Positions 1 through 64,000 of a DNA stretch of 64,000 nt are shown one piece after another. The translations under genes and the position numbers were made by a program. The notes beneath the pieces were generated by a model. The model did not search any database, was not told where the DNA came from, and saw nothing but the letters and a program-made list of their open reading frames with translations. Position 1 is the stretch's first letter. The number at the start of each line of letters is the position of its first letter. The stretch covers positions 186,001-250,000 of the forward strand of contig PCXA01000001.1 in the NCBI GenBank assembly GCA_002796325.1, written 5' to 3'. The DNA is from Deltaproteobacteria bacterium CG11_big_fil_rev_8_21_14_0_20_47_16. Lineage in GTDB: Bacteria; UBA10199; GCA-002796325; 1-14-0-20-47-16.

Positions 1-2
1 AT

Positions 3-89
3 GCCATTTCAACCTGGCAACTGTTGCGCGATCAGGTCTTTAATGGCCGTGTATTTACCGCAAATCAAATAGATCCCTTCCCCAAATGA
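3..89 (+). CDS. 3' end of an unidentified gene
   Basis: An open frame enters from the window edge and stops at TGA 87-89, giving about 28 C-terminal residues that end QIDPFPK. The other two forward frames also stay open only briefly, so the choice of frame rests on the plausible amino-acid mix and on the short 25-base gap to the following ldcA, as in an operon. I do not recognise the protein; too little is present to name a family. An antisense frame across 9-239 would overlap the ldcA start and looks like a shadow. Confidence 0.4.
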   Translation, partial: AISTWQLLRDQVFNGRVFTANQIDPFPK

Positions 90-114
90 ATTGAGGCTGC
101 TATAGCGGCCCATC

Positions 115-1038
115 ATGGAACTTATTAAACCCAAGGCGCTCAAGGCGGGTGACACCATTGCGGTGATTGCTCCTTCTTCAAACTTTGAACGCGATCGACT
201 TTTGGATGGTATTGCAGCGCTAGAACATGCTGGATTCAAAATAATATATCGGGATGATATCTTTGCAAAGGATCGCTATTTAGCAGGGCCCGATGCGCGT
301 CGCACAGATGAATTGATTCAGTATTTAAAGGATCCCACCATCTCTGCAGTTATGTGTGCACGCGGAGGGTATGGAGCACAGCGCATTGCCAGTGAGTTGA
401 ACCTCAAAAAACTGAAGGCTTCGCCCAAGTGGGTTATTGGGTACAGTGATGTGACAGTCCTACTCAACTTGATTCGTAATCAGTTGGGTTGGATGACCGT
501 TTATGGTCCAACCGTTGCAGGTCATTTTGGGAGCAAATCACCTCGGGAAAATATGGAATGGTTATTACGACTAACCACTCAATCACGTCCATTAGGCGCA
601 GTCCCCACGCGTGAAGCAATCGTGGTGAAGCCGGGTTTTGCAAGTGGTCGTGTTGCCGGTGGTTGCCTGACATTGGTGCAAATGGGTATTGGAACACCCT
701 ATGATGTACAAACCGATAATGCGGTTCTCTTTCTCGAAGACCGTGGTGAAAAATTGTATGAGATTGATCGTATGTTGCAACACCTCAAACATGCGGGAAA
801 ATTAAACAAAGTGAAGGGGATTGTTTTTGGCTCTATGTTATTGCATCCCCAAGAAGCCGACAAAAATCACGAACTCATTCCATTGTTGCAGGATGTGTTA
901 TCTGATTTTGAGGGGCCGGTTATTGCTAATTTTCCCGCCGGCCATATCGATCCATTTATGCCGCTACCGCTAGGTGTTATGTCCACACTCAACACAGATC
1001 CACTTGAATGGAATTTTACTGAAGCCGCCTGCTCATGA
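115..1038 (+). CDS. ldcA: Muramoyltetrapeptide L,D-carboxypeptidase (peptidase family S66)
   Basis: A 307-residue enzyme that removes the terminal D-Ala from murein tetrapeptides (L-Ala-D-Glu-mDAP-D-Ala), a cytoplasmic step of peptidoglycan recycling. The S66 layout is complete: nucleophile Ser111 in GYSDVT, Glu208 in LFLEDRGEKLYEIDR and His277 in PAGHIDP form the Ser-Glu-His triad known for this family, and the ARGGYG turn lies near residue 82. Length is normal for the family and there is no signal peptide. Its stop overlaps the next start by four bases (ATGA at 1035-1038), so it is co-translated with the serine hydrolase downstream, which may also act on cell-wall peptides. Confidence 0.9.
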   Translation: MELIKPKALKAGDTIAVIAPSSNFERDRLLDGIAALEHAGFKIIYRDDIFAKDRYLAGPDARRTDELIQYLKDPTISAVMCARGGYGAQRIASELNLKKLKASPKWVIGYSDVTVLLNLIRNQLGWMTVYGPTVAGHFGSKSPRENMEWLLRLTTQSRPLGAVPTREAIVVKPGFASGRVAGGCLTLVQMGIGTPYDVQTDNAVLFLEDRGEKLYEIDRMLQHLKHAGKLNKVKGIVFGSMLLHPQEADKNHELIPLLQDVLSDFEGPVIANFPAGHIDPFMPLPLGVMSTLNTDPLEWNFTEAACS

Positions 1039-2084
1039 AAATGACCACTGACATTGATGCTGAAATGCAAAGGGGAATTGATGATGGTGTTTTTCCTGCT
1101 GCAGAATTGTTAGTGGGAGCGCCTCAGGAAATTCGGTATCACAAGCGCTTTGGTGCCTGCCAATCGAATAGCCTGTTCGATATTGCGTCGCTGACAAAGG
1201 TTGTGAACACCACAACTTTGTGTATGATGGCTGTCGCTGAAAGGAAATTGGCTGTTACCGACTTTTTGTCGCAGCGTACCTCCATTCCCCAACACCCATC
1301 ACATGACCCCATTCAATTGTATCACCTGCTACAGCATAGTTCTGGGTTGCCCGCATATCGCCGTTATTATTTGGAATTGCCGGTTGATGATGTTGCCACC
1401 CCTGCTGGTAAGGAGTGGATTATTCATGCCTGTTCCAAAGAACCTTGTGAACAGCCGGTCGGTGAAAGGGTTGTTTATAGCGATGTCGGGTTCATATTGC
1501 TCGGTCGTGTTTTGGAAGAGGTCTATAGTGAAGATTTAGACGTGTTGTTTCATCAGCGCATTGCCAAGCCGCTTGGGCTTACCAACACCTCGTTTCATCC
1601 GACACCTGAAATCTGCTTGCCGAGCGAGGATTCGCCTTGGCGTCATCGGGTAGTTTGGGGTGAGTGTCGTGATGAGAATTGTTATGCCATGGGAGGGGTG
1701 GCAGGGCATGCTGGGCTTTTTGGGAATGCAGAAGACCTACATCGGTTTGCATCGGCGCTTGTGAAGGCGCATGCCGGCAATAAGGATTTTCTAAATCCAG
1801 AAGTGGTGAGTGCGTTTTTACATCCAACAACGCCCCCACCTCACCAGCCCACCCGTCGTGTTTTGGGGTGGGATGCACCGGATTCCAAAAATTCTTCGGC
1901 AGGATCCCACTTTTCACCCACAACCATTGGCCACTTGGGCCATACGGGTTGTTCGCTCTGGGTCGACCTGGAGCGCTCGCTTTGGGTGATTTTGCTGACC
2001 AATCGAACCTACCCGAACGTTGAAAATGACAAGATTCGCAGCTTTCGCCCCATCATCCATGACCTCGTCTTGACCCACCTATAA
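1035..2084 (+). CDS. Serine hydrolase, beta-lactamase/class C fold
   Basis: A 349-residue protein of the beta-lactamase-like serine hydrolase family (AmpC, EstB, DD-peptidase relatives). Visible motifs are SLTK (52-55, the SxxK nucleophile and base), YSD (148-150, at the YxN site, with Asp for the usual Asn) and a late HTG in GHTGCSLW (the K/H-T-G motif), followed by LLTNR, typical near the C-terminus. There is no clear signal peptide, so it may work in the cytoplasm. Translational coupling to ldcA suggests a muropeptide or D-amino-acid peptide substrate, but esterase activity is equally possible. The substrate is not predictable from sequence. Confidence 0.82.
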   Translation: MKMTTDIDAEMQRGIDDGVFPAAELLVGAPQEIRYHKRFGACQSNSLFDIASLTKVVNTTTLCMMAVAERKLAVTDFLSQRTSIPQHPSHDPIQLYHLLQHSSGLPAYRRYYLELPVDDVATPAGKEWIIHACSKEPCEQPVGERVVYSDVGFILLGRVLEEVYSEDLDVLFHQRIAKPLGLTNTSFHPTPEICLPSEDSPWRHRVVWGECRDENCYAMGGVAGHAGLFGNAEDLHRFASALVKAHAGNKDFLNPEVVSAFLHPTTPPPHQPTRRVLGWDAPDSKNSSAGSHFSPTTIGHLGHTGCSLWVDLERSLWVILLTNRTYPNVENDKIRSFRPIIHDLVLTHL

Positions 2085-2116
2085 AATAGCCATTTTGTCT
2101 CTTGACGAAATTTGAT

Positions 2117-2142
2117 TCATGTACTAGTTCACCAGTACATGA
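2117..2142. promoter_or_regulatory. trp-operator-like palindrome over the trpR start
   Basis: A 26-base inverted repeat with arms TCATGTACTAGTT and (reverse complement) TCATGTACTGGTG, 11 of 13 positions matching. The core GTACTAGTT...AGTAC closely resembles the known E. coli TrpR operators (GTACTAGTTAACTAGTAC type). It overlaps the ATG of the trpR-like gene at 2139. A TTGACG hexamer at 2102-2107 could be the -35 element; no strong -10 stands out, as expected if the -10 is inside the operator. I infer autoregulation of the trpR-amidoligase unit. Confidence 0.75.
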
Positions 2143-2414
2143 ATGATGGTTGGAAAAAAGAACTGATACATCTTCTGGCATCTGCTCGATCCGAGGGGGA
2201 ACTGAGCGACTTGCTGCAGTCTTTGCTAACACCTTCCGAGTGGGAGGAGTTGGCCAAACGATGGCAAATCGTGAAGCGGCTAATCGAGGGAGACCCACAA
2301 CGCGGTGTTCGCGATGATCTGCAGGTTTCCATCGCAACAATCACGCGGGGATCGAGAGAGATACAATATGGCAGTGGCATCCTCCAAAAATTCTACAAAC
2401 GCCTCCATCACTGA
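2139..2414 (+). CDS. trpR: Trp repressor family protein (TrpR)
   Basis: A 91-residue protein of the TrpR family, which represses transcription when it binds L-tryptophan. The diagnostic block LTPSEWEELAKRWQIVKRLIEG...QVSIATITRGS matches the family: the LTP-E-R segment and the IATITRGS recognition helix of the helix-turn-helix are both present. I chose ATG 2139 rather than the in-frame TTG at 2112, because the latter would place coding sequence across the whole operator. The gene lies directly behind its own probable operator and overlaps the following gene by 47 bases. No trp biosynthetic gene is in the window, so its wider targets are unknown. Confidence 0.88.
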   Translation: MNDGWKKELIHLLASARSEGELSDLLQSLLTPSEWEELAKRWQIVKRLIEGDPQRGVRDDLQVSIATITRGSREIQYGSGILQKFYKRLHH

Positions 2415-5235
2415 CCATGCAACACAGTATATTCAAGACGACATTCACTACCTTCAACACAATTCATCATCAGACCATGTCCAGCGGGTTGTTACCGAAT
2501 ACCGACAACAAAATAATGCTCAGAATGCCCTGATTGCTGCAATTCTCTCCGTACCTCAACCGAATGGAATGCCACGCGCATTTGATTTTCAACAAAGTGT
2601 GAATCGCACTGCTGTTCGTCAAGACCTGATCAAGATGTTGCACGTGCTACATCAACAACTCAATGGCACGGAAGCATTGGACATGCGAATTACCAATTTG
2701 CATTCGGTGGGGTCGGATCAGCTTTCGCGAGAGGTGACCTCAATTGTGTCGGACCTACAGCGCAATGTTTTAATGACCGCGCTTTCCGGATTCAGAAGTA
2801 TGAAGCAATCGCTTCAGGCTGGTCTGTGGGGGGCCTCTCATGAAGAAGAGGCTCAATTAATTTCTCAATTCCAGGGGTCTGAGGCGAATATTGAGCAAGC
2901 AATCAGCCTCTTCGATGCGGGCGATATGCAAGGCGCCTTTCAGAAGTATTCAGCAACTATACGCGACAACAAAGATCGGTTGAAGCAATTTGAAAGTGCT
3001 ACGAGTACGGACTTCTACCTTAAATTTTCGACAGGTGTGGGTATTCTGTTTACTGCTGGCCTTGCGGGCGGTCTTGCCGGTGGCGCTACTTTAAGTGCCA
3101 TGACCGGCAGTGCTGCTGTAACAGAAACAACGGGGATTGGAGCGCTTGTTGCATTGTTGACTGTTACTGGAACGACGTGTGCGGCAGCCAACAAGTTTTT
3201 AAGTCATCAGATCCTGCATGTTCCCTATTTTCATACGCATGATGTCATTGAAAACAGTTTAGAATTTGCCGGTGAAAGTCTCAAGATGGCGGCGCTTGTG
3301 GGGTATATGCGCGGCTTTGGAGCAATTGTTGAGATCCCTATGTATTCGGGCTTTGCTGCTCCTGCGGTGAATTTTGCTTCGGGTGTAGGTGGTGAATTTT
3401 TGGGTGTTACCAGTTTTACTGCTATTACAGACGGACCTGCTGTGGCATTAGCTCCTGAGAATATGGCCCAAGGTTTGGCAACGGTGTTGGGTTTGCGAAC
3501 AGCGCACAGCACCGTTCGATTTTCTATGAATGGTGCTTCTAAATTTGCGCGATCCTTTCGTGACGCAGTTCCCCCGCTATTTGCGCCGTATCCCCTGATG
3601 CTGGCAACACATGTCATGCCAAGTGCATCGCGTTTATCATCTGGAGCGAATGACTTGGTGACTCGCGTTATGGCAAATGAAGCCGTTGCCATTGCGCGTG
3701 GCCAAAATGTCGGATTTGAATTGGAATTTGGGGCAGGCAATATGGGTCGAGATGTGGTTCATCAGCTTGCAGCAAGAGCGTTTCAAGAAGCAGGGTATGA
3801 TACGCAATTGCATCAGGGAGCACAGGACTTTGTTTTTGGGCAAAAGCCTCAAACAGCGATTATGTTGCGTACTGACTACACGTTGGGTGAACGTACTGTG
3901 ACCACATCCCTTTTTCAAGGTGGGAACAAAATGGTTGGGCTTGTTGATCCAAGCGATGGCCGAGCAATAGCTATTGGAATACAGTCAGACGGCCGATCTG
4001 TCTTTGATGTGGAGCCTCGGTTGCATGGATCTGTTGCGAAGGCATTGAACCTTCATACACCGTATTCAATAAGTCTTTTGCGCTACTTGGGTCGTTATGG
4101 CGCTGTTCAAGACCGCAGTCTCTTTTTGGCAAAAGATGCATCTGGGGACACGATGCAATTAGGGATAGAGGTGCTGACGGGAGGTAACATCCGTTTAACT
4201 GGAGAAAATTGTCTATTGTATGGCATGAATGGAGAGCTGCTCCCCACAATGTTGGTTGATGTCTCTGCCGAAATGGGTGGTACGCAAATACCAATGCGTC
4301 GACATGCGCCGTTACGCGCCTTGGAAACTTATCTCAATCGCCGACTGACAGAGGGTCCATTTGCCCAAAAGCGTGATGTTGTTTCTGGAGTTGAGGTGAC
4401 GGGTTTGGGTCGTGGGCGCTTTAAGGTTATTGATGAATTGCCTCCCAGCTCTGAATTGGTGACACCCATTATGACAATTGACGAACTCGCTGCAATCGAG
4501 CCGCTTATTGCCCGTTTTGCCAATCAAGGTTTTGTCGGAACAACAGACAATCACTTGGTGGGAATGCACGTACATGCGGAGGTGCCGCGCACTGTTGCCA
4601 CACCAGAGGGTCCACGCTTTTCGATTGCCCCGGTACTAGGTGTCTTGCGGGCATTTTTGTCTCATCGGGCACATTTAAATACAATTTTTACATCGCATCC
4701 CAATCGGTCCCCATTCATTCAAGAGGATCCAACCTCCTATCAACGGTTGGCAATGCACCCTGGGTATATTGCGGATCCCATAGACCCTATGCAGATCCTT
4801 AAATTTATTGCGGATTACTCTAAATATCACCCTGCCAAATATAATGCTTTGAATCTGGATCATTTTAATGCGGCGATGGTAAACGAGATGGGGCGCGCGG
4901 GCATTTTGCAAGACGGCCAGGTTATTGAATTTAGCGACACCAACTTTGTGGGCTTCAAAACGGACTATCGCTTGCGCGTATCGCAAGAAGGTGGCGGATT
5001 TCGCATCTATAGATACTTTGATGCGGGGGATGTCTACCACGTCGATGCCATGAACTCGGTTTCACAAATGCCGAGTGCTGGCGAACGGCTAATTACCCGA
5101 GTAGACCCCGATCATGCTATACCAACGGTCGAGTTTCGAACCCCTAATGCTGAGATGGACCCAAAAAAAATGACATTTACCGCCAAGTTCTTCTCAATTT
5201 TTGTTGACATGTTTTCGCATGAGTCATTACAGTAA
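2368..5235 (+). CDS. Large membrane-anchored COOH-NH2 ligase-like protein (Amidoligase_2 type)
   Basis: A 955-residue protein. Start ATG 2368 has GAGAG 7 bases upstream and overlaps trpR by 47 bases, so the two are translationally coupled. Residues 1-210 are polar and helical; 220-300 and about 325-400 are Gly/Ala-rich and hydrophobic, likely membrane segments. From residue 449 the pattern matches the putative amidoligase family of the COOH-NH2 ligase superfamily (glutamine synthetase/GCS fold): GFELEF (449-454, metal-binding acidic strand), ELVTPIM (696-702), GMHVHAE (732-738, the G-x-H-V-H signature) and VEFRTPNAEMD (from 921). Known members join a carboxylate to an amine using ATP. About 240 residues are inserted between the first and second motif. 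Substrate is unknown; the TrpR link suggests tryptophan or a Trp-derived amine, which is inference only. Confidence 0.7.
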   Translation: MAVASSKNSTNASITDHATQYIQDDIHYLQHNSSSDHVQRVVTEYRQQNNAQNALIAAILSVPQPNGMPRAFDFQQSVNRTAVRQDLIKMLHVLHQQLNGTEALDMRITNLHSVGSDQLSREVTSIVSDLQRNVLMTALSGFRSMKQSLQAGLWGASHEEEAQLISQFQGSEANIEQAISLFDAGDMQGAFQKYSATIRDNKDRLKQFESATSTDFYLKFSTGVGILFTAGLAGGLAGGATLSAMTGSAAVTETTGIGALVALLTVTGTTCAAANKFLSHQILHVPYFHTHDVIENSLEFAGESLKMAALVGYMRGFGAIVEIPMYSGFAAPAVNFASGVGGEFLGVTSFTAITDGPAVALAPENMAQGLATVLGLRTAHSTVRFSMNGASKFARSFRDAVPPLFAPYPLMLATHVMPSASRLSSGANDLVTRVMANEAVAIARGQNVGFELEFGAGNMGRDVVHQLAARAFQEAGYDTQLHQGAQDFVFGQKPQTAIMLRTDYTLGERTVTTSLFQGGNKMVGLVDPSDGRAIAIGIQSDGRSVFDVEPRLHGSVAKALNLHTPYSISLLRYLGRYGAVQDRSLFLAKDASGDTMQLGIEVLTGGNIRLTGENCLLYGMNGELLPTMLVDVSAEMGGTQIPMRRHAPLRALETYLNRRLTEGPFAQKRDVVSGVEVTGLGRGRFKVIDELPPSSELVTPIMTIDELAAIEPLIARFANQGFVGTTDNHLVGMHVHAEVPRTVATPEGPRFSIAPVLGVLRAFLSHRAHLNTIFTSHPNRSPFIQEDPTSYQRLAMHPGYIADPIDPMQILKFIADYSKYHPAKYNALNLDHFNAAMVNEMGRAGILQDGQVIEFSDTNFVGFKTDYRLRVSQEGGGFRIYRYFDAGDVYHVDAMNSVSQMPSAGERLITRVDPDHAIPTVEFRTPNAEMDPKKMTFTAKFFSIFVDMFSHESLQ

Positions 5236-5245
5236 CACTTGAATT

Positions 5246-5353
5246 ATGAAAATAACGTCTTTCAATAGCAGCACTTCTCTTAAGAACACAGACATCCGCG
5301 TCAGCGGAAGTTTGCGTGCTTCAATCATCGCTTCGCGTATTTGGTTGTCCTAA
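5246..5353 (+). CDS. Possible 35-residue small ORF
   Basis: A short frame beginning MKITSF and ending RIWLS, 10 bases after the amidoligase stop. It has no visible Shine-Dalgarno sequence and no recognisable domain. Its stop is inside the GGTTGT/ACAACC hairpin. Ser/Thr-rich with scattered basic residues. Likely not translated, but noted because the stretch is otherwise empty. Confidence 0.15.
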   Translation: MKITSFNSSTSLKNTDIRVSGSLRASIIASRIWLS

Positions 5354-5425
5354 CAACCACGTACACACTCAACATCTAACAATTTGGTTCGTTTAATATC
5401 ATGATTAACTCTGAAGGGGCGTCAT

Positions 5426-5542
5426 ATGACACGTCGTTTCGCTATATATACCAATCGCTATATTACGCTTGGCACACCCAAGATTAAGGAGCTGTCCCGT
5501 TGTTTGGGATACATCATTAGGGTGTTTCCTTGGTTGGCCTAA
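5426..5542 (+). CDS. Possible 38-residue basic small ORF
   Basis: A short frame starting MTRRFAIYTN and ending FPWLA. A GGGG run in AAGGGGC lies about 7 bases before the ATG and could be a ribosome site. The product is basic and partly hydrophobic at its C-terminus. Its TAA stop is in the loop of the TGGCC/GGCCA hairpin. No family recognised. Confidence 0.22.
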   Translation: MTRRFAIYTNRYITLGTPKIKELSRCLGYIIRVFPWLA

Positions 5543-5601
5543 GGGCCATTATTAACTCAACATAGTGATTTTATTATTCATACTTAATTAAAGGAGTTTA
5601 T

Positions 5602-5784
5602 ATGTTTTTAGTTGCGGCATTAGGCGTGGCTGTTGCCTCGCTATTTCTGAGTGGTTGTGATGATAAAAAGTCGGCTGTCCTACCTAAAAAGGTGGAACCA
5701 AACAAAGACGGGTACCAACCACCCAAAGAAGATCCGATGGATAAATATTTCTATCCAAAATTTGGACCCGGAATGAAGTTCTAA
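5602..5784 (+). CDS. Small lipoprotein
   Basis: A 60-residue protein with a short hydrophobic signal and lipobox LSGC (Cys19), so the mature part of about 42 residues should be lipid-anchored in the envelope. The mature part is charged and proline-rich (Lys/Asp/Pro, with PPKEDPMDKYFYPKFGPGMKF at the end). A strong AGGAG lies 7 bases before ATG 5602, which supports translation. I do not recognise the family. It is followed by two inverted repeats and then by a gene for a larger secreted protein in the same direction. Confidence 0.65.
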   Translation: MFLVAALGVAVASLFLSGCDDKKSAVLPKKVEPNKDGYQPPKEDPMDKYFYPKFGPGMKF

Positions 5785-5858
5785 TTCCGGATGAGGCTTC
5801 CTCACTTCAACCGTTGCATCCTGATGCCTCCTTGGGTAGAGGGGTGGCAACGGTTGAA
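5768..5858 (+). repeat. Two nested-in-series inverted repeats
   Basis: CCGGAAT (5768-5774) pairs with ATTCCGG (5784-5790) across the lipoprotein stop. Farther on TTCAACCGTTGC (5806-5817) pairs perfectly with GCAACGGTTGAA (5847-5858), loop 29 bases, ending only 3 bases before the GGGAGGGG ribosome site of the gene at 5870. A small TGAGG-CTT-CCTCA hairpin sits between. None has a T-tract, so I see possible mRNA processing or translation control rather than a simple terminator. Confidence 0.5.
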
Positions 5859-5869
5859 AGGGAGGGGTT

Positions 5870-7063
5870 ATGAAACGGCTATTTATTGTTGGTGTGTTGG
5901 TGAGTTTGTCGTTGCCATTGTGGGCACGAGGGAAGTCCGCGGCATCAACATCAGATAGTAATCCGCAAATCACTGCAGCAGTGACACAGTGGATGACCGC
6001 CTTTCAAAATAGGGATGTTGCAGCGTTAGGCTCGGTTGGTTTTGATGAATGGGATATTACTAATGGTAATGGATTGCGCAAAAATATTGCCATTGAAGCG
6101 GCACTTCATCCAATTACCGAATTTCGTATTGATCGTATAATGACGTTGGTGCCAGATCAACAAGTTGCAGTGAGCGTGCAAGAAATTGTGGAAGATGAGG
6201 CCGTTCGTGAATGGGAAGCAACGCTGACGTTGGATCGTAGTGGTGGTAGTTGGCGAGTAACGCATGTCTCTCATGTCATGATTGAATACCACATGTATGG
6301 ATACCCCATTGGCTGTCCAGATACTGTTTTCAGGCGTGAAGAGGTTGCAACGCTTGATGGTAATTTGCGTGGAGGTACAGACCCCAGTTTTGTGCGGGTC
6401 TTTTCGATGAGTCGTGACACCGATTCTTGGGGTGGTGGTGCGACAGATCTCGATACAGAATCAACCAAGTGTCAAATGACACCCGAGAGTAGTGTGCAGG
6501 ATTTGGATTGGATTGTAACGGCTTGGTCGGGGCCAATGTTGTTTGCGCAGCGCATTGGCCGCTCTACTCCCGATGATGGTGGTGTGGTGTTGTATGAAGG
6601 CAATTCCAATGGCTCTGTGACCCGCGGTGGTGTGCGTTTGGAGACGATTGTAACGGGTCAGCCAGGTGTTTTGTTTCTAAGTCGTAAATATGAATCCGGT
6701 GAAAAGGCCACGCGTATGCCAGAGGCGCGCTTGTCCGCCTATGTGTGGAAAGGTGATGGATTGAAGAATATATGGGATTTTGACTTTATGCGTAAAGGAG
6801 CGTCATTTGCTGTTGATAAAAAATCGGGTGAACATGGCGTGATGTTAGAAGCGATATTGCAGCAGGGTGGTGACGCGATTGGATGTCCTGAAGGAACAGT
6901 AATTCCGTATGAATGGACGGGAAGTACCTTCAAATCAACTGCAAAGGTAAAAGGTGGCTGTAAGTCAAGTAGTTGGTCAGGATCAGGTGTGTTGAATCGG
7001 AATGGATTCAAGGTTCCACCGGCGAAAGCTCCAAGTGAGAATGAGCAACAAGCCAACGAGTAA
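5870..7063 (+). CDS. Secreted protein of unknown function
   Basis: A 397-residue protein with a signal peptide (MKRLFIVGVLVSLSLPLWA, cut near residue 19-20). Residues about 30-140 (ITAAVTQWMTAFQNRDVAALGSV... through EWEATLTLDRSGGSWRVTHVSH) look like an NTF2/SnoaL-like cone fold, a common ligand-binding scaffold; the rest is beta-rich with paired cysteines (C134, C182, C324, C347 region) that may form disulfides. The C-terminal tail is low-complexity (PPAKAPSENEQQANE). GGGAGGGG precedes the ATG by 2-3 bases. Its last 81 bases overlap the convergent CPBP protease gene on the other strand. No specific function assigned. Confidence 0.72.
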   Translation: MKRLFIVGVLVSLSLPLWARGKSAASTSDSNPQITAAVTQWMTAFQNRDVAALGSVGFDEWDITNGNGLRKNIAIEAALHPITEFRIDRIMTLVPDQQVAVSVQEIVEDEAVREWEATLTLDRSGGSWRVTHVSHVMIEYHMYGYPIGCPDTVFRREEVATLDGNLRGGTDPSFVRVFSMSRDTDSWGGGATDLDTESTKCQMTPESSVQDLDWIVTAWSGPMLFAQRIGRSTPDDGGVVLYEGNSNGSVTRGGVRLETIVTGQPGVLFLSRKYESGEKATRMPEARLSAYVWKGDGLKNIWDFDFMRKGASFAVDKKSGEHGVMLEAILQQGGDAIGCPEGTVIPYEWTGSTFKSTAKVKGGCKSSSWSGSGVLNRNGFKVPPAKAPSENEQQANE

Positions 7064-7774
7064 GAAGAGCTGAACAATAATGTTGTCGCTTAAAACGTTT
7101 TCCAAACCCAGCGCATGGGATGTCAGTGTCCATGCGTTGTTGATGAAGTGTGCAACTATTGTTGGCCACAAACTACCACTTTTTTCATAGATCCAACCCA
7201 AAAAACAACCGAGCCCAAAGTAAAGATGAAGATACCAGATGTTGCCGTGGGCAAGTGCAAAGAGTAGTGCGCTTATCAAAATTGCGGCAAATGGGCCAAT
7301 CCGGTGAGCGAGGCTTGTTTGAATAAATCCACGAAAATAAATTTCCTCGGTAATGGCGGGTAATATACAGAAGAGAAATAACTTCTTTAAAAAATCGCTC
7401 GCACTATGAATAACTAATAATTGATTAAGGGTTTCTTGAATCTGTGATGGAATAGGGAGTAGTTGTTCTGTGAAGGCCAACGCCATATCCGAAAGCAGTA
7501 CTACGCACAATGTGGTTATAAGTACCCAACGCCATTCTTGTTTTGGAATAGTGTATAGTGGAAAAAGTGTACCGGTATCGAGGTGGAGGTATCGGCATAG
7601 TAAGATGACGGGGGCCATCATGATGCCGATCTGATTGAGTATCAGTCCCCACCCCAGTGAATAGCTCAACGTAAATTGGCCAACGGGCCCCTGAAGTGCC
7701 AAGAGACAACAAAATGCAAGTAGGGTTAATCGGACGGTGGGTAAATCTTCGTGAGATTTGTACCAAGAGTGCAT
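6983..7774 (-). CDS. CPBP (CAAX-type) intramembrane metalloprotease
   Basis: A 263-residue membrane protein with about eight hydrophobic segments. The three signature motifs of the CPBP/Abi family (PF02517) are present: EEIYFRG (EExxxR), FALAHG (FxxxH) and HFINN (HxxxN/D), which form the metalloglutamate active site in the membrane. Bacterial members cleave or process membrane peptides, or act in bacteriocin immunity; the role here is not predictable. GAGGAG precedes the ATG at 7774, inside the end of mqnB, so it is probably co-transcribed with mqnB and the hydrolase upstream. The C-terminus runs 81 bases into the convergent neighbour. Confidence 0.85.
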   Translation of the reverse strand: MHSWYKSHEDLPTVRLTLLAFCCLLALQGPVGQFTLSYSLGWGLILNQIGIMMAPVILLCRYLHLDTGTLFPLYTIPKQEWRWVLITTLCVVLLSDMALAFTEQLLPIPSQIQETLNQLLVIHSASDFLKKLFLFCILPAITEEIYFRGFIQTSLAHRIGPFAAILISALLFALAHGNIWYLHLYFGLGCFLGWIYEKSGSLWPTIVAHFINNAWTLTSHALGLENVLSDNIIVQLFLLVGLLLILTWSFRRWNLESIPIQHT

Positions 7775-7775
7775 A

Positions 7776-8366
7776 CTACTCCTCTAAAAATCGAATCAGA
7801 TAGCTTTGTGTTTGGTGACTTGTTTGAACGTGATTGGAAAGCCACTCTTCATGGGCGGTTGCGCCAATGCGGTTACTTACACCTAAAATAATGTCGCAGG
7901 GAATTTTAAAGCGTTGGCAGATTGCTGCGACAGCAAAGGCCTCCATATTTTCTGCGCAGTTTCCAAGGGTGTTTTGTACGAGGTGTCGTGCGCTTTCGGT
8001 TTTGGTGATGCCTGGACAGGTTATTACGGTAAGGGCATTTTTTGCGTGAGTGGTGAGCTGGATGTCATGCGTCATGATGTTGGGAATAAAACTATCCCCT
8101 TTTAAAATGCTTAAGTCGCTTAGGATAACGCGATTTGCATGAACGACGCTACCAATGGGGAATGCTGTTGTATCAATAACACCGCATGTGCCTGTAAAAA
8201 GAACACGTTTATAGTGATTTTGTGAAAGTAGATTTGAAATGGTAGCAGATGCATTCACAAGTCCAACACCAATCGCAATAATTTCATGATCTGATTTGTA
8301 GTGTTCGCGTAGTGTGTTTGATTCAGAATCAATTGCAGAGGTGATGAGGATTTTTTCTGTGGTCAT
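7776..8366 (-). CDS. mqnB: Futalosine hydrolase
   Basis: A 196-residue nucleoside-phosphorylase-fold enzyme that hydrolyses futalosine to dehypoxanthinyl futalosine and hypoxanthine in the alternative (futalosine) menaquinone pathway. Seen: TGTCGVID (phosphorylase-family glycine loop), FPIGSVVHANRVILSDLSIL, ENMEAFAVA (the MEAFAVA substrate block) and GVSNRIG, all typical of MqnB rather than MTA/SAH nucleosidase. Slightly short for the family but complete. It overlaps the stop of the upstream hydrolase by four bases. Other mqn genes are not in the window. It implies menaquinone as a respiratory quinone. Confidence 0.85.
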   Translation of the reverse strand: MTTEKILITSAIDSESNTLREHYKSDHEIIAIGVGLVNASATISNLLSQNHYKRVLFTGTCGVIDTTAFPIGSVVHANRVILSDLSILKGDSFIPNIMTHDIQLTTHAKNALTVITCPGITKTESARHLVQNTLGNCAENMEAFAVAAICQRFKIPCDIILGVSNRIGATAHEEWLSNHVQTSHQTQSYLIRFLEE

Positions 8367-9211
8367 AAACTAACCGCAGTTGGAACAGCGTAACCTTTGC
8401 TATTCAGTTCGATGGTTGCTGCTGCCATGAGTGGACAGTGCTCGAATGCCAAGATCCACTTGTCCTTGGCGGCACGCGCAAGTACTTCACGCTTTTCCTC
8501 AAGTGTGACCAGTGGGCGCAGATCATATCCCATGACCCATGGGAGCGGTAAATGTACGGATGTGGGAACCAGGTCTGCACAATAGTAGAGCGTTGTTTTT
8601 TGATCGGTAATGCGTAAGGTCTGTAGGCCAGTGGTGTGCCCTTCACATAGTTCCAAATGAATATCTGTAAAAATTTCGGTGACACCGTCTAGTGTGGTGA
8701 GAACGCCTGCCTCTTGTAGTGGTACAAAATTGTGAGGAATGTAGCTTGCGCGATCACGTTCGGTTGGATGTTCTGCCCACTGTAAGTTTGAAATTTGAAC
8801 ATAGTACTTTGCATTGGGAAACGTTGGGATGAGTTTGCCATCGGCGGAGCGTTGTGTGGCACCGCCTGCGTGATCAAAATGAAGGTGTGTTAAAATCACA
8901 TCCGTGATGTCATTGAATGTCAGGCCATGTGCTGCAAGTGACTTTTCAAGTGTAAATCGTGAGTAGTCAACGCGGAACATGGTGTAAAAATTTTCATCCT
9001 CTTTGTGGCCAATGCCCGTATCCACGAGGACGACGCGATCTTTGTTGCGAATCAGTAGGCAGCGCAGGCGCATATCGATTCGATTTTCTGCATCCACTGG
9101 GATTTTGCGAGACCATACCGGCTTGGGAACCACGCCAAACATGGCGCCGCCGTCGAGTGCAAATTCTCCGGTTTCCAGTGCGTCGATTTGGTAGGGCCCA
9201 ATTTGAATCAT
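8363..9211 (-). CDS. Metallo-beta-lactamase-fold hydrolase
   Basis: A 282-residue cytoplasmic protein with the HxHxDH zinc motif (HLHFDHAGG, 109-117), a later His (CEGHTTGLQ), an Asp bridging residue in YYCADLVPT and a final His in AFEHCPLMAA, the complete two-metal set of the MBL superfamily. The overall pattern resembles AiiA/YtnP-like lactonases, but the family is broad and the substrate cannot be named. Good ribosome site (CGGAG) before ATG 9211. First gene of a minus-strand set with mqnB and the CPBP protease, divergent from mraZ. Confidence 0.8.
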   Translation of the reverse strand: MIQIGPYQIDALETGEFALDGGAMFGVVPKPVWSRKIPVDAENRIDMRLRCLLIRNKDRVVLVDTGIGHKEDENFYTMFRVDYSRFTLEKSLAAHGLTFNDITDVILTHLHFDHAGGATQRSADGKLIPTFPNAKYYVQISNLQWAEHPTERDRASYIPHNFVPLQEAGVLTTLDGVTEIFTDIHLELCEGHTTGLQTLRITDQKTTLYYCADLVPTSVHLPLPWVMGYDLRPLVTLEEKREVLARAAKDKWILAFEHCPLMAAATIELNSKGYAVPTAVSL

Positions 9212-9428
9212 AGAATCTCCGTCTGAACGCTCCCATTACAGGGCATTTCTGCCCAGTCGCAAGCGAATTTTAAAAGCGTTTAAAAACAGCAACTTGTAGG
9301 CGCTTGCAAAGCTCTACTTTCACTGTTGGTGCCAGACCCCCAATTTAAAAGCGGAATTTGGATTTCAAAAATGAACCCTAAAATTGGAAAAAATCACGCA
9401 TTTTCAAGCAATTAGAGGCCGAAAGTTC

Positions 9429-9456
9429 TTGACGGTTTGCGCCCCACTCGTCTAAT
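9429..9456 (+). promoter_or_regulatory. Probable promoter of the dcw operon
   Basis: TTGACG (9429-9434) and TCTAAT (9451-9456) are near-consensus sigma-70 -35 and -10 elements, 16 bases apart. They stand upstream of the MraZ boxes and the mraZ ATG at 9521, the arrangement seen at the E. coli mra promoter. Confidence 0.6.
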
Positions 9457-9468
9457 TTGCCCATAAGG

Positions 9469-9483
9469 TGGGAAAAGGTGGGA
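9469..9483 (+). promoter_or_regulatory. MraZ boxes
   Basis: Two direct repeats TGGGA (9469-9473 and 9479-9483) separated by exactly 5 bases. MraZ is known to bind TGGGN direct repeats with 5-base spacers downstream of its own promoter. Only two clear repeats are seen, where E. coli has three. Position just after the -10 supports autorepression of the dcw operon. Confidence 0.7.
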
Positions 9484-9520
9484 TAAACCACTACAAAATT
9501 GTAAGGGGTTGAAAAATAAC

Positions 9521-9964
9521 ATGTTTCGAGGTCGATTTCCATATGCTGTCGATACCAAAGGGCGCCTGTCGATCCCGTCTAAATTTCGGGAGGTGCTGTC
9601 GTCCGACTTTAACGACGAACGCCTTGTGGTCACGAACTTCGATAATTGCCTCTGGGCCTATCCCGTTGGTGAGTGGCTCAAGATCGAAGAGAAGGTCGCC
9701 AGTCTTCCACAATTTCGTGATGAAGTGAAAGCCTTCCAACGATTTTTTATTTCAGCTGCGACGGAATGTCCAATCGATAAGGCAGGACGCGTGTTGTTGC
9801 CACCAACGTTGCGTGACTATGCAGGTATTCAGCGCGATGTGGTGATTGTGGGTATGGTGCGCCGTATTGAAATCTGGTCGGCAGAACGTTGGAAGCCTGT
9901 CTTTGATGATGCGCAAGCGAAGCTATTGAGTTTGGGTGATAAATTAGCTGACCTAGGATTGTAG
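9521..9964 (+). CDS. mraZ: Transcriptional regulator MraZ
   Basis: A 147-residue protein with two AbrB-like SpoVT repeats: MFRGRFPYAVDTKGRLSIPSKFR at the N-terminus and ATECPIDKAGRVLLPPTLRDYAG near the middle, each with the D-x-(K)-GR-(L/V)-x-(I/L)-P signature. It binds TGGGN repeats at its own promoter and tunes the dcw cluster. I chose ATG 9521 over an in-frame TTG at 9509, because family members start MFRG and the AAGGGG ribosome site abuts the TTG with no spacer. One base separates its stop from rsmH. Confidence 0.95.
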   Translation: MFRGRFPYAVDTKGRLSIPSKFREVLSSDFNDERLVVTNFDNCLWAYPVGEWLKIEEKVASLPQFRDEVKAFQRFFISAATECPIDKAGRVLLPPTLRDYAGIQRDVVIVGMVRRIEIWSAERWKPVFDDAQAKLLSLGDKLADLGL

Positions 9965-9965
9965 T

Positions 9966-10868
9966 ATGGCAGATCATGTTCCTGTCATGGCAGCTGAAGT
10001 GGTGGACGCGCTCTGCTGTCACGATGGTGGCTGGTATGTTGATGGCACGTTGGGTTTGGGTGGATATGCCAAGATGATGTTGGAGGCGAGTGCTCCAGGT
10101 GGTGTTGTGGTGGGTTGTGATGTGGATCCTGATGCCATTGCAATTGCAACAGAACGTCTCAAGAGTTTTGGTGATCGCATTAAAATTGTTTGTGGAAGTT
10201 ATGCAACTTTGGATCAGTATTTAAGTGTGTTGGGGCGCGGCGCGGTAGATGGAATCTGTATCGATATTGGTGTTTCAAGTTTGCAGCTCGATACAGAAGA
10301 ACGGGGATTTGGATTTCAACGAGAGGGGCCGCTCGATATGCGAATGGATCCCAAAATTCCCGAAACAGCAGCAGATCTGGTCAATACCGCTGACCAGGAG
10401 GATCTGGCGCGGTGGTTTTGGGAGTATGGGGAAGAGCGATTTTCGCGACGAATTGCATCCACAATTTGTAGTCAAAGGGTTCGCAAGCCGTTTCAAACAA
10501 CACGTGAGTTGGCGGAGTGTATTGTTGGTGCGGTCCCAAGTGTGGCGCGCCGGCAGAGGATCCATCCTGCAACGCGTTCGTTCCAGGCGTTACGAATTGT
10601 AGTAAATGATGAATTGAAAAATTTAGAGCGCTTTTTGGAATTGGCGCCAAAAATGTTGAATGAAAATGGGCATGTTATTGTTGTGAGTTATCACTCGCTT
10701 GAAGATCGACTGGTAAAGCAATCATGGAAACGTTGGGCAGCCACAGGCCACTTTCAAATTTTGACCAAAAGACCTCTGCAGGCCTCGGAAGAGGAGATCG
10801 AGAAGAATCCGCGCGCGCGGAGCGCAAAAATGCGAGTGCTCAAAAGAATTGGGGGTCAAAGTTTATGA
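9966..10868 (+). CDS. rsmH: 16S rRNA m4C1402 methyltransferase
   Basis: A 300-residue SAM-dependent methyltransferase that N4-methylates C1402 of 16S rRNA. Motifs: HVPVMAAEVVDAL start, DGTLGLGGYAKMML (SAM loop), VVGCDVDPDAI, GICIDIGVSSLQLDTEERGF and GPLDMRMDP, then SYHSLEDRLVKQ and a basic tail (NPRARSAKMRVLKR), all characteristic of RsmH/MraW. Typical place as second gene of the dcw cluster; its TGA overlaps the ftsL ATG (ATGA). Confidence 0.96.
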   Translation: MADHVPVMAAEVVDALCCHDGGWYVDGTLGLGGYAKMMLEASAPGGVVVGCDVDPDAIAIATERLKSFGDRIKIVCGSYATLDQYLSVLGRGAVDGICIDIGVSSLQLDTEERGFGFQREGPLDMRMDPKIPETAADLVNTADQEDLARWFWEYGEERFSRRIASTICSQRVRKPFQTTRELAECIVGAVPSVARRQRIHPATRSFQALRIVVNDELKNLERFLELAPKMLNENGHVIVVSYHSLEDRLVKQSWKRWAATGHFQILTKRPLQASEEEIEKNPRARSAKMRVLKRIGGQSL

Positions 10869-11293
10869 TCTCTAAGCGTGCTCAAATGGCATTTACACCT
10901 AAGATGCCTGAAGTAACGTGGGAGTCGCGTCCCAAAGTTGTCATGGGTCAGGGAGTGGCTGCGCGTGGACGTGCGGTGCATAGGCGTTTGTTGGGACGCA
11001 TGAGCTTCTTTGTCTTGGCTGTATTTGTATGCTGTCTGTTTTATGTGTGGTCACGGGTGCAGGTTGTTCAGTTGCGTTACTCAATGAGTGAAATTCAGAA
11101 AAAGGTTAGCAACTACAAAGATGATATTCGGCGATTTGAAACTGAAGTCACACGGCTCAAGTCACCACAACGACTGGAAGTGTTTGCAAAGGATGGGCTG
11201 CACATGGTGCTGCCAACAAGTCAAAATATTGTGATTGTGAAAGAAGGGCCTACTGAGGGGGATCATGGCACAAGCTCAGCCCAGTCTCGCTAA
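10865..11293 (+). CDS. ftsL: Cell division protein FtsL
   Basis: A 142-residue bitopic protein: basic cytoplasmic head, one membrane segment (about residues 48-66, FFVLAVFVCCLFYVWSRV), then a periplasmic coiled coil (EIQKKVSNYKDDIRRFETEVTRLKS) and an RLEVFAKDGLHMVLPT end, the usual FtsL form. It belongs to the FtsQLB divisome subcomplex. The longer upstream frame from 10724 lies wholly within rsmH; ATG 10865 gives the four-base coupling to rsmH. It overlaps ftsI by 29 bases. Confidence 0.85.
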   Translation: MISKRAQMAFTPKMPEVTWESRPKVVMGQGVAARGRAVHRRLLGRMSFFVLAVFVCCLFYVWSRVQVVQLRYSMSEIQKKVSNYKDDIRRFETEVTRLKSPQRLEVFAKDGLHMVLPTSQNIVIVKEGPTEGDHGTSSAQSR

Positions 11294-13289
11294 TCAGTGG
11301 ATGCGGCGCGAAAAGCGGATGCGTGTGCGCTTGGCAATCGTAGCCAGCACGCTTCTGGGGGGATTTGTGTTGGTTATTGGTCGTGGTGTGTACTTACAAG
11401 TGAAGGACAATCACAACTTAGAGTGGGTAGCGTCAAAGCAGTATAGAGCGGTTGTTCCGGTGGCGGCACGTCGTGGAAAAATTTTGGATACCAATGGAAA
11501 AGAATTGGCAGTGAGCATGCCAGTTTCATCGATATATGCCGATGGTCGTTATGTAAAAGATGTGAATGCTGCTGTTAATGCGCTGGTTGGTGCTTTGAGT
11601 TTGGGTGTTGAAGAAGTTCGTGATTTGCGCTCGCAATTGGCTGCACACAAAAAGTTTGTCTGGATTAAACGCAAAGTGGATCCAGAAATTGCATCGCAAA
11701 TAAAGGCAATGAATATTTCGGGGCTACGTTTTGTAGAAGAAAGTAAACGTGTTTACCCTAGTGGGAAATTGGCAAGCACGGTTTTGGGTGCAGTGGGCAT
11801 GGATTCTGAAGGGTTGGCGGGGATTGAGATGGAATACGATAAAGAACTAAAAAGCCAGCATAGTAAGATGTACTACCAACGGGATGCGCGCGGTCGTCTT
11901 ATCTATACGCCAGTAGCATTTAAAGATCAGTCAGATGTGGGTAATGTGGAGCTAACGATTGATAAGACGATTCAGTTTATTACCGAGTCAGCTCTTGATC
12001 GTGCGGTTGTTGACAGTAAGTCCCGTTCGGGTGTGGCAATTGTGATGGATCCCAAAACAGGAGCTATATTGGCAATGGCATCCAGTCCCAATTTCAATCC
12101 CAATGAATATTCCAAATATCCGCTTTCTACTTGGCGCAATCGTGCGCTGTCTGACGCATATGAACCAGGATCGACGTTTAAGGTGCTCACTGTTGCAACT
12201 GCGTTGGATCAGAGTTTGGTGAAGCCAGAGCAGCGGTTTGATTGTATGAATGGCGCCATTGCTATTGGTAATGCAACCATTCATGATCATGATCCATACG
12301 GAATGTTGAGTGTTAAAGATATTATCAAGGTTTCAAGTAATATTGGTGCATATAAGATTGCGCAAGTTATTGGCAGAGAGCGTCTTTATAATTCGTTATA
12401 TAAATTTGGTATTGGTCAAAAAACTGAAATTGACTTTCCGGGTGAGGTGGCTGGATTGATCCATCCCTCAGCGCGATGGTCTCCAGTTGAACTTGCGACA
12501 GTGTCATTTGGCCAGGGTGTTACGGCAACCCCGCTGCAGTTGGCGGTGGCGTTGTCCACTATTGCAAATGGCGGCATGCGCATGAAACCCTACTTGGTAA
12601 AGCGCGTAGAAGATGCCTCTGGACATGAAGTGTTTCGGGCAACTCCAACGGTTGTAGACACAGTTATTAAGCCGGAAACCGCAAGATTGGTTTTAGATAT
12701 TATGAAAAGTGTTGTGGGTCAGGGAGGCACGGCCAAGTTGGCAGCTAGTGATGAATTTAGTGTGGCGGGCAAAACAGGAACAGCGCAGAAGGTAATGGAA
12801 GGCAGTGGACGTTATGCGGCGGGTAAGTTTTTTGCGTCATTTGTAGGTGTTGCACCCGTTGAAGATCCTCGTGTTACAATTTTTGTCGGTCTTGATGAGC
12901 CGCAAAATGGTCACTTTGGTGGACAACTTGCGGGTCCCGTCTTTCTAAAAATCGCGGAGTCTTCGCTCCACTATATGGCGGTTCCTGGGAAATCAACTTC
13001 AGTGGTAATGAAAACCGCAGAGCCAAGTGAATCTAAAAAAATTGCATTGAAAAAAGAAGCGCTCACAGGGGTTGCGATTAGGCCATTTAAAGTTGAAGGG
13101 CGAGTTTCAGAACTACTTCTGCCGGATATGACCGGATGGCCTGTAAGGCGTGTTGTGGCAATGTTGCGTGGTGTTGAGGCGCATGCAGAATTGGAAGGCG
13201 CGGGTCGCGCTGTGGCACAAGTGCCAATGGCTGGGACAATTATTAAGCCAGGTGAAAAAGTAACTGTTCGTTTTGCATTGCCGAATTAA
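11265..13289 (+). CDS. ftsI: Septal peptidoglycan transpeptidase FtsI (PBP3) with PASTA domain
   Basis: A 674-residue class B penicillin-binding protein. One N-terminal membrane anchor (about 22-45), the PBP dimerisation domain (RRGKILDTNGKELA...), and a transpeptidase domain with STFK (303-306), SSN (357-359) and KTGTA (503-507). The end (about 610-674, LLLPDMTGWPVRRVVAMLRG... GTIIKPGEKVTVRFA) is a PASTA domain, absent from E. coli FtsI but common in delta-type proteobacteria and Gram-positives. It cross-links septal wall with FtsW. GAGGGGGATC precedes the ATG. No missing key residue. Confidence 0.96.
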   Translation: MAQAQPSLANQWMRREKRMRVRLAIVASTLLGGFVLVIGRGVYLQVKDNHNLEWVASKQYRAVVPVAARRGKILDTNGKELAVSMPVSSIYADGRYVKDVNAAVNALVGALSLGVEEVRDLRSQLAAHKKFVWIKRKVDPEIASQIKAMNISGLRFVEESKRVYPSGKLASTVLGAVGMDSEGLAGIEMEYDKELKSQHSKMYYQRDARGRLIYTPVAFKDQSDVGNVELTIDKTIQFITESALDRAVVDSKSRSGVAIVMDPKTGAILAMASSPNFNPNEYSKYPLSTWRNRALSDAYEPGSTFKVLTVATALDQSLVKPEQRFDCMNGAIAIGNATIHDHDPYGMLSVKDIIKVSSNIGAYKIAQVIGRERLYNSLYKFGIGQKTEIDFPGEVAGLIHPSARWSPVELATVSFGQGVTATPLQLAVALSTIANGGMRMKPYLVKRVEDASGHEVFRATPTVVDTVIKPETARLVLDIMKSVVGQGGTAKLAASDEFSVAGKTGTAQKVMEGSGRYAAGKFFASFVGVAPVEDPRVTIFVGLDEPQNGHFGGQLAGPVFLKIAESSLHYMAVPGKSTSVVMKTAEPSESKKIALKKEALTGVAIRPFKVEGRVSELLLPDMTGWPVRRVVAMLRGVEAHAELEGAGRAVAQVPMAGTIIKPGEKVTVRFALPN

Positions 13290-13308
13290 TTTTGGAGATG
13301 GGGGAGAC

Positions 13309-14778
13309 ATGCCGTTTACTGATTTACAAGATGGGCTAGTTGGGGCGCCAGAAATTACAGATATTGCCTACAATTCAGCACGCGTAAAGCCAGGCTGTTG
13401 CTTTGTGGCTATTTCAGGTCTTGCCCGTGATGGGCATGATTTTGTGCCCATGGCAATTCATGGTGGCGCAAAGGTTGTAGTCACCCAGCATCCTGTCGAT
13501 GTTCCTGAATCTGTACTCAATGTGGTTGTAGAAGACAGTCGCGATGCGCTCGCGCGATTGTCGGATCAGTATTTTGCACATCCATCACGCGAAATGATGA
13601 TGGTCGGTGTGACGGGTACCAATGGAAAAACAACCATTACCTATTTAATGGAAGCAGTGTGGCGTGCTTTTGGCAAAAAGCCGGGTGTTATTGGAACGGT
13701 GAATGCGCGATTTGCAGGAAAGACGGAAGAAGTTTCACATACCACACCAGAATCGTACGAATTGCAGCGACTACTGCGACATATGCGCAACAATGCAGTG
13801 GATAGTGCGATTATGGAAGTCTCCTCACATGCGCTTGCGCAGTCACGTGTTGTAGGCTGTGATTTTGATGGGGCTATCTTTACAAATTTGACTCAAGATC
13901 ACCTCGATTATCATCGCGATATGGAAGAATATTTCCGTGCCAAAGCGCGGCTCTTTAGAGAACGCTTGGTGGTGTCAGATAAACGTCGCGTATGGGGTGT
14001 AGTAAATATTGATGATCCCTATGGCAAACGTCTGACAGAAGGGCTTGGTTACATTTGCTACCGTTACAGTCTTGAAAAACCCTGTGAAATTTATCCCAAG
14101 CAAATGCTCGTGACAACTGAAGGAATCATAATGGAAGTTATGACGCCCAAGGGGAATGTGCGCATTCATTCAAAGCTGCGTGGTCACTTTAATGTCTCGA
14201 ATATTTTGGCTGTCGTTGGAGCGGCGCAGTTACAAGGTATCCCTCTGGATGTGATTAAGGTGGGAATTGAGTCGCTACCTGTTGTGCCAGGGCGCTTGGA
14301 GCCAGTTGCGGTGCCAGGTGGTCCAGCTGTTTTTGTAGATTATGCCCATACGCCCGATGCTCTGATGCATGTGACTCGTGCGCTCAAGAATGTGTGTAAG
14401 GGTAAGTTGATTACGGTGTTCGGTTGTGGTGGCGATCGGGATCGTGCCAAGCGTCCACAGATGGGTGAAATTGCAGCGAGCAATAGTGATTTTGTAGTGG
14501 TGACTTCTGACAATCCAAGAACTGAAGACCCGATGGATATTATTCATCAGATTATGGAAGGTGTTGGGCGCAGCCATCATGCAATGTCGCATCGTGTAGA
14601 TCCAGATCGTCGTCAGGCCATTTATCAGGCGTTGGGAATGGCATCATCGAATGACATTGTTTTGATCGCTGGTAAGGGGCACGAAGATTATCAGGTCATT
14701 GGTAAGACCAAGCACCACTTTGACGATCGTGAAGTGGTTAACGAATACTACGAAAAGAAAAAAATAAAGGGCGCATAG
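13309..14778 (+). CDS. murE: UDP-MurNAc-L-Ala-D-Glu:meso-diaminopimelate ligase
   Basis: A 489-residue Mur ligase that adds the third residue of the stem peptide. ATP loop GTNGKTT (103-109) and the DNPR motif (401-404) are seen; DNPR marks meso-diaminopimelate as the substrate rather than lysine. Start: ATG 13309 with GGGGGAG 5 bases upstream; the longer frame from TTG 13273 would run back into ftsI. Followed by murF after two bases. Confidence 0.95.
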   Translation: MPFTDLQDGLVGAPEITDIAYNSARVKPGCCFVAISGLARDGHDFVPMAIHGGAKVVVTQHPVDVPESVLNVVVEDSRDALARLSDQYFAHPSREMMMVGVTGTNGKTTITYLMEAVWRAFGKKPGVIGTVNARFAGKTEEVSHTTPESYELQRLLRHMRNNAVDSAIMEVSSHALAQSRVVGCDFDGAIFTNLTQDHLDYHRDMEEYFRAKARLFRERLVVSDKRRVWGVVNIDDPYGKRLTEGLGYICYRYSLEKPCEIYPKQMLVTTEGIIMEVMTPKGNVRIHSKLRGHFNVSNILAVVGAAQLQGIPLDVIKVGIESLPVVPGRLEPVAVPGGPAVFVDYAHTPDALMHVTRALKNVCKGKLITVFGCGGDRDRAKRPQMGEIAASNSDFVVVTSDNPRTEDPMDIIHQIMEGVGRSHHAMSHRVDPDRRQAIYQALGMASSNDIVLIAGKGHEDYQVIGKTKHHFDDREVVNEYYEKKKIKGA

Positions 14779-14780
14779 GT

Positions 14781-16184
14781 ATGTTGATGGTTGAGGCAAC
14801 TCAAATTGCTGACATTGTAGGGGGGCGCTTGGTGGCTAAGGGTGTTGTTAACACTATTGAAGGTGTTTCAACAGACACGCGAACGCTTGCAGATGTTTCT
14901 AAGGCCCCACTCTTTGTGGCGATCAAAGGACCTCACTTTGATGCGCACGAACTGCTTGGAAAGGCCGTTGAATGTGGTGCGAAGGCAGTTCTTATTGAGA
15001 GTGATGCCGCTATTCCCAGTGATTGTTGGGGGATTCGCGTGGATTCCAGCGTTGATGCTCTTGGAAAATTGGCAGCATGGTGGCGCCAACAATTTTCGCA
15101 GGTTCCCGTTGTGGGTATCACTGGAAGTAATGGAAAATCGACGACCAAACAGATGGTTGTGGGGGCGCTGCAAAGTCTTGGCGCAATTTTGGCAACAGAT
15201 GGCAATTTTAATAATCTTATTGGATTGCCGCTAACGGTGTTCCGTTGGGGAGCGGAACACCGAGCGGCAGTTTTAGAAATGGGAATGAGTGCGGCGGGTG
15301 AAATTCAACAACTCACCGAAATAGCAAACCCAGATGTTGGCATTATTACGAATGTAACAGCGGCCCACTTGGATTTGTTGCGCACTGTTGATCAGGTGGC
15401 TCTTGCGAAGGGCGAGTTATTTAAGACGATGCGCACGGATGGCACTGTGATTGTCAATGCTGAAGATCCCTGGGTGAACAAGTTGGGAAATGCCTATCCG
15501 GGTCGTAAGATTAGATATGGAATGCAGGATAATTGTGACATTCGGTTTGGCCATATGACTTCCAATGGACTGGAATCATTGGATTTGGTGTTTAGTGTTT
15601 TTGGAAAAAATGTAGAGCTACAGCTGCCTGTTCCGGGTTTTCATAATGTAATGAATGCAATGGCGGCAACGGGTGCTGCAGTGGCCTTGGGTGTTCCTGT
15701 TGAAAAGGCACTCAGTGGAATTTCATCATTTACTCCAATGAAGATGCGTATGGAGCGCTTGCAGTTGGCCAGTGGTGTGCAGGTTATTAATGATTGTTAC
15801 AACGCAAATCCCGTTTCGATGGCAGCGGCGCTTCATACAGTTAGTGCCGCAAAGCGTGCAGGGCGGTTCGTTGCTGTTTTGGGGAGTATGCGTGAGTTGG
15901 GACCTGATTCATCTACAAAGCACAAAGAAGTTGGACGAGATGCACAGGTGAATCATGTGGATGTATTATTTACATTTGGCGAACATGCAGCTGAATTGGC
16001 TGAGGGTGCTTGTAGTGCAGGCATGAGTCTAGAGCATGTTTTTCAAACAGAGGACATGGAGATGCTCAAAAAGAAGGTGCTGTCAGTTGTAAAGGCGGGA
16101 GACGTGGTGTTGGTAAAAGGATCGCGCGGTATGAAAATGGAACGTCTGATTGATCATCTCAAATCAGAGATGGGAGTGGATTAA
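14781..16184 (+). CDS. murF: UDP-MurNAc-tripeptide:D-Ala-D-Ala ligase
   Basis: A 467-residue Mur ligase completing the UDP-MurNAc-pentapeptide. It has the N-terminal murein-precursor domain, the ATP loop GITGSNGKSTTK, the EMGMSAAGEI block, the ITNVTAAHLD segment and the INDCYNANP loop typical of MurF. Normal length. Two possible starts 6 bases apart (ATG 14781 and 14787). Its TAA overlaps the mraY ATG by one base. Confidence 0.95.
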   Translation: MLMVEATQIADIVGGRLVAKGVVNTIEGVSTDTRTLADVSKAPLFVAIKGPHFDAHELLGKAVECGAKAVLIESDAAIPSDCWGIRVDSSVDALGKLAAWWRQQFSQVPVVGITGSNGKSTTKQMVVGALQSLGAILATDGNFNNLIGLPLTVFRWGAEHRAAVLEMGMSAAGEIQQLTEIANPDVGIITNVTAAHLDLLRTVDQVALAKGELFKTMRTDGTVIVNAEDPWVNKLGNAYPGRKIRYGMQDNCDIRFGHMTSNGLESLDLVFSVFGKNVELQLPVPGFHNVMNAMAATGAAVALGVPVEKALSGISSFTPMKMRMERLQLASGVQVINDCYNANPVSMAAALHTVSAAKRAGRFVAVLGSMRELGPDSSTKHKEVGRDAQVNHVDVLFTFGEHAAELAEGACSAGMSLEHVFQTEDMEMLKKKVLSVVKAGDVVLVKGSRGMKMERLIDHLKSEMGVD

Positions 16185-17260
16185 TGCTGTACTATTATCT
16201 CTATCCCCTGCGGGACACATTTATTGGGTTCAACGTCTTCCGGTATATTACATTCCGGACTTTTGGTGCGCTTCTGACATCCATGGTCATCTATTTTATT
16301 TTTGGTCGGTTCTTTATTAACTATCTTCGCAAGCTGCAGTTCATGCAATCCATTCGTAATGATGGACCTGCTACACATTTACAAAAGGGTGGAACGCCAA
16401 CCATGGGGGGCGTTTTGATGTGGTTGGGTGTTTTGGTGTCTGTGGGATTGTGGGGTGAGTGGAATATCTATGTTGCGCTCGTCATTGGGATTGGTTTTGC
16501 CTACGCGATGATTGGGTTCTTGGATGATTACCGTAAGGTCATCTTGCGTGATCCCAATGGTTTGGCTTCACGTTACAAGTTCTTGCTACAGATGGCGGGC
16601 GCTATAATTCCAATGATCATTTTGTTTGATGGTATTGGCTTTGATACGCATTTGATTGTTCCATTTCTAAAGACAGTAACGCCTGATCTGGGAGTGGTTG
16701 GCTATATCGTGTTTTCAGTTTTGGTCATTGTGGGTGCATCCAATGCAGTGAATCTTACCGACGGCTTGGATGGCCTGGTAGCTGTGCCATCGATTGTCTC
16801 CTTTTCGACTTATGCTATCTTTGCCTATGTCGTGGGTAATGCGGTGATTGCCAACTATCTTCAACTTCAATTTATTCCAGGCGTAGGTGAACTGGCAGTG
16901 ATTTGCGGCGCCATTATTGGTGGGTGCATTGGCTTTTTATGGTTCAATGCCCATCCCGCTGAAATTTTTATGGGTGATGTGGGTGCGCTTCCGTTGGGTG
17001 GCGTTCTGGGTGCCATTGCCGTTTTGACCAAACAAGAAATCCTTTTGCTTTTGGTTGGCGGTATCTTTGTTCTCGAAACAGTTTCGGTCATTGTGCAGGT
17101 CATCTCATTCAAGCTGACGGGTAAGCGCGTATTTCGTATGGCGCCGATTCATCATCATTTTGAATTGAAGGGTTGGAAAGAGTCTAAGGTGATTGTGCGC
17201 TTTTGGATCATTGCCATGATTTTAGCAATCTTGAGTTTGGGGACATTGAAACTACGATGA
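16184..17260 (+). CDS. mraY: Phospho-MurNAc-pentapeptide transferase
   Basis: A 358-residue polytopic enzyme (about ten membrane segments) that makes lipid I on undecaprenyl phosphate. Signature residues: KGGTPTMGG, FLDDYRKV (the DDY pair), SNAVNLTDGLDGL, the FMGDVGALPLGG loop and MAPIHHHFELKGW near the end, all standard for MraY. Length normal. TGA overlaps the murD ATG (ATGA at 17257-17260). Confidence 0.97.
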   Translation: MLYYYLYPLRDTFIGFNVFRYITFRTFGALLTSMVIYFIFGRFFINYLRKLQFMQSIRNDGPATHLQKGGTPTMGGVLMWLGVLVSVGLWGEWNIYVALVIGIGFAYAMIGFLDDYRKVILRDPNGLASRYKFLLQMAGAIIPMIILFDGIGFDTHLIVPFLKTVTPDLGVVGYIVFSVLVIVGASNAVNLTDGLDGLVAVPSIVSFSTYAIFAYVVGNAVIANYLQLQFIPGVGELAVICGAIIGGCIGFLWFNAHPAEIFMGDVGALPLGGVLGAIAVLTKQEILLLLVGGIFVLETVSVIVQVISFKLTGKRVFRMAPIHHHFELKGWKESKVIVRFWIIAMILAILSLGTLKLR

Positions 17261-18549
17261 ATACTTTGGCCAATAAAAATGTGCTGGTGGTGGGCTTTGG
17301 CAAATCTGGCCAAGCGGCAGCGCGGTATTGTGCGGCAAAGGGCGCTCATGTTGTTGTGAGTGACAGTCGTTCCGCAGACAATTTTGTGTCGGTGCTGCCG
17401 TTGTTTTCGGATGTTAACGTGCAGTTTGAGTTTGGTGGCCATGCAGAGACATCCTTTCAAAAGGCGGATTTGATAGTGGCCAGCCCTGGCGTGCCAATGA
17501 ACGCGTGGATGCAGGCAGCACAGCAACGGGGTGTTTCTGTTGTGAGTGATGTTGAATTGGGTCTGGCAGAAATTACGGCGCCCATTGTGGCGATTACGGG
17601 AACCAATGGCAAGTCCACTACAACCGCGCTTGTGGGGCACCTGCTTTCTGCAGCAGACCAAAAGGTTTGTGTGGCGGGTAATATTGGAATTTCACTGCTC
17701 GATGCGTTGGATGAGGCGCGTGCAGCAGATGTTGTGGTTTTGGAGATGAGCAGTTATCAGTTAGAGATCACGCCCAGTTTAAAACCCAAGGTAGCCATCT
17801 ATCTCAATTTAAGTCCCGATCATTTGGATCGATACCAGACAATGGAAGCGTATGCGGCGGCCAAGTCGTTCATATTTCAAAATCAGGATGCCACTGATGC
17901 GGCCATTTATAATGCAAATGATCCGTGGGCGACGCGTGCTGCTGAAGTAGGTGGTGCACGCAAGTTGGGTTTTGATGTGAAGGCAGCGAATGTAGCGTGG
18001 TCTTTGTCTGATACGGTGTTGGTGGGCGAACATAATTATGAAAATGCACTTGCAGCAGTAATGGCTGCAAAGGCCTTTGGCATTGATGATGCAGTCATAT
18101 CAAATGCTCTTAAAACGTTTAAGGGTTTGCCCCACCGACTTCAGCTGGTGCGTGAGCTTAAAAATGTTCGATATTATGATGATTCCAAAGGAACCAATAT
18201 TGGTGCTGTCCAAAAATCACTCGCAGGCTTTACTGATCCGGTTCATTTGATTGCAGGTGGGATTGGAAAAGGAACGCGATACACTGAACTTCGTCCTTCT
18301 ATTTCTGCACACGTCAAAACGCTCATTCTGATGGGGCAGGATAAGGGCATCATGATGGAAGATTTGGGAGATTTGGCTGCGACATATTTGGTTAATTCCA
18401 TGCGTGAAGCAGTAGTCAAGGCTCATGAAGTGGCGCGGGCTGGTGAGGTGGTGTTGTTGTCACCTGCATGCGCCAGCTTTGATATGTTTCGCGACTATGC
18501 AGACCGTGGCAACCAGTTTGTCCAATGCGTGAAGGAGTTGGTGGCATGA
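17257..18549 (+). CDS. murD: UDP-MurNAc-L-alanine:D-glutamate ligase
   Basis: A 430-residue Mur ligase that adds D-Glu. N-terminal Rossmann part (VLVVGFGKSGQAAARY), ATP loop ITGTNGKSTTTALVG, LEMSSYQLE, LNLSPDHLDRY and YYDDSKGTN near the C-terminal domain all match MurD. ATG 17257 is preferred over a longer frame from 17203 lying inside mraY. Its stop overlaps the ftsW start by four bases. Confidence 0.95.
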   Translation: MNTLANKNVLVVGFGKSGQAAARYCAAKGAHVVVSDSRSADNFVSVLPLFSDVNVQFEFGGHAETSFQKADLIVASPGVPMNAWMQAAQQRGVSVVSDVELGLAEITAPIVAITGTNGKSTTTALVGHLLSAADQKVCVAGNIGISLLDALDEARAADVVVLEMSSYQLEITPSLKPKVAIYLNLSPDHLDRYQTMEAYAAAKSFIFQNQDATDAAIYNANDPWATRAAEVGGARKLGFDVKAANVAWSLSDTVLVGEHNYENALAAVMAAKAFGIDDAVISNALKTFKGLPHRLQLVRELKNVRYYDDSKGTNIGAVQKSLAGFTDPVHLIAGGIGKGTRYTELRPSISAHVKTLILMGQDKGIMMEDLGDLAATYLVNSMREAVVKAHEVARAGEVVLLSPACASFDMFRDYADRGNQFVQCVKELVA

Positions 18550-19685
18550 CAATGACCGAAGATACAACCAAGGTTGTTGGGCGATCGCAATATGATTACG
18601 TATTGCTCTTCTTGACCTTTACATTGATTGGTCTGGGATTGTTGATGATCTACAGTGCAAGCGCAGTGGTGGCAGATGATCGCTTTACAAGTGACTTTTA
18701 CTTTCTCCGTCGTCAACTTGGCTTTCTGGCATTGGGGTTGTTGGTGATGGGAGTTTGTCAAAAGATCGATTATCATGTCTTGCGAAAACTGGTGTACCCA
18801 ATTTTGATTGGGTCACTATGTTTAGTGGCACTATCGTACATCCCCGGATTCCGCTCAGTGGCATCGGGTGCTGCACGTTGGGTTAAGATTGGCTTTATTC
18901 GTTTTCAACCCTCTGAATTTGCCAAGCTAGCGATCATTATCTTTATGGCGTACTCCCTTGCTAAAAAGGGGGACCGCGTTCGGTCGTTTGGTGTGGGTGT
19001 ATTGCCGCATTTGGTGGTGGGTGGTGTTGTTGTTCTCGCAGTTTTGGGACAAAAAGATTTGGGAGGTGCGCTTGTTATTGCCTCCCTCATTGGCATTCTC
19101 ATGTTTGTCGGTGGTGTGAAGCCCAGCTATTTAATTTCGCTATTCTTGCTGTCGCTGCCGGTCCTCTATTTTGCCGTGGCTTCTCAAAGTTATCGGCGCA
19201 AACGTATTCTGGCCTTCTTGGATCCTTGGAGTGACCGCTATGGATCCGGATTTCAGATCATTCAATCATTGGTGTCGTTCCAGCAGGGCGGTGTGTTTGG
19301 CAAGGGCTTGGGAGCCGGGCAGCAAAAACTCTTTTATCTGCCGGAAGCTCACACTGACTTTATTGGTGCCGTCATTGGTGAGGAGTTAGGGTTGGTGGGT
19401 GTCATTTTGATGGTCTTGCTCTTTGTGGGATTTTGTTGCCGTGGATTTCAGATTGCATGGAATGCCCCTGATTTGTTTGGGCGCTATCTTGCATTGGGTC
19501 TTACCAGTTTTGTGGCGATTCAAGCGATTGGCAATCTGGGTGTAGTGATGGGGATGTTTCCTAGTAAAGGAATGGTGTTGCCATTCATTAGCTACGGTGG
19601 GTCAGCATTGGTTGTCTTTATGGCAGCTGTGGGAATTTTGTTGAACGTGTCGAAGTATAAGGGAAGTGCACCATGCATGTCATAA
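18546..19685 (+). CDS. ftsW: Septal peptidoglycan polymerase FtsW (SEDS family)
   Basis: A 379-residue polytopic protein with about ten membrane segments, the SEDS glycosyltransferase that polymerises lipid II at the septum with FtsI. Seen: MIYSASAV, WVKIGFIRFQPSEFAKLA, QKDLGGALVI (the QxDLG-type catalytic Asp loop), LPEAHTDFIGAVIGEELG and FPSKGMVLPFISYGGSAL. ATG 18546 has AAGGAG 8 bases upstream and overlaps the murD stop; an upstream GTG at 18525 is less likely. Overlaps murG by 13 bases. Confidence 0.95.
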   Translation: MTMTEDTTKVVGRSQYDYVLLFLTFTLIGLGLLMIYSASAVVADDRFTSDFYFLRRQLGFLALGLLVMGVCQKIDYHVLRKLVYPILIGSLCLVALSYIPGFRSVASGAARWVKIGFIRFQPSEFAKLAIIIFMAYSLAKKGDRVRSFGVGVLPHLVVGGVVVLAVLGQKDLGGALVIASLIGILMFVGGVKPSYLISLFLLSLPVLYFAVASQSYRRKRILAFLDPWSDRYGSGFQIIQSLVSFQQGGVFGKGLGAGQQKLFYLPEAHTDFIGAVIGEELGLVGVILMVLLFVGFCCRGFQIAWNAPDLFGRYLALGLTSFVAIQAIGNLGVVMGMFPSKGMVLPFISYGGSALVVFMAAVGILLNVSKYKGSAPCMS

Positions 19686-20761
19686 TTGCAGGGGGTGGCA
19701 CGGGTGGCCATGTTTATCCGGCCATTGCAATTGCAGAGGCAGTGAAGATGCAATTCCCGGAGGCAAAAGTGACGTTTATCGGTACATCACGAGGATTGGA
19801 AGTCACTGCGGTTCCCAAGGCGGGATGGCCGTTGGCACTTATTAATGTTCGCCCCATTAAAGGGCGAAGTCTTGTTCAGCGATTTATGGGTGGTCTTACA
19901 ATGGTGAGTGGTGTGGCAAAGGCGAGAATATTGTTAAAACGGTTGAAACCAGATTTGGTGATTGGCGTGGGTGGATATGCGTCTGCAGCAGCAGGTGTTG
20001 CAGCGGTAAGTATGGGGGTGCCATTGGTGATTCATGAGCAAAATAGTATTCCAGGGCTGACCAATCGCTTGCTGGGCCGCATTGCTAAGAAGGTGTTTAT
20101 TACGTTTCCACAAGCGGCCAATTACTTTTCACCATCAAAAGTTGTTCCGGTGGGTAATCCGGTGCGGCAGCAAGTACTGGCAGATATTATGAAGACTACT
20201 TCGGATTCGACAAGTTCTGAATTTGTGGTTTTTGTGTTTGGTGGTTCGCAAGGAGCGCGCAGCTTAAATCAAGCAATGCTCGCCGCACTGCCTTACTTAA
20301 AAACGCTCAGTCGTCCATTACGAGTTGTGCATCAAGTCGGATCACAGGCTGATGAAAAGGCAATTGCAAATGTGTATCGTCAAGCGGGTGTTAATGCAGA
20401 GGTTCATCAATTTATTCACGATATGGGTCACTATTATCGTCAGGCCGACGTGGTGGTGGCGCGCTCGGGTGCGGGGACTTTGGCTGAGTTGGCACTGGTG
20501 GGAAAACCGGCGATTTTGGTGCCGTATCCATTCGCATCTGACAATCATCAAGAAGCAAATGCACAAGCCTATGTTTCAGAGGGCGCAGCGCGACTTATTC
20601 CAGATCAAGAGTTAGATGGCCCGCGTCTGGCAGGTGAATTGAAGGGATTGTTAGAAGATCATCTGTCACGCAAAGCGATGGGAACATGTATGAAGCAGAT
20701 GGCAACACCAAATGCGGCAGTAGATATTGTGAATGAAGGAATGAGGTTGTTAAATGTTTAA
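19673..20761 (+). CDS. murG: Lipid II synthase MurG
   Basis: A 362-residue GT28 glycosyltransferase transferring GlcNAc to lipid I on the inner membrane face. N-terminal G-loop IIAGGGTGGHVYPAIA, GVGGYAS, HEQNSIPGLTNR, FGGSQGARSLN and the donor-site RSGAGTLAELALVGKPAILVPYPFA...NHQEANA are all present. Complete and typical in length; overlaps murC by eight bases. Confidence 0.96.
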   Translation: MHVIIAGGGTGGHVYPAIAIAEAVKMQFPEAKVTFIGTSRGLEVTAVPKAGWPLALINVRPIKGRSLVQRFMGGLTMVSGVAKARILLKRLKPDLVIGVGGYASAAAGVAAVSMGVPLVIHEQNSIPGLTNRLLGRIAKKVFITFPQAANYFSPSKVVPVGNPVRQQVLADIMKTTSDSTSSEFVVFVFGGSQGARSLNQAMLAALPYLKTLSRPLRVVHQVGSQADEKAIANVYRQAGVNAEVHQFIHDMGHYYRQADVVVARSGAGTLAELALVGKPAILVPYPFASDNHQEANAQAYVSEGAARLIPDQELDGPRLAGELKGLLEDHLSRKAMGTCMKQMATPNAAVDIVNEGMRLLNV

Positions 20762-22124
20762 GTGGGTTAAGAAAATTCATTTTGTGGGCATTGGGGGAAT
20801 TGGGATGAGTGGTATTGCAGAAGTCCTCCTCAACTTGGGTTATAAGGTGAGCGGCTCTGATTTAAAAGAGGGTGATGCCACCAAACGCCTGCGTCGTCAT
20901 GGGGCCAAGATTATGCTGGGTCATCGCCGTCGCAACGTTACCGATGCCGATGTCGTTGTGATTTCTTCTGCGGTGGCGTCCGGAAATCCTGAGCTTGTAG
21001 AAGCACGCTCACGTAACATCCCGATTGTGCGCCGTGCAGAGATGCTCGCAGAGCTCATGCGCCTTAAATATGGCATTGCAGTGGCGGGAACGCACGGCAA
21101 GACAAGTACAACATCAATGGTGGGCGCAGTGTTGTCGCGCGGTGGTCTATCACCCACAATGGTGATTGGTGGCAAGGTGAATGCGCTGCGTAGTAATGCC
21201 AAGTTGGGCAAGGGCGAGTTTTTAGTGGCGGAAGCCGATGAATCAGATCGCTCATTTCTGCATCTGACGCCGACTATTGCGGTCATTACCAATATTGATC
21301 CTGAACATATGGAAAACTATCGCAACTTTGATCATATGCGTCAGGCATATCTCGATTTTGCTAACAAGGTTCCATTCTATGGCGTGGTGGTTGCATGTAT
21401 GGACCATCCCGAAGTGCGGCGTTTGATTCCCAAAATGACGCGGCGGACGGTGACGTACGGATTGGAAACGCCAGCAGATTATGTGGCCAAAAATTTACGC
21501 CAGGTAAAAGATCTCAACACGTTTACAGTGTTTGAGAATGGTAAAAAGTTGGGTGTGGTGCGTCTCAAAATGCCAGGACGGCACAATGTGTCCAATGCGT
21601 TGGCTGCAATTGCTGTCGGCCGCAGTTTGGGAATTTCGTTTTCACGTATTGCACAGGGGTTGGCTGCGTTTCGTGGAGTTGAGCGGCGCTTCCAAGTGTT
21701 AAGCCACAAGGGCCCAGTCGTGGTGAGTGACTATGCGCATCATCCTGCTGAGTTAGAGGCAGCAATTCAGGCGGCGCGCGCGGGATGGCCCGGATGGCGC
21801 TTGATTGCGGTGCATCAGCCGCACCGATATTCGCGGCTCAAGCAGCTGTTCCCGGACTTTGTGAAGGTTTTGGCACGTGCCGATAAGGTGGCTGTTATGA
21901 AATTGTATGCAGCAGGTGAGGCAGCAATTCCAAATGTGAGTGCAAAAAAACTGCATGATGCCATTCGGCGTAAGGTGGCACGTAAGATGGTGCCATATTC
22001 AGACAATGTTGAAGATATGTTGATGGCACTGAAGCAATCTGCACGACCTCGCGATATTATTTTATTCATGGGTGCAGGAGATATTTGGAAAGTTAGCAAA
22101 GAATTTACAATGAGATGTCTGTGA
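20754..22124 (+). CDS. murC: UDP-MurNAc:L-alanine ligase
   Basis: A 456-residue Mur ligase that adds the first stem-peptide residue. HFVGIGGIGMSGIAE nucleotide loop, VAGTHGKTSTTSM ATP loop, AEADESDRSF, TNIDPEHME and DYAHHPAE all match MurC. The gene has normal length, and a 7-base gap follows before murB. Confidence 0.96.
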   Translation: MFKWVKKIHFVGIGGIGMSGIAEVLLNLGYKVSGSDLKEGDATKRLRRHGAKIMLGHRRRNVTDADVVVISSAVASGNPELVEARSRNIPIVRRAEMLAELMRLKYGIAVAGTHGKTSTTSMVGAVLSRGGLSPTMVIGGKVNALRSNAKLGKGEFLVAEADESDRSFLHLTPTIAVITNIDPEHMENYRNFDHMRQAYLDFANKVPFYGVVVACMDHPEVRRLIPKMTRRTVTYGLETPADYVAKNLRQVKDLNTFTVFENGKKLGVVRLKMPGRHNVSNALAAIAVGRSLGISFSRIAQGLAAFRGVERRFQVLSHKGPVVVSDYAHHPAELEAAIQAARAGWPGWRLIAVHQPHRYSRLKQLFPDFVKVLARADKVAVMKLYAAGEAAIPNVSAKKLHDAIRRKVARKMVPYSDNVEDMLMALKQSARPRDIILFMGAGDIWKVSKEFTMRCL

Positions 22125-22131
22125 GAGTGAT

Positions 22132-23103
22132 ATGATGACAAGTAACGCATGTGAAAAATGGAGTGAAGCGATCATGTCGGTGAGCGAAACGATTCAAAAT
22201 GAATTTAAATCCAAGATACAGGGTGAAGTCCTGTTTCAGGAGTCCATGGCGCGTCATAGCACGATTCAAGTGGGTGGCCCTGTTGATATTTGGATTGAAC
22301 CCAAAGATGAAAATGACTGCAAGGTGGCGCAAGAACTTGCTCAATTACACGACTTGTCTTTTATGACCGTTGGTCGTGGCAGCAATTTGGTTGTGCGTGA
22401 TGGTGGGATTCGGGGTGTGGTTGTGCATGTGGGTGATGCATTTCAGACCGTGACCATTCATGAACAAAAGAACGACACCTATATAATAGATGTCGGTGCC
22501 GGAATGATGATGAAGCAGCTGCTCTCTTGGACAGCTGATCAGGCGCTAACGGGAATTGAGGGGCTTGAAGGTGTTCCGGGCACTGTGGGTGGGGCGGTCG
22601 CCATGAATGCAGGTACACCGCATGGCGCCATTGGAGATGCGGTTGTGTCGGTGACATGGTTAGAAAAGGCGAAGTTGGTGACGAGGCAGGCAGAAAAACT
22701 GGAGTTTGCCTACCGTAAGGCCAAAATCCCGCGTGCTGCAACAGTTCTGTCCGTTCGCATCAAGTTGGAAAAGTCGGATGGCGCTGCGGTTTTGGGTAAG
22801 TTGCAGGAGTTGCGACGTTACCGCCAAAGCAAGCAACCGTTGCAACAGCCGAGTATGGGGTCTGTATTTAAAAACCCAGATAAAACTAACACTGCAGGAA
22901 AACTGATTGAAGAGGCGGGTCTCAAAGGTGTGCGGGTGGGTAAGGCACAAATTTCACCTCAGCATGCCAACTGGATTGTGAATTTGGGGGGCGCTACTGC
23001 TAACGATGTGGAAGTTTTGATCCGTCTGGCAAAGGACACTGTCAAAGAAAAGACCGGCTATATTTTGGAGCCTGAAGTCAAAATTATTGGAGAGCACTCA
23101 TGA
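22132..23103 (+). CDS. murB: UDP-N-acetylenolpyruvoylglucosamine reductase
   Basis: A 323-residue FAD enzyme reducing enolpyruvyl-UDP-GlcNAc to UDP-MurNAc with NADPH. FAD-binding block VGRGSNLVVRDGGIRG, GIEGLEGVPGTVGGAVAMNAG, QPSMGSVFKNP and AGKLIEEAGLKG are type-specific. The start is uncertain: ATG 22132 or ATG 22174 (the latter after GGAG, giving the common short leader). Overlaps ddl by four bases. murB inside the dcw cluster between murC and ddl differs from E. coli. Confidence 0.94.
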   Translation: MMTSNACEKWSEAIMSVSETIQNEFKSKIQGEVLFQESMARHSTIQVGGPVDIWIEPKDENDCKVAQELAQLHDLSFMTVGRGSNLVVRDGGIRGVVVHVGDAFQTVTIHEQKNDTYIIDVGAGMMMKQLLSWTADQALTGIEGLEGVPGTVGGAVAMNAGTPHGAIGDAVVSVTWLEKAKLVTRQAEKLEFAYRKAKIPRAATVLSVRIKLEKSDGAAVLGKLQELRRYRQSKQPLQQPSMGSVFKNPDKTNTAGKLIEEAGLKGVRVGKAQISPQHANWIVNLGGATANDVEVLIRLAKDTVKEKTGYILEPEVKIIGEHS

Positions 23104-24008
23104 CTTCGTCGAAGACTAAAAAGGTGGCTGTCATTATGGGGGGCATCTCTCATGAGAAGGAAGTCTCCATGCGTACTGGCAGTGGTATTGTCTCTGCACT
23201 TCAGTCGCGTGGCTATAACGCCATTCCACTAGTGGTGGGTGACGATGCCATTCAGCAGATTCAGGCATGTAAGCCAGATGTAGCGTTTATCGCATTACAC
23301 GGTCGCTTTGGTGAAGATGGCACAATTCAGGGAGCGCTGGAGCTCATGCATATTCCCTATACGGGTTCGGATGTTTGTGCCTCCGCTGTTGCAATGAATA
23401 AGTCTTTAACCAAGCGCTTGGCTGAAACACTGGGTGTGACGTGCCCCGCGCAATATCCGGTGCCATCTGCCGTTGAGGTGCTGCACTTTCCGTGCATTGT
23501 GAAACCCAATCGTGAGGGTTCAACGGTTGGAATGCACATTGTTCGCGATAAATCAGAATTAAGTGCTGCGCTCGCTGATGCAGAAGCTTTGGATTCAACG
23601 GTTCTGATTGAAGAATATATCGAAGGAACAGAAGTAACCGTGGGAGTCTTGTGTGGAGAAGCACTGCCAACATTGGAAATTGTACCTAAGAGTGGTTTCT
23701 ACGACTACGCCTCTAAATATACCAAAGGAATGACGGACTATATTTGCCCTGCCCGCATTGATACAACACTTGCAGAGACGCTTCAAAAATGGAGCTGCCA
23801 GGTCTTTGCACTTTTGGAATGTCGTGGCGTTGCGCGCGCAGACTTTATGATTAGTAAGCAGGGTAAGCCCTACTTTTTGGAGATCAATACCATTCCGGGT
23901 ATGACGGAAACGTCATTGGTGCCGAAGGCAGCTGCCCAAATGGGACTCAGTTATGCAGATGTTTGTGAACGGGTGCTCAACGATGCCCACTGTGAGGCGG
24001 TAAAGTGA
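23100..24008 (+). CDS. ddl: D-alanine:D-alanine ligase
   Basis: A 302-residue ATP-grasp enzyme making the D-Ala-D-Ala terminus of the stem peptide. Seen: MGGISHEKEVSMRTG, ALHGRFGEDGTIQG, PYTGSDVCASAVAMNK, PCIVKPNREGSTVG, IEEYIEGTEVTVG and EINTIPGMTETSLVPKAA. Compact DdlB-like size. Coupled by four-base overlaps to murB and ftsQ. Confidence 0.95.
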   Translation: MTSSKTKKVAVIMGGISHEKEVSMRTGSGIVSALQSRGYNAIPLVVGDDAIQQIQACKPDVAFIALHGRFGEDGTIQGALELMHIPYTGSDVCASAVAMNKSLTKRLAETLGVTCPAQYPVPSAVEVLHFPCIVKPNREGSTVGMHIVRDKSELSAALADAEALDSTVLIEEYIEGTEVTVGVLCGEALPTLEIVPKSGFYDYASKYTKGMTDYICPARIDTTLAETLQKWSCQVFALLECRGVARADFMISKQGKPYFLEINTIPGMTETSLVPKAAAQMGLSYADVCERVLNDAHCEAVK

Positions 24009-24784
24009 ATACCTTCCTTCAAAACCAGGAAGTGCGGCACGAAAGTCAGCGACGCAAGCGAATCACGCGCGTCCTGAAACAAGTGCAGCAAGTTTGTCTG
24101 ATCGTCTTTGCCTGGTTGATTGGTATTGCGGTTTTGTATGGCGCTTACGTCATGCTCTTTGACCAAAACTTTTTCACAGTTACTCGGGTTGTTGTTGAAG
24201 GTGACTTGCATCATGTGACGGCAGACGAAGTGCGGACACTGGCAAGCATTCCAGATGGTAGTAATTTGTTTCGAGTGCCGATGTCTGATGTTCAAAAACG
24301 GGTTTCAGTAGAACCATGGGTTGCTGAGGTGACAGTGCGGCGCAAACTGCCAGGTACAATTTGGATTTATGTGACCGAGCGTGAGCCTGTCGCACTTATG
24401 GTGGGTAAAGATGTTCAGTATGTAGATGCAAAGGGCTCTGCTTTTCCGGCTGGTGATGATGTTTTGGATGATTTGCCTGTTCTTTCAGGTTTCTCACAGA
24501 AGGAGCCATCCAATTTGATGGCTGCATTGACTTTGATGTCTAGTTATCAGCGGTTTCCCGTTGCAGGCGATGTTGGAATTTCAGAGGTACATTTGGATGA
24601 ATCACAAGGGTTTTCAATTGTGGGCAATGCACAGCCTGTCATGATTCGTCTGGGATGGAAGGGATTCGACGACAAATTAAATCAACTTTCGGTATTGTGG
24701 CCCACGATTCGCTCACGTGGGGCTGTGCCGCAATACGTAGATACAAATGTGAGCGGGAAGGTGATTGCAAAATATGACAACTAA
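24005..24784 (+). CDS. ftsQ: Cell division protein FtsQ
   Basis: A 259-residue bitopic divisome protein: basic cytoplasmic head, one membrane segment (about 36-58), POTRA domain (FFTVTRVVVEGDLHHVTADEVRTLA...GSNLFRVPMSDVQKRVSVEPWVAEVTVRRKLPGTIWIYVTEREPVA) and a beta domain ending VDTNVSGKVIAKY. Residues SNLFRV and EPWV...RKLPGT are family hallmarks. It scaffolds FtsL/FtsB at the septum. Overlaps ddl by four bases. Confidence 0.92.
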   Translation: MNTFLQNQEVRHESQRRKRITRVLKQVQQVCLIVFAWLIGIAVLYGAYVMLFDQNFFTVTRVVVEGDLHHVTADEVRTLASIPDGSNLFRVPMSDVQKRVSVEPWVAEVTVRRKLPGTIWIYVTEREPVALMVGKDVQYVDAKGSAFPAGDDVLDDLPVLSGFSQKEPSNLMAALTLMSSYQRFPVAGDVGISEVHLDESQGFSIVGNAQPVMIRLGWKGFDDKLNQLSVLWPTIRSRGAVPQYVDTNVSGKVIAKYDN

Positions 24785-24896
24785 TCATTTGCGATATTTT
24801 CGACAACTCGGTGTCCCGCCGAAGAGAGGGGGGCCGTAACCATGTATATATCGGTAGGTATTTGTTTTTATAGTTTTTTCACTTTAGGAGGTGCCA

Positions 24897-26126
24897 ATGG
24901 CGAAACATGAAGATCTAATAGTGGGACTGGATATTGGGACCACCAAAATTTGTGCAATTGTGGGTGAGCCCACTGAAGAAGGAATCAATATTATTGGTAT
25001 TGGTTCCCACCCTTCCAAGGGGCTGCGCAAGGGTGTGGTGGTTAATATTGAAAGTACCGTATCTGCAATTAAACGGGCTGTCGAAGAAGCTGAGTTAATG
25101 GCGGGATGTGATATTACCGCTGTTAATGCCAGCATCACAGGCTCCCATATTAAAGGAATCAATAGCCGCGGCATTGTGGCCATTAAGGAAAAGGAAGTTC
25201 GCTCTACTGACTTGAAGCGAGTGATTGATGCCGCTCAAGCAGTAGCAATTCCTGTGGACCGCGAAGTGCTGCATGTCATTCCACAAGAGTACATCATTGA
25301 TAATCAAGATGGTGTGCGTGATCCCGTGGGAATGAGTGGCGTGCGACTGGAAGCAAAGGTGCACATTGTGACTGCGGCGGTATCCGCTGCACAAAATGTG
25401 ATTAAGTGCTGCAACCGTGCGGGTCTGAATGTTGGAGAGATCATTCTGGCACCACTTGCAACTGCGGAATCCGTGTTGGGCCAAGATGAAAAAGAGTTGG
25501 GTGTGGCGGTGGTAGATATCGGAGGGGGAACTACCGATGTGGCCATCTTCGCCAATGGCAGCGTGATGCATACAATCGTATTGCCATTGGGTGGTAATCA
25601 TCTGACCAACGATGTTGCGGTGGGTTTACGAACGCCAGCCAACGAAGCAGAAAAAATTAAACAACGCTACGGCTGTGTATTGACCTCACTGGTATCCCGA
25701 GAGGAAACCATTGAGGTGCCCAGTGTGGGTGGTCGTAATCCAAGAATTCTATCTCGGCAAATTTTGTCTGAGATTTTAGAACCTCGGATGGAGGAAATCT
25801 TCAATTTGGTGCGGCAAGAAATTAGTCGTGCTGGATTTGAAGATCGTATTTCTGCGGGAATCGTTCTCGCGGGTGGTTGTGCCGGACTCGAAGGAATGCC
25901 CGAATTGGCTGAGCAGGTATTTAACTTGCCGGTGCGTCGCGGAATTCCAAAAGAGGTTGGCGGACTAACCGATGTGGTGCGCAACTCCATGTATGCAACA
26001 GGTGTGGGGTTGGTGCAGTTGGCAGCCAAGTCGGGTGTCACACGTGATAAGGTCAAAGGGGAGGCCGATAGTGGCTATAGCAAGGTAAAAAGTCGCATGC
26101 GCGAGTGGCTCAGCGAGATATTTTAA
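24897..26126 (+). CDS. ftsA: Cell division protein FtsA
   Basis: A 409-residue actin-like ATPase that ties FtsZ filaments to the membrane. Phosphate-1 loop VGLDIGTTKICAIV, SHS2/1C subdomain, VVDIGGGTTDVAIF phosphate-2 loop, IVLAGGCAGLEGM adenosine motif, and a C-terminal amphipathic membrane helix (SRMREWLSEIF). ATG 24897 follows AGGAGGTGCC; an in-frame GTG at 24891 lies within the ribosome site and is rejected. A 112-base gap follows ftsQ, the longest within the cluster, and may carry its own promoter. Confidence 0.96.
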   Translation: MAKHEDLIVGLDIGTTKICAIVGEPTEEGINIIGIGSHPSKGLRKGVVVNIESTVSAIKRAVEEAELMAGCDITAVNASITGSHIKGINSRGIVAIKEKEVRSTDLKRVIDAAQAVAIPVDREVLHVIPQEYIIDNQDGVRDPVGMSGVRLEAKVHIVTAAVSAAQNVIKCCNRAGLNVGEIILAPLATAESVLGQDEKELGVAVVDIGGGTTDVAIFANGSVMHTIVLPLGGNHLTNDVAVGLRTPANEAEKIKQRYGCVLTSLVSREETIEVPSVGGRNPRILSRQILSEILEPRMEEIFNLVRQEISRAGFEDRISAGIVLAGGCAGLEGMPELAEQVFNLPVRRGIPKEVGGLTDVVRNSMYATGVGLVQLAAKSGVTRDKVKGEADSGYSKVKSRMREWLSEIF

Positions 26127-26159
26127 CGATTACTAACTTATACAAGATAGGGGGTTCAC

Positions 26160-27485
26160 ATGTTTGAACTTGTTGAAGATGAAGCGCGTTTCGGCGCAAA
26201 AATTAAGGTCGTGGGTGTCGGTGGCGGCGGTGGGAATGCCATCAACACGATGATTAAGAGCCGCATGGAGGGTGTTGAATTCTATGCCGCCAATACAGAC
26301 TTGCAGGCATTGCAGTCGCATCTTGCGCCACATAAAATTCAAATCGGTCATGAGTCCACGCGTGGATTGGGCGCAGGTTCCAATCCGGATGTGGGTCGTA
26401 CCGCTGCAACAGAAGATGAGCAAGCCATTGCGGATGCTTTGAACGGTGCAGACATGGTCTTTATTACTGCCGGCATGGGTGGTGGTACGGGAACTGGTGC
26501 TGCACCTGTTGTTGCCAAGGTTGCAAAATCACTTGGCATCTTGACCGTTGGTGTTGTGACCAAGCCATTTTCATTCGAAGGTAAACGTCGTTCACGTGTA
26601 GCTGAAGAAGGAATTGCGGCACTTCGGGAAACGGTTGATACATTAATTACCATTCCCAATGAAAAGCTTCTGACAATTGCTGGTAAAGATACCACCATGT
26701 TGGATGCATTTAAAAAGGCTGACGAAGTGCTCTTGCATGCTGTGAAAGGAATTTCAGATTTGATCACAGTTCAAGGCTTGATCAATCTGGACTTTGCGGA
26801 CGTGCGGACCATTATGGCTGAGATGGGCATGGCGCTTATGGGAGCTGGTGTGGCCCACGGTGAAAATCGCGCGATCGACGCTGCGACCAAGGCTATTTCA
26901 AGCCCACTGCTGGAAAATATTTCCATTCGCGGTGCAACAGGCTTGCTCATCAATGTGTCGGGTGGTGCTAATATGACGTTGCATGAAGTGAATGAAGCTT
27001 CACGCCTCATTCAAGAAGAAGCACATGAAGATGCCAACATTATCTTTGGTGCGGTGATCGATGAAAATATGTCAGATGAAATTCGTGTGACAGTTATTGC
27101 CACAGGATTTGGAAAAGCAGTTAAGGGAGCCCAAAATCAACGGGGACCAGCCCGCATCATACCTGCTACACCCAAGGTTGTGAATACGCCCTCCATGTGG
27201 GAGCCGCGTACGCAAGAGCAGATGCCATTGGCAGCAGCTCCTGTAGCGAAGCCCGCATTGGCAGAGCATGTTGCTACTGAACCTGTGCAGCCGCCGCGTC
27301 CTGTTTTTCAACCAATGTCAGATACCTTAGATTTTGGTGAAGAAACGGTTGAGGCTGCACCTGCACCAAACCTTCGTAGTTTTGATCCAAAGGAATTTAA
27401 GGATATTATGGACGAAGTGGGTGTGGGTGATACCCGGGATGACGAATACGACATCCCAACATTCCTACGCAAACATGCGGATTAA
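26160..27485 (+). CDS. ftsZ: Cell division GTPase FtsZ
   Basis: A 441-residue tubulin homologue that forms the Z-ring. [14 protein letters not shown], the GTP signature GGGTGTG (107-113), the T7 loop [11 protein letters not shown] and ITVIATGFG-like segment are seen. Long Pro/Ala-rich linker (about 325-400) and a C-terminal conserved peptide [12 protein letters not shown] that binds FtsA. Last gene of the cluster, before a strong terminator. Confidence 0.97.
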
Positions 27486-27534
27486 GGTTTAGGGCGACAG
27501 GAAAAGTTGACTTGTCACTCTAATGGAGAAAACT

Positions 27535-27562
27535 AAAAGGCCCCCGGAAGGGGGCCTTTTTA
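27535..27562. terminator. Rho-independent terminator after ftsZ (bidirectional)
   Basis: AAAAGGCCCCC-GGAA-GGGGGCCTTTTT forms a perfect GC-rich hairpin flanked by A and T runs, so it can end both the dcw operon and the convergent cdd transcript, whose stop codon lies at its right edge. Confidence 0.93.
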
Positions 27563-27946
27563 TTTGATGAAGTGGTAAGCGTTGGGCATCAGTTCTGTAA
27601 TATTCTCATAGTGCTTCACATCCCCCTTTAAATTTCCTGTGATAATTTCAGCATCGGGTGCAAATTCGAGTATGAATTGTCGACACGCGCCACAGGGGGG
27701 AGTTGGTCTGGGGTAATCCGCAATAACGGCTATACGCTTGAATTTTCGAAATCCTTGAGAAAGTGCGGAAATAATCGCACTCCGTTCGGCGCATGATGAA
27801 AGGACCGGGATTCCGCTTTCTACATTGGCCCCATACACAATGGTGCCATCATCAATTTCAAGTGCACAGCCCACTGAAAAGCCGGATAATGGGGAAATTG
27901 CATTTGTTCTGGCCTTCAAAGCCTCTTTTAATAGTTGATGCGCCAT
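27560..27946 (-). CDS. cdd: Cytidine deaminase
   Basis: A 128-residue homotetrameric-type deaminase converting cytidine and deoxycytidine to uridine forms. Zinc motif CAERSA (C-A-E) and PCGACRQ (PCxxC), with SGFSVGCAL and GANVES at the substrate site. I chose ATG 27946 (MAHQLLKEALKAR), the usual family start; an in-frame ATG at 27982 is possible, and the frame reaching back to 28117 would overlap the divergent mltD gene. No strong ribosome site for either. Confidence 0.9.
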   Translation of the reverse strand: MAHQLLKEALKARTNAISPLSGFSVGCALEIDDGTIVYGANVESGIPVLSSCAERSAIISALSQGFRKFKRIAVIADYPRPTPPCGACRQFILEFAPDAEIITGNLKGDVKHYENITELMPNAYHFIK

Positions 27947-28009
27947 GGCACAGTCGCTATACTGAAATTTAAGAATTGTCATCAATTTCAAGCGATTTCG
28001 AGGTGAGTG

Positions 28010-29908
28010 ATGTGGAAAAAATGGGCTATTTTGGCCCTCGTTCCAATGGCGGTTACGGCGTGTAGCGGCTCCAATTATGCGGGAAAAGGTAGTCATCACC
28101 GATACGACCGCAATCACGCGCCCCAGTCGGATATCCCCCTAGTTGTTAATGATCGTGTTACAGCGTGGGTGGATTATTTTTCAGGCCCCGGCAAAGAGCG
28201 GTTTGGCCGCTACATGCAGCGTTCGGGTCGTTATGAGCCGATGATTCGCCAGATAATGAAGTCCTACGGCATGCCCCAAGACCTCATGTATTTGGCCATG
28301 ATCGAAAGTGGCTTTTCCAGCAAAGCGCGTTCTCACGCATCAGCTGTGGGTGTGTGGCAATTCATACGTAGCACAGGAAATCGGTATGGCTTGGACCAAG
28401 ATATGTGGATTGAAGAGCGTCAAGATGCTGAAAAGGAAACGCATGCAGCAGCACAATATTTGAAGGATTTGTATAGCGAGTTCAATGATTGGTATTTGGC
28501 AATGGCGGCATATAACGCTGGCGAAGGAACCGTGCGACGTGCAATTGCCAAATACGGAAGTAAAGATTTCTGGGTTTTGTCAGATCCTCGAAAAAAGGCA
28601 TTTCGTGCAGAGACACGTGATTATGTCCCCAAATTTATTGCCGCTGCAATCATTGGTAAAAATCCAGAGCGTTTTGGCTTTCATCAAGTCAAAAAGGATA
28701 ATGCTTTGAATTTCGAATTGGTCACTGTTGATACCCATGTTGATGTCGATGTAATCGCTAAGTGCGCTGGCACCGACGTGGAGACAGTTGATATTTTGAA
28801 TAGTGAGTTGCGCGTAGGGACGGCACCACCCCGTTATAAAGTGCGTATCCCACCCGGTAGTGCGAAGAAGTTTCATGCCAATTTGTCAAAAATTGATCCG
28901 AAAGATCGCGTGCGCAGCGTTGCAAGTTTAGAAAGTCACACAGTGAAAAAGGGTGAGACGTTGAGTCGAATTGCCCGACGCTATGGTGTAAAGTCTCGAT
29001 CAATCTTGAGCGCCAACCGTCTGAAAAGTGCGAGGAATATTAAGCGCGGTATGGTGATTAGTATTCCGGTGAATAACTCCAAATCAAATCTTCTTGCCAA
29101 TAATGCCACAAGCAACTTGGGTAATAATAAGAAGCTGCCAACAGTGTTTTTTGAAGAACCAATATCATCCAAATCCCAGCGCTACCATCGCCAATCTACC
29201 AAAACACTCAAACAGATTGCTGAGAAACCTGATGAGTCCATTGTAAGCGTGACAACCGCGGTTGCAGATACTTCTGTGGGGAGCGGGTATGTGGTCTCTG
29301 TGGGCGATTCCTGGAATTCCATCTCTCAAAATTTGGGAATTGAGACGGTAGAGTTAAAGCGTCTTAATCCTGAAGCTGCTGAATCTGGTTTGTATGTAGG
29401 GGATGTGCTAAAAATATCAGTAGATGCTGGTTCTGAAAAGCAAGTTGCTGACAATACCGATGTAATAGAAGCTGTGGCTGAAACTGTAGTGGTGAGCGAT
29501 ATATCAACATCTACTCATAAACGTGCGCCCACGGTATACCGAGTAAAGCGTGGTGATTCCTTGGGAAAAATTGCCAACCGGTATGGAGTGAGTGTGAGTA
29601 ATATTCGTGAGTGGAACGGGCTTGCTAAGGGTGTCTCAATCCGTCCAGGTCAAAAATTGAGAGTTTCTCCATTAAGTTCCACGCGCTCAGCTATTGGACG
29701 GACATCTCCCGGTAAAGTAGCGCCTCAAGCCAAGTCAATCGCTTCAACCAAAAAGGAAAAGGTCGTTACCTATAAGGTAAAGCCGGGTGACAACCTGTGG
29801 ACCATCGGCAAACGCCACAACATGAGTGCCAGTCAGATCAGGCAACTTTCACAGGCCAACAAAAAACTCCGTCCTGGAGATGTCTTGACCCTCCGCACTG
29901 GTAGTTGA
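28010..29908 (+). CDS. mltD: Membrane-bound lytic murein transglycosylase D with LysM repeats
   Basis: A 632-residue lipoprotein (lipobox VTAC, Cys18). The SLT domain lies at about 85-210 with catalytic Glu in MIESGFSSKARSHASAVGVWQF and the AYNAGEGTVRRAI block. Four clear LysM repeats follow, each beginning Y/H-x-V-x-x-G-(D/E)-(S/T/N) at roughly residues 307, 428, 508 and 590, with a degenerate fifth-like segment after the SLT domain. It cleaves glycan strands to 1,6-anhydro-MurNAc ends in the periplasm. ATG 28010 follows GAGGTG; the adjoining GTG 28007 is in frame but poorly placed. Confidence 0.92.
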   Translation: MWKKWAILALVPMAVTACSGSNYAGKGSHHRYDRNHAPQSDIPLVVNDRVTAWVDYFSGPGKERFGRYMQRSGRYEPMIRQIMKSYGMPQDLMYLAMIESGFSSKARSHASAVGVWQFIRSTGNRYGLDQDMWIEERQDAEKETHAAAQYLKDLYSEFNDWYLAMAAYNAGEGTVRRAIAKYGSKDFWVLSDPRKKAFRAETRDYVPKFIAAAIIGKNPERFGFHQVKKDNALNFELVTVDTHVDVDVIAKCAGTDVETVDILNSELRVGTAPPRYKVRIPPGSAKKFHANLSKIDPKDRVRSVASLESHTVKKGETLSRIARRYGVKSRSILSANRLKSARNIKRGMVISIPVNNSKSNLLANNATSNLGNNKKLPTVFFEEPISSKSQRYHRQSTKTLKQIAEKPDESIVSVTTAVADTSVGSGYVVSVGDSWNSISQNLGIETVELKRLNPEAAESGLYVGDVLKISVDAGSEKQVADNTDVIEAVAETVVVSDISTSTHKRAPTVYRVKRGDSLGKIANRYGVSVSNIREWNGLAKGVSIRPGQKLRVSPLSSTRSAIGRTSPGKVAPQAKSIASTKKEKVVTYKVKPGDNLWTIGKRHNMSASQIRQLSQANKKLRPGDVLTLRTGS

Positions 29909-29978
29909 AGCTTCTTGCTAGACGCTCCTTAAATCGTGTGTTAGCGGCTGTTCTATACCAAAATTGGAGGAGGCCGCT

Positions 29979-31958
<1,980 letters not shown>

Positions 31959-32001
31959 AAACCTTTCCCCAGAAGAGAAGGTTGAGTGCTTTCATAGTGT
32001 T

Positions 32002-33150
32002 TTAGAAAGTCTTCATTAAGAATGCGATAATGAATCCCATATAGTTGGCAACCGCATATCCCATAATTCCCATAAGAACGCCTGGAATAACAAGCTGCGG
32101 CCAATTATTGGCCTCGGCCAAGGCTGCAGCTGTTGCTGGGCCGCCAATTGCCGCCTGTGAGGCAGTGAGCAGTTTGGGAAGATTGGCCTTCATCATCTTG
32201 CCCACACCCAAAACAATGATGCCGTGGATTACTACAACTGTTGTGACGTATACAAAAACCCGCGGTCCATAATTGATGACTTCTTGTATTGATGAAATGG
32301 CACCCATTGCGAAGAAGAAGTAGTTAAAGATGAGTGTACCCAAGAGGTAGGATACCTTGAAGTTTCGTCTAAATGGGGTTTGTGCTACGAGCAGCGAAAG
32401 CGTGGTGACCCAGATGATTTTTGTATTCCAGCTGACAAAGCCTTGGGCCTTTAAGGCATTGCCAATCATCTGGCTGACAACCAAAATTACACCAGCGGTT
32501 GCAAGTGAGTAAAAAAGGCTTGGTAAGAATTCACGACTGGTAAATGGTTTGCTCTGTTCTTTGGGGGCCTCAGCCACTTCCATTGGCGCAACATTGGAAA
32601 AGAATCGACCTAAGCCTACTGGACCCGATAAACAGATGAGCATCCAAATTGCGGTTACAATATTATCTGCGGCAAATGTGGATGAGAAGAGTTCTTTAGT
32701 GACTTCCAAAGAGGTTCCAACTGCCACCGCATTTTCACCACCACCCGTGTATGAAGCAGTTAATTGCCCTGCGAGCTTCCAGGACTCTTCGCCAATGAGC
32801 GATCCAAATGCCAGGTGGGCTATCACAGCGCCAATGATTGTTGCGATGCAACACAAGAAAAAATAGCCGACACATTGGCGATCCAATGTCTTGAGATCCT
32901 TAATATCAAGTCGTAAAAGAAGTAGTGAAATTGAAATCGGAATGCCAATACTCATCGTGCCATCGTAGACGGAAGACTCAAATGGAATGATATGAAGATT
33001 GCTTAAGATAAGCCCGATAGTGATTAGAATGATAACATTGCCAATTCGGCGCGCCCATCGAAAGCGACTTTCTAGCCAGTATGAAAAAGCAATTCCAATG
33101 GTTGCAATTGTGAGAACAACAATTGGATCAATTGTTAAGGATGACATCAT
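32002..33150 (-). CDS. DUF819 family integral membrane protein
   Basis: A 382-residue protein with about ten membrane segments, of the DUF819 (YjcL-like) family. Typical features are TASYTGGGENAVAVG and a later NLPKLLTASQAAIGGPATAAALAEA repeat of the same type, suggesting an inverted-repeat transporter fold with two discontinuous glycine-rich helices. The substrate is not known for the family. GGAGG stands before the MM start. It is convergent with acs and followed upstream on the same strand by an unknown secreted protein. Confidence 0.85.
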   Translation of the reverse strand: MMSSLTIDPIVVLTIATIGIAFSYWLESRFRWARRIGNVIILITIGLILSNLHIIPFESSVYDGTMSIGIPISISLLLLRLDIKDLKTLDRQCVGYFFLCCIATIIGAVIAHLAFGSLIGEESWKLAGQLTASYTGGGENAVAVGTSLEVTKELFSSTFAADNIVTAIWMLICLSGPVGLGRFFSNVAPMEVAEAPKEQSKPFTSREFLPSLFYSLATAGVILVVSQMIGNALKAQGFVSWNTKIIWVTTLSLLVAQTPFRRNFKVSYLLGTLIFNYFFFAMGAISSIQEVINYGPRVFVYVTTVVVIHGIIVLGVGKMMKANLPKLLTASQAAIGGPATAAALAEANNWPQLVIPGVLMGIMGYAVANYMGFIIAFLMKTF

Positions 33151-33165
33151 AAAGGCCTCCGAATA

Positions 33166-33858
33166 CTATTTTTTCTTTTTGGACGGACAAATCCAAAGTG
33201 GTTTTTTGGCCGTTGTCTGTTCCAGGAATGATCCCTTGTCGTTAATAAGGTAGGATTTTGCTAAAAGCTGATCACCGTCTTTAACATGGGCAATGGTGAA
33301 AAGTCGAATTTGGTAGCCACGATCTACTTTGGCAACGGTTGTCTCTGCTGCGTAGCGATCCAACCAAGTGCCTGGATCCATTTTGTCAGTACACCACCCG
33401 TTGTTCAGTGTGGGATAGGGTGCTGCAAACAATGGAAAATCATTTGTTAATATGAGTGCCATGCCAAGGGCTGTTTTGGCGTCTTCAATTGTGCCAAATA
33501 CTGTGCGCATCTCTTCTGGTGTTTTGATTACCAATGGTTTTCCATTGATGATTGCAATATACCAGATTCCGGGGCCCTCACCCTGTTCAACGGATGGTTT
33601 GGCACCCACAGCGCGTGTGCACTTTGCCATTGGGATGCGTGGCTTCATGCATTCGGTTCCTGGTTCAGTGAAGCTTAAAGTGCCATCGCATAATGCGGCG
33701 AACTTCTTATTGTCGCTACAGTCTGGATTTGCACAGATAAATGGCAGAACAGATGTGCATTTAAGTGCGGTATCCATTTCAGCTGTTACAGTTTTTGGTA
33801 GAAGGGTGACGAAAAGCATGGCTGCAATCGTCAAACTGATATAAAAGAGTGTTTTCAT
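33166..33858 (-). CDS. Secreted cysteine-containing protein of unknown function
   Basis: A 230-residue protein with a signal peptide (MKTLFYISLTIAAMLFVTLLPKTVTA). I start it at ATG 33858; the longer frame up to 34233 would cover the aldo/keto reductase start and has no signal-peptide logic. The mature part carries eight or so cysteines (CTSVLPFICANPDCSDNKKFAALC... TECMKPRIPMAKCTR... NNGWCTDK... LWICPS), likely disulfide-bonded, and ends in a lysine run. No family recognised. It reads toward the DUF819 gene (15-base gap), so the two may be co-expressed. Confidence 0.7.
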   Translation of the reverse strand: MKTLFYISLTIAAMLFVTLLPKTVTAEMDTALKCTSVLPFICANPDCSDNKKFAALCDGTLSFTEPGTECMKPRIPMAKCTRAVGAKPSVEQGEGPGIWYIAIINGKPLVIKTPEEMRTVFGTIEDAKTALGMALILTNDFPLFAAPYPTLNNGWCTDKMDPGTWLDRYAAETTVAKVDRGYQIRLFTIAHVKDGDQLLAKSYLINDKGSFLEQTTAKKPLWICPSKKKK

Positions 33859-33876
33859 GGGCGGCGTTATACACTT

Positions 33877-34998
33877 ATGGGGGTAGGGATGCAACCCGGA
33901 TATGCAACTCCAGATGGCACTCACGCTTGGCGCATGCATCATCAGTTGGTTGATGCGTCGCAGTGGCGTGATGTCTGTGGTCATACGATCAGTCCGGTTG
34001 GGTTGGGAACCTATCTGGGTTCGCCAGATGCAGCGACAGATACATTGTATGAACAAGCTGTTCTCAGTTTTCTGGGTAAGGGTGGTAATATTATCGATAG
34101 TGCTGTCAACTATCGTTGGCAGGCGAGTGAGCGTGCTGTTGGTCGCGCTCTTGCACGTGCGTTTGAAGCAGGTGTGCCACGCGAGTCCATATTCATTTCG
34201 ACAAAGGGTGGTTTTATCCCGGGAGATGCGCAAAGGCGGTTGGATTCCGATGCTTACGTTGCTGCAGAATTAGTTGAACAAGGTATTGTCACTGTTGAGG
34301 ATATTGTCGCGGGCTGCCACTGCATGACGCCGGCATACTTGCGACATCAAGTGGATGCCAGTCGCCACAATCTAGGACTAGAAACGCTGGATCTCTACTA
34401 TCTGCATAATCCTGAGACGCAGTTGGATGAAATTTCACACGCGAATTTTCAAACAAAACTTAGGATTGCATTTGAAGCTCTAGAAAGTTTTGTGAGTGAC
34501 GGAAAAATTCGTAGTTATGGTTGTGCCACATGGAATGGATTCCGTGTTGGACAGGCCGATAAATCACATATTGAAATTGAAGCCCTATTGGAAACAGCCC
34601 ATGCTGTGGCAGGTTCAGATCATCATTTTCGTGCCATTCAATTGCCATTCAATTTGGCAATGCCGGAAGCGTTTGTATCGCGCACGCAAGGGGTTGTGGG
34701 GCAGCGGACGTCTGCAATTCAGGCGGCAGAGCGTTTGGGTGTAACCGTTATGTGCAGTGCGCCACTTATGCAATCGCAGTTGTTGCGAAAGTTACCATCG
34801 CGTGTCGATAGCGCATTTCCAGGATATGAAACAGCCGCCGCACGTCTTTTGGCCTTTGTGATGAATGCGCCTGGTGTGACATCGGCAATGTGTGGCATGA
34901 AGTTGGGCGCGCATATCGACGGTAATTTAGAAGTCATGCGTCATCCTCATCTTGCGCCTGATGAATGGCTAGCTGCAATTCGTCGCCTTCAAAGTTAA
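33877..34998 (+). CDS. Aldo/keto reductase
   Basis: A 373-residue TIM-barrel NAD(P)H oxidoreductase. The SPVGLGTYLGS strand, Asp in NIIDSAVNY with Tyr nearby, Lys in FISTKGGF and His in DLYYLHNPE give the D-Y-K-H active site. The C-terminal cofactor loop (NAPGVTSAMCGMKLGAHIDGNLE) is typical. Substrate unknown. A second in-frame ATG at 33889 could be the true start. It starts 18 bases from the divergent secreted-protein start. Confidence 0.88.
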   Translation: MGVGMQPGYATPDGTHAWRMHHQLVDASQWRDVCGHTISPVGLGTYLGSPDAATDTLYEQAVLSFLGKGGNIIDSAVNYRWQASERAVGRALARAFEAGVPRESIFISTKGGFIPGDAQRRLDSDAYVAAELVEQGIVTVEDIVAGCHCMTPAYLRHQVDASRHNLGLETLDLYYLHNPETQLDEISHANFQTKLRIAFEALESFVSDGKIRSYGCATWNGFRVGQADKSHIEIEALLETAHAVAGSDHHFRAIQLPFNLAMPEAFVSRTQGVVGQRTSAIQAAERLGVTVMCSAPLMQSQLLRKLPSRVDSAFPGYETAAARLLAFVMNAPGVTSAMCGMKLGAHIDGNLEVMRHPHLAPDEWLAAIRRLQS

Positions 34999-35052
34999 CT
35001 ACTTTTGTGCACCCCGTACATTTCGCCTAGGGTTTATTCTCTTTAGAATTAA

Positions 35053-35856
35053 TTAGTTGCGGATTAGATAGACTACGACAACGATAAACGCGAAGAGTAA
35101 GCGGTATGCTACAAAGATGCGGTAAGAATATTTGCGCACATAAGCGAGCATGTATTTGATGCTCAAAAATCCCACTACAGCGGAAACCAAAATCCCTACA
35201 ATTTCAGCAGTGCCCACACCGGCTTGAATAAAGGGTTTTGCCTTAACCATGGTTGCACCAATCATAATCGGCATGGCCATTAAAAATGAAAAGCGTGCAG
35301 CAGCTTCGCGAGTAAGTCCTAAAAACAAACCAGCGCTAATCGTGCTGCCAGAGCGAGATACACCAGGTACAATTGCAAGCGCTTGTGAAAATCCAATGAT
35401 GATACTTTCCTTAAGTCCAATATGATCCATATCAATGCGGTGTTTTTGCATTTGATCGGCTGCCCAAAGTACCAGACCCATCACTGCCATGGTGCTTGCA
35501 ATGAGAAGTGGGCTACGAAAAATGGTTTCAGCTTGTTCTTCTAACAGTTTACCAATGATTGCACCCGGAACAGATGCAATGATGAGGTACCAGATCATTT
35601 TTTCCTCTTGTGTGTATTGCGCGCGCTTCTTTTTGAGAGATGTAAAAAAGGCGCCGATGAGAATAACCCAATCCTTCCAAAAATAGGCGATGATTGCTAA
35701 AAGAGTGCCTGCGTGCAAAGCCACGTCAAATGCGAGTCCTGGGTCGTTGAATTTTAAAAGCCATGGTGTAACAATTAAATGAGCTGAGCTTGAAATCGGT
35801 AAAAATTCGCCCAGGCCTTGAACGACTCCTAAAATAATTGCATGGATAAGTGTCAC
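35053..35856 (-). CDS. uppP: Undecaprenyl-diphosphatase (BacA type)
   Basis: A 267-residue membrane phosphatase that recycles undecaprenyl pyrophosphate for wall synthesis and gives bacitracin resistance. Signature segments are VQGLGEFLPISSSAHL (acidic-rich motif 1) and PGVSRSGSTISAGLFLGLTREAAARFSFLMAMP (the PGxSRSG motif 2). About eight membrane helices. Normal length. Divergent from the polyketide synthase gene. Confidence 0.95.
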   Translation of the reverse strand: MTLIHAIILGVVQGLGEFLPISSSAHLIVTPWLLKFNDPGLAFDVALHAGTLLAIIAYFWKDWVILIGAFFTSLKKKRAQYTQEEKMIWYLIIASVPGAIIGKLLEEQAETIFRSPLLIASTMAVMGLVLWAADQMQKHRIDMDHIGLKESIIIGFSQALAIVPGVSRSGSTISAGLFLGLTREAAARFSFLMAMPIMIGATMVKAKPFIQAGVGTAEIVGILVSAVVGFLSIKYMLAYVRKYSYRIFVAYRLLFAFIVVVVYLIRN

Positions 35857-35925
35857 GTTTCCCCCTGGTTGGTGCTGCTATAATTGCATTTGTCATCCAT
35901 AGCAAGATGCGTTAAGCGAGTGAAT

Positions 35926-36966
35926 ATGTTTATTGCGTCTGTTGCTACTGCAATATTTCCCTATACCTATGCCCAATCCGAAATATGTGATTGGTATTTA
36001 AAATATGCGCCTGCAGAAATTGACGCGACTTGGGTGCGTGGCATGTTTACCAGTACCCAAGTTAAGCAACGCAGCTTTGCCATCCCCTTGGAAGAAGTTG
36101 TAGCGTCAATGGGTTTTGGTGTGCGCAATAAGCGATTTCGTGAGTTGGCGCCAAAAATTATAACACCATTGATTCATCAAGCACTTCAAGATGCAGGCCT
36201 TTCCACGAAAGATGTGGGGGCACTTGCCGCCATTACAAGTAGTGGGTTTTTGACGCCATCACTGGATGCAGATATTATTAACGCCGCGGGTTTGCCCACA
36301 AATACGCGTCGCTTACCAATTGTGGGGTTGGGGTGTGCTGCAGGTGTGAGTGGGTTGGCGCATGCAACCGCATGGGCAAAGGGTTTGGATGTGGATGTTC
36401 TGGTCATGGTTGCTGCTGAATTCCAATCTCTGACCTATCTTCCAAGTGATGCGCGTAAAGTGAACGTGATTGGCGCTGCACTTTTCGCAGATGGCGCGGC
36501 GGTAGTCGTGTGTAAGCGAAATGCAACTAAGGGATGGCAGGTTGTAAGTTCCACCACTTATACAAAACCAGAAACAACCTATCTTATGGGTTGGGATATG
36601 ACCGCAGAGGGGTTTGGTTTGATTCTTTCAGAAGATGTTCCATCGTCTATTGCCAAAATGGCACCAAAGCCTCTTGCAGAGTTTTTGTCTCGTCATGATT
36701 TAACTCAGGAAAAGGTGGATCACTGGATTTTACATCCAGGTGGCCCAAAAATTTTAGAAGAGTTGGCAAAAGCAACTGGTCTAGATGGACCAGTGAATGA
36801 ATCTCTTCGCGGATTGGCCGCACATGGCAATATGAGCTCTTGCTCAGTTTTGGTGTCGCTGGCGCAATTTATTACACAGCCTGCAAAAAAGGACGAACAC
36901 ACCATGATGGTGTCGTTTGGTCCTGGTTTTTCAATGGAAATGTTACTTCTGAAGTATCGCGGCTAA
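35926..36966 (+). CDS. Type III polyketide synthase (chalcone synthase-like)
   Basis: A 346-residue thiolase-fold condensing enzyme. The catalytic triad is visible as Cys137 (GLGCAAGVSGL), His270 (WILHPGGPKIL) and Asn302 (GNMSS), matching type III PKS rather than KAS III by the HPGGPKIL and GNMSSCSVL blocks and the GFGPGFS-type end (SFGPGFSMEMLLL). Such enzymes extend acyl-CoA starters with malonyl-CoA to alkylresorcinols or pyrones. ATG 35926 is chosen over a TTG at 35884. No tailoring methyltransferase or oxidase is adjacent, so the product is not predictable. Its 3' end overlaps the convergent gene by 24 bases. Confidence 0.88.
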   Translation: MFIASVATAIFPYTYAQSEICDWYLKYAPAEIDATWVRGMFTSTQVKQRSFAIPLEEVVASMGFGVRNKRFRELAPKIITPLIHQALQDAGLSTKDVGALAAITSSGFLTPSLDADIINAAGLPTNTRRLPIVGLGCAAGVSGLAHATAWAKGLDVDVLVMVAAEFQSLTYLPSDARKVNVIGAALFADGAAVVVCKRNATKGWQVVSSTTYTKPETTYLMGWDMTAEGFGLILSEDVPSSIAKMAPKPLAEFLSRHDLTQEKVDHWILHPGGPKILEELAKATGLDGPVNESLRGLAAHGNMSSCSVLVSLAQFITQPAKKDEHTMMVSFGPGFSMEMLLLKYRG

Positions 36967-37275
36967 ATTCATACTAAATTGTGACTTGGGCATTACCGTT
37001 GTGCAGCCAGCACTTTTAGCAGCGGTAATCGTTGTGCTGTCCATGTGCGAGACAAACCCTATTGTGGGTATTTTATGGTTTACGCAATAGTGAATGGTTT
37101 CCAAAAAGTCGGGATGGCGTAAATCGATCAATACTTGTTTTATGGCACCACCATTTGAAGCTGTTTGGATGTCATGTAATGTCTTGGCGTGGCTGGCCTT
37201 AAGGCCGACTGCCTTGGCGGTGCCGTCCACTTTGCTCCAAAAAAAATAATCTTGTGTGAGTAGTATGGTGTGCAT
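36943..37275 (-). CDS. Receiver-domain-like protein
   Basis: A 110-residue protein with the alternating beta-alpha pattern of a CheY-like fold (HTILLTQDYFF..., VLIDLRHPDFLETI, IPTIGFVSHMD, AAKSAGCTTVMPKSQF). The Asp in LIDLRHP could be the phospho-acceptor and the K in MPKSQF matches the conserved lysine, but the N-terminal acidic pair is absent (LLTQD), so phosphorylation is doubtful. It is a stand-alone pseudo-receiver. It overlaps the polyketide synthase 3' end on the other strand by 24 bases. Confidence 0.6.
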   Translation of the reverse strand: MHTILLTQDYFFWSKVDGTAKAVGLKASHAKTLHDIQTASNGGAIKQVLIDLRHPDFLETIHYCVNHKIPTIGFVSHMDSTTITAAKSAGCTTVMPKSQFSMNLAAILQK

Positions 37276-37311
37276 CCAGCACCTGTACGCAAATATGATT
37301 TTAATTCATAT

Positions 37312-37349
37312 AAAAAAACGCCGGATGACTCTCTTCTATCATCCGGCGC
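37312..37349 (-). terminator. Rho-independent terminator of the hsp20 gene
   Basis: On the minus strand, CGCCGGATGA and TCATCCGGCG form a perfect 10-base stem with a 10-base loop, followed by seven T. It lies 29 bases after the Hsp20 stop. Confidence 0.9.
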
Positions 37350-37378
37350 TCCACGGTTGGGGAACAACAGGTTGTTAG

Positions 37379-37831
37379 TTAGTGGACTTCGATCGCTACT
37401 TCTTTTTCTTGGGCTTCAGGCAGTTTTGGAATCAAGAGTTCCAAAACGCCATTCTCCATTTTAGCATTAATTTTGTTGCTGTCTACGCCGCGGGGCAGTG
37501 TGAACTGCCGTGCAAACATTCCATAGCTGCGTTCAATGCGGTAATAATTGTCCTTCTTTTTCTCTTCCGAAAATTTCTTCTCCCCACGTAGAGTCAGCAC
37601 GTTGTCCTTCACACTAATTTTGACATCATCCTTTTTAAGTCCGGGTAATTCTGCATGGATGCGGAAGGACTCTTTGTCCTCTGCAACATCAATGGCTGGT
37701 GTCCATGTGGCGCACTCAGTTCCGGGTGCGCAGCATGTATCCTCTACATTTCCAAAAATTGTGGCCAATTCGTTGGCCAATCCCCAGGGTGTTGCCCAGC
37801 CGCGACCGGTATGACGTTGTAGTGTGCTCAT
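37379..37831 (-). CDS. Small heat shock protein, Hsp20/alpha-crystallin family
   Basis: A 150-residue ATP-independent holdase. The alpha-crystallin domain spans about 48-150 (PAIDVAEDKESFRIHAELPGLKKDDVKISVKDNVLTLRGEKK... to NGVLELLIPKL), with the closing I-x-I/L motif as LLIPK. The short N-terminal part includes CCAPGTEC with three cysteines, unusual for the family and possibly redox or metal linked. A heat-shock-type promoter and a strong terminator flank it, so it is monocistronic. AAGGAGG precedes the ATG. Confidence 0.93.
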   Translation of the reverse strand: MSTLQRHTGRGWATPWGLANELATIFGNVEDTCCAPGTECATWTPAIDVAEDKESFRIHAELPGLKKDDVKISVKDNVLTLRGEKKFSEEKKKDNYYRIERSYGMFARQFTLPRGVDSNKINAKMENGVLELLIPKLPEAQEKEVAIEVH

Positions 37832-37865
37832 AAATTCCTCCTTATGGATTAAGTTTCTAAACCTC

Positions 37866-37893
37866 GAGATAGGGATGAATTTTAAAGTGTCAA
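37866..37893 (-). promoter_or_regulatory. Sigma-32-like heat shock promoter
   Basis: Read on the minus strand, CTTGACA (37893-37887), a 13-base spacer and CCCTATCT (37873-37866) closely match the known sigma-32 consensus CTTGAAA-N13-17-CCCCATNT. It is 35 bases before the Hsp20 ATG, overlapping no other gene control. Confidence 0.65.
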
Positions 37894-37904
37894 GGGGGTA
37901 GGAA

Positions 37905-38696
37905 TTAGGGATTATTAAGCTTTAAAGTCAGGCACTTAGCGGATCCTCCTGCCTTCATGAACTCATTGAGTTCGAAGGGGTCGCTTTCAAGGCCGACCTT
38001 CATTAATTTATGCTCAAATGTTTTGAGCGCACAGGAGGAAACGACGATGTCGTCAATGAGCATACAATTGGCCGCAAAATCTTCCGCCTCCTTGAAGCTC
38101 AACACAATTCTCTTTTCGGGAGGTGCTAATTTCTCAATAGACTCGCAGCTTGCGCGACTAAAGGCTTCTGGGAAGTACATGACAATATCGCCGAGTGGTG
38201 CAAAGCAAGTGTCTAGATGATAAAAACGAGGATCGATTAATTCTAACGAAAGGGTTTTGACACCTAGAAGATTTCCAACTTCTATGTGGCTTTCAATGCT
38301 TGTGCGCTGACCATACCCCAAGCATAGTAGATTTCCAAAAAATAGCGCGTCGCCTTCGCCTTCAAAATGATTTTTGACACTTAGAGTTTCATAACCATGT
38401 TCATCGAACCAGTTTTTAAAATGGGTTGTTTCTGGTTGTCGCTCTTTAGGTCGAAAGTTGGGTAAGATAGCCTTCTTGCCCATGACCAAACCGCCATTGG
38501 CAGTGAATACAAAATCGGGAAGTCCTTTGGGTTGGTCAATTAATTCGATCTTGAGGCCAAGGTACAAATAGTGATCATATAATTTTTGCCATTGATTGAG
38601 GGCGCGCCGTTCCTTGGCTTGATTTTCGATTTTCATCCAGGGGTTGATTTCATACGCAATTTCAAAGTGAATCGGACGGGACATCAAAATACGCAT
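37905..38696 (-). CDS. Amidinotransferase-fold hydrolase (DDAH/arginine deiminase-like)
   Basis: A 263-residue pentein-fold enzyme. The block LPDFVFTANGGLVMGKKAILPNFRPKERQPE, the FEGEGDALFF strand, His in FYHLDTCFAPL and the catalytic Cys255 in GGSAKCLTLKL are typical of dimethylarginine dimethylaminohydrolase and related guanidino-modifying enzymes. Likely substrates are arginine or methylarginines; the exact one is not readable. Start ATG 38696. It is preceded on the same strand by a lipoprotein gene (12-base gap). Confidence 0.85.
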   Translation of the reverse strand: MRILMSRPIHFEIAYEINPWMKIENQAKERRALNQWQKLYDHYLYLGLKIELIDQPKGLPDFVFTANGGLVMGKKAILPNFRPKERQPETTHFKNWFDEHGYETLSVKNHFEGEGDALFFGNLLCLGYGQRTSIESHIEVGNLLGVKTLSLELIDPRFYHLDTCFAPLGDIVMYFPEAFSRASCESIEKLAPPEKRIVLSFKEAEDFAANCMLIDDIVVSSCALKTFEHKLMKVGLESDPFELNEFMKAGGSAKCLTLKLNNP

Positions 38697-38708
38697 ATTG
38701 CTCCTTGG

Positions 38709-38996
38709 CTATTGATCAACGCCATGGCAGGCAATGACACGTGTGGCAATTTCATTGGCAGCATCCGCCATGGTCTGAAAATCGGATTTTTTACGAAATG
38801 TTACAATTTGCTCTTCAGAAGTACCCAGCTGCTTTAATACCTCACTAGCGGCTGAGTTGCCTTCTTGCAAGTCTTTACAACCAAGTGCCACCATGGCCTC
38901 AACATACTTATCTTTTGAAATGAGAGCAGTGCTACATGCGCCTAATATTATGCTAATTGAAAATAACAGGATGGGAATAATGTGATTTTGTTTCAT
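38709..38996 (-). CDS. Small lipoprotein with a paired cysteine
   Basis: A 95-residue protein, lipobox LGAC (Cys21 after MKQNHIIPILLFSISIILGA), with a helical mature part and two further cysteines (ALGCKDLQ, VIACHGVDQ) likely in a disulfide. ATG 38996 follows AAGGAGAG; the longer frame from 39032 would lie within the cytochrome gene end. No family recognised. It is downstream of and close to the cytochrome and channel genes. Confidence 0.65.
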   Translation of the reverse strand: MKQNHIIPILLFSISIILGACSTALISKDKYVEAMVALGCKDLQEGNSAASEVLKQLGTSEEQIVTFRKKSDFQTMADAANEIATRVIACHGVDQ

Positions 38997-39010
38997 TTTA
39001 ACTCTCCTTG

Positions 39011-40189
39011 TTAATAAGCTAGGCGTTTCCATTTTTTAAGATCTGCTTTAACATCGCTGGGTACTTCTGTACCAATAGTGCCAGAATACGTTTCTTCTAT
39101 ACTATCTTCGTATTCTTTATAACAGCTCTTGGCGATGACCGTATGTGGCGCACTCTTCATGCAGGCTTGATAGAAATGCTCATGTAGTGGCCATAAGTTA
39201 AGATCTTGAAGTGCGTCATATGCCAAGCCAGCCCAATATAAGGCCTCTTTGGTATGCGTACCATTGGGCTCCATTTGAAGCAGTCGATGGATGGCTGTAG
39301 TGGCGCGTAAATACAACACGTCAGCAGAGCGGTCGCGTGGAAACTTTTGAGTTGTATGTGCTTCCTGCATTAAGTGTTTTGCTTGAATGTAAAGCGCTTC
39401 ATATGTTTGGTTTGATAGGACCTTTTCCTTTTGCCATTCTTCAATTGATTGCTTCCAGGTGTTGGCTTCTGCGTGCACGGATGGCGCAATGTTTTGCATA
39501 TCCAAAATGCGTGTTACAAGATCCATGGATTTATTTGGATTTTGTAGAACACGTACATCAAGTGCTAAGCCATTTCGTACAGATTTTTCCCATTGATTGG
39601 GAGTGTCGCTTGCAAGTTTTATATCGCCAGCAATAGACGCATATTCTTTGCTCGCTTCATCAAAATTGCGCAGCATCACGAGTAATTCTGCTCTTTCATA
39701 TTTTGATAGCCCCTTCATTTTAGGTGTCTTGATATTGAGAGCTGGCATGCTGGGTGATTGAAGTCGTGTATGGCACGCGATGCAAAATGCGGTACTAGAG
39801 CGCAATAAGCTGCGAGCATAGTCGCGGTGTCCCTGCTTGAGTTCTTTGGCTGCACGTGCAGTTTGTGTTTGAAATAAGTCCGTCAAAATTGGAATTGTAG
39901 GATCCATGTCGGGGGGGAGTGCGCCACTAACAGTGGCGTGATTGATGCCTTTTACCTGTTCTGCAAGCTTGTTTGCTGCATCGTCGATTTCTTTTTTGTT
40001 GGCGGGGTCATTGAAGCGCTCGGTGCTGGTGATATCAACAAGTAGGATAGAAATGGTGTCTGAAAGACCTTTCATCTTTTGATTCCATGTTGGTTTTTGA
40101 CCGACTGGTTGATCCTCTGCATGAAGGGCTGCGATAGTGCCTCCCCAGATCAGAAGAATGCTTATGGCAATTGTGATTTTTTTGGTCAT
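39011..40189 (-). CDS. Periplasmic monoheme cytochrome c with TPR-like tail
   Basis: A 392-residue exported protein (signal MTKKITIAISILLIWGGTIAALHA). One heme c motif CIACH (136-140) follows a helical domain (about 30-130). The rest (175-392) is alpha-helical with TPR-like periodicity (YERAELLVMLRNFDEASKEYASI; EALYWAGLAYDALQDL). A redox-sensing or scaffold role is plausible. Its start overlaps the stop of the potassium channel gene by four bases, so the two are co-translated. I do not recognise a named family. Confidence 0.75.
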   Translation of the reverse strand: MTKKITIAISILLIWGGTIAALHAEDQPVGQKPTWNQKMKGLSDTISILLVDITSTERFNDPANKKEIDDAANKLAEQVKGINHATVSGALPPDMDPTIPILTDLFQTQTARAAKELKQGHRDYARSLLRSSTAFCIACHTRLQSPSMPALNIKTPKMKGLSKYERAELLVMLRNFDEASKEYASIAGDIKLASDTPNQWEKSVRNGLALDVRVLQNPNKSMDLVTRILDMQNIAPSVHAEANTWKQSIEEWQKEKVLSNQTYEALYIQAKHLMQEAHTTQKFPRDRSADVLYLRATTAIHRLLQMEPNGTHTKEALYWAGLAYDALQDLNLWPLHEHFYQACMKSAPHTVIAKSCYKEYEDSIEETYSGTIGTEVPSDVKADLKKWKRLAY

Positions 40190-40626
40190 TTCTTTTCTCC
40201 CAGTCGTCGCTCGATGCGATCCAAGCGATCCATAATGATATCAATTTCACGTTTTTCAAAGTTTACTTTGCGTTCAATGGGGGAAATCTCTTCTTCTAAG
40301 GTGCGACGTGTCCAAAACGTGACCAAAAAGCCAGTAAACGAAATAAACAATGTTGTACCTGCGTACATTAATACAATGCCTATCCATTTGCCTACCACTG
40401 TTACTGGGACAATGTCCCCATAGCCAACAGTTGTAATTGTTGCAACGCCCCACCAGATGCAATCCATGAAGTTGTTAATGCGTGGGTTAACGCCAAATTC
40501 TATGGAGTAAAGTAGGCTGGCGGCGGTCAGCATGACGATAGTGCCAACCATTGCGAGATAAATGAAAACTGGATTGGTGATCGCCTTAAAAAGTGCGCGT
40601 GATTCATGGTGTAGAAATTGCAGCAT
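40186..40626 (-). CDS. Two-TM potassium channel protein
   Basis: A 146-residue Ion_trans_2-type channel: helix about 20-42, pore loop with selectivity filter TVGYGD (66-71), helix about 80-105, then a charged C-terminal coiled coil (EEEISPIERKVNFEKREIDIIMDRLDRIERRLGEKK) for tetramer assembly. No RCK or ligand-binding domain. Coupled to the cytochrome c gene by an ATGA overlap, an unusual pairing. Confidence 0.85.
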   Translation of the reverse strand: MLQFLHHESRALFKAITNPVFIYLAMVGTIVMLTAASLLYSIEFGVNPRINNFMDCIWWGVATITTVGYGDIVPVTVVGKWIGIVLMYAGTTLFISFTGFLVTFWTRRTLEEEISPIERKVNFEKREIDIIMDRLDRIERRLGEKK

Positions 40627-40734
40627 GGCAGCGTGCCTAGCATATATTGAAATAGGAGGCCAGATCTAACAAGCGCTTGCCTCATCTTTGGCCATTTGCT
40701 ACAACTACAATATTCAAATTCAAGGAGGCTTTAT

Positions 40735-41136
40735 ATGAAAGCGATTTATAAGTGGGTGGCTGTTGCAGTGCTGGTGCTGGGACTAAGTGGTGTTGCTTCT
40801 GCGACGTCCAATATTGATGATGATGTGTTTCCAGCCCAGGGCCCATGTTGGGCCTCATTAGATAAGTACTGCCGTGATTTGCCGGATGGCAAAGGTCAAA
40901 AGATGAAATGTTTGAATGATAATTACGACAAGCTGGATAAGGATTGTAAGTCCGTTGTTGATCAGAAGAAGAAGGATGTGCAGACCATGAAGGATGACTG
41001 TGGTGCTGACCGCCAAAAATTCTGTGCTGACGTGCAGCCAGGAAAAGGTAAAATTCGCAAATGTCTCAAGTCTCATAAGTCAGAATTGAGTGCGGAGTGC
41101 GCTGCAACATTTAAGCGTAATGGCATTAATAATTAA
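40735..41136 (+). CDS. Exported cysteine-rich repeat protein
   Basis: A 133-residue protein with a signal peptide (about MKAIYKWVAVAVLVLGLSGVASA) and Cys-rich repeats of the FGFR/GLG1-like type (PF00839): CWASLDKYCRDLPDGKGQKMKCL and a second DDCGADRQKFCADVQPGKGKIRKCL unit, plus CAATF. Each has spaced cysteines (C-x7-C-x13-C). Lysine-rich and likely periplasmic. ATG 40735 follows GGAGG; the upstream frame from 40696 has no such site. Role unknown; such proteins are frequent in delta-type bacteria. A terminator follows. Confidence 0.85.
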   Translation: MKAIYKWVAVAVLVLGLSGVASATSNIDDDVFPAQGPCWASLDKYCRDLPDGKGQKMKCLNDNYDKLDKDCKSVVDQKKKDVQTMKDDCGADRQKFCADVQPGKGKIRKCLKSHKSELSAECAATFKRNGINN

Positions 41137-41155
41137 TCGATACTGAGTTAGAACT

Positions 41156-41193
41156 TAAAGGGCCCGATGGGATTTCCATCGGGCCCTTTTTTT
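41156..41193. terminator. Rho-independent terminator (bidirectional)
   Basis: AAAGGGCCCGATGG and the matching CCATCGGGCCC arm give a long GC-rich hairpin with A run before and eight T after. It serves the Cys-repeat gene from the left and the cbb3 operon from the right. Confidence 0.93.
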
Positions 41194-41299
41194 ATGGCAT
41201 TGGTGGGTGCATCATGTTGTTGGCAATGTAGCCAACGATGCCGATTAGTGCAGCAATCCAAAGGGCTGCCAACCATCGTGGAAATTTGTGATCGCTCAT
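41192..41299 (-). CDS. 35-residue single-span membrane protein of the cbb3 operon
   Basis: A tiny gene found by reading the minus strand: MSDHKFPRWL, a hydrophobic helix (AALWIAALIGIVGYIA) and NNMMHPPMP. Its ATG overlaps the stop of the preceding CcoS-like gene by four bases (ATGA). It may be a small oxidase subunit in the CcoQ position, but it lacks recognisable CcoQ sequence. His/Met-rich ends are notable in a copper-enzyme operon. Confidence 0.6.
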   Translation of the reverse strand: MSDHKFPRWLAALWIAALIGIVGYIANNMMHPPMP

Positions 41300-41466
41300 T
41301 GGTGCACCTTGGTATGGTTATCAAGAAATAGCATCCGTGTTTTGGCAGCTTCGACATTGCGAAATTGACCCCGAAGTGCCGCCCAGATAAATAAACCCCC
41401 AATACCACCAAAGCAGGCAATGCCAATAATCATGGCTACCCAATATTGAGCATCAATTGTTTGCAT
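41296..41466 (-). CDS. ccoS: CcoS-like cbb3 oxidase assembly protein
   Basis: A 56-residue membrane protein. One helix (about 8-30) followed by FIWAALRGQFRNVEAAKTRMLFLDN, matching the CcoS pattern (W-A-x-x-x-G-Q-F-x-D-x-E...R-x-L). CcoS is needed for heme insertion in cbb3 oxidase. GGAGG lies about 5 bases before the ATG. It is coupled to the 35-residue gene downstream. Confidence 0.7.
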   Translation of the reverse strand: MQTIDAQYWVAMIIGIACFGGIGGLFIWAALRGQFRNVEAAKTRMLFLDNHTKVHQ

Positions 41467-41479
41467 ACATCCTCCTTAA

Positions 41480-41716
41480 TTAATGGATGCGCACGCTGGT
41501 GCGTCGATACAATTCTAAAATGCGATATTTCACTTCTTCAACATCCTCGTATTGTCCACGTCCTATGGACCACAGTAAAAGAGATGCCATTCCTAAAATG
41601 CCAGCGCCCATTACAATTAAGATAAAGTTGCGGCTAATCGAGCCATCTTGATTGCAGATGGGGCAAGCCCATGCTGTGCGGGCAATCAAAATTGAAAGTA
41701 GCGCTACAATTCTCAT
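41480..41716 (-). CDS. Small membrane protein with CPIC motif
   Basis: A 78-residue protein: signal-like helix, CPIC at 18-21 (a possible metal or redox pair facing the periplasm), a second helix (about 31-49) and a charged cytoplasmic tail. It overlaps the end of the triheme cytochrome gene by four bases (41713-41716). I do not recognise a family; the position suggests a cbb3 assembly or accessory role. Confidence 0.65.
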   Translation of the reverse strand: MRIVALLSILIARTAWACPICNQDGSISRNFILIVMGAGILGMASLLLWSIGRGQYEDVEEVKYRILELYRRTSVRIH

Positions 41717-42855
41717 TGCACCTTTCCTTCAGAGAGTTGTCTCACAAAGTAAGCAAGGGCCTGTCGATCTTCTTCAGGGAGCTGGGCAAATGGTACCATG
41801 GCTGTTCCAGGAACACCTGTTTCTAAGATCTTTAAAATGTGATCGGTTGTGGGTCTCAACTTTGTAAATGCTGGTGGTGATGGAACGAGCGCGGCGCCGA
41901 CGGGACCATCACCTGCGCCACTGGGTCCATGGCAGGTTGCACAGAGTGCGGCGAATTGCTGCTTGCCACGCTCTAGTAGGGAGCTACTCATGTCACTTCC
42001 GGTGCTCGCAATGTCTGTCTCAGGAGATAGTGTTTGAACATAGAATGAAATGGCCCAAAGGTCTTCGGGTTTGTAATCACGGAAGTGTGGCATGGCACTT
42101 CCAGGAATGCCTGTATTTAGAATCGTATAGATATACTCAGCTGATGGTTGAATCTTTGTCAGGTTTGCTGCAGCTGGTACGAGCAGTTTTGCTGAAATGC
42201 CATCGGCATTACCCGTCTTTCCGTGGCAGCCACTGCACTCACGTGCATAGAGATAGTGTCCACGTTCAAGTAGTGCGTCGGATTTTTCTGGAGCATGACC
42301 TGCGACAAAGTTGCGACGGTAGTCATCGTTAGCCGCTTTCATTTGATCAGCGGTGTTCCGACCAATGGATTGAATGTACGCAACTAAAGCGCGTGCTTTA
42401 TCTGTTGGAACGAGTTGTCCATCTTTCTCTTCAAACATCCAGGGGAATGCGGGCATGATCGACCACGGAACAGTGCCGCGTGGATTGTATAGATGTGCAA
42501 GCTGCCAATCGTCACTGCGTTTTCCTGATTCGCGTGCCAGGTCAGGCCCCACACGACGCGTACCAAAGAGCTGTGGAATTTCCAATGCGTGTTCCTCTGC
42601 AGTTGAAACGGGTCCATACCGAAGTGATTCGCCCGCAACTGGTCGAACGAATTGGGTGTGACAATGCCAACAGGCCTCTTGCATGAAAATTTCGCGCCCC
42701 TGTTCTTCTTCGGGAGTGCGTGCTGTCATGCCTTCAGGAAGTTGCAATCCCTTCAATGTTGTCCAAGGTGCTAATCCCATTCCTAAAAAGGACAGAAGGA
42801 AAAAGCCGATGCCGGCGATTAGAAAGATGGTTTGAAATCGTTCAAGCCGCTTCAT
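41713..42855 (-). CDS. Triheme CcoO-CcoP-like fused cytochrome c subunit of cbb3 oxidase
   Basis: A 380-residue protein with one N-terminal membrane anchor (about 8-28). Residues 50-165 match CcoO: CWHCH (62-66) plus TQFVRP, LFGTRRVGPDLARESGKRSDDWQLAHLYNPR and SIMPAFPWMF with the distal Met. Two more class I heme domains follow: CSGCH (207-211, Met in GSAMPHF) and CATCH (305-309, Met in GTAMVPF), equivalent to diheme CcoP but without its membrane helix. So CcoO and CcoP functions appear fused. It overlaps ccoN by 14 bases. Electron entry to the oxidase is the inferred role. Confidence 0.85.
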   Translation of the reverse strand: MKRLERFQTIFLIAGIGFFLLSFLGMGLAPWTTLKGLQLPEGMTARTPEEEQGREIFMQEACWHCHTQFVRPVAGESLRYGPVSTAEEHALEIPQLFGTRRVGPDLARESGKRSDDWQLAHLYNPRGTVPWSIMPAFPWMFEEKDGQLVPTDKARALVAYIQSIGRNTADQMKAANDDYRRNFVAGHAPEKSDALLERGHYLYARECSGCHGKTGNADGISAKLLVPAAANLTKIQPSAEYIYTILNTGIPGSAMPHFRDYKPEDLWAISFYVQTLSPETDIASTGSDMSSSLLERGKQQFAALCATCHGPSGAGDGPVGAALVPSPPAFTKLRPTTDHILKILETGVPGTAMVPFAQLPEEDRQALAYFVRQLSEGKVQ

Positions 42856-44209
42856 GGGAAGCTCCTTTTTTGCTGCATGCTGTTTTGATGAGGACGATAG
42901 TGAAAAGCACCATGCCGAGGTACATGAGAATTCCAGAGATCATGCGGAACATCCAGAATGAACCAGACTGTACGACGGACTCAGCAAAGGGTTGGCCTGA
43001 AATCCAGTCGTAACCTTGGATGAGGCCGCTGGCTGTGAGTGGAATGAAATAGAAAATATAGAAGCCGAGTGTCATGGTCCAGTAGGCCCACCATTGCATG
43101 CGGCGTGAGACCAATTCGCGGCCTGTTACTTTGGGCCAAATGTAGAGCAGGCTGCCAATGTTCCAATAAGTGAATGCACCAAAGAGCGCTAAGTGCGCAT
43201 GGGCAACCACCCAATCTGTAAAGTGAATGACTTTTTGTACAGACAAGAACGCATGGAAGGGTCCTTGAGTACATGTTGCCATATAGGCGAAGACGCCGGT
43301 GACAATAAATGTCAGTGCTGGGGATGAAGCCACTTCTCCCCAACTTCCGCGCAGTGTCATAAGCCAGTTGTAAACAACCGAGACAACAACAACGAACAAG
43401 ACGGCGGTGAGTGGAACTGCAAGAACTTGCACCCACCATGGAATGGGGCTGAAGAAGTAGTGGTGGGCACCGCCGAGTGGATAGAAAAATGCGAGTGTCC
43501 AAAAACCAATGAGTGAGATGAGGTGGCTATATACCGGTTTTTGCAAAATGATGGGTATCATGAAGTAAACGATGCCCACGCCCATGGGTGTTACAAATAG
43601 GCCCACCGCATTGTGAATCCATAGTCCCGTGATTGCAGCGCCTGCGGCGCCTGGTGCAACATAAGCAACGATAGTGTTGGCCATCACGTAATTCAAAACA
43701 GTGAATGCAAATCCCAAAATGAAATACCATGAGCTGACATACAGTTGTTTTTCTTCAGACATGAAAATGGTGCCAAGGTAGTTGATGGTGGCCATCACAA
43801 AGCCTGCAGCGAAGAGAATGTCGCCATACCAAGGAAATTCGGCATACTCGATGGCTTGCATGTCGCCGCCCAGAATGGCACCGAGACCGACAGCCATTGC
43901 TAAAACCAAAACCCACAGTGTCCACCACGCGAGTTTTTCGGAAAGTAGCGGGCGATTGCTTAGTTTTGGAATAACATAGTTAAGGATTGCAAAGAAGGAA
44001 ACGCCGAGCCACCCAAAGATAACGCCGTTCGTGTGAAATACACGCAGGCGTCCAAATTGTAGCCACGCAACGGTGCCCAAGAAGTCAGGCCACACAAATT
44101 TGGCAGCTAAAATGAGTGCAAAAAAAAGTGGTACCAATATGCCTGCCAGCGCAACGTACGTATAGGCGCGGACAAGCGGCCCACTCACGACAGCTTTGTC
44201 GGAATCCAT
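42842..44209 (-). CDS. ccoN: cbb3-type cytochrome c oxidase catalytic subunit
   Basis: A 455-residue heme-copper oxidase subunit with about 12 membrane helices. Heme b ligand His59 (FHTNG), CuB ligands His199 (WIHNAVG) and His249/250 (GGAHHYFFSPIPWWVQ), heme ligands in HFTDWVVAHAHLALFG (His329, 337, 339). Tyr243 lies exactly 44 residues after His199, as does the cross-linked Tyr of known CcoN, so it is an O2 reductase and not a NorB NO reductase. First gene of the minus-strand operon, behind a Crp/Fnr-like palindrome. Electron donor is the fused cytochrome subunit. Confidence 0.9.
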   Translation of the reverse strand: MDSDKAVVSGPLVRAYTYVALAGILVPLFFALILAAKFVWPDFLGTVAWLQFGRLRVFHTNGVIFGWLGVSFFAILNYVIPKLSNRPLLSEKLAWWTLWVLVLAMAVGLGAILGGDMQAIEYAEFPWYGDILFAAGFVMATINYLGTIFMSEEKQLYVSSWYFILGFAFTVLNYVMANTIVAYVAPGAAGAAITGLWIHNAVGLFVTPMGVGIVYFMIPIILQKPVYSHLISLIGFWTLAFFYPLGGAHHYFFSPIPWWVQVLAVPLTAVLFVVVVSVVYNWLMTLRGSWGEVASSPALTFIVTGVFAYMATCTQGPFHAFLSVQKVIHFTDWVVAHAHLALFGAFTYWNIGSLLYIWPKVTGRELVSRRMQWWAYWTMTLGFYIFYFIPLTASGLIQGYDWISGQPFAESVVQSGSFWMFRMISGILMYLGMVLFTIVLIKTACSKKGASHEAA

Positions 44210-44259
44210 AAATCCTCCATAGTATAGGGGGTCTCTCTACTGATTTTGATGAGAGGTGG

Positions 44260-44277
44260 ATATGACGGCCGTCATAT
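44260..44277. promoter_or_regulatory. Crp/Fnr-like palindrome before ccoN
   Basis: ATATGACGGCCGTCATAT is an 18-base perfect palindrome with half-sites ATGAC-N4-GTCAT. It is centred 41.5 bases before a start site that a TAGAGA -10-like element (minus strand, 44239-44234) would set, the classic activator position. It is one of four similar sites in the window. Confidence 0.65.
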
Positions 44278-44724
44278 GTTGGAGCGAATTTCAGTGTGGT
44301 GAATGAGTCCACCCAGGTTTGCGGCATACCCCATAGCCCCCGCAGTGATCACTGCGGCAATCAGGCAAAGCCATGCGGCATAGGTCATCCATTGGGTGCG
44401 CCATTTGCGTAAGATGAGAGAGAGAAGGGCAAGACCCCCGGTGACTTCCATGAGTGTAAATGCGGTTTCGGCCACTTCTTCATGGTTGTGGATTAGGTTT
44501 CGGCTGATGTCAGGGTGCTCGCGGACAATGTCTGCCGCACCATCGCCAGATAGAAATGCAACAATGGAAAGAAGCGCAATTGCTACTTGTAACCAGAGGC
44601 CTACGTACAGCACATCCGGTTTTTTGCGCAAAAGGCCCCAGGCCAATACAACGAGTACAACCATCCCGCCGATAACGGGAATGTGATTAAAAACAAGGTG
44701 AATATGGGCGGCGTTCCAGTTCAT
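44272..44724 (-). CDS. DUF2231-like four-helix membrane protein
   Basis: A 150-residue protein with four hydrophobic helices and conserved histidines (AAHIHLVFNHIPVIGG near the N-terminus, LIHNHEEVAE mid-protein, GLIHHTE at the end), resembling the DUF2231 membrane family often found beside cytochrome genes; the histidines could bind heme or metal. Its last codons overlap the palindrome before ccoN. It lies between ccoN and the rhodanese gene on the same strand. Function unknown. Confidence 0.7.
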   Translation of the reverse strand: MNWNAAHIHLVFNHIPVIGGMVVLVVLAWGLLRKKPDVLYVGLWLQVAIALLSIVAFLSGDGAADIVREHPDISRNLIHNHEEVAETAFTLMEVTGGLALLSLILRKWRTQWMTYAAWLCLIAAVITAGAMGYAANLGGLIHHTEIRSNI

Positions 44725-44733
44725 AGGGCCTCT

Positions 44734-45273
44734 CTAACGTTGGCACTGATCTGTTTTGGTTTTGTTATAGGGAAGTTTTAATAACAGTTTGGCCATTCCG
44801 CAGTAGCCGGTGATACCTGAAAACAATAACCCTGCGCCGACAAATCCTGCGAGTAGTAAAAAGGCGGGGGATAGAAAATATCCCAAAAGACTGCCCAGAA
44901 CAATTAAGGTGCCTGCAGCGATCTGTACTTGGCGCATAATATCGATAGGGGCATGTTGGTCGATCGCCGTTGCGAGTCCCGCTTCTTTCCACGACATGAT
45001 GCCCCCTTTTAGAGAATAGACTTCCATGCAACCTGCATTGAGAAGGCGGCTTGCGGCATCACACGAGCGTTTGCCAGAGCGACAGTGGATAATCAGTTTT
45101 TTGTTACAGGATGTAAATTGGTTAGGATTAAATGTTGAGAGTGGATGAAGTTGAGCTGCTGGAATGTGTTCAGTGGCGTATTCACCGTTCTCACGCACAT
45201 CAATTAAGATGGCTTTACCTTGATCAAGTAGTTGTTTTGCTGTTGCGGCATCAATTTCTGTGGGTTCGGTCAT
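44734..45273 (-). CDS. Rhodanese with membrane domain (YgaP-like)
   Basis: A 179-residue protein: an N-terminal rhodanese domain (1-105) with active-site Cys64 in HCRSGKRS, and a C-terminal DUF2892 segment with two membrane helices (about 118-155), the YgaP form. It probably transfers sulfane sulfur or handles S-nitrosation at the inner membrane face; YgaP Cys is known to be S-nitrosated, which suits the NO-related neighbours. Divergent from hemH. Confidence 0.85.
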   Translation of the reverse strand: MTEPTEIDAATAKQLLDQGKAILIDVRENGEYATEHIPAAQLHPLSTFNPNQFTSCNKKLIIHCRSGKRSCDAASRLLNAGCMEVYSLKGGIMSWKEAGLATAIDQHAPIDIMRQVQIAAGTLIVLGSLLGYFLSPAFLLLAGFVGAGLLFSGITGYCGMAKLLLKLPYNKTKTDQCQR

Positions 45274-45327
45274 ATGGGCTCCTTAAATTACTTTTCATTT
45301 CGTAACACATCTCGTATGGGCGAGTCC

Positions 45328-46332
45328 ATGGCACAGCGTGGAATTTTACTCGTCAATTTAGGCTCACCTGATTCGCCATCGGTGCCCGATGTGCGTCGAT
45401 ACTTGCGCGAATTTTTAATGGACGAGCGTGTGATCGATGTAAATCCGTGGCTGCGTCGATTGATTGTGGAATGCACCATTTTACCATTTCGTCCCAAACA
45501 ATCTGCGCATGCGTATTCCAAAATTTGGACTGATGAAGGTTCTCCGTTGATTGTGACAAGTCGTCAGGTGCAGAAACTCTTGCAAGAAAAACTGCCCTAC
45601 CCCGTGGCATTGGGAATGCGCTATGGCAATCCTTCAATTAAGGCGGCGATTCAGGCGTTATTGGCGAAGGGTGTGGACCGCATTTTTTTAATACCACTTT
45701 ACCCCCACTACGCCATGTCGAGTGTTGAAACCGTTGTAGTTGAAGTGCATCGCGTTTTGCGCGAGTTGAATGCGGCTGCGCTTTTAGAGATTCAGCCCCC
45801 ATTTTATAATGAACCGTCATATATTAATGCGTTGATTGAAAGTGCGAAGCCTTATTTGGAAGCGGGCTACGATCATCTTCTGTTTAGCTATCATGGTCTG
45901 CCAGAACGCCACTTGAAGCTTGCTGATCGTACAAAGTCACACTGTATGACGGAGCACTGTTGTACAACGCCATCACCTGCGCATGTGACGTGCTACCGGC
46001 ACCAGGTATATGAAACAACGCGGCTATTTGTAGAAGGCGCCAAAATTCCAAAGGAAAAATACTCGGTTGCATTTCAATCGCGGCTTGGGCGGGATCCATG
46101 GATCCAGCCGTACACCGATCATGAAATTCCAAAATTAGCGGATCGTGGTGTGAAAAACCTGCTTGTGATGTGCCCCGCCTTTGTATCGGATTGTTTAGAA
46201 ACCCTAGAAGAAATTGGAATGCGTGCACGCGAGCAGTTTTTGTCTGCCGGTGGGAAAAACTTGACCCTTATTCCCTGTTTAAACACCCATCCCCGTTGGG
46301 TAGGCGCGCTTTATCAGTGGATTATGACCTAG
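45328..46332 (+). CDS. hemH: Ferrochelatase
   Basis: A 334-residue enzyme inserting Fe(II) into protoporphyrin IX, the last step of heme synthesis. GILLVNLGSPDSP start, metal-site His in LLFSYHGLPERHL, FQSRLGRDPWIQPYT and CPAFVSDCLETLEEI are family blocks. A cysteine-rich stretch SHCMTEHCCTTPSPAHVTCYR after the active-site His may hold an iron-sulfur cluster, as in some bacterial ferrochelatases. Start ATG 45328 is chosen by family length; ATG 45316 is an alternative and no strong ribosome site is seen. It supplies heme for the many cytochromes nearby. Confidence 0.92.
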   Translation: MAQRGILLVNLGSPDSPSVPDVRRYLREFLMDERVIDVNPWLRRLIVECTILPFRPKQSAHAYSKIWTDEGSPLIVTSRQVQKLLQEKLPYPVALGMRYGNPSIKAAIQALLAKGVDRIFLIPLYPHYAMSSVETVVVEVHRVLRELNAAALLEIQPPFYNEPSYINALIESAKPYLEAGYDHLLFSYHGLPERHLKLADRTKSHCMTEHCCTTPSPAHVTCYRHQVYETTRLFVEGAKIPKEKYSVAFQSRLGRDPWIQPYTDHEIPKLADRGVKNLLVMCPAFVSDCLETLEEIGMRAREQFLSAGGKNLTLIPCLNTHPRWVGALYQWIMT

Positions 46333-46365
46333 AACATAGCGTTTTTGATAAAGTAATGATGTTCT
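46331..46365 (+). repeat. Inverted repeat before nnrS
   Basis: AGAACAT (46331-46337) pairs with ATGTTCT (46359-46365), with a 21-base loop holding TTGATAAAG. It sits between the hemH stop and the nnrS ATG at 46372. It could be an operator or a leader hairpin; it does not match the ATGAT-N4-ATCAT sites. Confidence 0.35.
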
Positions 46366-46371
46366 GGGCGT

Positions 46372-47505
46372 ATGAAACTTTATTCAACAAGTGATCCCTA
46401 TCAGTGGTTCTTCCCCATTGGCATTTTGTTTGGTGTTGTAGGCACGGGCCTGTGGGTAGCATATAAATTTCACTTCATAGTTGGCTATCCAGGTGGTCTT
46501 CACGCTGACTTAATGTCAGGAGGGTTCTTTTTAAGTATTGCCCTAGGTTTTTTGATGACAGCTGCTCCTAAGTTTTCTGGAACAGAATCTGCGACATTTT
46601 TGGAAAAGCTAACGCAGGCAAGTGTTCTTGGTTTGATGTTGTTGGTGGTTTTCCGTGGTGATTCCACAGGGTTTCATGTTCTGTTAATTGTTGAGTTGCT
46701 GTTTTTAATACTATTTCTTATGCGACGATTTTCTCGCGCCACTCAAAGAGTGTTGCCGGCGCTGTTGTTTGCTGCCTTTGGGCTTGGGTCTGCATTGTTG
46801 GGAAGTGCTATTTTAGCTGTTGCTGATGTGTGGACGGTTCCTGATGGGGCTCTTCGTTTTGGAAAGCTTCTACTATTTTATGCAACATCACTTTATCTTA
46901 TTTTGGGTGTTGGGGCACAGTTATTACCAATGTTAATGGGCACCACACATCTAGCTAGAATACGCTTACAACAAACTAAAATTCAAATTTTATGGTCCGC
47001 AACAATTGTGATGGCCGGGTTTTTATTAGAAGCTTACGGAAATGTGGTTGTGGGACGCTTTATTCGTACGGGAATTATTACATGGATAATGTTTGGGAGG
47101 TGGAAAGTTTGCTATCGTCCACGATCAGGGACGGTCTTGGGCTATATGGTGTGGCTGTCGACCTGGATGGTGTTGATTGGCATGTGGGTGATGGTTGTCC
47201 TACCACAGTACCCACTTGTTGGTGGGCATCTCTACTTTATTGGTGGCGTCTCACTCATGGTCTTTTCTGTGGCAACCCGTGTAGTCTTGGCCCATGGAGG
47301 ACATGGCCTTATGGTTGAGCGGCGATCCAAAATATTATGGTTGCTGTTGTTGCTATTGGGTGCGGCTGTACTGACGCGCAGTGCTGCTCCGTTTTTGAAG
47401 GGTATGTATGAATCTCATCTTGCTTATGCGGCAATATGCTGGATATTGGCAAGTGTGACGTGGTTGGTGGCTTTTCTGCCCAAACTTTATCTTCGAAAAA
47501 ATTAA
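46372..47505 (+). CDS. nnrS: NnrS family heme-copper membrane protein
   Basis: A 377-residue protein with about 12 membrane helices. The opening FPIGILFGVVG, the YPGGLHADLMSGGFFLSIALGFLMTAAPKFSG block with its His and the later VLAHGGHGL segment are typical of NnrS (PF05940), linked in other denitrifiers to NO tolerance. It sits after hemH in the same direction and converges with the hemerythrin gene. Confidence 0.85.
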   Translation: MKLYSTSDPYQWFFPIGILFGVVGTGLWVAYKFHFIVGYPGGLHADLMSGGFFLSIALGFLMTAAPKFSGTESATFLEKLTQASVLGLMLLVVFRGDSTGFHVLLIVELLFLILFLMRRFSRATQRVLPALLFAAFGLGSALLGSAILAVADVWTVPDGALRFGKLLLFYATSLYLILGVGAQLLPMLMGTTHLARIRLQQTKIQILWSATIVMAGFLLEAYGNVVVGRFIRTGIITWIMFGRWKVCYRPRSGTVLGYMVWLSTWMVLIGMWVMVVLPQYPLVGGHLYFIGGVSLMVFSVATRVVLAHGGHGLMVERRSKILWLLLLLLGAAVLTRSAAPFLKGMYESHLAYAAICWILASVTWLVAFLPKLYLRKN

Positions 47506-47514
47506 ATGACACAT

Positions 47515-48084
47515 TTATTTTGAATGCAATTGTTGAATGAGAGTGGTAGCTGTTTCCACATCTTCCTTTGGAAGTAGTTTTCGTGCTTGAGGGAATAGGA
47601 ATTGTTCTTCTTTTTGCATGTGGAGCGGTAATATCATGAGCACGGCTTGTGCTTCACCAAGCAAAGCCTCTAAGGCAAGTTTGTTGGCAGGTTGCTGTTG
47701 TAGCATCTCTGAAAGTAGCCCAATGGCGTGGATGTGCGACGCGATATCTGTGTGCTCACGAAGCATGTACTCTGTGGGGGCGTGAATGGTGTCAAAAGTT
47801 TTTGATTCACGCCAACGGACACCAATGATGGGATAAAATGCAATTTCTTCGTCTCGTGTGTGTGCGGCGACCTCAGCTTCATGGAATGATTTGAAGTTTT
47901 GAATGACAGTATAAATAAGTGGTTGCCATTTGCGACTATGTTGGAGTGTTGAGATTGCCTGTGAAAACGGCACCAGGGCATCGCGAATTTCATGATGAAA
48001 GCCCTCTAATATGTCAAAACAGTCTATTTTTTTCACCGGGGCAGTATAGTTACTTTTTTCCAAGTGAAGTATGATGGGGATCAT
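47515..48084 (-). CDS. Hemerythrin HHE-domain protein
   Basis: A 189-residue helical protein with diiron-type motifs: GFHHEIRD, FHEAEVAAHTRDEE, LREHTDIASHIHAI and LPLHMQKEEQFLFP. This pattern matches HHE/YtfE-like proteins, which act in NO or iron-sulfur stress. The first ATG (48084) is inside the Crp/Fnr-like palindrome, so translation may start lower, for example GTG 48036, or the operator mainly serves the divergent nos operon. Confidence 0.82.
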   Translation of the reverse strand: MIPIILHLEKSNYTAPVKKIDCFDILEGFHHEIRDALVPFSQAISTLQHSRKWQPLIYTVIQNFKSFHEAEVAAHTRDEEIAFYPIIGVRWRESKTFDTIHAPTEYMLREHTDIASHIHAIGLLSEMLQQQPANKLALEALLGEAQAVLMILPLHMQKEEQFLFPQARKLLPKEDVETATTLIQQLHSK

Positions 48085-48085
48085 A
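48070..48085. promoter_or_regulatory. Crp/Fnr-like palindrome before the nos operon
   Basis: TATGATGGGGATCATA: half-sites ATGAT-N4-ATCAT. It is centred about 41.5 bases before the start that a TTAATC-like -10 (48107-48112) would give, 53 bases before the first nos ATG (48138). It also overlaps the divergent hemerythrin start. Confidence 0.65.
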
Positions 48086-48137
48086 ACACCCCCTTTTACA
48101 ATTGATTAATCCTTAATCCAGAATAGGAGTCCTTATT

Positions 48138-48581
48138 ATGACAGTAAAAATGATGTTTGGTTTGTTTGTTCTGTGTGGGCTGTTTGTGGTGAGTGTAGCT
48201 TGTAGTAAGTCAGGTGATGGCTCTGCTCAGAGTGCGCCTGCTGTAAATGAGATGGGTGTAGGGCCGATTCAATCAAAAGTGACAATGGAACCCATCAATT
48301 CCGCTTTAGTAGCTCAGGGTAAAAGGGTGTTCGAGGAAAAGTGTAGTGCCTGTCATAAATTTGGCGAGCGTTATGTGGGGCCAGATCTAAAGGGTGTTAC
48401 CCTAAGACGTAAGCCTGAATGGATTATGAATATGATTTTGAATCCGCAAGAGATGACGCAGCAAGATGCGACAGCGAAGGAATTGTTGGCGACGTATATG
48501 ACTCAAATGACTTTTCAAAATGTCAGCCAGGATGATGCGCGTGCCATTTTGGAATATTTTAGGCAGAATGATTCACAATAA
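48138..48581 (+). CDS. Lipoprotein cytochrome c of the nos operon
   Basis: A 147-residue monoheme cytochrome with lipobox SVAC (Cys22), heme motif CSACH near residue 71 and Met ligands in the TQMTFQNVS region. Likely periplasm-facing electron donor to NosZ, like the cytochromes found in clade II nos clusters. GGAGTCC precedes the ATG by some bases. First gene of the operon, 24 bases before nosZ. Confidence 0.87.
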   Translation: MTVKMMFGLFVLCGLFVVSVACSKSGDGSAQSAPAVNEMGVGPIQSKVTMEPINSALVAQGKRVFEEKCSACHKFGERYVGPDLKGVTLRRKPEWIMNMILNPQEMTQQDATAKELLATYMTQMTFQNVSQDDARAILEYFRQNDSQ

Positions 48582-48605
48582 CTTGCCCTTAGGGCGGAGG
48601 CTTTT

Positions 48606-50540
48606 ATGAGACATACATTATTCCGGTGGTCGCTGGTGCTCTGCATTGCCAGCGCTGTTGTTGCATCTGTCGCTCTTACTCATTGTAGCAAGGGTGGGAG
48701 TAATTCCAATATTCTGGCGAGTGATGCGGCTAAACGTGTGTACGTTGCCCCCGGACAGAAGGATGAATTCTACTGGTTTATGTCGGGAGGATATTCTGGG
48801 CAGGTAGCGGTCTATGCTATTCCTTCAGGCCGCCTCATTAAACAGATTCCTGTTTTTTCGCTGTTTCCTGAAGATGGGTATGGGATCGAGGAGGAAACCA
48901 AGGACATGTTGTTGACGTCACATGGTTATATTCCGTGGGGAGATGCTCATCATCCAGAAGCCTCGATGACCAAGGGTGTACAAGATGGCCGTTGGCTTTT
49001 TATTAATGAAAACAACACACCTCGTATTGCTCGAATTGATCTGAAGTCCTTTTCTACCGCTGAGATTATTGAAATTCCAAATACTTCAGGTAACCATGCC
49101 TCGCCATTTTCAACGGAAAATTCAGAGTATCTCATGTCGGCAACTCGTTTTTCCTATCCCATTCCTCAGAAAGATGTGTCTGTGCAAGACTCGGAGAAGG
49201 GTGTTCTCAATGGCAGCATCTCTATGATCAAAGTGGATCCCACAAGTGGTCGTATGAGTATTGCATTACAGATTCTGGTGCCTGGCTATGACTATGACAT
49301 CTCACATTGTGGTAAGGGCCCGTCGCATGATTGGTGCTTTTTTTCCACCTATAATACTGAGCAAGCCCATAAGATGCTTGAGATTGAAGCATCTAAGAAT
49401 GATAAGGACTATATTCTGGCGTTTAACTGGAAGAAGGCAGAGCAGTGCTTGGCTGATGGAAAGGCAAAAGATTTTTCAGGCGTATATTACACCAATTTCC
49501 ATCCAGAGAACAAGGCCACTATCGCTGAAAAACATAGTGGCGTGAAAATGATTACAAATCCAGCTGATTGCTCCGGCATGATGTATTACCTGCCTACTCC
49601 AAAAAGTCCACATGGTGCGGATGTAGACCCATCTGGTGAGTATATCGTGGGTGGAGGAAAGCTAGCGTCCCTTATTCCTGTGCATTCATTTGAAAAGTTG
49701 CAAAAGGCCATTAATGACAAGTCTAATTATATCAAGGTTGTCGATGGAATTCCTGTCCTAAAATACGAATCCACGTTGGCAGGTGAGGTACAAAAGCCAT
49801 GCTTAGGTCCTTTACATACAGAGTTTGATGGCCTCGGCTATGCGTACACCTCCTGCTTTATTACCTCTGAGGTGGTGAAATGGAAGTTGGGAACCTGGGA
49901 GGTGGTAGATCGTATCCCTGTCTATTATAGCATTGGCCACCTAAGTATTGCGGGTGGTGATTCTGCCAAGCCAATTGCCAAATATCTTATTGCGTTGAAC
50001 AAGATTACAAAGGACCGGTATTTGCCTGTTGGCCCCGAGGTTACACAGAGTGCGCAGTTGATCGATATTAGTGGGTCTAAAATGAAGATGCTTTTGGATT
50101 TTCCAACGATTGGCGAACCTCACTATGCACAAGGAATTCCGGCATCCCTCTTGGCAGAAAATAGCCAGAAAATCTTCATTTTGGCTGAAAATGAAAATCC
50201 TTATGCAGTTAAAAATGAAAAAGATGCACGAGTGGAGCGCGATGGTAAAACGGTTCATGTTTATATGACATCAATCCGATCACACTTTAAGCCGGACGTT
50301 GTTGAGGTTAAAGTGGGTGATACCGTTTATTTTCATGTCACCAACTTAGAGCAGGATTATGATATTGATCACGGATTTGCTGTCTATGGTGCTCCAACAT
50401 CTAACATCTTGATCATGCCAGGTGAGACAAAGACAATGCGATATGAAGCAACCAAAGAAGGTATCTACCCGTTTTATTGCACCGACTTTTGTTCTGCATT
50501 GCACCAAGAGATGCAACAGTACTTGCGTGTGACAAAGTAA
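48606..50540 (+). CDS. nosZ: Nitrous oxide reductase, clade II (Sec-type)
   Basis: A 644-residue copper enzyme reducing N2O to N2. The leader MRHTLFRWSLVLCIASAVVA has no twin-arginine motif, so export is by Sec, the mark of clade II (atypical) NosZ. CuZ ligands begin at DAHH (113-116), and more His lie in GNHAS, DISHCGKGPSHD, SPHGADVD, LHTEF, GHLS and EPHYAQ. The CuA domain at the C-terminus has Cys625, Cys629, His633 and Met636 (CTDFCSALHQEM) plus a His in DIDHGFAV. All key residues are present. It works in the periplasm with the cytochrome encoded just upstream. Confidence 0.96.
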   Translation: MRHTLFRWSLVLCIASAVVASVALTHCSKGGSNSNILASDAAKRVYVAPGQKDEFYWFMSGGYSGQVAVYAIPSGRLIKQIPVFSLFPEDGYGIEEETKDMLLTSHGYIPWGDAHHPEASMTKGVQDGRWLFINENNTPRIARIDLKSFSTAEIIEIPNTSGNHASPFSTENSEYLMSATRFSYPIPQKDVSVQDSEKGVLNGSISMIKVDPTSGRMSIALQILVPGYDYDISHCGKGPSHDWCFFSTYNTEQAHKMLEIEASKNDKDYILAFNWKKAEQCLADGKAKDFSGVYYTNFHPENKATIAEKHSGVKMITNPADCSGMMYYLPTPKSPHGADVDPSGEYIVGGGKLASLIPVHSFEKLQKAINDKSNYIKVVDGIPVLKYESTLAGEVQKPCLGPLHTEFDGLGYAYTSCFITSEVVKWKLGTWEVVDRIPVYYSIGHLSIAGGDSAKPIAKYLIALNKITKDRYLPVGPEVTQSAQLIDISGSKMKMLLDFPTIGEPHYAQGIPASLLAENSQKIFILAENENPYAVKNEKDARVERDGKTVHVYMTSIRSHFKPDVVEVKVGDTVYFHVTNLEQDYDIDHGFAVYGAPTSNILIMPGETKTMRYEATKEGIYPFYCTDFCSALHQEMQQYLRVTK

Positions 50541-50564
50541 TGGGGAAACCCGTAAGGAGAACGA

Positions 50565-51161
50565 ATGTTGCGACAGTTGTCACGGCGTAACCGTTACCTG
50601 ATTCTTCTGGTAGGGTTACTGCTCCTCGGGTTGTATTTTGCACCGCTGTGGTTTGTCCAGTTAACGGCACCGCAATACCCTGAAGGTCTGGGTATGAATC
50701 TGTGGATCCATAAAATTACAGGTTTGGGACAATTTGATCTTCAGAATATTAATTTGCTCAACCACTATGTTGGGATGGATCCCATTATCGAGCAGGCGAT
50801 ACCTGAATTTGGCTATATGCCCTATGTTGTGGCGTTTATGATTCTTGGGGCGGTTGTTACATTCCTTTATCCACGTCGCTTCATGGTATATTTGGGGTTG
50901 GCGAATTTGCTTTTAGTGGGAACTGCGGGTATGTGGGATTTTTGGCGTTGGGAATATAACTACGGCCATCATCTAAACCCAGGCGCGCCAATTTCAATAC
51001 CAGGGATGGTCTATCAACCACCGCTGCTTGGATGTAAGCAATTGTTGAATATCGAATCCTGCAGTTGGCCTCACCTAGGTGGTTATCTATTGTTTCTTGT
51101 GACGGCAGTGTTGCTGTTTGTAATTGTTAGTGAACATTCGAAAGGGACGGCTAGTAAATGA
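50565..51161 (+). CDS. Membrane protein of the nos cluster (NosB-like position)
   Basis: A 198-residue protein with about four membrane helices. The periplasmic part after helix 1 (APLWFVQLTAPQYPEGLGM... INLLNHYVGM) and later GMWDFWRWEYNYGHHLNP are conserved-looking. A membrane protein directly after nosZ is usual in clade II clusters (NosB in Wolinella); I assign it by position and topology only. Overlaps nosL by four bases. Function unknown, possibly maturation or electron transfer. Confidence 0.7.
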   Translation: MLRQLSRRNRYLILLVGLLLLGLYFAPLWFVQLTAPQYPEGLGMNLWIHKITGLGQFDLQNINLLNHYVGMDPIIEQAIPEFGYMPYVVAFMILGAVVTFLYPRRFMVYLGLANLLLVGTAGMWDFWRWEYNYGHHLNPGAPISIPGMVYQPPLLGCKQLLNIESCSWPHLGGYLLFLVTAVLLFVIVSEHSKGTASK

Positions 51162-51568
51162 AACGATTGTATCTGTTGGGTTGGGCGATATTTTTGCTGC
51201 TGGCAGCGTGTCAGCAATCTGGATTTTTTGATTTTAAATCGGGTGAATTTCAATGTGATAATTGTCGCATGTCTATTGTTGATATGCGCTATAAGGCAGA
51301 AGTACGTAGTCCTAAGGGGAAGCTCTATTATTTTGATTCGATTGAGTGTATGAACGATTGGTCAAAAGAACATCCCGATCAAGTGGGAACCCAATGGGTG
51401 ACAAATTATTATGATCCTTCCCAGTGGCTTGATGCTAAAAAGGCATTGATTATGGTGGGGAACAATATTCCATCGCCTATGGGTGGACACTTGTTGGCAG
51501 TCGCAACTGAAGAGGAGTGGCGCCGTGCCCAAAAAGAATTCGGTGGTAAAAAAGTCGCCCATCCTTAA
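51158..51568 (+). CDS. nosL: Copper lipoprotein NosL
   Basis: A 136-residue outer lipoprotein (lipobox LAAC, Cys18) with CDNCRMSIVDMRYKAEV (the C-x2-C-x-M copper region), YFDSIECMNDW and a late Met pair, matching NosL, a Cu(I) chaperone for the CuZ centre. Overlaps nosD by 44 bases. Confidence 0.92.
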   Translation: MKRLYLLGWAIFLLLAACQQSGFFDFKSGEFQCDNCRMSIVDMRYKAEVRSPKGKLYYFDSIECMNDWSKEHPDQVGTQWVTNYYDPSQWLDAKKALIMVGNNIPSPMGGHLLAVATEEEWRRAQKEFGGKKVAHP

Positions 51569-52808
51569 GGGTGGCGTGTTCCTCATCACACTCTCTCTTG
51601 TGTTCCTGTCAATGCCACCATTACTTGCAGAAACGCTTCATGTGTGCTCCAGTTGTGCTAACACTACAATAAGGTCTGCAATTTTTGCAGCTCACAATCA
51701 AGATACCATAGTTGTCGCAAATGGAGTGTACCCTGAAGGCCAGCTTCTGGTTGATAAGTCCCTTATAATTTTGGGTGAAAATCGTCCTGTTGTAGATGGG
51801 CTTAATCAGGGACATGTGTTTTTGGTTAAGGCGGATCATGTGTCAATTAGTGGCTTTAAAATTCAAAATTCAGGTGTGAGTGTGGTGGAAGAGTTTGCGG
51901 GCATTCTTGCTGATGACGTTTTAGATTGCTCATTCATTGATAATGTTTTGAAAAATACGACATATGCAATTTACTTAGCTCATGTTGAAGGATGCCGATT
52001 AGATGCAAATGTGATGATGGGAAATGCAAAGGACGAGGTGAATGGCGGCAACGGCATTCACATGTGGTACTCTAAAAAGATTAGTATTCGTAATAATCAC
52101 ATTCAAAATCATCGAGATGGCATTTATCTGGAATTTAGTGATGATTGTGTTTTAGAGGGAAATAAGAGTGTACACAACTTGCGATATGGATTGCACTTTA
52201 TGTATTCCAACCGTGATCACTATATTCGTAATACTTTTGAATATAACCAAACAGGTGTTGCCGTTATGTATTCACATCATATCGTGATGGATGGAAATCA
52301 CTTTTCCCATAGTTGGGGTCGGACTTCCTATGGACTTTTGTTGAAGGAAATTGATGATAGTCAGATTGTTTCCAATATGTTTTTTGGGAATACAGTGGGT
52401 ATTTATATGGATGGGGTCAACCGTTCTCAATTCACAGAAAATAGTTTTAGAAACAATGGTTGGGGTGTAGAAATTTTGGGAAGTGCTGCAGATAACCAGT
52501 TTTCAGCTAATAACTTCATGAGCAATTATTTTGATGTGGCGACAAATTCGTTGGAAATACATAACACTTTTGACGGCAATTATTGGGATTCCTATAAAGG
52601 ATATGATTTAAACAAAGATGGCGTTGGCGATGTGCCGTTTCGTCCAATGAAAGTTTTTAGTCTTTGGATTGGTCAATACCCAGAGTTGGTGGCGTTGTTG
52701 GAATCTCCCGTGATTGATTTTTTAGAAATGGCAGAGCGTATATTTCCAGTGCTGACACCTAAGCTGCTCCAGGACAATGCGCCACGTATGAATGTGGGGT
52801 CATTGTGA
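51525..52808 (+). CDS. nosD: NosD copper-site maturation protein
   Basis: A 427-residue periplasmic protein with a signal peptide and right-handed beta-helix repeats (NosD/CASH domains; many N-x-x-x-x-N-x-x-G-I/V-x-L turns such as NNHIQNHRDGIYLEFSDD). It works with NosF and NosY in CuZ assembly. Start: GTG 51525 after GAGGAG; the longer frame from 51483 would lie deeper in nosL. An unusual CSSCANTTI follows the signal. Confidence 0.9.
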   Translation: MPKKNSVVKKSPILKGGVFLITLSLVFLSMPPLLAETLHVCSSCANTTIRSAIFAAHNQDTIVVANGVYPEGQLLVDKSLIILGENRPVVDGLNQGHVFLVKADHVSISGFKIQNSGVSVVEEFAGILADDVLDCSFIDNVLKNTTYAIYLAHVEGCRLDANVMMGNAKDEVNGGNGIHMWYSKKISIRNNHIQNHRDGIYLEFSDDCVLEGNKSVHNLRYGLHFMYSNRDHYIRNTFEYNQTGVAVMYSHHIVMDGNHFSHSWGRTSYGLLLKEIDDSQIVSNMFFGNTVGIYMDGVNRSQFTENSFRNNGWGVEILGSAADNQFSANNFMSNYFDVATNSLEIHNTFDGNYWDSYKGYDLNKDGVGDVPFRPMKVFSLWIGQYPELVALLESPVIDFLEMAERIFPVLTPKLLQDNAPRMNVGSL

Positions 52809-53518
52809 TTACAATTCATAATTTGAACAAGTCGTATGGATCCCATCATGTTCTTAATGATGTTTCATTAGAAATCCCAAAGAACTGTTTGTTTGCCCTC
52901 TTGGGGCCTAACGGGTCAGGAAAGACAACGGCCCTTAAAAGTATTTTGGGGAATGTCCTGCCACAACCAGGTAGCCAAATTATAATCGATGGCCACAATA
53001 CAATTGGCAAATATCATTACAAACATCTTATTGGCTATATGCCGCAGGCTACCCGGTATCCGCCGCATTTGCGTGTGGATGAACTCATCACACTTCTCAA
53101 GCGTTTACGTAAACAACCCACACCGCTTCTTGATCGTTTGGTTGAAGAGTTGCAAATAGCACCATTTTGGAAGAAAAAATTGGGTGCGTTGTCAGGTGGC
53201 ATGGCGCAAAAGGTAAATATATTGCAGTGTTTTATGTTTGATCCAAAAGTAGCTGTGCTTGATGAACCTACACAAAGTTTGGATCCACAGGTGTCATATA
53301 TATTAAAGCGCTTCCTTAAGGAGTATCGTACGTCGGGAAAGACGATTGTCTTTACGTCTCATGTGATGTCAGAAGTACAAGAGTTGGCGGACCTGATGGC
53401 GCTTATGGTTGATGGGCGCGTGTATACAGTGACCTCGCCACAAAAATTAATGATAGATAACAGTGTGCAGTCGCTTGAAGAAGCTCTGCACCAGTTTTGG
53501 ACCCATGAAGCGACTTAA
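52805..53518 (+). CDS. nosF: NosF ABC ATPase
   Basis: A 237-residue ABC ATPase. Walker A GPNGSGKTT, signature LSGGMAQKV, Walker B VAVLDEPTQSLDP and switch His in VFTSHV. With NosY it forms the transporter that drives NosD-dependent CuZ assembly. GTG start overlaps the nosD stop (GTGA). Overlaps nosY by 14 bases. Confidence 0.94.
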   Translation: MITIHNLNKSYGSHHVLNDVSLEIPKNCLFALLGPNGSGKTTALKSILGNVLPQPGSQIIIDGHNTIGKYHYKHLIGYMPQATRYPPHLRVDELITLLKRLRKQPTPLLDRLVEELQIAPFWKKKLGALSGGMAQKVNILQCFMFDPKVAVLDEPTQSLDPQVSYILKRFLKEYRTSGKTIVFTSHVMSEVQELADLMALMVDGRVYTVTSPQKLMIDNSVQSLEEALHQFWTHEAT

Positions 53519-54353
53519 AAACATATGGCATTCGCCACTTATTACGATTGCGGTATTTGAATTTTATGAAAATATTCGCAACAAATGGTTGTTTATATAT
53601 GGCCTTACTTTTTTGGCACTGAGTGCATTGATTGTCTACTTAGGTGTTTCAGATCCACTTCAGGCTGCGGGGTCGCTCTTAAGTTTGGTGCTTTTACTTG
53701 TGCCCCTGTTTTCTCTGGTTTTTGGGAGTATCTCGTTTTCTGAATCTCTTCGATTTGCAGAGGTTCTAATTTCCCAACCCATTTCACGTCGAGATATTTA
53801 TCTTGGTAAACTGTTGGGTCTGAGCAGTGGGCTTATGTTGAGCTTTATATTTGGTATGGGATTGGGTACTGTATTCCAAGTTGGCCTTCATGAATCTGGC
53901 ACAGCCAACTATGTGCTGCTGCTGATTCTGGGGTGTCTCCTAACCTTGACGTTTTTGAGCTTGGCATTCTTTCTGGCAACCGTTGTGCGTAAGCGAGAAC
54001 TTCTTTTTGGGTGGGTGTTGCTTGCTTGGTTTGGGTGTTTTGTTTTGTATGATTTGGTTGTTGTTGGTGTGGCCTTGTTATTTGGGAACTACCCACTCGA
54101 AATTCCAATGTTGATTTTTGTATTCTTTAACCCCATTGATTTGGCGAGAGTTGTTTTCCTTGTGCATTCAGATCTTTCTGCAATGATGGGTTATTCTGGG
54201 GCTGTATTTCAAAAATATCTGGGGCATAATGCAGGTGTTGGTCTTGGTGCTGCTGTTATGTTGCTCTGGGCCTTGCTGCATTTAAGCGTCGCGATTTGTA
54301 ACCCTTGTTTCGTTAGGCACAAGTTGATAGATCATATCCATGGCCTCATTTGA
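53505..54353 (+). CDS. nosY: NosY ABC permease
   Basis: A 282-residue ABC-2 type permease with about six membrane helices (FEFYENIRNKWLFIYGLTFLALSALIVYLG at the N-terminus; SFSESLRFAEVLISQPISRRDIYLGKLLGL elbow; FFNPIDLARVVFL later), standard for NosY. ATG 53505 is used over the longer frame beginning 53463 inside nosF. Overlaps the next regulator gene by 14 bases. Confidence 0.92.
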   Translation: MKRLKNIWHSPLITIAVFEFYENIRNKWLFIYGLTFLALSALIVYLGVSDPLQAAGSLLSLVLLLVPLFSLVFGSISFSESLRFAEVLISQPISRRDIYLGKLLGLSSGLMLSFIFGMGLGTVFQVGLHESGTANYVLLLILGCLLTLTFLSLAFFLATVVRKRELLFGWVLLAWFGCFVLYDLVVVGVALLFGNYPLEIPMLIFVFFNPIDLARVVFLVHSDLSAMMGYSGAVFQKYLGHNAGVGLGAAVMLLWALLHLSVAICNPCFVRHKLIDHIHGLI

Positions 54354-55041
54354 TTTAATTCAACAGCTTTGTCAGTGCGAACTTTTCTCAGGGCTTTCTA
54401 AAGAAGAGGTTCTGGGACTTTCTGCGCATTGTCGCATTCGTCATTTGCGTCGAAATGAAGTACTCTTTCATGCAACTGACCCTGCCAATTTTGTTTATGT
54501 TGTTCTGTTTGGTAGTGTGAAGATATTTCGCTCAAATAAAGATGGTAAAGAGCGCATTATGCACTTCCTGATGCAGGGCGAACTGTTTGGTGCAGCAGTT
54601 GCCTTAAAGGGAGGTGTGTATCCGGTTACTGCGTCAGGTCTTGAGCATACAAGCTTGATTGAGATTGCAGCACCTGTTTTTAAGTCTATGTTCATGAAAC
54701 ATCCGGTGGTTGGTCAGACGCTTGCCTCACAGATGGCAGAACGCGTGCGTGAGTCCCAAAATGATCGCATCGCAATATTTGATACGGTCGAAAAGCGTAT
54801 TGCTGTATTTTTGATAGACCTATTGGGGCAAAGTTGTAAACGCTTTGGTCCGACGACCCGTATCCCCATTCCACTCACTCGGCAAGATATTGCTGACCGT
54901 GTGGGGACAACCGTTGAGACGGTCATTCGAACATTATCGAACTGGTCTAAAGAGAACTTGATCATTGCTGAAAACAAACAGCTTGATATTCCCCATATTC
55001 AAGACTTCTGCCGTCGAATCGGGGTCGATCAGGTATCGTAA
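54340..55041 (+). CDS. Crp/Fnr-family regulator 1
   Basis: A 233-residue protein: cyclic-nucleotide-binding-like beta-barrel (about 20-125), long dimer helix and a winged HTH near 170-210 (PLTRQDIADRVGTTVETVIRTLSNW). Glu and Arg of the recognition helix (VETVIR) are kept as in Crp/Fnr, which fits a TGA-type half-site. It lacks the Fnr cysteine set, so it may sense heme-bound NO/CO or a nucleotide (Dnr-like). Overlaps nosY by 14 bases, so it belongs to the nos operon. Confidence 0.88.
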   Translation: MASFDLIQQLCQCELFSGLSKEEVLGLSAHCRIRHLRRNEVLFHATDPANFVYVVLFGSVKIFRSNKDGKERIMHFLMQGELFGAAVALKGGVYPVTASGLEHTSLIEIAAPVFKSMFMKHPVVGQTLASQMAERVRESQNDRIAIFDTVEKRIAVFLIDLLGQSCKRFGPTTRIPIPLTRQDIADRVGTTVETVIRTLSNWSKENLIIAENKQLDIPHIQDFCRRIGVDQVS

Positions 55042-55083
55042 AAATCCATTGCTGGTGTGGTATTGCGGGGGTATATCCGCCGT

Positions 55084-55779
55084 ATGAAGCAAATACCTTG
55101 CAATGTCTGCTCGTCAAGAAACACGGGTGTCTTTTGCCATCTGTCTGCGGCAGATCAGGCGCTTTGCAATAATCATAAGACATCTAATCTCTATAAATCA
55201 GGGCAGAAGTTGTTTTATGAGGGGAATCTTCCCTTAGGAATCTACTGCGTGTTCTCAGGAAAATTGAAATTGTATAAAACTGGAGTGAATGGACGTTTAC
55301 AAATTGTGCGGCTTGCAAGTGCAGGTGATCTTCTTGGCTATCGTTCGCTAATTTCAGATGAACCATACTCTGCAACAGCGGAAGTCATAGACGAAGCTAT
55401 GGTGTGTTTTATTGATAAGACAACCTTCTTTGATGTCCTTCGTCGTAATCCTCAGTTAGCCCTCGAAATGATGAAGAAGTTGTGTCGGGAATTACGTGAA
55501 GCCGAGGACCATGTAATGGATGTTGCACAAAAGTCGACACGTGAGCGTATGGCAGCCCTACTTCTTACGCTAAAAGAAGCCTATGGCAGCCCAATTTTGG
55601 GAGGCGGTTTTAGTCTGGGAATTGAGCTCTCCCGGGAAGAAATGGCTGAAATGATTGGCACCACTCAAGAGACCGTGATTCGATTGCTCTCGGAATTGCG
55701 TAGTCAGGGAGTAGTAGAAATTGTGGGTCGCTCAATCACAATTTTAAAAGAGAAAAACCTTCAGTCTTTGATCTCATAA
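55084..55779 (+). CDS. Crp/Fnr-family regulator 2 with N-terminal cysteine cluster
   Basis: A 231-residue regulator. ATG 55084 places four cysteines at 6, 9, 18 and 28 (CNVC...FCHLS...LC), which could hold an iron-sulfur cluster or zinc; spacing differs from E. coli Fnr. Sensor barrel about 35-150, HTH at about 185-215 (LSREEMAEMIGTTQETVIRLLSEL) with Glu and Arg kept. A longer GTG start at 55057 is possible. It follows regulator 1 after 42 bases and is a good candidate oxygen sensor for the local regulon. Confidence 0.85.
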   Translation: MKQIPCNVCSSRNTGVFCHLSAADQALCNNHKTSNLYKSGQKLFYEGNLPLGIYCVFSGKLKLYKTGVNGRLQIVRLASAGDLLGYRSLISDEPYSATAEVIDEAMVCFIDKTTFFDVLRRNPQLALEMMKKLCRELREAEDHVMDVAQKSTRERMAALLLTLKEAYGSPILGGGFSLGIELSREEMAEMIGTTQETVIRLLSELRSQGVVEIVGRSITILKEKNLQSLIS

Positions 55780-55844
55780 AATAATTATTAAAACATGATG
55801 ACCGGCATATAGGGTTTAGTCGCTGCCTGGTAAGTCGTGCACAT

Positions 55845-56624
55845 ATGAGTGCATGGCGAAGGTTCATTGGAGGGGTGGCGATTCTGTCTATCTGTGTGCC
55901 CTTGTGTACAATAGCACAGGAGATCGAAAAGGATCCCATGAAGATTGTCAAAAATGGGTTTATGTCGTTTGTGGCTACTTATGACAACCGTGATTATACT
56001 ATGCTGACTTGGCGGGCGGCCGCCAATCTTCCTCATAATTTTCAATACGGTGGATTTATTAACTTGTTTACATCAGTTGATGCAGCACAGAATTCTGATT
56101 TGGGAATTTATTATACCGAGCAAAATATACACTGGGCTTTTCCTCATAACATCCCGTTGGGTTTGAATGCGCAGTATGTGTCTGTTACTGGGCCTAGTAA
56201 TGATTTAATACGCTTTGCACTCACTTGGGAGCCATCCAAAACACCCGGCATTAAGCCTGCTTTCGATTGGCTCAATTTGTGGGTTCGCATTAACTTTTAT
56301 GCTCTTGAAATTTATTTTGCTGGACCCCAACCGTGGGATATTCAAATGGAATATTTATACCGTTGGGAAATCCTGCCCAAGGCATTTCGTAAGCGCGTGG
56401 TCCTCTCTGGTTTTGCAGATCAGAATATAAGTGTGGGCAGTTATTCAGGCGCGCGCCCACCTTTGAGGCAGAATGCAAGTGGAGATAATATTTGGGTGAC
56501 GGAACATCTTCTTAGTATTCGCTTAGTTGGGGGGCTTTGCTTGGCTGGGCGTTTACGCCATGAGGAATTTTTGCCAAAGGAAACGGGCGTAGGAGTAGGC
56601 CTCCAATATGTCCTCAAATTTTAG
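55845..56624 (+). CDS. Predicted outer-membrane beta-barrel protein
   Basis: A 259-residue protein with a signal peptide (MSAWRRFIGGVAILSICVPLCTIAQ) and alternating beta strands rich in aromatic residues (FQYGGFINLFTSV, LWVRINFYALEIYFAG, IQMEYLYRWEIL, GVGVGLQYVLKF), ending in Phe as outer-membrane proteins do. Family not recognised. It lies between the regulators and the molybdenum cofactor genes; a degenerate palindrome precedes it at 55795-55808. Confidence 0.6.
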   Translation: MSAWRRFIGGVAILSICVPLCTIAQEIEKDPMKIVKNGFMSFVATYDNRDYTMLTWRAAANLPHNFQYGGFINLFTSVDAAQNSDLGIYYTEQNIHWAFPHNIPLGLNAQYVSVTGPSNDLIRFALTWEPSKTPGIKPAFDWLNLWVRINFYALEIYFAGPQPWDIQMEYLYRWEILPKAFRKRVVLSGFADQNISVGSYSGARPPLRQNASGDNIWVTEHLLSIRLVGGLCLAGRLRHEEFLPKETGVGVGLQYVLKF

Positions 56625-56637
56625 CTAAATTACTCCA

Positions 56638-56655
56638 ATATGATGCTCATCATAT
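56638..56655. promoter_or_regulatory. Crp/Fnr-like palindrome before moaA
   Basis: ATATGATGCTCATCATAT has perfect 8-base arms; core ATGAT-N4-ATCAT. A TACATA -10-like element at 56676-56681 would put the site at -41.5, the classic activator spacing seen also before ccoN and nos. Confidence 0.68.
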
Positions 56656-56670
56656 CCGTCGATAGTCATG

Positions 56671-56790
56671 CCCCATACATAGCTCCCAGATTCCCGAGTC
56701 TTCACTGTTGAAGACCGACGAGATTTTTCTCGTCCCGGTGGCCTTCGTATGGGTTGCCGCCCGAAGTTCCGAAAGGAACAGAATTGGAAA
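56671..56790 (+). ncRNA. Structured 5' leader of moaA, possible Moco riboswitch
   Basis: Complementary segments: CCCATAC (56672-56678) with GTATGGG (56747-56753) enclosing hairpins GTCTTC/GAAGAC (56698-56715) and GACGAG/CTCGTC (56717-56734); then GTTCC-GAAA-GGAAC (56766-56779), a GNRA-capped stem just before the ribosome site. A multi-branched leader with a GNRA hairpin before moaA fits the known Moco RNA motif, but I cannot align it. If transcription begins near 56688, the outer stem is not in the RNA. Confidence 0.45.
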
Positions 56791-56795
56791 GGGAT

Positions 56796-57764
56796 ATGTT
56801 GATAGATTCATTTGGACGTCGCATGGAGACGTTGCGTATTTCTGTGACGGATCGTTGTAATTTTCGTTGCAGGTATTGCATGCCGTCGGAAGGGCTTCCT
56901 TGGTTACCGTCTGAGTCATATCTCTCTGCTGGTCAAATTGTACATATTGCGCAAACATTTTTGAAAATGGGTGGTAGCAAGGTGAGGCTTACCGGTGGTG
57001 AGCCACTTCTGCGTGATGACATTTTGGAAATCATTTCTCTGTTGCTACGTCTTGAGGGGATTGAAAGTCTGGGGATGACAACTAATGGGTCGTTGCTTGG
57101 TGAGTATGCACAAGATTTGTGGGACGTGGGGTTGCGACGGATTAATGTTAGTCTGGATTCGTTGAATCCGTGTCGATTCCGCTGGGTTTGTTTGTCAGAC
57201 CAGTTTTCAAAGGTCCAGATGGGTCTGGATAAGGTGTTTGCTATTGGGTTCAAGGTTAAAATCAATACGGTTGTATTGAAGGGAATTACGCATGCTGATG
57301 TGGATTCTCTCTTAGATTTGGCAGCACATCATGACCTTGAAGTGCGATTTATAGAATTTATGCCGCTGTGTGGAACAGGATGGAAGCCTGACCTGTGTTT
57401 CCCGATTGATACAGTTAAAAAGTGGGTGGAGAGCCGGTTTGACTTGATTCCCATTACACGAGGTAGTGCGCCAGCGGAGTCGTTTCATTTGTCGGGTGGG
57501 CGTGGGAGAGTGGGATTTATTGCCTCACTTTCAGCCCCCTTTTGTGAGAGCTGTACTCGTATTCGTCTAAGTGCCGATGGGAAAATCTATCCATGTCTCT
57601 TCTCAAAGGTGGGATACAATCTTGTACCATATTTGAATGATGAACAGCAGTTGCGTCTGCAGTTGTCTCATGCGGTTTTTGGTAAGCCAAAGGGGCATGA
57701 GACTATTCCTCTAGAAACATGGCGTTCAGAAGAAATGCCCTACATCAGAAGTATTGGAGGCTAA
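56796..57764 (+). CDS. moaA: GTP 3',8-cyclase MoaA
   Basis: A 322-residue radical SAM enzyme for the first step of molybdenum cofactor synthesis. First cluster Cys21-x3-Cys25-x2-Cys28 (CNFRCRYC), TGGEPLLR, MTTNG and RINVSLDSL; second cluster FCESCTRIRLSADGKIYPC; ends with the catalytic Gly-Gly. ATG 56796 follows AAAGGG; the longer frame from 56754 would cover the GNRA hairpin. First gene of the moa operon. Confidence 0.94.
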   Translation: MLIDSFGRRMETLRISVTDRCNFRCRYCMPSEGLPWLPSESYLSAGQIVHIAQTFLKMGGSKVRLTGGEPLLRDDILEIISLLLRLEGIESLGMTTNGSLLGEYAQDLWDVGLRRINVSLDSLNPCRFRWVCLSDQFSKVQMGLDKVFAIGFKVKINTVVLKGITHADVDSLLDLAAHHDLEVRFIEFMPLCGTGWKPDLCFPIDTVKKWVESRFDLIPITRGSAPAESFHLSGGRGRVGFIASLSAPFCESCTRIRLSADGKIYPCLFSKVGYNLVPYLNDEQQLRLQLSHAVFGKPKGHETIPLETWRSEEMPYIRSIGG

Positions 57765-57765
57765 A

Positions 57766-58671
57766 GTGAAATCAATATCAGATAAGATTGAAACCTTGAG
57801 ACGAGCTACAGCTGTTGCTTCAATATCAGGGCGCCCAGAAGTGATCAGGGCGCTGATGGTGGGTGATACCCCAAAGGGAAATGCAATTGATGTGGCTAAA
57901 GTGGCTGGAATTGCAGCTGCAAAAAAAACGTGGGACTTAATTCCATACTGTCATCCACTGATGTTGGATCAGGTGCAAGTTTCGTTTGAAGCGCACGATA
58001 CACAGATCGATGTTGTCGCAACTGCAACTGCTACTGGAAAAACTGGTGTGGAGATGGAAGCGCTGACAGCAGTGAGTGTGGCTGCGTTGACGTTATATGA
58101 TATGGCCAAGGCTATGGATGAATCTATGGTTATCGGAGGTATACGTTTGCAGGAAAAACGTGGTGGAAAATCTGATTATAATGATCGTGCACCAAATAAT
58201 TTTAGAGCAGCAGTGATTGTTACGTCGGATGGTACTGCAGCGGGTGTGAGACAGGATAAATCCGGGCAACTGATTCAGAAGCACCTAGAGAAATATGGGA
58301 TCCATAATATACGTTATACCATTCTTCCGGATGATACAGATTCAATAGTGCACGAAATGAAGGGCTGCGTTTCAGAGGGGGTGCAACTTGTCTTGAGTAC
58401 AGGGGGGACTGGGCTGAGTTGTCGTGATGTCACTGTCGAAGCCGCGAGGCAAGTGATTGAAAGGGAGGTGCCGGGTATTGCGGAAACAATGCGTTCCTAT
58501 GGGCAGCGGCGGACGCCCTATGCAATGCTATCTCGTGGTATTGCAGGTGTTGCCGATAAAACTGTGATCGTTACATTGCCGGGTTCCTCTCGTGGTGTGT
58601 CAGAGTCCTTAGATGCAATTTTCCCATACATATTACATGCCTACCCAATGATGGATGGGGGAGGTCACTAA
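57766..58671 (+). CDS. moaCB: MoaC-MoaB fusion (cyclic pyranopterin monophosphate synthase / molybdopterin adenylyltransferase-like)
   Basis: A 301-residue bifunctional protein. Residues about 1-140 are MoaC (KGNAIDVAKVAGIAAAKKTWDLIPYCHPL and the EMEALTAVSVAALTLYDMAKA segment), which turns the MoaA product into cPMP. Residues about 148-301 are MoaB/MogA-like (AAVIVTSDGTAAG, STGGTGLSCRDVT, LPGSSRGVSE), which adenylates molybdopterin. GTG 57766 has GGAGG 5 bases upstream, at the moaA stop. Fusion of these two is known but not common. Confidence 0.92.
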   Translation: MKSISDKIETLRRATAVASISGRPEVIRALMVGDTPKGNAIDVAKVAGIAAAKKTWDLIPYCHPLMLDQVQVSFEAHDTQIDVVATATATGKTGVEMEALTAVSVAALTLYDMAKAMDESMVIGGIRLQEKRGGKSDYNDRAPNNFRAAVIVTSDGTAAGVRQDKSGQLIQKHLEKYGIHNIRYTILPDDTDSIVHEMKGCVSEGVQLVLSTGGTGLSCRDVTVEAARQVIEREVPGIAETMRSYGQRRTPYAMLSRGIAGVADKTVIVTLPGSSRGVSESLDAIFPYILHAYPMMDGGGH

Positions 58672-58672
58672 T

Positions 58673-59422
58673 ATGAGTTGGATGCTAGTCCCACTTTTTA
58701 TGGTGACTGCGTGCATGTATGCCATGGTTGGATTTGGTGGTGGAAGTACCTATATCGCAATTTTGGCGGCTTGGGGAGTTCCATACATTCAAATTCCTCA
58801 AATCTCGCTCATTTGTAATGTTCTAGTGGTTGCGGGTGGATGTATTCATCTCTTTAGTTTGGGTTATGGTGATATCCGCCGCTTGCTACCCTTTCTTCTT
58901 ACATCTATTCCAATGGCATATTTAGGTGGTCGTATTTTCATTTCTAAAGAACTGTTTATGCTGGTGTTGGGTAGCGTTTTGCTAACAGCAGGATTTCGAT
59001 TACTAGTATCGCAGACATGTAAGGTGCGTCGCTATGTTTCTGCTCGCAATATATGGATGTGGGGTTTACCGTTGGGTGCCTTGCTTGGATTGATTTCTGG
59101 TATGGTTGGCATTGGTGGAGGGATATTTTTGTCCCCACTGTTATATTTTTTGCGATGGGATGATGCCAAGGGAATTTCTGCAGCTGCGTCGCTTTTTATA
59201 TTAACTAATTCCATCTCTGGTCTTGCAGGGCAGATTATGAAGTCGGGAGTGACTGTATCGTTTGGCGATTTGTTGCCACTAATGATGGCGGTTGTTGTTG
59301 GTGGACAATTGGGCAGTTTTTTTGCTGCACGAAAGTTTACAGCTATGTGTGTTCAGCGGTGTACAGGAATCCTAATTGTGATTGTAGCTGCTAGAATATT
59401 ATTAAAGACGGTGTCCATATGA
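58673..59422 (+). CDS. TSUP (TauE/SafE) family membrane transporter
   Basis: A 249-residue protein with about eight membrane helices in two similar halves: MVGFGGGSTYIAIL near the start and the repeat GMVGIGGGIFLSPLLYF mid-protein, the TauE/SafE signature. Members move sulfite, sulfonates or other anions. Its place between moaCB and moeA suggests an anion linked to the molybdoenzyme, but the substrate is unknown. ATG 58673 follows GGGGGAGG. Overlaps moeA by four bases. Confidence 0.85.
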   Translation: MSWMLVPLFMVTACMYAMVGFGGGSTYIAILAAWGVPYIQIPQISLICNVLVVAGGCIHLFSLGYGDIRRLLPFLLTSIPMAYLGGRIFISKELFMLVLGSVLLTAGFRLLVSQTCKVRRYVSARNIWMWGLPLGALLGLISGMVGIGGGIFLSPLLYFLRWDDAKGISAAASLFILTNSISGLAGQIMKSGVTVSFGDLLPLMMAVVVGGQLGSFFAARKFTAMCVQRCTGILIVIVAARILLKTVSI

Positions 59423-60645
59423 AAACAATGATTTCAATGTTAGAAGCTCAGGATATTATCTTGGCGCATACAGCAGTTGGAGAAGTAAACGTATTACCAC
59501 TTCAATCCACTTTAGGTGCAGTTCTGGCGGCACCTGTACGTGCGCACGTAGACGTCCCGTCATTTGACAATTCTGCAATGGATGGATTTGCGTTGGATCA
59601 TCATGTGACACAGGAAGCGAGTAACGATAATCCTGTAGTACTCCCAATTGTTGGTTATCAGCCTGCCGGTGTTGTACATTTTGGGTCGCTTAAGCCAGGA
59701 TGCGCCTTGCGTGTTTCTACTGGAGCGATGGTGCCATTAGATGCAACTGCAGTCGTACCGATAGAGGATGTGGAAGAGTTGGGTAAAGATTTAATCTTAA
59801 GGAAACCTGTAAAAGATGCTGCTCACATTCGACGTCGAGGTGAAGAAACAAGAAGTGGCGAACTAGTATTGGATGCAGGAGTGTCGGTCAGTGCAGCTGT
59901 TGGGGGTTACCTTGCCAGTATTGGTGTTACTGAATTACCTGTTTATCGCCGGCCACGAATTGGCATTGTTGCAACAGGAACGGAGCTAATGCCGCTTGGA
60001 GCTCGGTTGGGGCCAGGTCAAATATATGATAGTAATAGCATCGCTCTTTCAGCTGCTATGCATGTTGATGGTGTTTCTGCCCGAGTTTACCCTCCAGTAG
60101 ATGATGATTTTGAACTTCAAAAAAAGGCGTTTTCAAAAATGATTTCTGAAAATGATGTGGTTGTAGCAACAGGCGGTGTTTCTGTTGGTAACCATGACTA
60201 TGTCAAAGAAATTATGATGCAATTAGAAATAGAACCGCTTTTTTGGAAGGTTCGCCAAAAGCCTGGCAAACCATTGTATGTGGGTTGCCGTCCTGGGCTC
60301 ATGTTTTTTGGATTACCCGGCAATCCTGCATCTAGTTTAATTAATTATTACGAATACGTGCGCCCCGCTTTGCGCAAAATGATGGGACACATTCAATGCC
60401 GTTTACCAAGTATTAATGCGGTTTGTAAGACGGATGTTTGGGTAGAGAGTGAAAGAACTCAGTTTTTTCGATCACGATTAGATTGTCTAAATGGTGAGTG
60501 GCAAGTGGCTCCGTTGGATATGCAGGGGTCGCACTGTATGAAGTCGTTTGCTCAATGTAATTCGCTTTTGGTTATCCCAGAGGCAATTTCGATTATTCGC
60601 GCAGGCAGTCTTGCGCAGGTGCATGTTTTACCACACGGATGGTAG
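59419..60645 (+). CDS. moeA: Molybdopterin molybdenumtransferase MoeA
   Basis: A 408-residue enzyme inserting molybdate into adenylated molybdopterin. FDNSAMDGFAL, RVSTGAMVP, IRRRGEE, RIGIVATGTELMPLG, YDSNSIAL, GGVSVGNHDYVKE and FGLPGNPASSLINY are family blocks; the C-terminal domain IV is present. Part of the moa operon; overlaps moaD slightly if the longer moaD frame is used. Confidence 0.94.
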   Translation: MKTMISMLEAQDIILAHTAVGEVNVLPLQSTLGAVLAAPVRAHVDVPSFDNSAMDGFALDHHVTQEASNDNPVVLPIVGYQPAGVVHFGSLKPGCALRVSTGAMVPLDATAVVPIEDVEELGKDLILRKPVKDAAHIRRRGEETRSGELVLDAGVSVSAAVGGYLASIGVTELPVYRRPRIGIVATGTELMPLGARLGPGQIYDSNSIALSAAMHVDGVSARVYPPVDDDFELQKKAFSKMISENDVVVATGGVSVGNHDYVKEIMMQLEIEPLFWKVRQKPGKPLYVGCRPGLMFFGLPGNPASSLINYYEYVRPALRKMMGHIQCRLPSINAVCKTDVWVESERTQFFRSRLDCLNGEWQVAPLDMQGSHCMKSFAQCNSLLVIPEAISIIRAGSLAQVHVLPHGW

Positions 60646-60656
60646 GCGGAGGTTAT

Positions 60657-60902
60657 ATGAAAGTGTCTGTGCTGTTTTTTGCGTCGTTTAGGGAGCTTAT
60701 GAATACTGATCAAGTTGAATTAAATCTGCCAGAGAGTTTTACTGCGGGAGAGGTTTTGGATCGTGTTTGTACCAACGAAGTTAGGGCAATGTCGTGGCGG
60801 CGAATTATGAAGTTGGCAGTGAATGACTGTTATGTTGCACACGATACACCACTTAAAGACGGTGATGTAGTAGCGATTATTCCACCAATTGCTGGGGGGT
60901 AA
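60657..60902 (+). CDS. moaD: Molybdopterin synthase small subunit MoaD
   Basis: An 81-residue ubiquitin-like sulfur carrier: FFASFREL near the start and the C-terminal IIPPIAGG, whose terminal Gly-Gly is adenylated and thiolated. ATG 60657 follows GGAGG; an upstream frame from 60639 overlaps moeA. Confidence 0.93.
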   Translation: MKVSVLFFASFRELMNTDQVELNLPESFTAGEVLDRVCTNEVRAMSWRRIMKLAVNDCYVAHDTPLKDGDVVAIIPPIAGG

Positions 60903-60904
60903 AA

Positions 60905-61321
60905 ATGGAAGTGGAATTAACAGACTCTATAATTGATTTACAGCGGTCTTATGGCAGACTTGATGATCCGGCGTGTGGGGCTGCAGTTTTATTTGTTGGT
61001 CGGGTACGCGATCATAATGATGGGAGAGCTGTTTCATATATTCGATATACAGCACATAAAAGTATGGTGCTAGCTGAGGGTGAGCGAATATTAAGGGAAG
61101 CAGCGCAGAAATTTGGACTCCGTAAATCGCTTATTGTTCATTACGTTGGTGACCTTGGAGTCGGTGGTATTAGTGTTGTTGTTGGTGCTGCGACACCTCA
61201 CCGCGGTGTATCCTTTGCAGCAACGTCTTGGATAATGGAAGAGGTTAAGAGGCGTTTGCCAGTTTGGAAGGAAGAGTACTATGTTGAAGGAGGCCATGCG
61301 TGGCCACAAAACATGCCCTGA
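60905..61321 (+). CDS. moaE: Molybdopterin synthase large subunit MoaE
   Basis: A 138-residue subunit that, with MoaD, converts cPMP to molybdopterin. GAAVLFVGRVRDHNDGRAVSYIRYTAHKSM, HYVGDLGVGGISVVVGAATPHRG and RLPVWKEEYYVEG (catalytic Lys) match the family. Overlaps mobA by 22 bases. Confidence 0.93.
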   Translation: MEVELTDSIIDLQRSYGRLDDPACGAAVLFVGRVRDHNDGRAVSYIRYTAHKSMVLAEGERILREAAQKFGLRKSLIVHYVGDLGVGGISVVVGAATPHRGVSFAATSWIMEEVKRRLPVWKEEYYVEGGHAWPQNMP

Positions 61322-61884
61322 TATTGGCAGGTGGGCGCAGCCGTCGTTTCGGCAGCGATAAAACCGCCTTATCGGTTAATGGTAAGACGCTTTTGTCCCA
61401 ACTTGTTGAGAACCTTAATAATGATGGATGTGATATTAGTGTTTTAGGGCCCAAGCATGCACATCTATTGGCCCTCGGTTGTCGTGTAATTCCGGATAAA
61501 TCATTATATGATGGCGCGCTTGTTGCGATCGCTGACGCGATGGAGCTTATTAAATGTGATGCGGCATTCGTAGTGGCTGCAGACATGCCATTTCCAAATT
61601 TGAATGTCATTCAGCTAATGTGGAGTCAACTTAATGGTTATCGGGCCGTTTTTCTAGAAAACGCCACATTGCCTGCAATTTATTCGGCCTCTGCGATACC
61701 TGTAATGCGTTCCTTGTTGGAATCCTCTGAAAGGCGTCTTGGTCAGCTCAATGCTGCCACTGAGCCCTATAGCCATTATATACCCAAGTCACTGTGGTCA
61801 TCGCTTGATCCTCAGGAGTGGACGACTCGGAATATCAATTTTCCTGAAGATTGGGAATGCTGTCGGAATATTTTGTCCATATGA
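61300..61884 (+). CDS. mobA: Molybdenum cofactor guanylyltransferase MobA
   Basis: A 194-residue nucleotidyltransferase adding GMP to Moco, giving the bis-MGD form used by DMSO-reductase family enzymes. ALILAGGRSRRFGSDK is the GTP site, VVAADMPF the metal site, NINFPEDWE the family end. GTG 61300 is within moaE. Its presence just before a NarG/NxrA-like gene fits bis-MGD supply. Confidence 0.92.
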   Translation: MATKHALILAGGRSRRFGSDKTALSVNGKTLLSQLVENLNNDGCDISVLGPKHAHLLALGCRVIPDKSLYDGALVAIADAMELIKCDAAFVVAADMPFPNLNVIQLMWSQLNGYRAVFLENATLPAIYSASAIPVMRSLLESSERRLGQLNAATEPYSHYIPKSLWSSLDPQEWTTRNINFPEDWECCRNILSI

Positions 61885-61895
61885 TCCCTATCATA
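61880..61895. promoter_or_regulatory. Crp/Fnr-like palindrome before the NarG/NxrA-like gene
   Basis: TATGATCCCTATCATA: half-sites ATGAT-N4-ATCAT. It overlaps the mobA stop. A perfect TATAAT lies at 61906-61911, putting the site centre near -30.5, closer than at the other three promoters. Confidence 0.65.
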
Positions 61896-61905
61896 CATGT
61901 CCATT

Positions 61906-61911
61906 TATAAT
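61906..61911 (+). promoter_or_regulatory. -10 element of the NarG/NxrA-like gene
   Basis: Consensus TATAAT about 50 bases before the ATG at 61960 and 11 bases after the palindrome. No -35 consensus is seen at the usual place, consistent with activator dependence. Confidence 0.6.
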
Positions 61912-61959
61912 TGTGTCAGTGAGTCCGTTAGTGATGCTTTTTAAAACTGGAGGGCGTGT

Positions 61960-64000
61960 ATGGTTGATTCGTTAACAAGACGCGGGTTCTTACAGCTGGC
62001 TGCGGCATCTGGTTCGCTGTTCCTGCTTGAGCATTGCACTAAGGTGCCCAACATCTTTACCTTTCTGACGCCATTTGATCATGACAACCCTCTCTCTGGG
62101 TATCCCAATCGTGATTGGGAAAAGCTTTATCGTGATCTATTCAAATACGATTCAAAGTTTCATTTTTTATGTGCCCCCAACGACACACACAACTGTTTAC
62201 TGACCACCTACGTTAAAAACGGAGTAGCAGTTCGGATTGGTCCATCGTTTGGTTATGGTAAAGCAACTGACATTTATGGCAACCAAACGTCACATCGTTG
62301 GGACCCACGGTGTTGTGAGAAAGGATTAGCTCTTGTTCGTCGATTTTATGGAGATCGTCGCTGTAAGGAGCCGATGGTGCGTCAGGGATTTTTGGATTGG
62401 GTGGAGAGTGGTTTTGAGCGTGATTTGAAGACTGGTGCGGTTCCTAAAAAATATCTCAACCGCGGAAAAGATCCGTTTGTCAAGATCAGCTGGGATAGGG
62501 CTTTTGAGTTATCTGCCAAGGCCATGAATAACATAGCCAGTACGTATACTGGGGAAAAAGGAAAACAATACCTTCTTGCACAGAACTATGATCCCGCCAT
62601 GGTTGATGAAATGGATGGTGTTGGGACTCAGGTTCTTAAATTCCGTGGTGGGATGGCAGCGCTAGGGGCCACTCGTCTATTTGCTCAGTATCGATTGGCC
62701 AATATGATGGCACTTATGGATTCGAAGATCCGAGGAGTTGGACCAGACAAGGCGGTTGGTGGGCGTGGTTGGGATAACTATAGCTGGCATACAGATTTGC
62801 CTCCCGGTCATCCAATGGTCACAGGTCAACAAACAAGTGATTTTGATTTGGTATGTGCTGAGTATTCAAACCTGATTGTTGTTTGGGGAATGAATTGGAT
62901 TGCTACAAAAATGCCTGATGCACACTGGTTGACGGAAGCGCGCATGCGTGGCGCGAAAATAATTGTGATTGCGGCTGAGTATAGCGCTACTTCTTGCAAG
63001 GCTGATATGGCGCTTGTTGTTCGTCCTGGGACAACACCAGCACTTGCGTTAGGGTTTTGCCACGAAATTATTAAAAACAAACAATATGATCCTGAGTACA
63101 TCAAAACACGAACGGATTTGCCGTGTTTAGTTCGTATGGATACTCTAGAGTTGCTAAAGTCTGAAGATGTGTGGCCAGATCATAAAACAGCCAAGTTAGA
63201 TAATTATATTCAAGTTTTGCGTAAGGGTGAAAAAGCCCCCGTCCCAACTCTGCAGAAGTCGCCTGTTGTTAAAGAGGAGATGCGTGAAAGCTGGGGTGAC
63301 GCTGTCATTTGGGATATTAAAACGGGAAAACCTGTTTCCCTTAATCGTGATGAATATGGTGAACGGTTTCATGCGAAGAATGTAGATGCATCACTTTCTG
63401 GAACCTATTCAGTAACGCTTAAAGATGGAACCAAGGTTGAGGTAAGGCCGGTTTTTGATCTGATTCAAACGTACATCTTTGAAAATTATTCGCCAGAGGA
63501 TGTGTCAGATATTACTTGGGCCCCCGTAGAGGGTATTCGCTCTGTAGTGCGTGAGATTGTTGCTAATAAACGTAAGACGCTTTTTGCAATGGGTATGGGA
63601 CCTAATCAATTCTTTAATAGCGATTTGAAAGATAGGGCCACCTTTTTATTAGCGGCGTTGACAGAAAATGTAGGTGAAAAAGGTGGAAACATTGGAAGCT
63701 TTGCTGGGAATTATCGTGCTGCCTTCTTTAGTGGTCTTGGTCAATATTCAATGGAAGATCCCTTTAACATTACATTGAACAAAAAGGGACCTGTCAAAGT
63801 TAAGCCTTATCTTAAACAAGAGTCGGTACACTATTTTAATCATGGAGATACTGTTCTTAGAAAAGGAAAGGCGTTGCTGACAGGAAAGTCACATATGCCA
63901 ACACCAAGCAAGTCTATCTTGGTTTCTAATAGCAACTCGCTCATTGGTAACGCCAAGGGACATTATGATACGGTGATGAACACCTTGCCTCGCGTAGAGT
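61960..64000 (+). CDS. NarG/NxrA-like molybdoenzyme catalytic subunit (partial)
   Basis: At least 680 residues, open at the window end. The N-terminus TRRGFLQLAAASG is a twin-arginine signal, so the enzyme is periplasmic. LYRDLFKYDSKFHF, GYGKATDIYGNQTSHRWDPRCCEKGLALVRRFYGDRR and WGMNWIATKMPDAHWLTEARMRGAKI match the nitrite oxidoreductase / periplasmic nitrate reductase clade of the DMSO reductase family (type II). Asp279 (WHTDLPPG) aligns with the Mo-ligand Asp of NarG. The first cluster site reads C71-x3-D75-x3-C79 with C118 or C119, so an Asp replaces a Cys. GGAGGG precedes the ATG. Direction (nitrate reduction or nitrite oxidation) is not set by sequence. Confidence 0.88.
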   Translation, partial: MVDSLTRRGFLQLAAASGSLFLLEHCTKVPNIFTFLTPFDHDNPLSGYPNRDWEKLYRDLFKYDSKFHFLCAPNDTHNCLLTTYVKNGVAVRIGPSFGYGKATDIYGNQTSHRWDPRCCEKGLALVRRFYGDRRCKEPMVRQGFLDWVESGFERDLKTGAVPKKYLNRGKDPFVKISWDRAFELSAKAMNNIASTYTGEKGKQYLLAQNYDPAMVDEMDGVGTQVLKFRGGMAALGATRLFAQYRLANMMALMDSKIRGVGPDKAVGGRGWDNYSWHTDLPPGHPMVTGQQTSDFDLVCAEYSNLIVVWGMNWIATKMPDAHWLTEARMRGAKIIVIAAEYSATSCKADMALVVRPGTTPALALGFCHEIIKNKQYDPEYIKTRTDLPCLVRMDTLELLKSEDVWPDHKTAKLDNYIQVLRKGEKAPVPTLQKSPVVKEEMRESWGDAVIWDIKTGKPVSLNRDEYGERFHAKNVDASLSGTYSVTLKDGTKVEVRPVFDLIQTYIFENYSPEDVSDITWAPVEGIRSVVREIVANKRKTLFAMGMGPNQFFNSDLKDRATFLLAALTENVGEKGGNIGSFAGNYRAAFFSGLGQYSMEDPFNITLNKKGPVKVKPYLKQESVHYFNHGDTVLRKGKALLTGKSHMPTPSKSILVSNSNSLIGNAKGHYDTVMNTLPRVE

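Follow-up and report, generated by a model that had tools for sequence, protein, structure and literature searches.

In many bacteria, high-affinity respiration depends chiefly on cbb3 oxidases, whose mechanism has been modelled on the canonical CcoNOQP complex. A five-gene operon in the window (the whole 64,000-nucleotide stretch of a draft deltaproteobacterial genome that was analyzed) raises the question of how such an enzyme is built when the usual separate CcoP is missing. The operon lies on the minus strand, from 44209 to 41192, and all five frames are open, at the places the initial annotation had assigned to them. Its features, together with two non-coding elements, are the following:

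42842..44209, minus strand: ccoN-like catalytic subunit, 455 aa (ORF, Pfam, alignment, and tree)
41713..42855, minus strand: triheme fusion of CcoO with two class I cytochrome c domains, 380 aa
41480..41716, minus strand: FixS/CcoS-like protein with CPIC, 78 aa (Pfam FixS over cut-off)
41296..41466, minus strand: second FixS/CcoS-like protein, without the Cys pair, 56 aa (Pfam FixS over cut-off)
41192..41299, minus strand: single-helix protein, putatively a free-standing FixP_N-type helix (CcoP anchor), 35 aa
44260..44277, no strand: palindrome of 18 nt without mismatch, ATATGACGGCCGTCATAT, ahead of ccoN, putative regulator site
41157..41189, no strand: terminator-like hairpin of 15 pairs with a T tail (structure scan)

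The ccoN and ccoO genes overlap by 14 nt, the ccoO and CPIC genes by 4 nt, and the second CcoS-like and helix genes by 4 nt, with a 13-nt gap between the CPIC gene and the second CcoS-like gene. The operon and the gene at 40732-41133 converge, and the hairpin lies between their ends; because sites of its class are found at close to the expected number (4 vs 3.7), the hairpin is notable by its long stem only. The core of the palindrome is the sole exact match in the window, and, with one mismatch allowed, it is equalled by 6 of 100 shuffles. Crp/Fnr-type boxes (TTGAY-N4-RTCAA, one mismatch) give no signal in the window, with 13 seen vs 12.6 expected.

The catalytic subunit matches Pfam COX1 at 2e-74 and, aligned with six canonical rows, keeps His59, His199, Tyr243, His249, His250, His337, and His339. 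Tyr243 lies 44 residues from His199, the spacing that P. stutzeri CcoN shows between its His207 and its Tyr251, so that the cross-link distance previously read from the sequence was correct. A phmmer search against the PDB places canonical CcoN on top and NorB far lower. The score with the ccoN equivalog TIGR00780, 218.3 bits, is far under the cut-off of 583.15, and P. stutzeri W203, E127, Y237, H243, and E323 are replaced by Gly195, Pro126, His229, Gly235, and Gln315, with Gly at the Trp203 column in 20 of 20 window-clade rows. This signature makes no clean two-way split, because a Paracoccus plasmid row (L129) is intermediate, with Pro, Tyr, Gly, Gln, and Trp at five of the signature columns; the canonical sample is small, comprising the six rows and this odd one. 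The reading as a cbb3-family operon is supported. The CcoN phylogeny, which the initial annotation had proposed as a check, adds what that annotation had not seen, namely that the window CcoN is non-canonical and sits on a branch separate from canonical CcoN, the deep branch order being an open fork. The tree leaves out L071, L073, L099, L122, and L123 (short), L101 and L116 (without a CcoN match), and L013, L014, and L133 (taken as repeats of L047, L068, and L134). The window CcoN is consistent with a non-canonical C-family (cbb3-type) subunit, for which O2 reduction and proton pumping are predicted.

Downstream of ccoN, a single protein carries a CcoO domain and two further heme c domains, as had been read from the letters alone. 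The domain search of 41713-42855, also proposed at that stage, returns Pfam FixO (2.7e-37) and cytochrome c domains. Its three CXXCH motifs, at 62, 207, and 305 (CWHCH, CSGCH, and CATCH), are each followed by a Met in the same domain (M134, M255, and M353), and one N-terminal membrane helix covers residues of about 7-30. In the predicted model (pLDDT 82.8, pTM 0.79), residues 38-169 match five CcoO chains (Z 10.4-11.3). The triheme protein gave no match in phages.

A genome scan, from which 80 loci were kept, provides the comparison. Nineteen are fused (15 three-heme, 3 four-heme, and 1 two-heme), with record titles naming Deltaproteobacteria, WOR-3, Tectomicrobia, Parachlamydiales, Nitrospirae, and Planctomycetota. 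The window comes from a single draft assembly, and a frame or assembly artefact could in principle have joined two genes; this is refuted, to the point of being negligible, by a full-length fusion 60% identical to the window's in an independent genome (L013, L047), by 18 further loci, and by fusions on finished plasmids of Acetobacter, Komagataeibacter, Paraburkholderia, and Sinorhizobium. As the fusion is conserved across loci, it is no sequencing fault.

Among the 61 unfused relatives, the gene immediately preceding ccoN encodes a diheme cytochrome in all 51 assessable loci, CcoO has a single heme in all 56 readable loci, and the small helix is present in 55 of the 61 at E 1e-3. The idea that they have no CcoP cytochrome at all was rejected, as the count of frames with two CXXCH shows the diheme gene upstream of ccoN. 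In the fused clade, this upstream gene is absent from 16 of 17 assessable loci. Related enzymes of the same build are spread over many bacterial phyla and seem to have been little described; no published description of the free-standing helix or of the wider oxidase group was found in the literature searched.

The 35-residue protein was traced with a profile built from 38 helices, all from loci outside the window's fused clade. The profile finds frame 41195-41317 (minus) as the sole significant one among 1890 frames (E 1.9e-6, the next at 0.2), the best of 37800 shuffled control frames reaching E 7.3e-5. The same profile detects the helix in 16 of the 19 fused loci. Among the remaining three, the absence from L048 looks real, because about 3.5 kb downstream is present, and L050 and L064 end early. 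In the operons of L134 (Acetobacter) and L135 (Paraburkholderia), a FixS-like protein is present and no helix was found. Pfam FixP_N matches 15 of 28 members of the helix family (best 1.1e-5); the window protein itself gives no direct FixP_N match, the link running through its relatives, and the matches of a first helix profile to canonical CcoP were not significant (E 1.4). By this family homology, the 35-residue protein is assigned as a free-standing CcoP anchor helix, and it would be a member of the oxidase complex. The earlier statement that a separate CcoP with its own helix is missing is thus half right: the genome has no FixP_N-bearing CcoP at E 1e-3, but the helix is there, as a protein of its own.

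Taken together, the locus most probably (at about 0.78) encodes a C-family (cbb3-type) oxygen reductase of non-canonical build, in which CcoP is dismantled, its dihemes being fused to CcoO and its anchor being a 35-residue subunit. In this arrangement, CcoO would have gained the diheme cytochrome part of CcoP at its C-terminus and become a triheme protein, with the membrane anchor retained as a separate single-helix subunit. Electrons would enter from a soluble or lipid-anchored cytochrome c at the two C-terminal heme c domains and pass by the CcoO heme c and heme b to heme b3-CuB in CcoN, where O2 would be reduced. Such a complex would match canonical CcoNOP in its three hemes c and its two additional helices but differ in the covalent joins.

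A plain CcoO-CcoP fusion, in which the CcoP helix was lost and the 35-residue protein is an unrelated CcoQ-, CcoM-, or CcoH-like subunit, would account for a heme c total of CcoO plus CcoP. It also agrees with the CcoP-like fold of domain 3 in the model (8snh_G, Z 10.1) and with a weak match of the diheme region to the ccoP model TIGR00782 (45.1 bits vs a cut-off of 179.95). Nevertheless, against a profile of the unfused relatives' upstream diheme cytochromes, the diheme part reaches 110.7 bits and canonical CcoPs, represented by two proteins only, 33.5 and 34.1; the initial reading of the extra domains as simply CcoP is not supported. This comparison leaves out L122, L123, L083, and L090, and the two-domain c tree, with its deep forks open and its bootstrap not settled, leaves the diheme join open. 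A single-domain c tree, with 97 columns, has too few for placing domains and was set aside as a hint only. The helix family, moreover, matches FixP_N, and no FixQ model was among the 21 families of that search. A plain fusion is unlikely.

Both small proteins between the fusion and the helix are FixS-like over cut-off (9.8e-06 for the 78-residue and 4e-05 for the 56-residue protein). The annotation of the latter as CcoS-like therefore holds, but it is not the sole one, since the CPIC protein also belongs to FixS. The CPIC motif follows an N-terminal hydrophobic stretch and precedes the membrane helix, which would place the Cys pair near the outer membrane face; the protein presumably handles copper. 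A C-x-x-C occurs in the FixS-like protein of 15 of the 19 fused-clade loci (L057, whose ORF falls outside the examined region, being scored as a miss), and a second FixS-like copy is also found in L049 and L063. The window's own genome has one FixO match and no FixP_N-bearing CcoP at E 1e-3, and the separate ccoP elsewhere, which the initial annotation had named as its refutation, was not found. FixG_C (CcoG) and FixH (CcoH) each gave 0/1 in this genome, the Caulobacter control being positive for all three families. With CcoG and CcoH not recognisable in this genome, the two CcoS-like proteins probably have a part in loading CuB or heme. For CcoS of Campylobacter, a role in supplying copper to CuB is reported (PMC8267372).

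The operon might instead encode a nitric oxide reductase or NO-detoxifying enzyme, given the neighbouring nosZ gene, the NnrS and hemerythrin genes within the window, and the loss of Trp203 and Glu323. The genome has no NorB among its two COX1 members, and NO reduction is described as possible for cbb3 oxidases in a review (PMC8780969). However, in 78 of 78 non-canonical CcoN rows, the cross-link Tyr and the CuB histidine pattern are those of oxygen reductases (the His59 column is a gap in 2 of 54 unfused rows), whereas in the two NorB controls Ser occupies the Tyr column and Trp the His199 column. NirS is absent from the genome and NirK gives only a sub-cut-off match, falling on the nosZ gene; thus, no own NO source was found. 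An NO-reducing or NO-detoxifying enzyme in place of an oxygen reductase is improbable, even more so than the plain fusion.

If the dismantled-CcoP reading is extended to the relatives, they might form a large unnamed C-family subfamily in many phyla, a proposition that we regard as evenly poised. Its members would have a free FixP_N helix, a diheme cytochrome upstream or fused to CcoO (fused at least twice), CcoS-like proteins (some with a Cys pair), and W203G/S, E127P, Y237H, H243G, and E323Q around the active site and the presumed proton route. Proton uptake and copper loading would then differ from those of the enzymes studied so far, and the CcoN changes would offer natural variants for studying the proton route. 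That the CcoP helix was kept as a tiny protein while the hemes moved suggests that it has its own job in the complex. As the tractable S. meliloti carries a relative (L127), these questions are open to experiment.

Compared with canonical CcoNOQP (P. stutzeri 3mk7, R. capsulatus 6xkw, and P. aeruginosa 8smr), the window shares the CcoN and CcoO homology, the catalytic ligands, and three hemes c, but has no separate CcoP, a split-off helix, changed CcoN residues, and a genome without FixG_C or FixH matches. A joined CcoO and cytochrome c is also the content of PRK14486 (NF011054), a putative bifunctional cbb3 subunit II/cytochrome c. This model, spanning 294 positions, is the best NCBIfam match of the fused protein, at 162.5 bits, although below its cut-off of 447.

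The S. meliloti pSymA operon L127 combines a triheme CcoO of 554 aa with a helix ORF and a gene for a FixS-like protein. Genome annotation misses or mislabels such components: the S. meliloti record gives the helix ORF as a 'hypothetical protein' and omits the FixS-like ORF. L127 has the described His202-Gly203...Tyr208 (PMC3578206), whereas the window CcoN has Thr and Asn at P. stutzeri positions 202 and 208. The upstream-diheme profile gives the rhizobial diheme part 222 bits and the window-clade profile gives it 108, which suggests that the rhizobial fusion arose separately. Identifying L127 with fixN3O3 was dropped, as fixN3, O3, Q3, and P3 are listed together in S. meliloti (PMC10671737) and L127 has no ccoP.

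Komagataeibacter xylinus E25 pGX3 H845_3258, annotated 'putative cytochrome C oxidase (monoheme and diheme subunits)', is fused like the window protein and is represented in the trees by the Acetobacter copy L134. Unlike the window, this type has two extra cytochrome c genes upstream and lacks a detected helix, and the L134 CcoN forms a long branch near the unfused group; its diheme part and the window's form one 100/100 clade in the two-domain tree.

Fused cbb3 oxidases are already in print for Nitrospina (PMC3578206), where the Gly replacing Trp203 in the Nitrospina gracilis oxidase is called unprecedented apart from Sinorhizobium. By that published description, on which the comparison is based, CcoN is fused as well (954 aa), whereas the window CcoN is separate; as in the window, the N. 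gracilis CcoN-O-P joins CcoO and a two-heme part in one polypeptide and carries Gly for Trp203.

The oxidase operon (44209-41192) comprises five minus-strand genes in head-to-tail order; three of the junctions overlap, by 14, 4, and 4 nt, and the remaining one leaves a 13-nt gap. Purine-rich stretches, potential ribosome sites, lie just 5' of the gene starts.

Genes of the oxidase operon (44209-41192)
Minus strand, 455 aa: CcoN, first gene
Minus strand, 380 aa: CcoO with two extra cytochrome c domains, second gene
Minus strand, 78 aa: FixS/CcoS-like protein with CPIC, exceeding the Pfam FixS cut-off
Minus strand, 56 aa: second FixS/CcoS-like protein, exceeding the same cut-off
41192-41299, minus strand, 35 aa: single-helix protein with one hydrophobic stretch

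The initial annotation distinguished a CPIC protein from a CcoS-like protein encoded after it. Both are present and the 56-aa product is indeed CcoS-like, but so is the CPIC protein, in which the motif is located between the N-terminal hydrophobic stretch and the membrane helix. Fifteen of 19 fused loci share this Cys pair, as do 10 of 61 unfused ones, all ten belonging to the Bdellovibrionota, Verrucomicrobia, and Deltaproteobacteria type. A perfect palindrome, ATATGACGGCCGTCATAT (44260-44277), about 50 nt upstream of ccoN, has a core that is the window's only exact match of its kind. At the other end, a long palindromic, terminator-like hairpin (41157-41189) is common to the operon and a convergent gene (40732-41133) encoding a cysteine-rich repeat (PF00839).

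The fusion of CcoO with two further heme c domains, read earlier from the sequence, is real and recurrent, being also seen in a structure model and in relatives. The model (20 aligned rows; pLDDT 82.8, pTM 0.79) presents a CcoO domain at residues 38-169 (Z 10.4-11.3 against five CcoO chains), followed by a pair of class I cytochrome c domains, of which the C-terminal one scores Z 11.4-11.8 to alternative complex III cytochromes and 10.1 to CcoP. A genome scan confirmed 306 relatives, and among the best 80 of these, 19 loci (L047-L065, L053 and L056 being near-copies) carry extra cytochrome domains: three hemes in 15, four in three WOR-3 loci, and two in L064. The fourth domain of the WOR-3 loci (L048, L049, L063) groups with the sole extra domain of the Planctomycetota locus L064 (98/91). 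In cultured bacteria, the fusion is plasmid-borne (Acetobacter, Komagataeibacter, Paraburkholderia, Sinorhizobium, Phyllobacterium). On Acetobacter and Paraburkholderia plasmids (L134, L135), the triheme operon has a different context, with a gene for a substrate-binding protein and, upstream, two for cytochromes c, which may point to a special electron donor.

In a CcoN tree built from 87 sequences, canonical CcoN (seven rows) falls on one side of a branch (100/99) and the 54 unfused rows on another (100/99), while the window joins 19 fused relatives (92/83, or 99/98 once L064 is omitted). All 78 non-canonical rows retain the catalytic histidines, Tyr243, and Asn281 (for His59, 52 of the 54 unfused rows could be read). 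They also share invariant Pro126, His229, Gly235, and Gln315, positions occupied in six canonical rows by Glu, Tyr, His (5/6), and Glu; the Trp203 column of P. stutzeri holds Gly in 69 and Ser in nine. By alignment, the P. stutzeri equivalents are E127, Y237, H243, E323, and W203, some of which presumably belong to the proton route. A Paracoccus versutus plasmid (pBEN) locus, L129, has a CcoN on a long branch, intermediate at these signature residues.

The membrane helix of CcoP, previously thought missing, is present as the 35-aa protein. Relatives carry, 3' of ccoO, a small one-helix ORF with the pattern P-x-W...W...Y, whose Pro, Trp, and Tyr are invariant in 28 of 28 aligned rows. Fifteen of these 28 are matched by Pfam FixP_N, the CcoP anchor domain (best E 1.1e-5). 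A profile of 38 helices, from unfused loci only, was searched against every stop-to-stop frame in the window (1890 in total) and retrieved the 35-aa ORF at E 1.9e-6, with no other frame under 0.2 and a best E of 7.3e-5 among 37800 shuffled frames. It also found the helix in 16 of 19 fused loci (not in L048, L050, or L064). The window's ORF gave no direct match to FixP_N; argued through the helix family, it is the CcoP anchor, surviving as a separate protein.

This retained anchor makes a plain fusion of CcoP to CcoO less likely, as does the diheme part itself, which reaches 110.7 bits under a profile built from the cytochromes upstream of ccoN in unfused relatives, compared with 33.5 and 34.1 for two canonical CcoPs. 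Unfused CcoO has one heme in all 56 readable loci (five of 61 being unreadable by script), and all 51 unfused loci long enough to judge (10 of the 61 are not) have a diheme cytochrome c gene whose end lies upstream of ccoN; by eye, its product starts with a signal-peptide-like or lipobox-like stretch. This gene is absent from 16 of 17 assessable fused loci. The exception is the nearest relative, L047, on the same contig as L044 and the G038 locus, which has both the triheme fusion and, before ccoN, a 447-aa frame for a diheme cytochrome of the upstream type. The fused dihemes of rhizobia reach 222 and 221 bits with the upstream-cytochrome profile and 108 and 115 with that of the window clade, while the window clade and the Acetobacter/Paraburkholderia forms make one 100/100 group. 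The simplest reading is that the whole group has the two halves of CcoP separate, and that the cytochrome half was fused to CcoO more than once. The reverse order is possible, the deep forks of the tree not settling direction.

The operon lies beside nitrogen-oxide genes.

Genes near the oxidase operon
46372-47505: NnrS-family protein, between oxidase and nosZ
47515-48084: hemerythrin-domain protein, between oxidase and nosZ
48138-48581: cytochrome c gene of the nitrous oxide reductase cluster (48138-54353)
48606-50540: NosZ, Sec-dependent type (903.9 vs 625 bits)

Further ORFs of the cluster resemble nosD, nosF, and nosY by eye, and a tandem pair of Crp/Fnr-family regulators follows (54340-55779), possibly controlling the oxidase or nos genes. 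Such neighbors would suit a NO reductase, which is nevertheless unlikely, since NorB controls differ at key CcoN columns and searches of the organism's own genome gave no NirK or NirS. NorB was likewise not found there, so the organism may be a non-denitrifying N2O reducer. Judged from sequence, the enzyme is most likely a cytochrome c-fed oxygen reductase. Electrons would enter via the C-terminal hemes of the triheme protein and pass through the CcoO heme and heme b to heme b3-CuB. Given the 12, one, and one membrane helices of CcoN, CcoO, and CcoP in the R. capsulatus cryo-EM structure (PMC7876108), the free helix might, together with CcoN and triheme CcoO, restore the same membrane layout. 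In Campylobacter, deletion of CcoS or CcoI abolishes oxidase activity, which copper partly restores (PMC8267372); by analogy, we infer a probable copper-loading role for the Cys-pair protein.

The assembly (99.75% complete, 20 contigs) yielded one FixO match and no FixP_N, FixG_C, or FixH; the separate ccoP that, in the initial annotation, would replace the extra domains in the complex was thus not found by these searches. Two heavy-metal P-type ATPases are encoded, and one of them, L137, reaches the NCBI copper-transporter cut-off (TIGR01511, 593.5 vs 397 bits). The two COX1 members are the operon's CcoN and an aa3-type subunit (C1:383139-384464). The latter cluster (L042, C1:377000-393000) holds, by eye, alternative complex III with SCO, CoxB with heme c, CoxA, CoxC, and a small Cox subunit joined to two cytochrome c domains, so both oxidases of this genome show cytochrome c fusion. 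Within the window's class, two of 46 genomes (this one and G038) have the full triheme fusion and a third, G013, an unfused relative, a scatter that suggests gene transfer.

Fused cbb3 oxidases are known. In Nitrospina gracilis, all three subunits are fused and Gly replaces Trp203, the combination His202, Gly203, and Tyr208 being otherwise found only in Sinorhizobium (PMC3578206); a later paper restates the fusion (PMC10839748). An NCBI model exists for CcoO joined to cytochrome c, and the existing annotation of the Komagataeibacter protein reads 'monoheme and diheme subunits'. A 2019 survey of alphaproteobacterial oxidases remarks that the C family seems more compact than others (PMC6431628). 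The literature searched gave no account of the free helix or of the wider group, which is weak evidence of absence since subscription papers were mostly outside reach. The operon is therefore regarded as a variant of a known oxidase type, which would gain in interest if the whole group were a mechanistically distinct subfamily.

Follow-up and report, generated by a model that had tools for sequence, protein, structure and literature searches.

A periplasmic NarG/NxrA-type enzyme encoded in one gene row with nrfHA is probably a nitrate reductase of nitrate ammonification

The analyzed window, a 64,000-nucleotide stretch equal to C1:186001-250000 of a 1.95 Mb genome (20 contigs, 99.75% complete), ends inside a narG/nxrA-like gene for the alpha subunit of a molybdenum enzyme (Table 1). 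The reading frame stays open to the window edge and is cut by that edge only; in the assembly the gene is whole and free of frameshifts (C1:247960-251439, 1159 aa plus stop, ending at window-equivalent position 65439), and it is the single copy in the genome. Upstream on the same strand are molybdenum cofactor genes, regulators and a nos cluster, and the nosZ neighborhood pointed out in an earlier note on this DNA is a clade II cluster. Elsewhere in the window (41713-44209, minus strand), a CcoN-like subunit I (218 bits against a cut-off of 583) accompanies a fusion of FixO plus cytochromes, which suggests either a divergent oxidase of the cbb3 type or an NO reductase of an unusual kind.

Table 1. 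Features of the locus and related genes. Positions are those of the window unless a contig (C1) or another locus (L) and genome (G) is named.
Feature	Position	Strand	Basis or remark
Clade II (Sec-type) nos cluster: cytochrome c, nosZ (48606-50540), membrane protein, nosL-like, nosD, nosF, nosY	48138..54353	+	
CRP/FNR-family regulator	54340..55041	+	family search
FNR-like regulator, N-terminal cysteines	55057..55779	+	homologue beside nxr/moa in relatives
moaA (molybdenum cofactor)	56754..57764	+	sequence; homologue adjoins nxrABCD in relatives
moaC-moaB fusion (molybdenum cofactor)	57754..58671	+	sequence; relatives' gene order
TauE/SafE-type membrane protein, conserved in nxr/moa module	58655..59422	+	no NCBIfam match
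moeA (molybdenum insertion)	59419..60645	+	sequence; relatives' gene order
moaE (molybdopterin synthase large subunit)	60905..61321	+	sequence; relatives' gene order
mobA (MGD synthesis)	61300..61884	+	sequence; kept beside nxrABCD in relatives
narG/nxrA-like alpha subunit, molybdopterin catalytic subunit	61960..64000	+	5' 680 codons inside window
Tat motif region LTRRGFLQL of signal peptide	61972..61998	+	sequence; aligns with LTRRAFLQV of Kuenenia NxrA
FS0 motif C71-APN-D75-THN-C79, Asp-ligated [4Fe-4S] cluster, with substrate-facing N74	62170..62196	+	alignment; ligand roles PMC8387239
C119, fourth FS0 ligand	62314..62316	+	alignment
D279, predicted Mo ligand (Kuenenia D275), then L-P-P	62794..62796	+	alignment
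nrfA	C1:254662-256017 (L002:7663-9018)	+	haem-1 motif CIHCH
Nitrite-oxidizer-type NxrA	L041 (G028) 8680-12132		
Nitrite-oxidizer-type NxrA	L042 (G026) 8834-12379		
Nitrite-oxidizer-type NxrA	L043 (G029) 12326-15766		

The best PDB match of alpha was NxrA of Kuenenia stuttgartiensis (7b04_B, 873 bits, E = 1.8e-261, residues 5-1155), a similarity far beyond chance. Identity is 38% to Kuenenia NxrA, 64% to a protein of Parabeggiatoa 4572_84 and 71-74% to relatives in the same phylum. The features that the earlier note had read from the first 680 codons are all present, namely a Tat signal (TRRGFLQ at the N terminus), the block KATDIYGNQTSHRWDPR, C71/D75/C79 at FS0 and Asp279 as Mo ligand. Alignment with Kuenenia NxrA (PDB 7b04) pairs C71/D75/C79, N74 and D279 with C67/D71/C75, N70 and D275, and adds C119 (Kuenenia C115) as the fourth FS0 ligand; the Kuenenia ligand assignments are from PMC8387239. 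The Asp at the D279 position is invariant in all aligned rows. By these ligands, alpha is the Mo-bisMGD subunit, with a predicted Asp ligand, of a type II DMSO reductase family enzyme in the NarG/NxrA superclade, and its three Cys and one Asp at FS0 assign it to the periplasmic part of that superclade, made up of NXR and a sister NAR clade. The enzyme class proposed earlier, a periplasmic type II enzyme of the DMSO reductase family akin to NxrA and pNarG, agrees with this assignment.

Reading beyond the window, a step the earlier note had suggested, revealed six co-directional genes in the order narG-narH-gamma-chaperone-nrfH-nrfA, with gaps of 3, 11, -4, 35 and 9 bp. In one row with alpha these genes encode a NarH/NxrB-like beta subunit, a gamma subunit with haem b (EB_dh family) and a TorD-type chaperone, as expected of the superclade. 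Alpha, beta and gamma each had their best PDB match in the corresponding subunit of 7b04 (NXR-A/B/C), and M127 and K280 of gamma align with Met155 and Lys305, the haem ligands of Kuenenia NXR-C. NrfH scored 158 bits against a curated cut-off of 134, and NrfA matched Pfam Cytochrom_C552 (E = 1.5e-137) and aligned to Wolinella NrfA through its catalytic regions. Unlike CXXCK-type NrfA, this protein has five CXXCH motifs, with CIHCH at haem 1; NrfA of the all-CXXCH kind occurs in Campylobacter and Anaeromyxobacter, and enzymes of this kind can carry out DNRA (PMC12285233). The locus contains the gene set expected for DNRA, a nitrate reductase plus pentahaem NrfA with NrfH.

We infer that these genes are co-transcribed. 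Promoter and terminator scans stayed at background level, with terminator-like sites, one of them inside the chaperone gene, no commoner than in shuffled sequences. Five one-mismatch matches to the FNR box were found in the window against 4.8 expected, none of them in the region upstream of the alpha gene, and an Rfam search gave no match. Past nrfA, feoB follows after 323 bp, and then a monohaem cytochrome c gene; in several relatives its homologue immediately precedes nxrA. That same position is taken in 19 clade members, among which Acidobacteria or Planctomycetes are frequent, by a gene for a large cytochrome of 550-850 aa that has 7-9 CXXCH/K motifs (loci L084-L163, for example L123:5897-7909 and L143:6244-7974), which is perhaps the electron partner of the clade enzyme.

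Phylogenetic analysis (35 rows, LG+C20) included Kuenenia, four Nitrospirota and two same-phylum genomes as NXR rows; sequences from Nitrotoga, Hydrogenobacter, Thermogutta and Methanoperedens, as well as SerA and ClrA, were not among its rows. A Natronococcus homologue was kept as a partial row only; on Natronococcus occultus plasmid 2 (L034:8962-12512) this narG/nxrA-like gene is divided over two frames and has no annotation in the record. Alpha fell in a clade (support 100/97) that is sister to the NXR clade of Nitrospira, Nitrospina and anammox bacteria (100/99). Within it the sequences of the host phylum group together (100/97), and Thioploca, Thiomargarita and Parabeggiatoa, all Thiotrichaceae, are also members. 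Forcing the host phylum together with NXR was rejected by the AU test (p = 0.0001), and the tree and this test rule out membership of alpha in the NXR clade. PMC8387239 cites a Beggiatoa nitrate reductase that comes from isolate 4572_84; the protein of this isolate (locus L094) is the 64% identical sequence above and has FS0 and Mo-ligand motifs identical to those of alpha. The kinship to NxrA and NAR suggested by the earlier note was upheld, but its description of KATDIYGNQTSHRWDPR as an NxrA-clade block was too narrow, as both the block and the FS0 Asp are common to the two sister clades.

As published, the sister clade includes a nitrate reductase characterized from Hydrogenobacter as well as the NXR of Nitrotoga (PMC6050957). 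NXR enzymes can work in both directions (PMC6050957, PMC8387239), and the authors of PMC10839748 and PMC10732223 consider direction unreadable from the tree. With the clade mixed in this way, sequence alone does not fix direction; neither the clade nor its residues prove it, and this counts against any firm assignment. The pattern Cys/Asp/Cys at FS0 occurs in 101 of 101 covering rows of the clade and also in the NXR rows, with His/Cys/Cys in NarG rows, so that the FS0 Asp marks the superclade and not the direction. Directly after the Mo ligand, all 102 clade rows and all eight NarG rows have Leu, and the 29 NXR rows have Gln. At the 25 positions that separate the two clades (fixed differently, at least 97% on each side), NarG agrees four times with each, and the clade therefore has no overall leaning to NarG. 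Leu versus Gln beside the Mo ligand is a lead on direction, short of proof.

A metagenome-assembled genome named Nitrospira japonica (G046, locus L146, DYJL01000008.1) yielded only the sister-clade NarG/NxrA. No canonical Nitrospira NxrA was found in its family, although the Nitrospirota phylum of another genome (G048) did yield one. Because only the sister-clade form is present and genomes grouped with G046 mostly lack either form, the name looks doubtful.

The earlier note had also named perchlorate, selenate and hydrocarbon-oxidizing type II enzymes as the competing placement. The gamma subunit is of the haem-b EB_dh type found in those enzymes too. Against 873 bits for NXR, however, perchlorate reductase and ethylbenzene dehydrogenase structures gave alpha only 195 and 122 bits, the score with the EbdA model was 144, where its cut-off is 2000, and PcrA, the one enzyme of this group in the tree, stood outside the clade of alpha (SerA and ClrA were not among the rows). 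Alpha keeps Asn74, a proposed substrate contact where EbdA has Ile (PMC8387239), and its FS0 has Asp, not the His pattern. Scores and tree rule out identity with perchlorate reductase or ethylbenzene dehydrogenase, and an oxyanion reductase for (per)chlorate or selenate, or a type II hydrocarbon dehydrogenase, is hardly credible here.

E. coli-type NarGHI shares the Mo-Asp ligand, the D-L-P-P motif and a NarH-like beta subunit with the present enzyme, but has His/Cys at FS0, a membrane NarI and cytoplasmic orientation, and E. coli NarG scored 106 bits (1q16). Kuenenia NXR-ABC has the same subunits, equivalent Mo and FS0 ligands and the same Met/Lys haem ligation in gamma, but differs in its clade and in D-Q-A after the Mo ligand where alpha has D-L-P. 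Closest are the periplasmic nitrate reductases of the sister clade, which share Tat export, the NarH-like beta and EB_dh gamma subunits and the TorD-type chaperone. The enzyme is a further member of a known clade, and what is unusual is its direct junction to nrfHA.

We surveyed this junction in 80 named loci, 49 of which have at least 5 kb downstream of nxrA. No nrfHA was found downstream of nxrA in these 49 loci or in 45 other genomes of the phylum. NrfA occurs in three of 46 phylum genomes, and together with an nxrA-like gene only in this one. A strong NrfA match (E below 1e-40) anywhere in the genome was seen in 20 of 50 genomes that carry the clade, a rate whose background was not measured. 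Among relatives the modules occur separately: nos without the others (G023), nos and nrfHA ~13 kb apart (G036), nrfHA alone (G039), and moa-moe-nxrABCD (G002, G037). All three are colinear only in this genome among those compared, and because they are separate elsewhere the nar-nrfHA junction is probably recent. In G002 the same nxrABCD is found, but with nirK ~7 kb upstream of nxrA, and of the six phylum relatives that carry this enzyme, four had no detected NrfA or NirK.

This separate occurrence of the modules is what would be expected if nar and NrfHA were adjacent through shuffling alone and used separately, one for redox balance and the other for nitrite detoxification, and the promoter signal is not above background either way. 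However, only 35 bp separate the chaperone and nrfH genes on the same strand, and terminator-like sites are not enriched, and we regard such separate use as very unlikely.

Genome-wide searches found no NirS and no NirK, the cupredoxin domain of NosZ being the only region that scored for NirK, and NrfA with NrfH is therefore the only nitrite sink found. Gene order indicates an Alternative Complex III and a putative aa3-type oxidase (the reading of cytochromes left out ~23 kb at three contig ends). The sole RuBisCO-type match, a 393 aa protein with GLDIAKDDE at the active-site block encoded beside a polyprenyl synthetase (L245:1486-2667, G000:C9), scored 198 bits with the type III model, whose cut-off is 497; it is far under carboxylase cut-offs and was treated as a RuBisCO-like protein, not a true RuBisCO. 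A search for ATP-citrate lyase gave no match in the genome and none in the controls, and so had no positive control. In these tests no clear candidate gene for CO2 fixation appeared.

These data bear on the direction of the reaction, which the earlier note had raised as nitrate reduction against nitrite oxidation. A bidirectional NXR that serves aerobic nitrite oxidation, as in Nitrotoga, would pass electrons from the gamma haem to a cytochrome c and on to the aa3-type oxidase. With Alternative Complex III and this oxidase present, electrons from nitrite could in principle reach O2; moreover, the sister clade includes a nitrite oxidizer (PMC6050957) and the periplasmic orientation favors energy yield from nitrite oxidation (PMC3578206). 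This physiology is nevertheless unlikely, since nrfHA in the same directon consumes nitrite, alpha lies outside the NXR clade, the only RuBisCO-type match looks RuBisCO-like and ATP-citrate lyase gave no match, albeit in a search lacking a positive control. The place in the sister clade and the nrfH and nrfA genes behind the chaperone gene favor nitrate reduction.

We conclude that alpha very probably catalyzes the first step in the respiration of nitrate to ammonium, as the catalytic subunit of a nitrate reductase that is soluble and reaches the periplasm by Tat export. Nitrate reduction that feeds ammonification is favored because nrfHA is in the directon, NirK and NirS are absent and no clear CO2-fixation gene was found, and with an enzyme that converts nitrite to ammonium in the same gene row the bacterium most likely reduces nitrate and does not make it. 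In the proposed pathway, electrons from quinol would reach the haem b of gamma (M127/K280) by way of Alternative Complex III and a small cytochrome of the c type (or NrfH). The Fe-S clusters of beta and then FS0, with its Asp ligand, would carry them on to the Mo-bisMGD bound by D279, the site at which nitrate would be reduced to nitrite. NrfHA, encoded directly downstream and acting in the same compartment, would reduce the nitrite to ammonium. On the gene content, the simplest account of the host is a facultative respirer that would turn nitrate into ammonium in its periplasm and is also able to reduce N2O. Beggiatoaceae respire nitrate, both by denitrification and by DNRA (PMC6052272, PMC4914600); because their genomes also hold other nitrate reductases, the role of the clade enzyme is not isolated there.

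Genome surveys often label members of the superclade nxrA and count their hosts as possible nitrite oxidizers; at the present locus, the genes just past the window point instead to nitrate ammonification, and Leu versus Gln beside the Mo ligand offers a simple marker for testing. A bolder reading, which we put forward tentatively and consider rather doubtful, is that one transcription unit couples an NXR-type periplasmic enzyme to NrfHA as a committed nitrate reductase for ammonification. Genetic coupling to a nitrite sink would then have locked a reversible NXR/NAR scaffold into reduction, while other families of the phylum would keep the nitrite-oxidizer form, so that one phylum would hold both directions of the ancestral enzyme.

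NxrA of the nitrite-oxidizer/anammox type was found in three other genomes of the phylum, from two families (Table 1). These proteins are 61-62% identical to Kuenenia NxrA; the contigs that encode them measure 1.36 Mb, 0.80 Mb and 44 kb and carry nxrB, nxrC, chaperone and Moco genes nearby. The three organisms are possible undescribed nitrite oxidizers, and since they carry nitrite-oxidizer-type NXR the phylum may suit a comparison of both forms.
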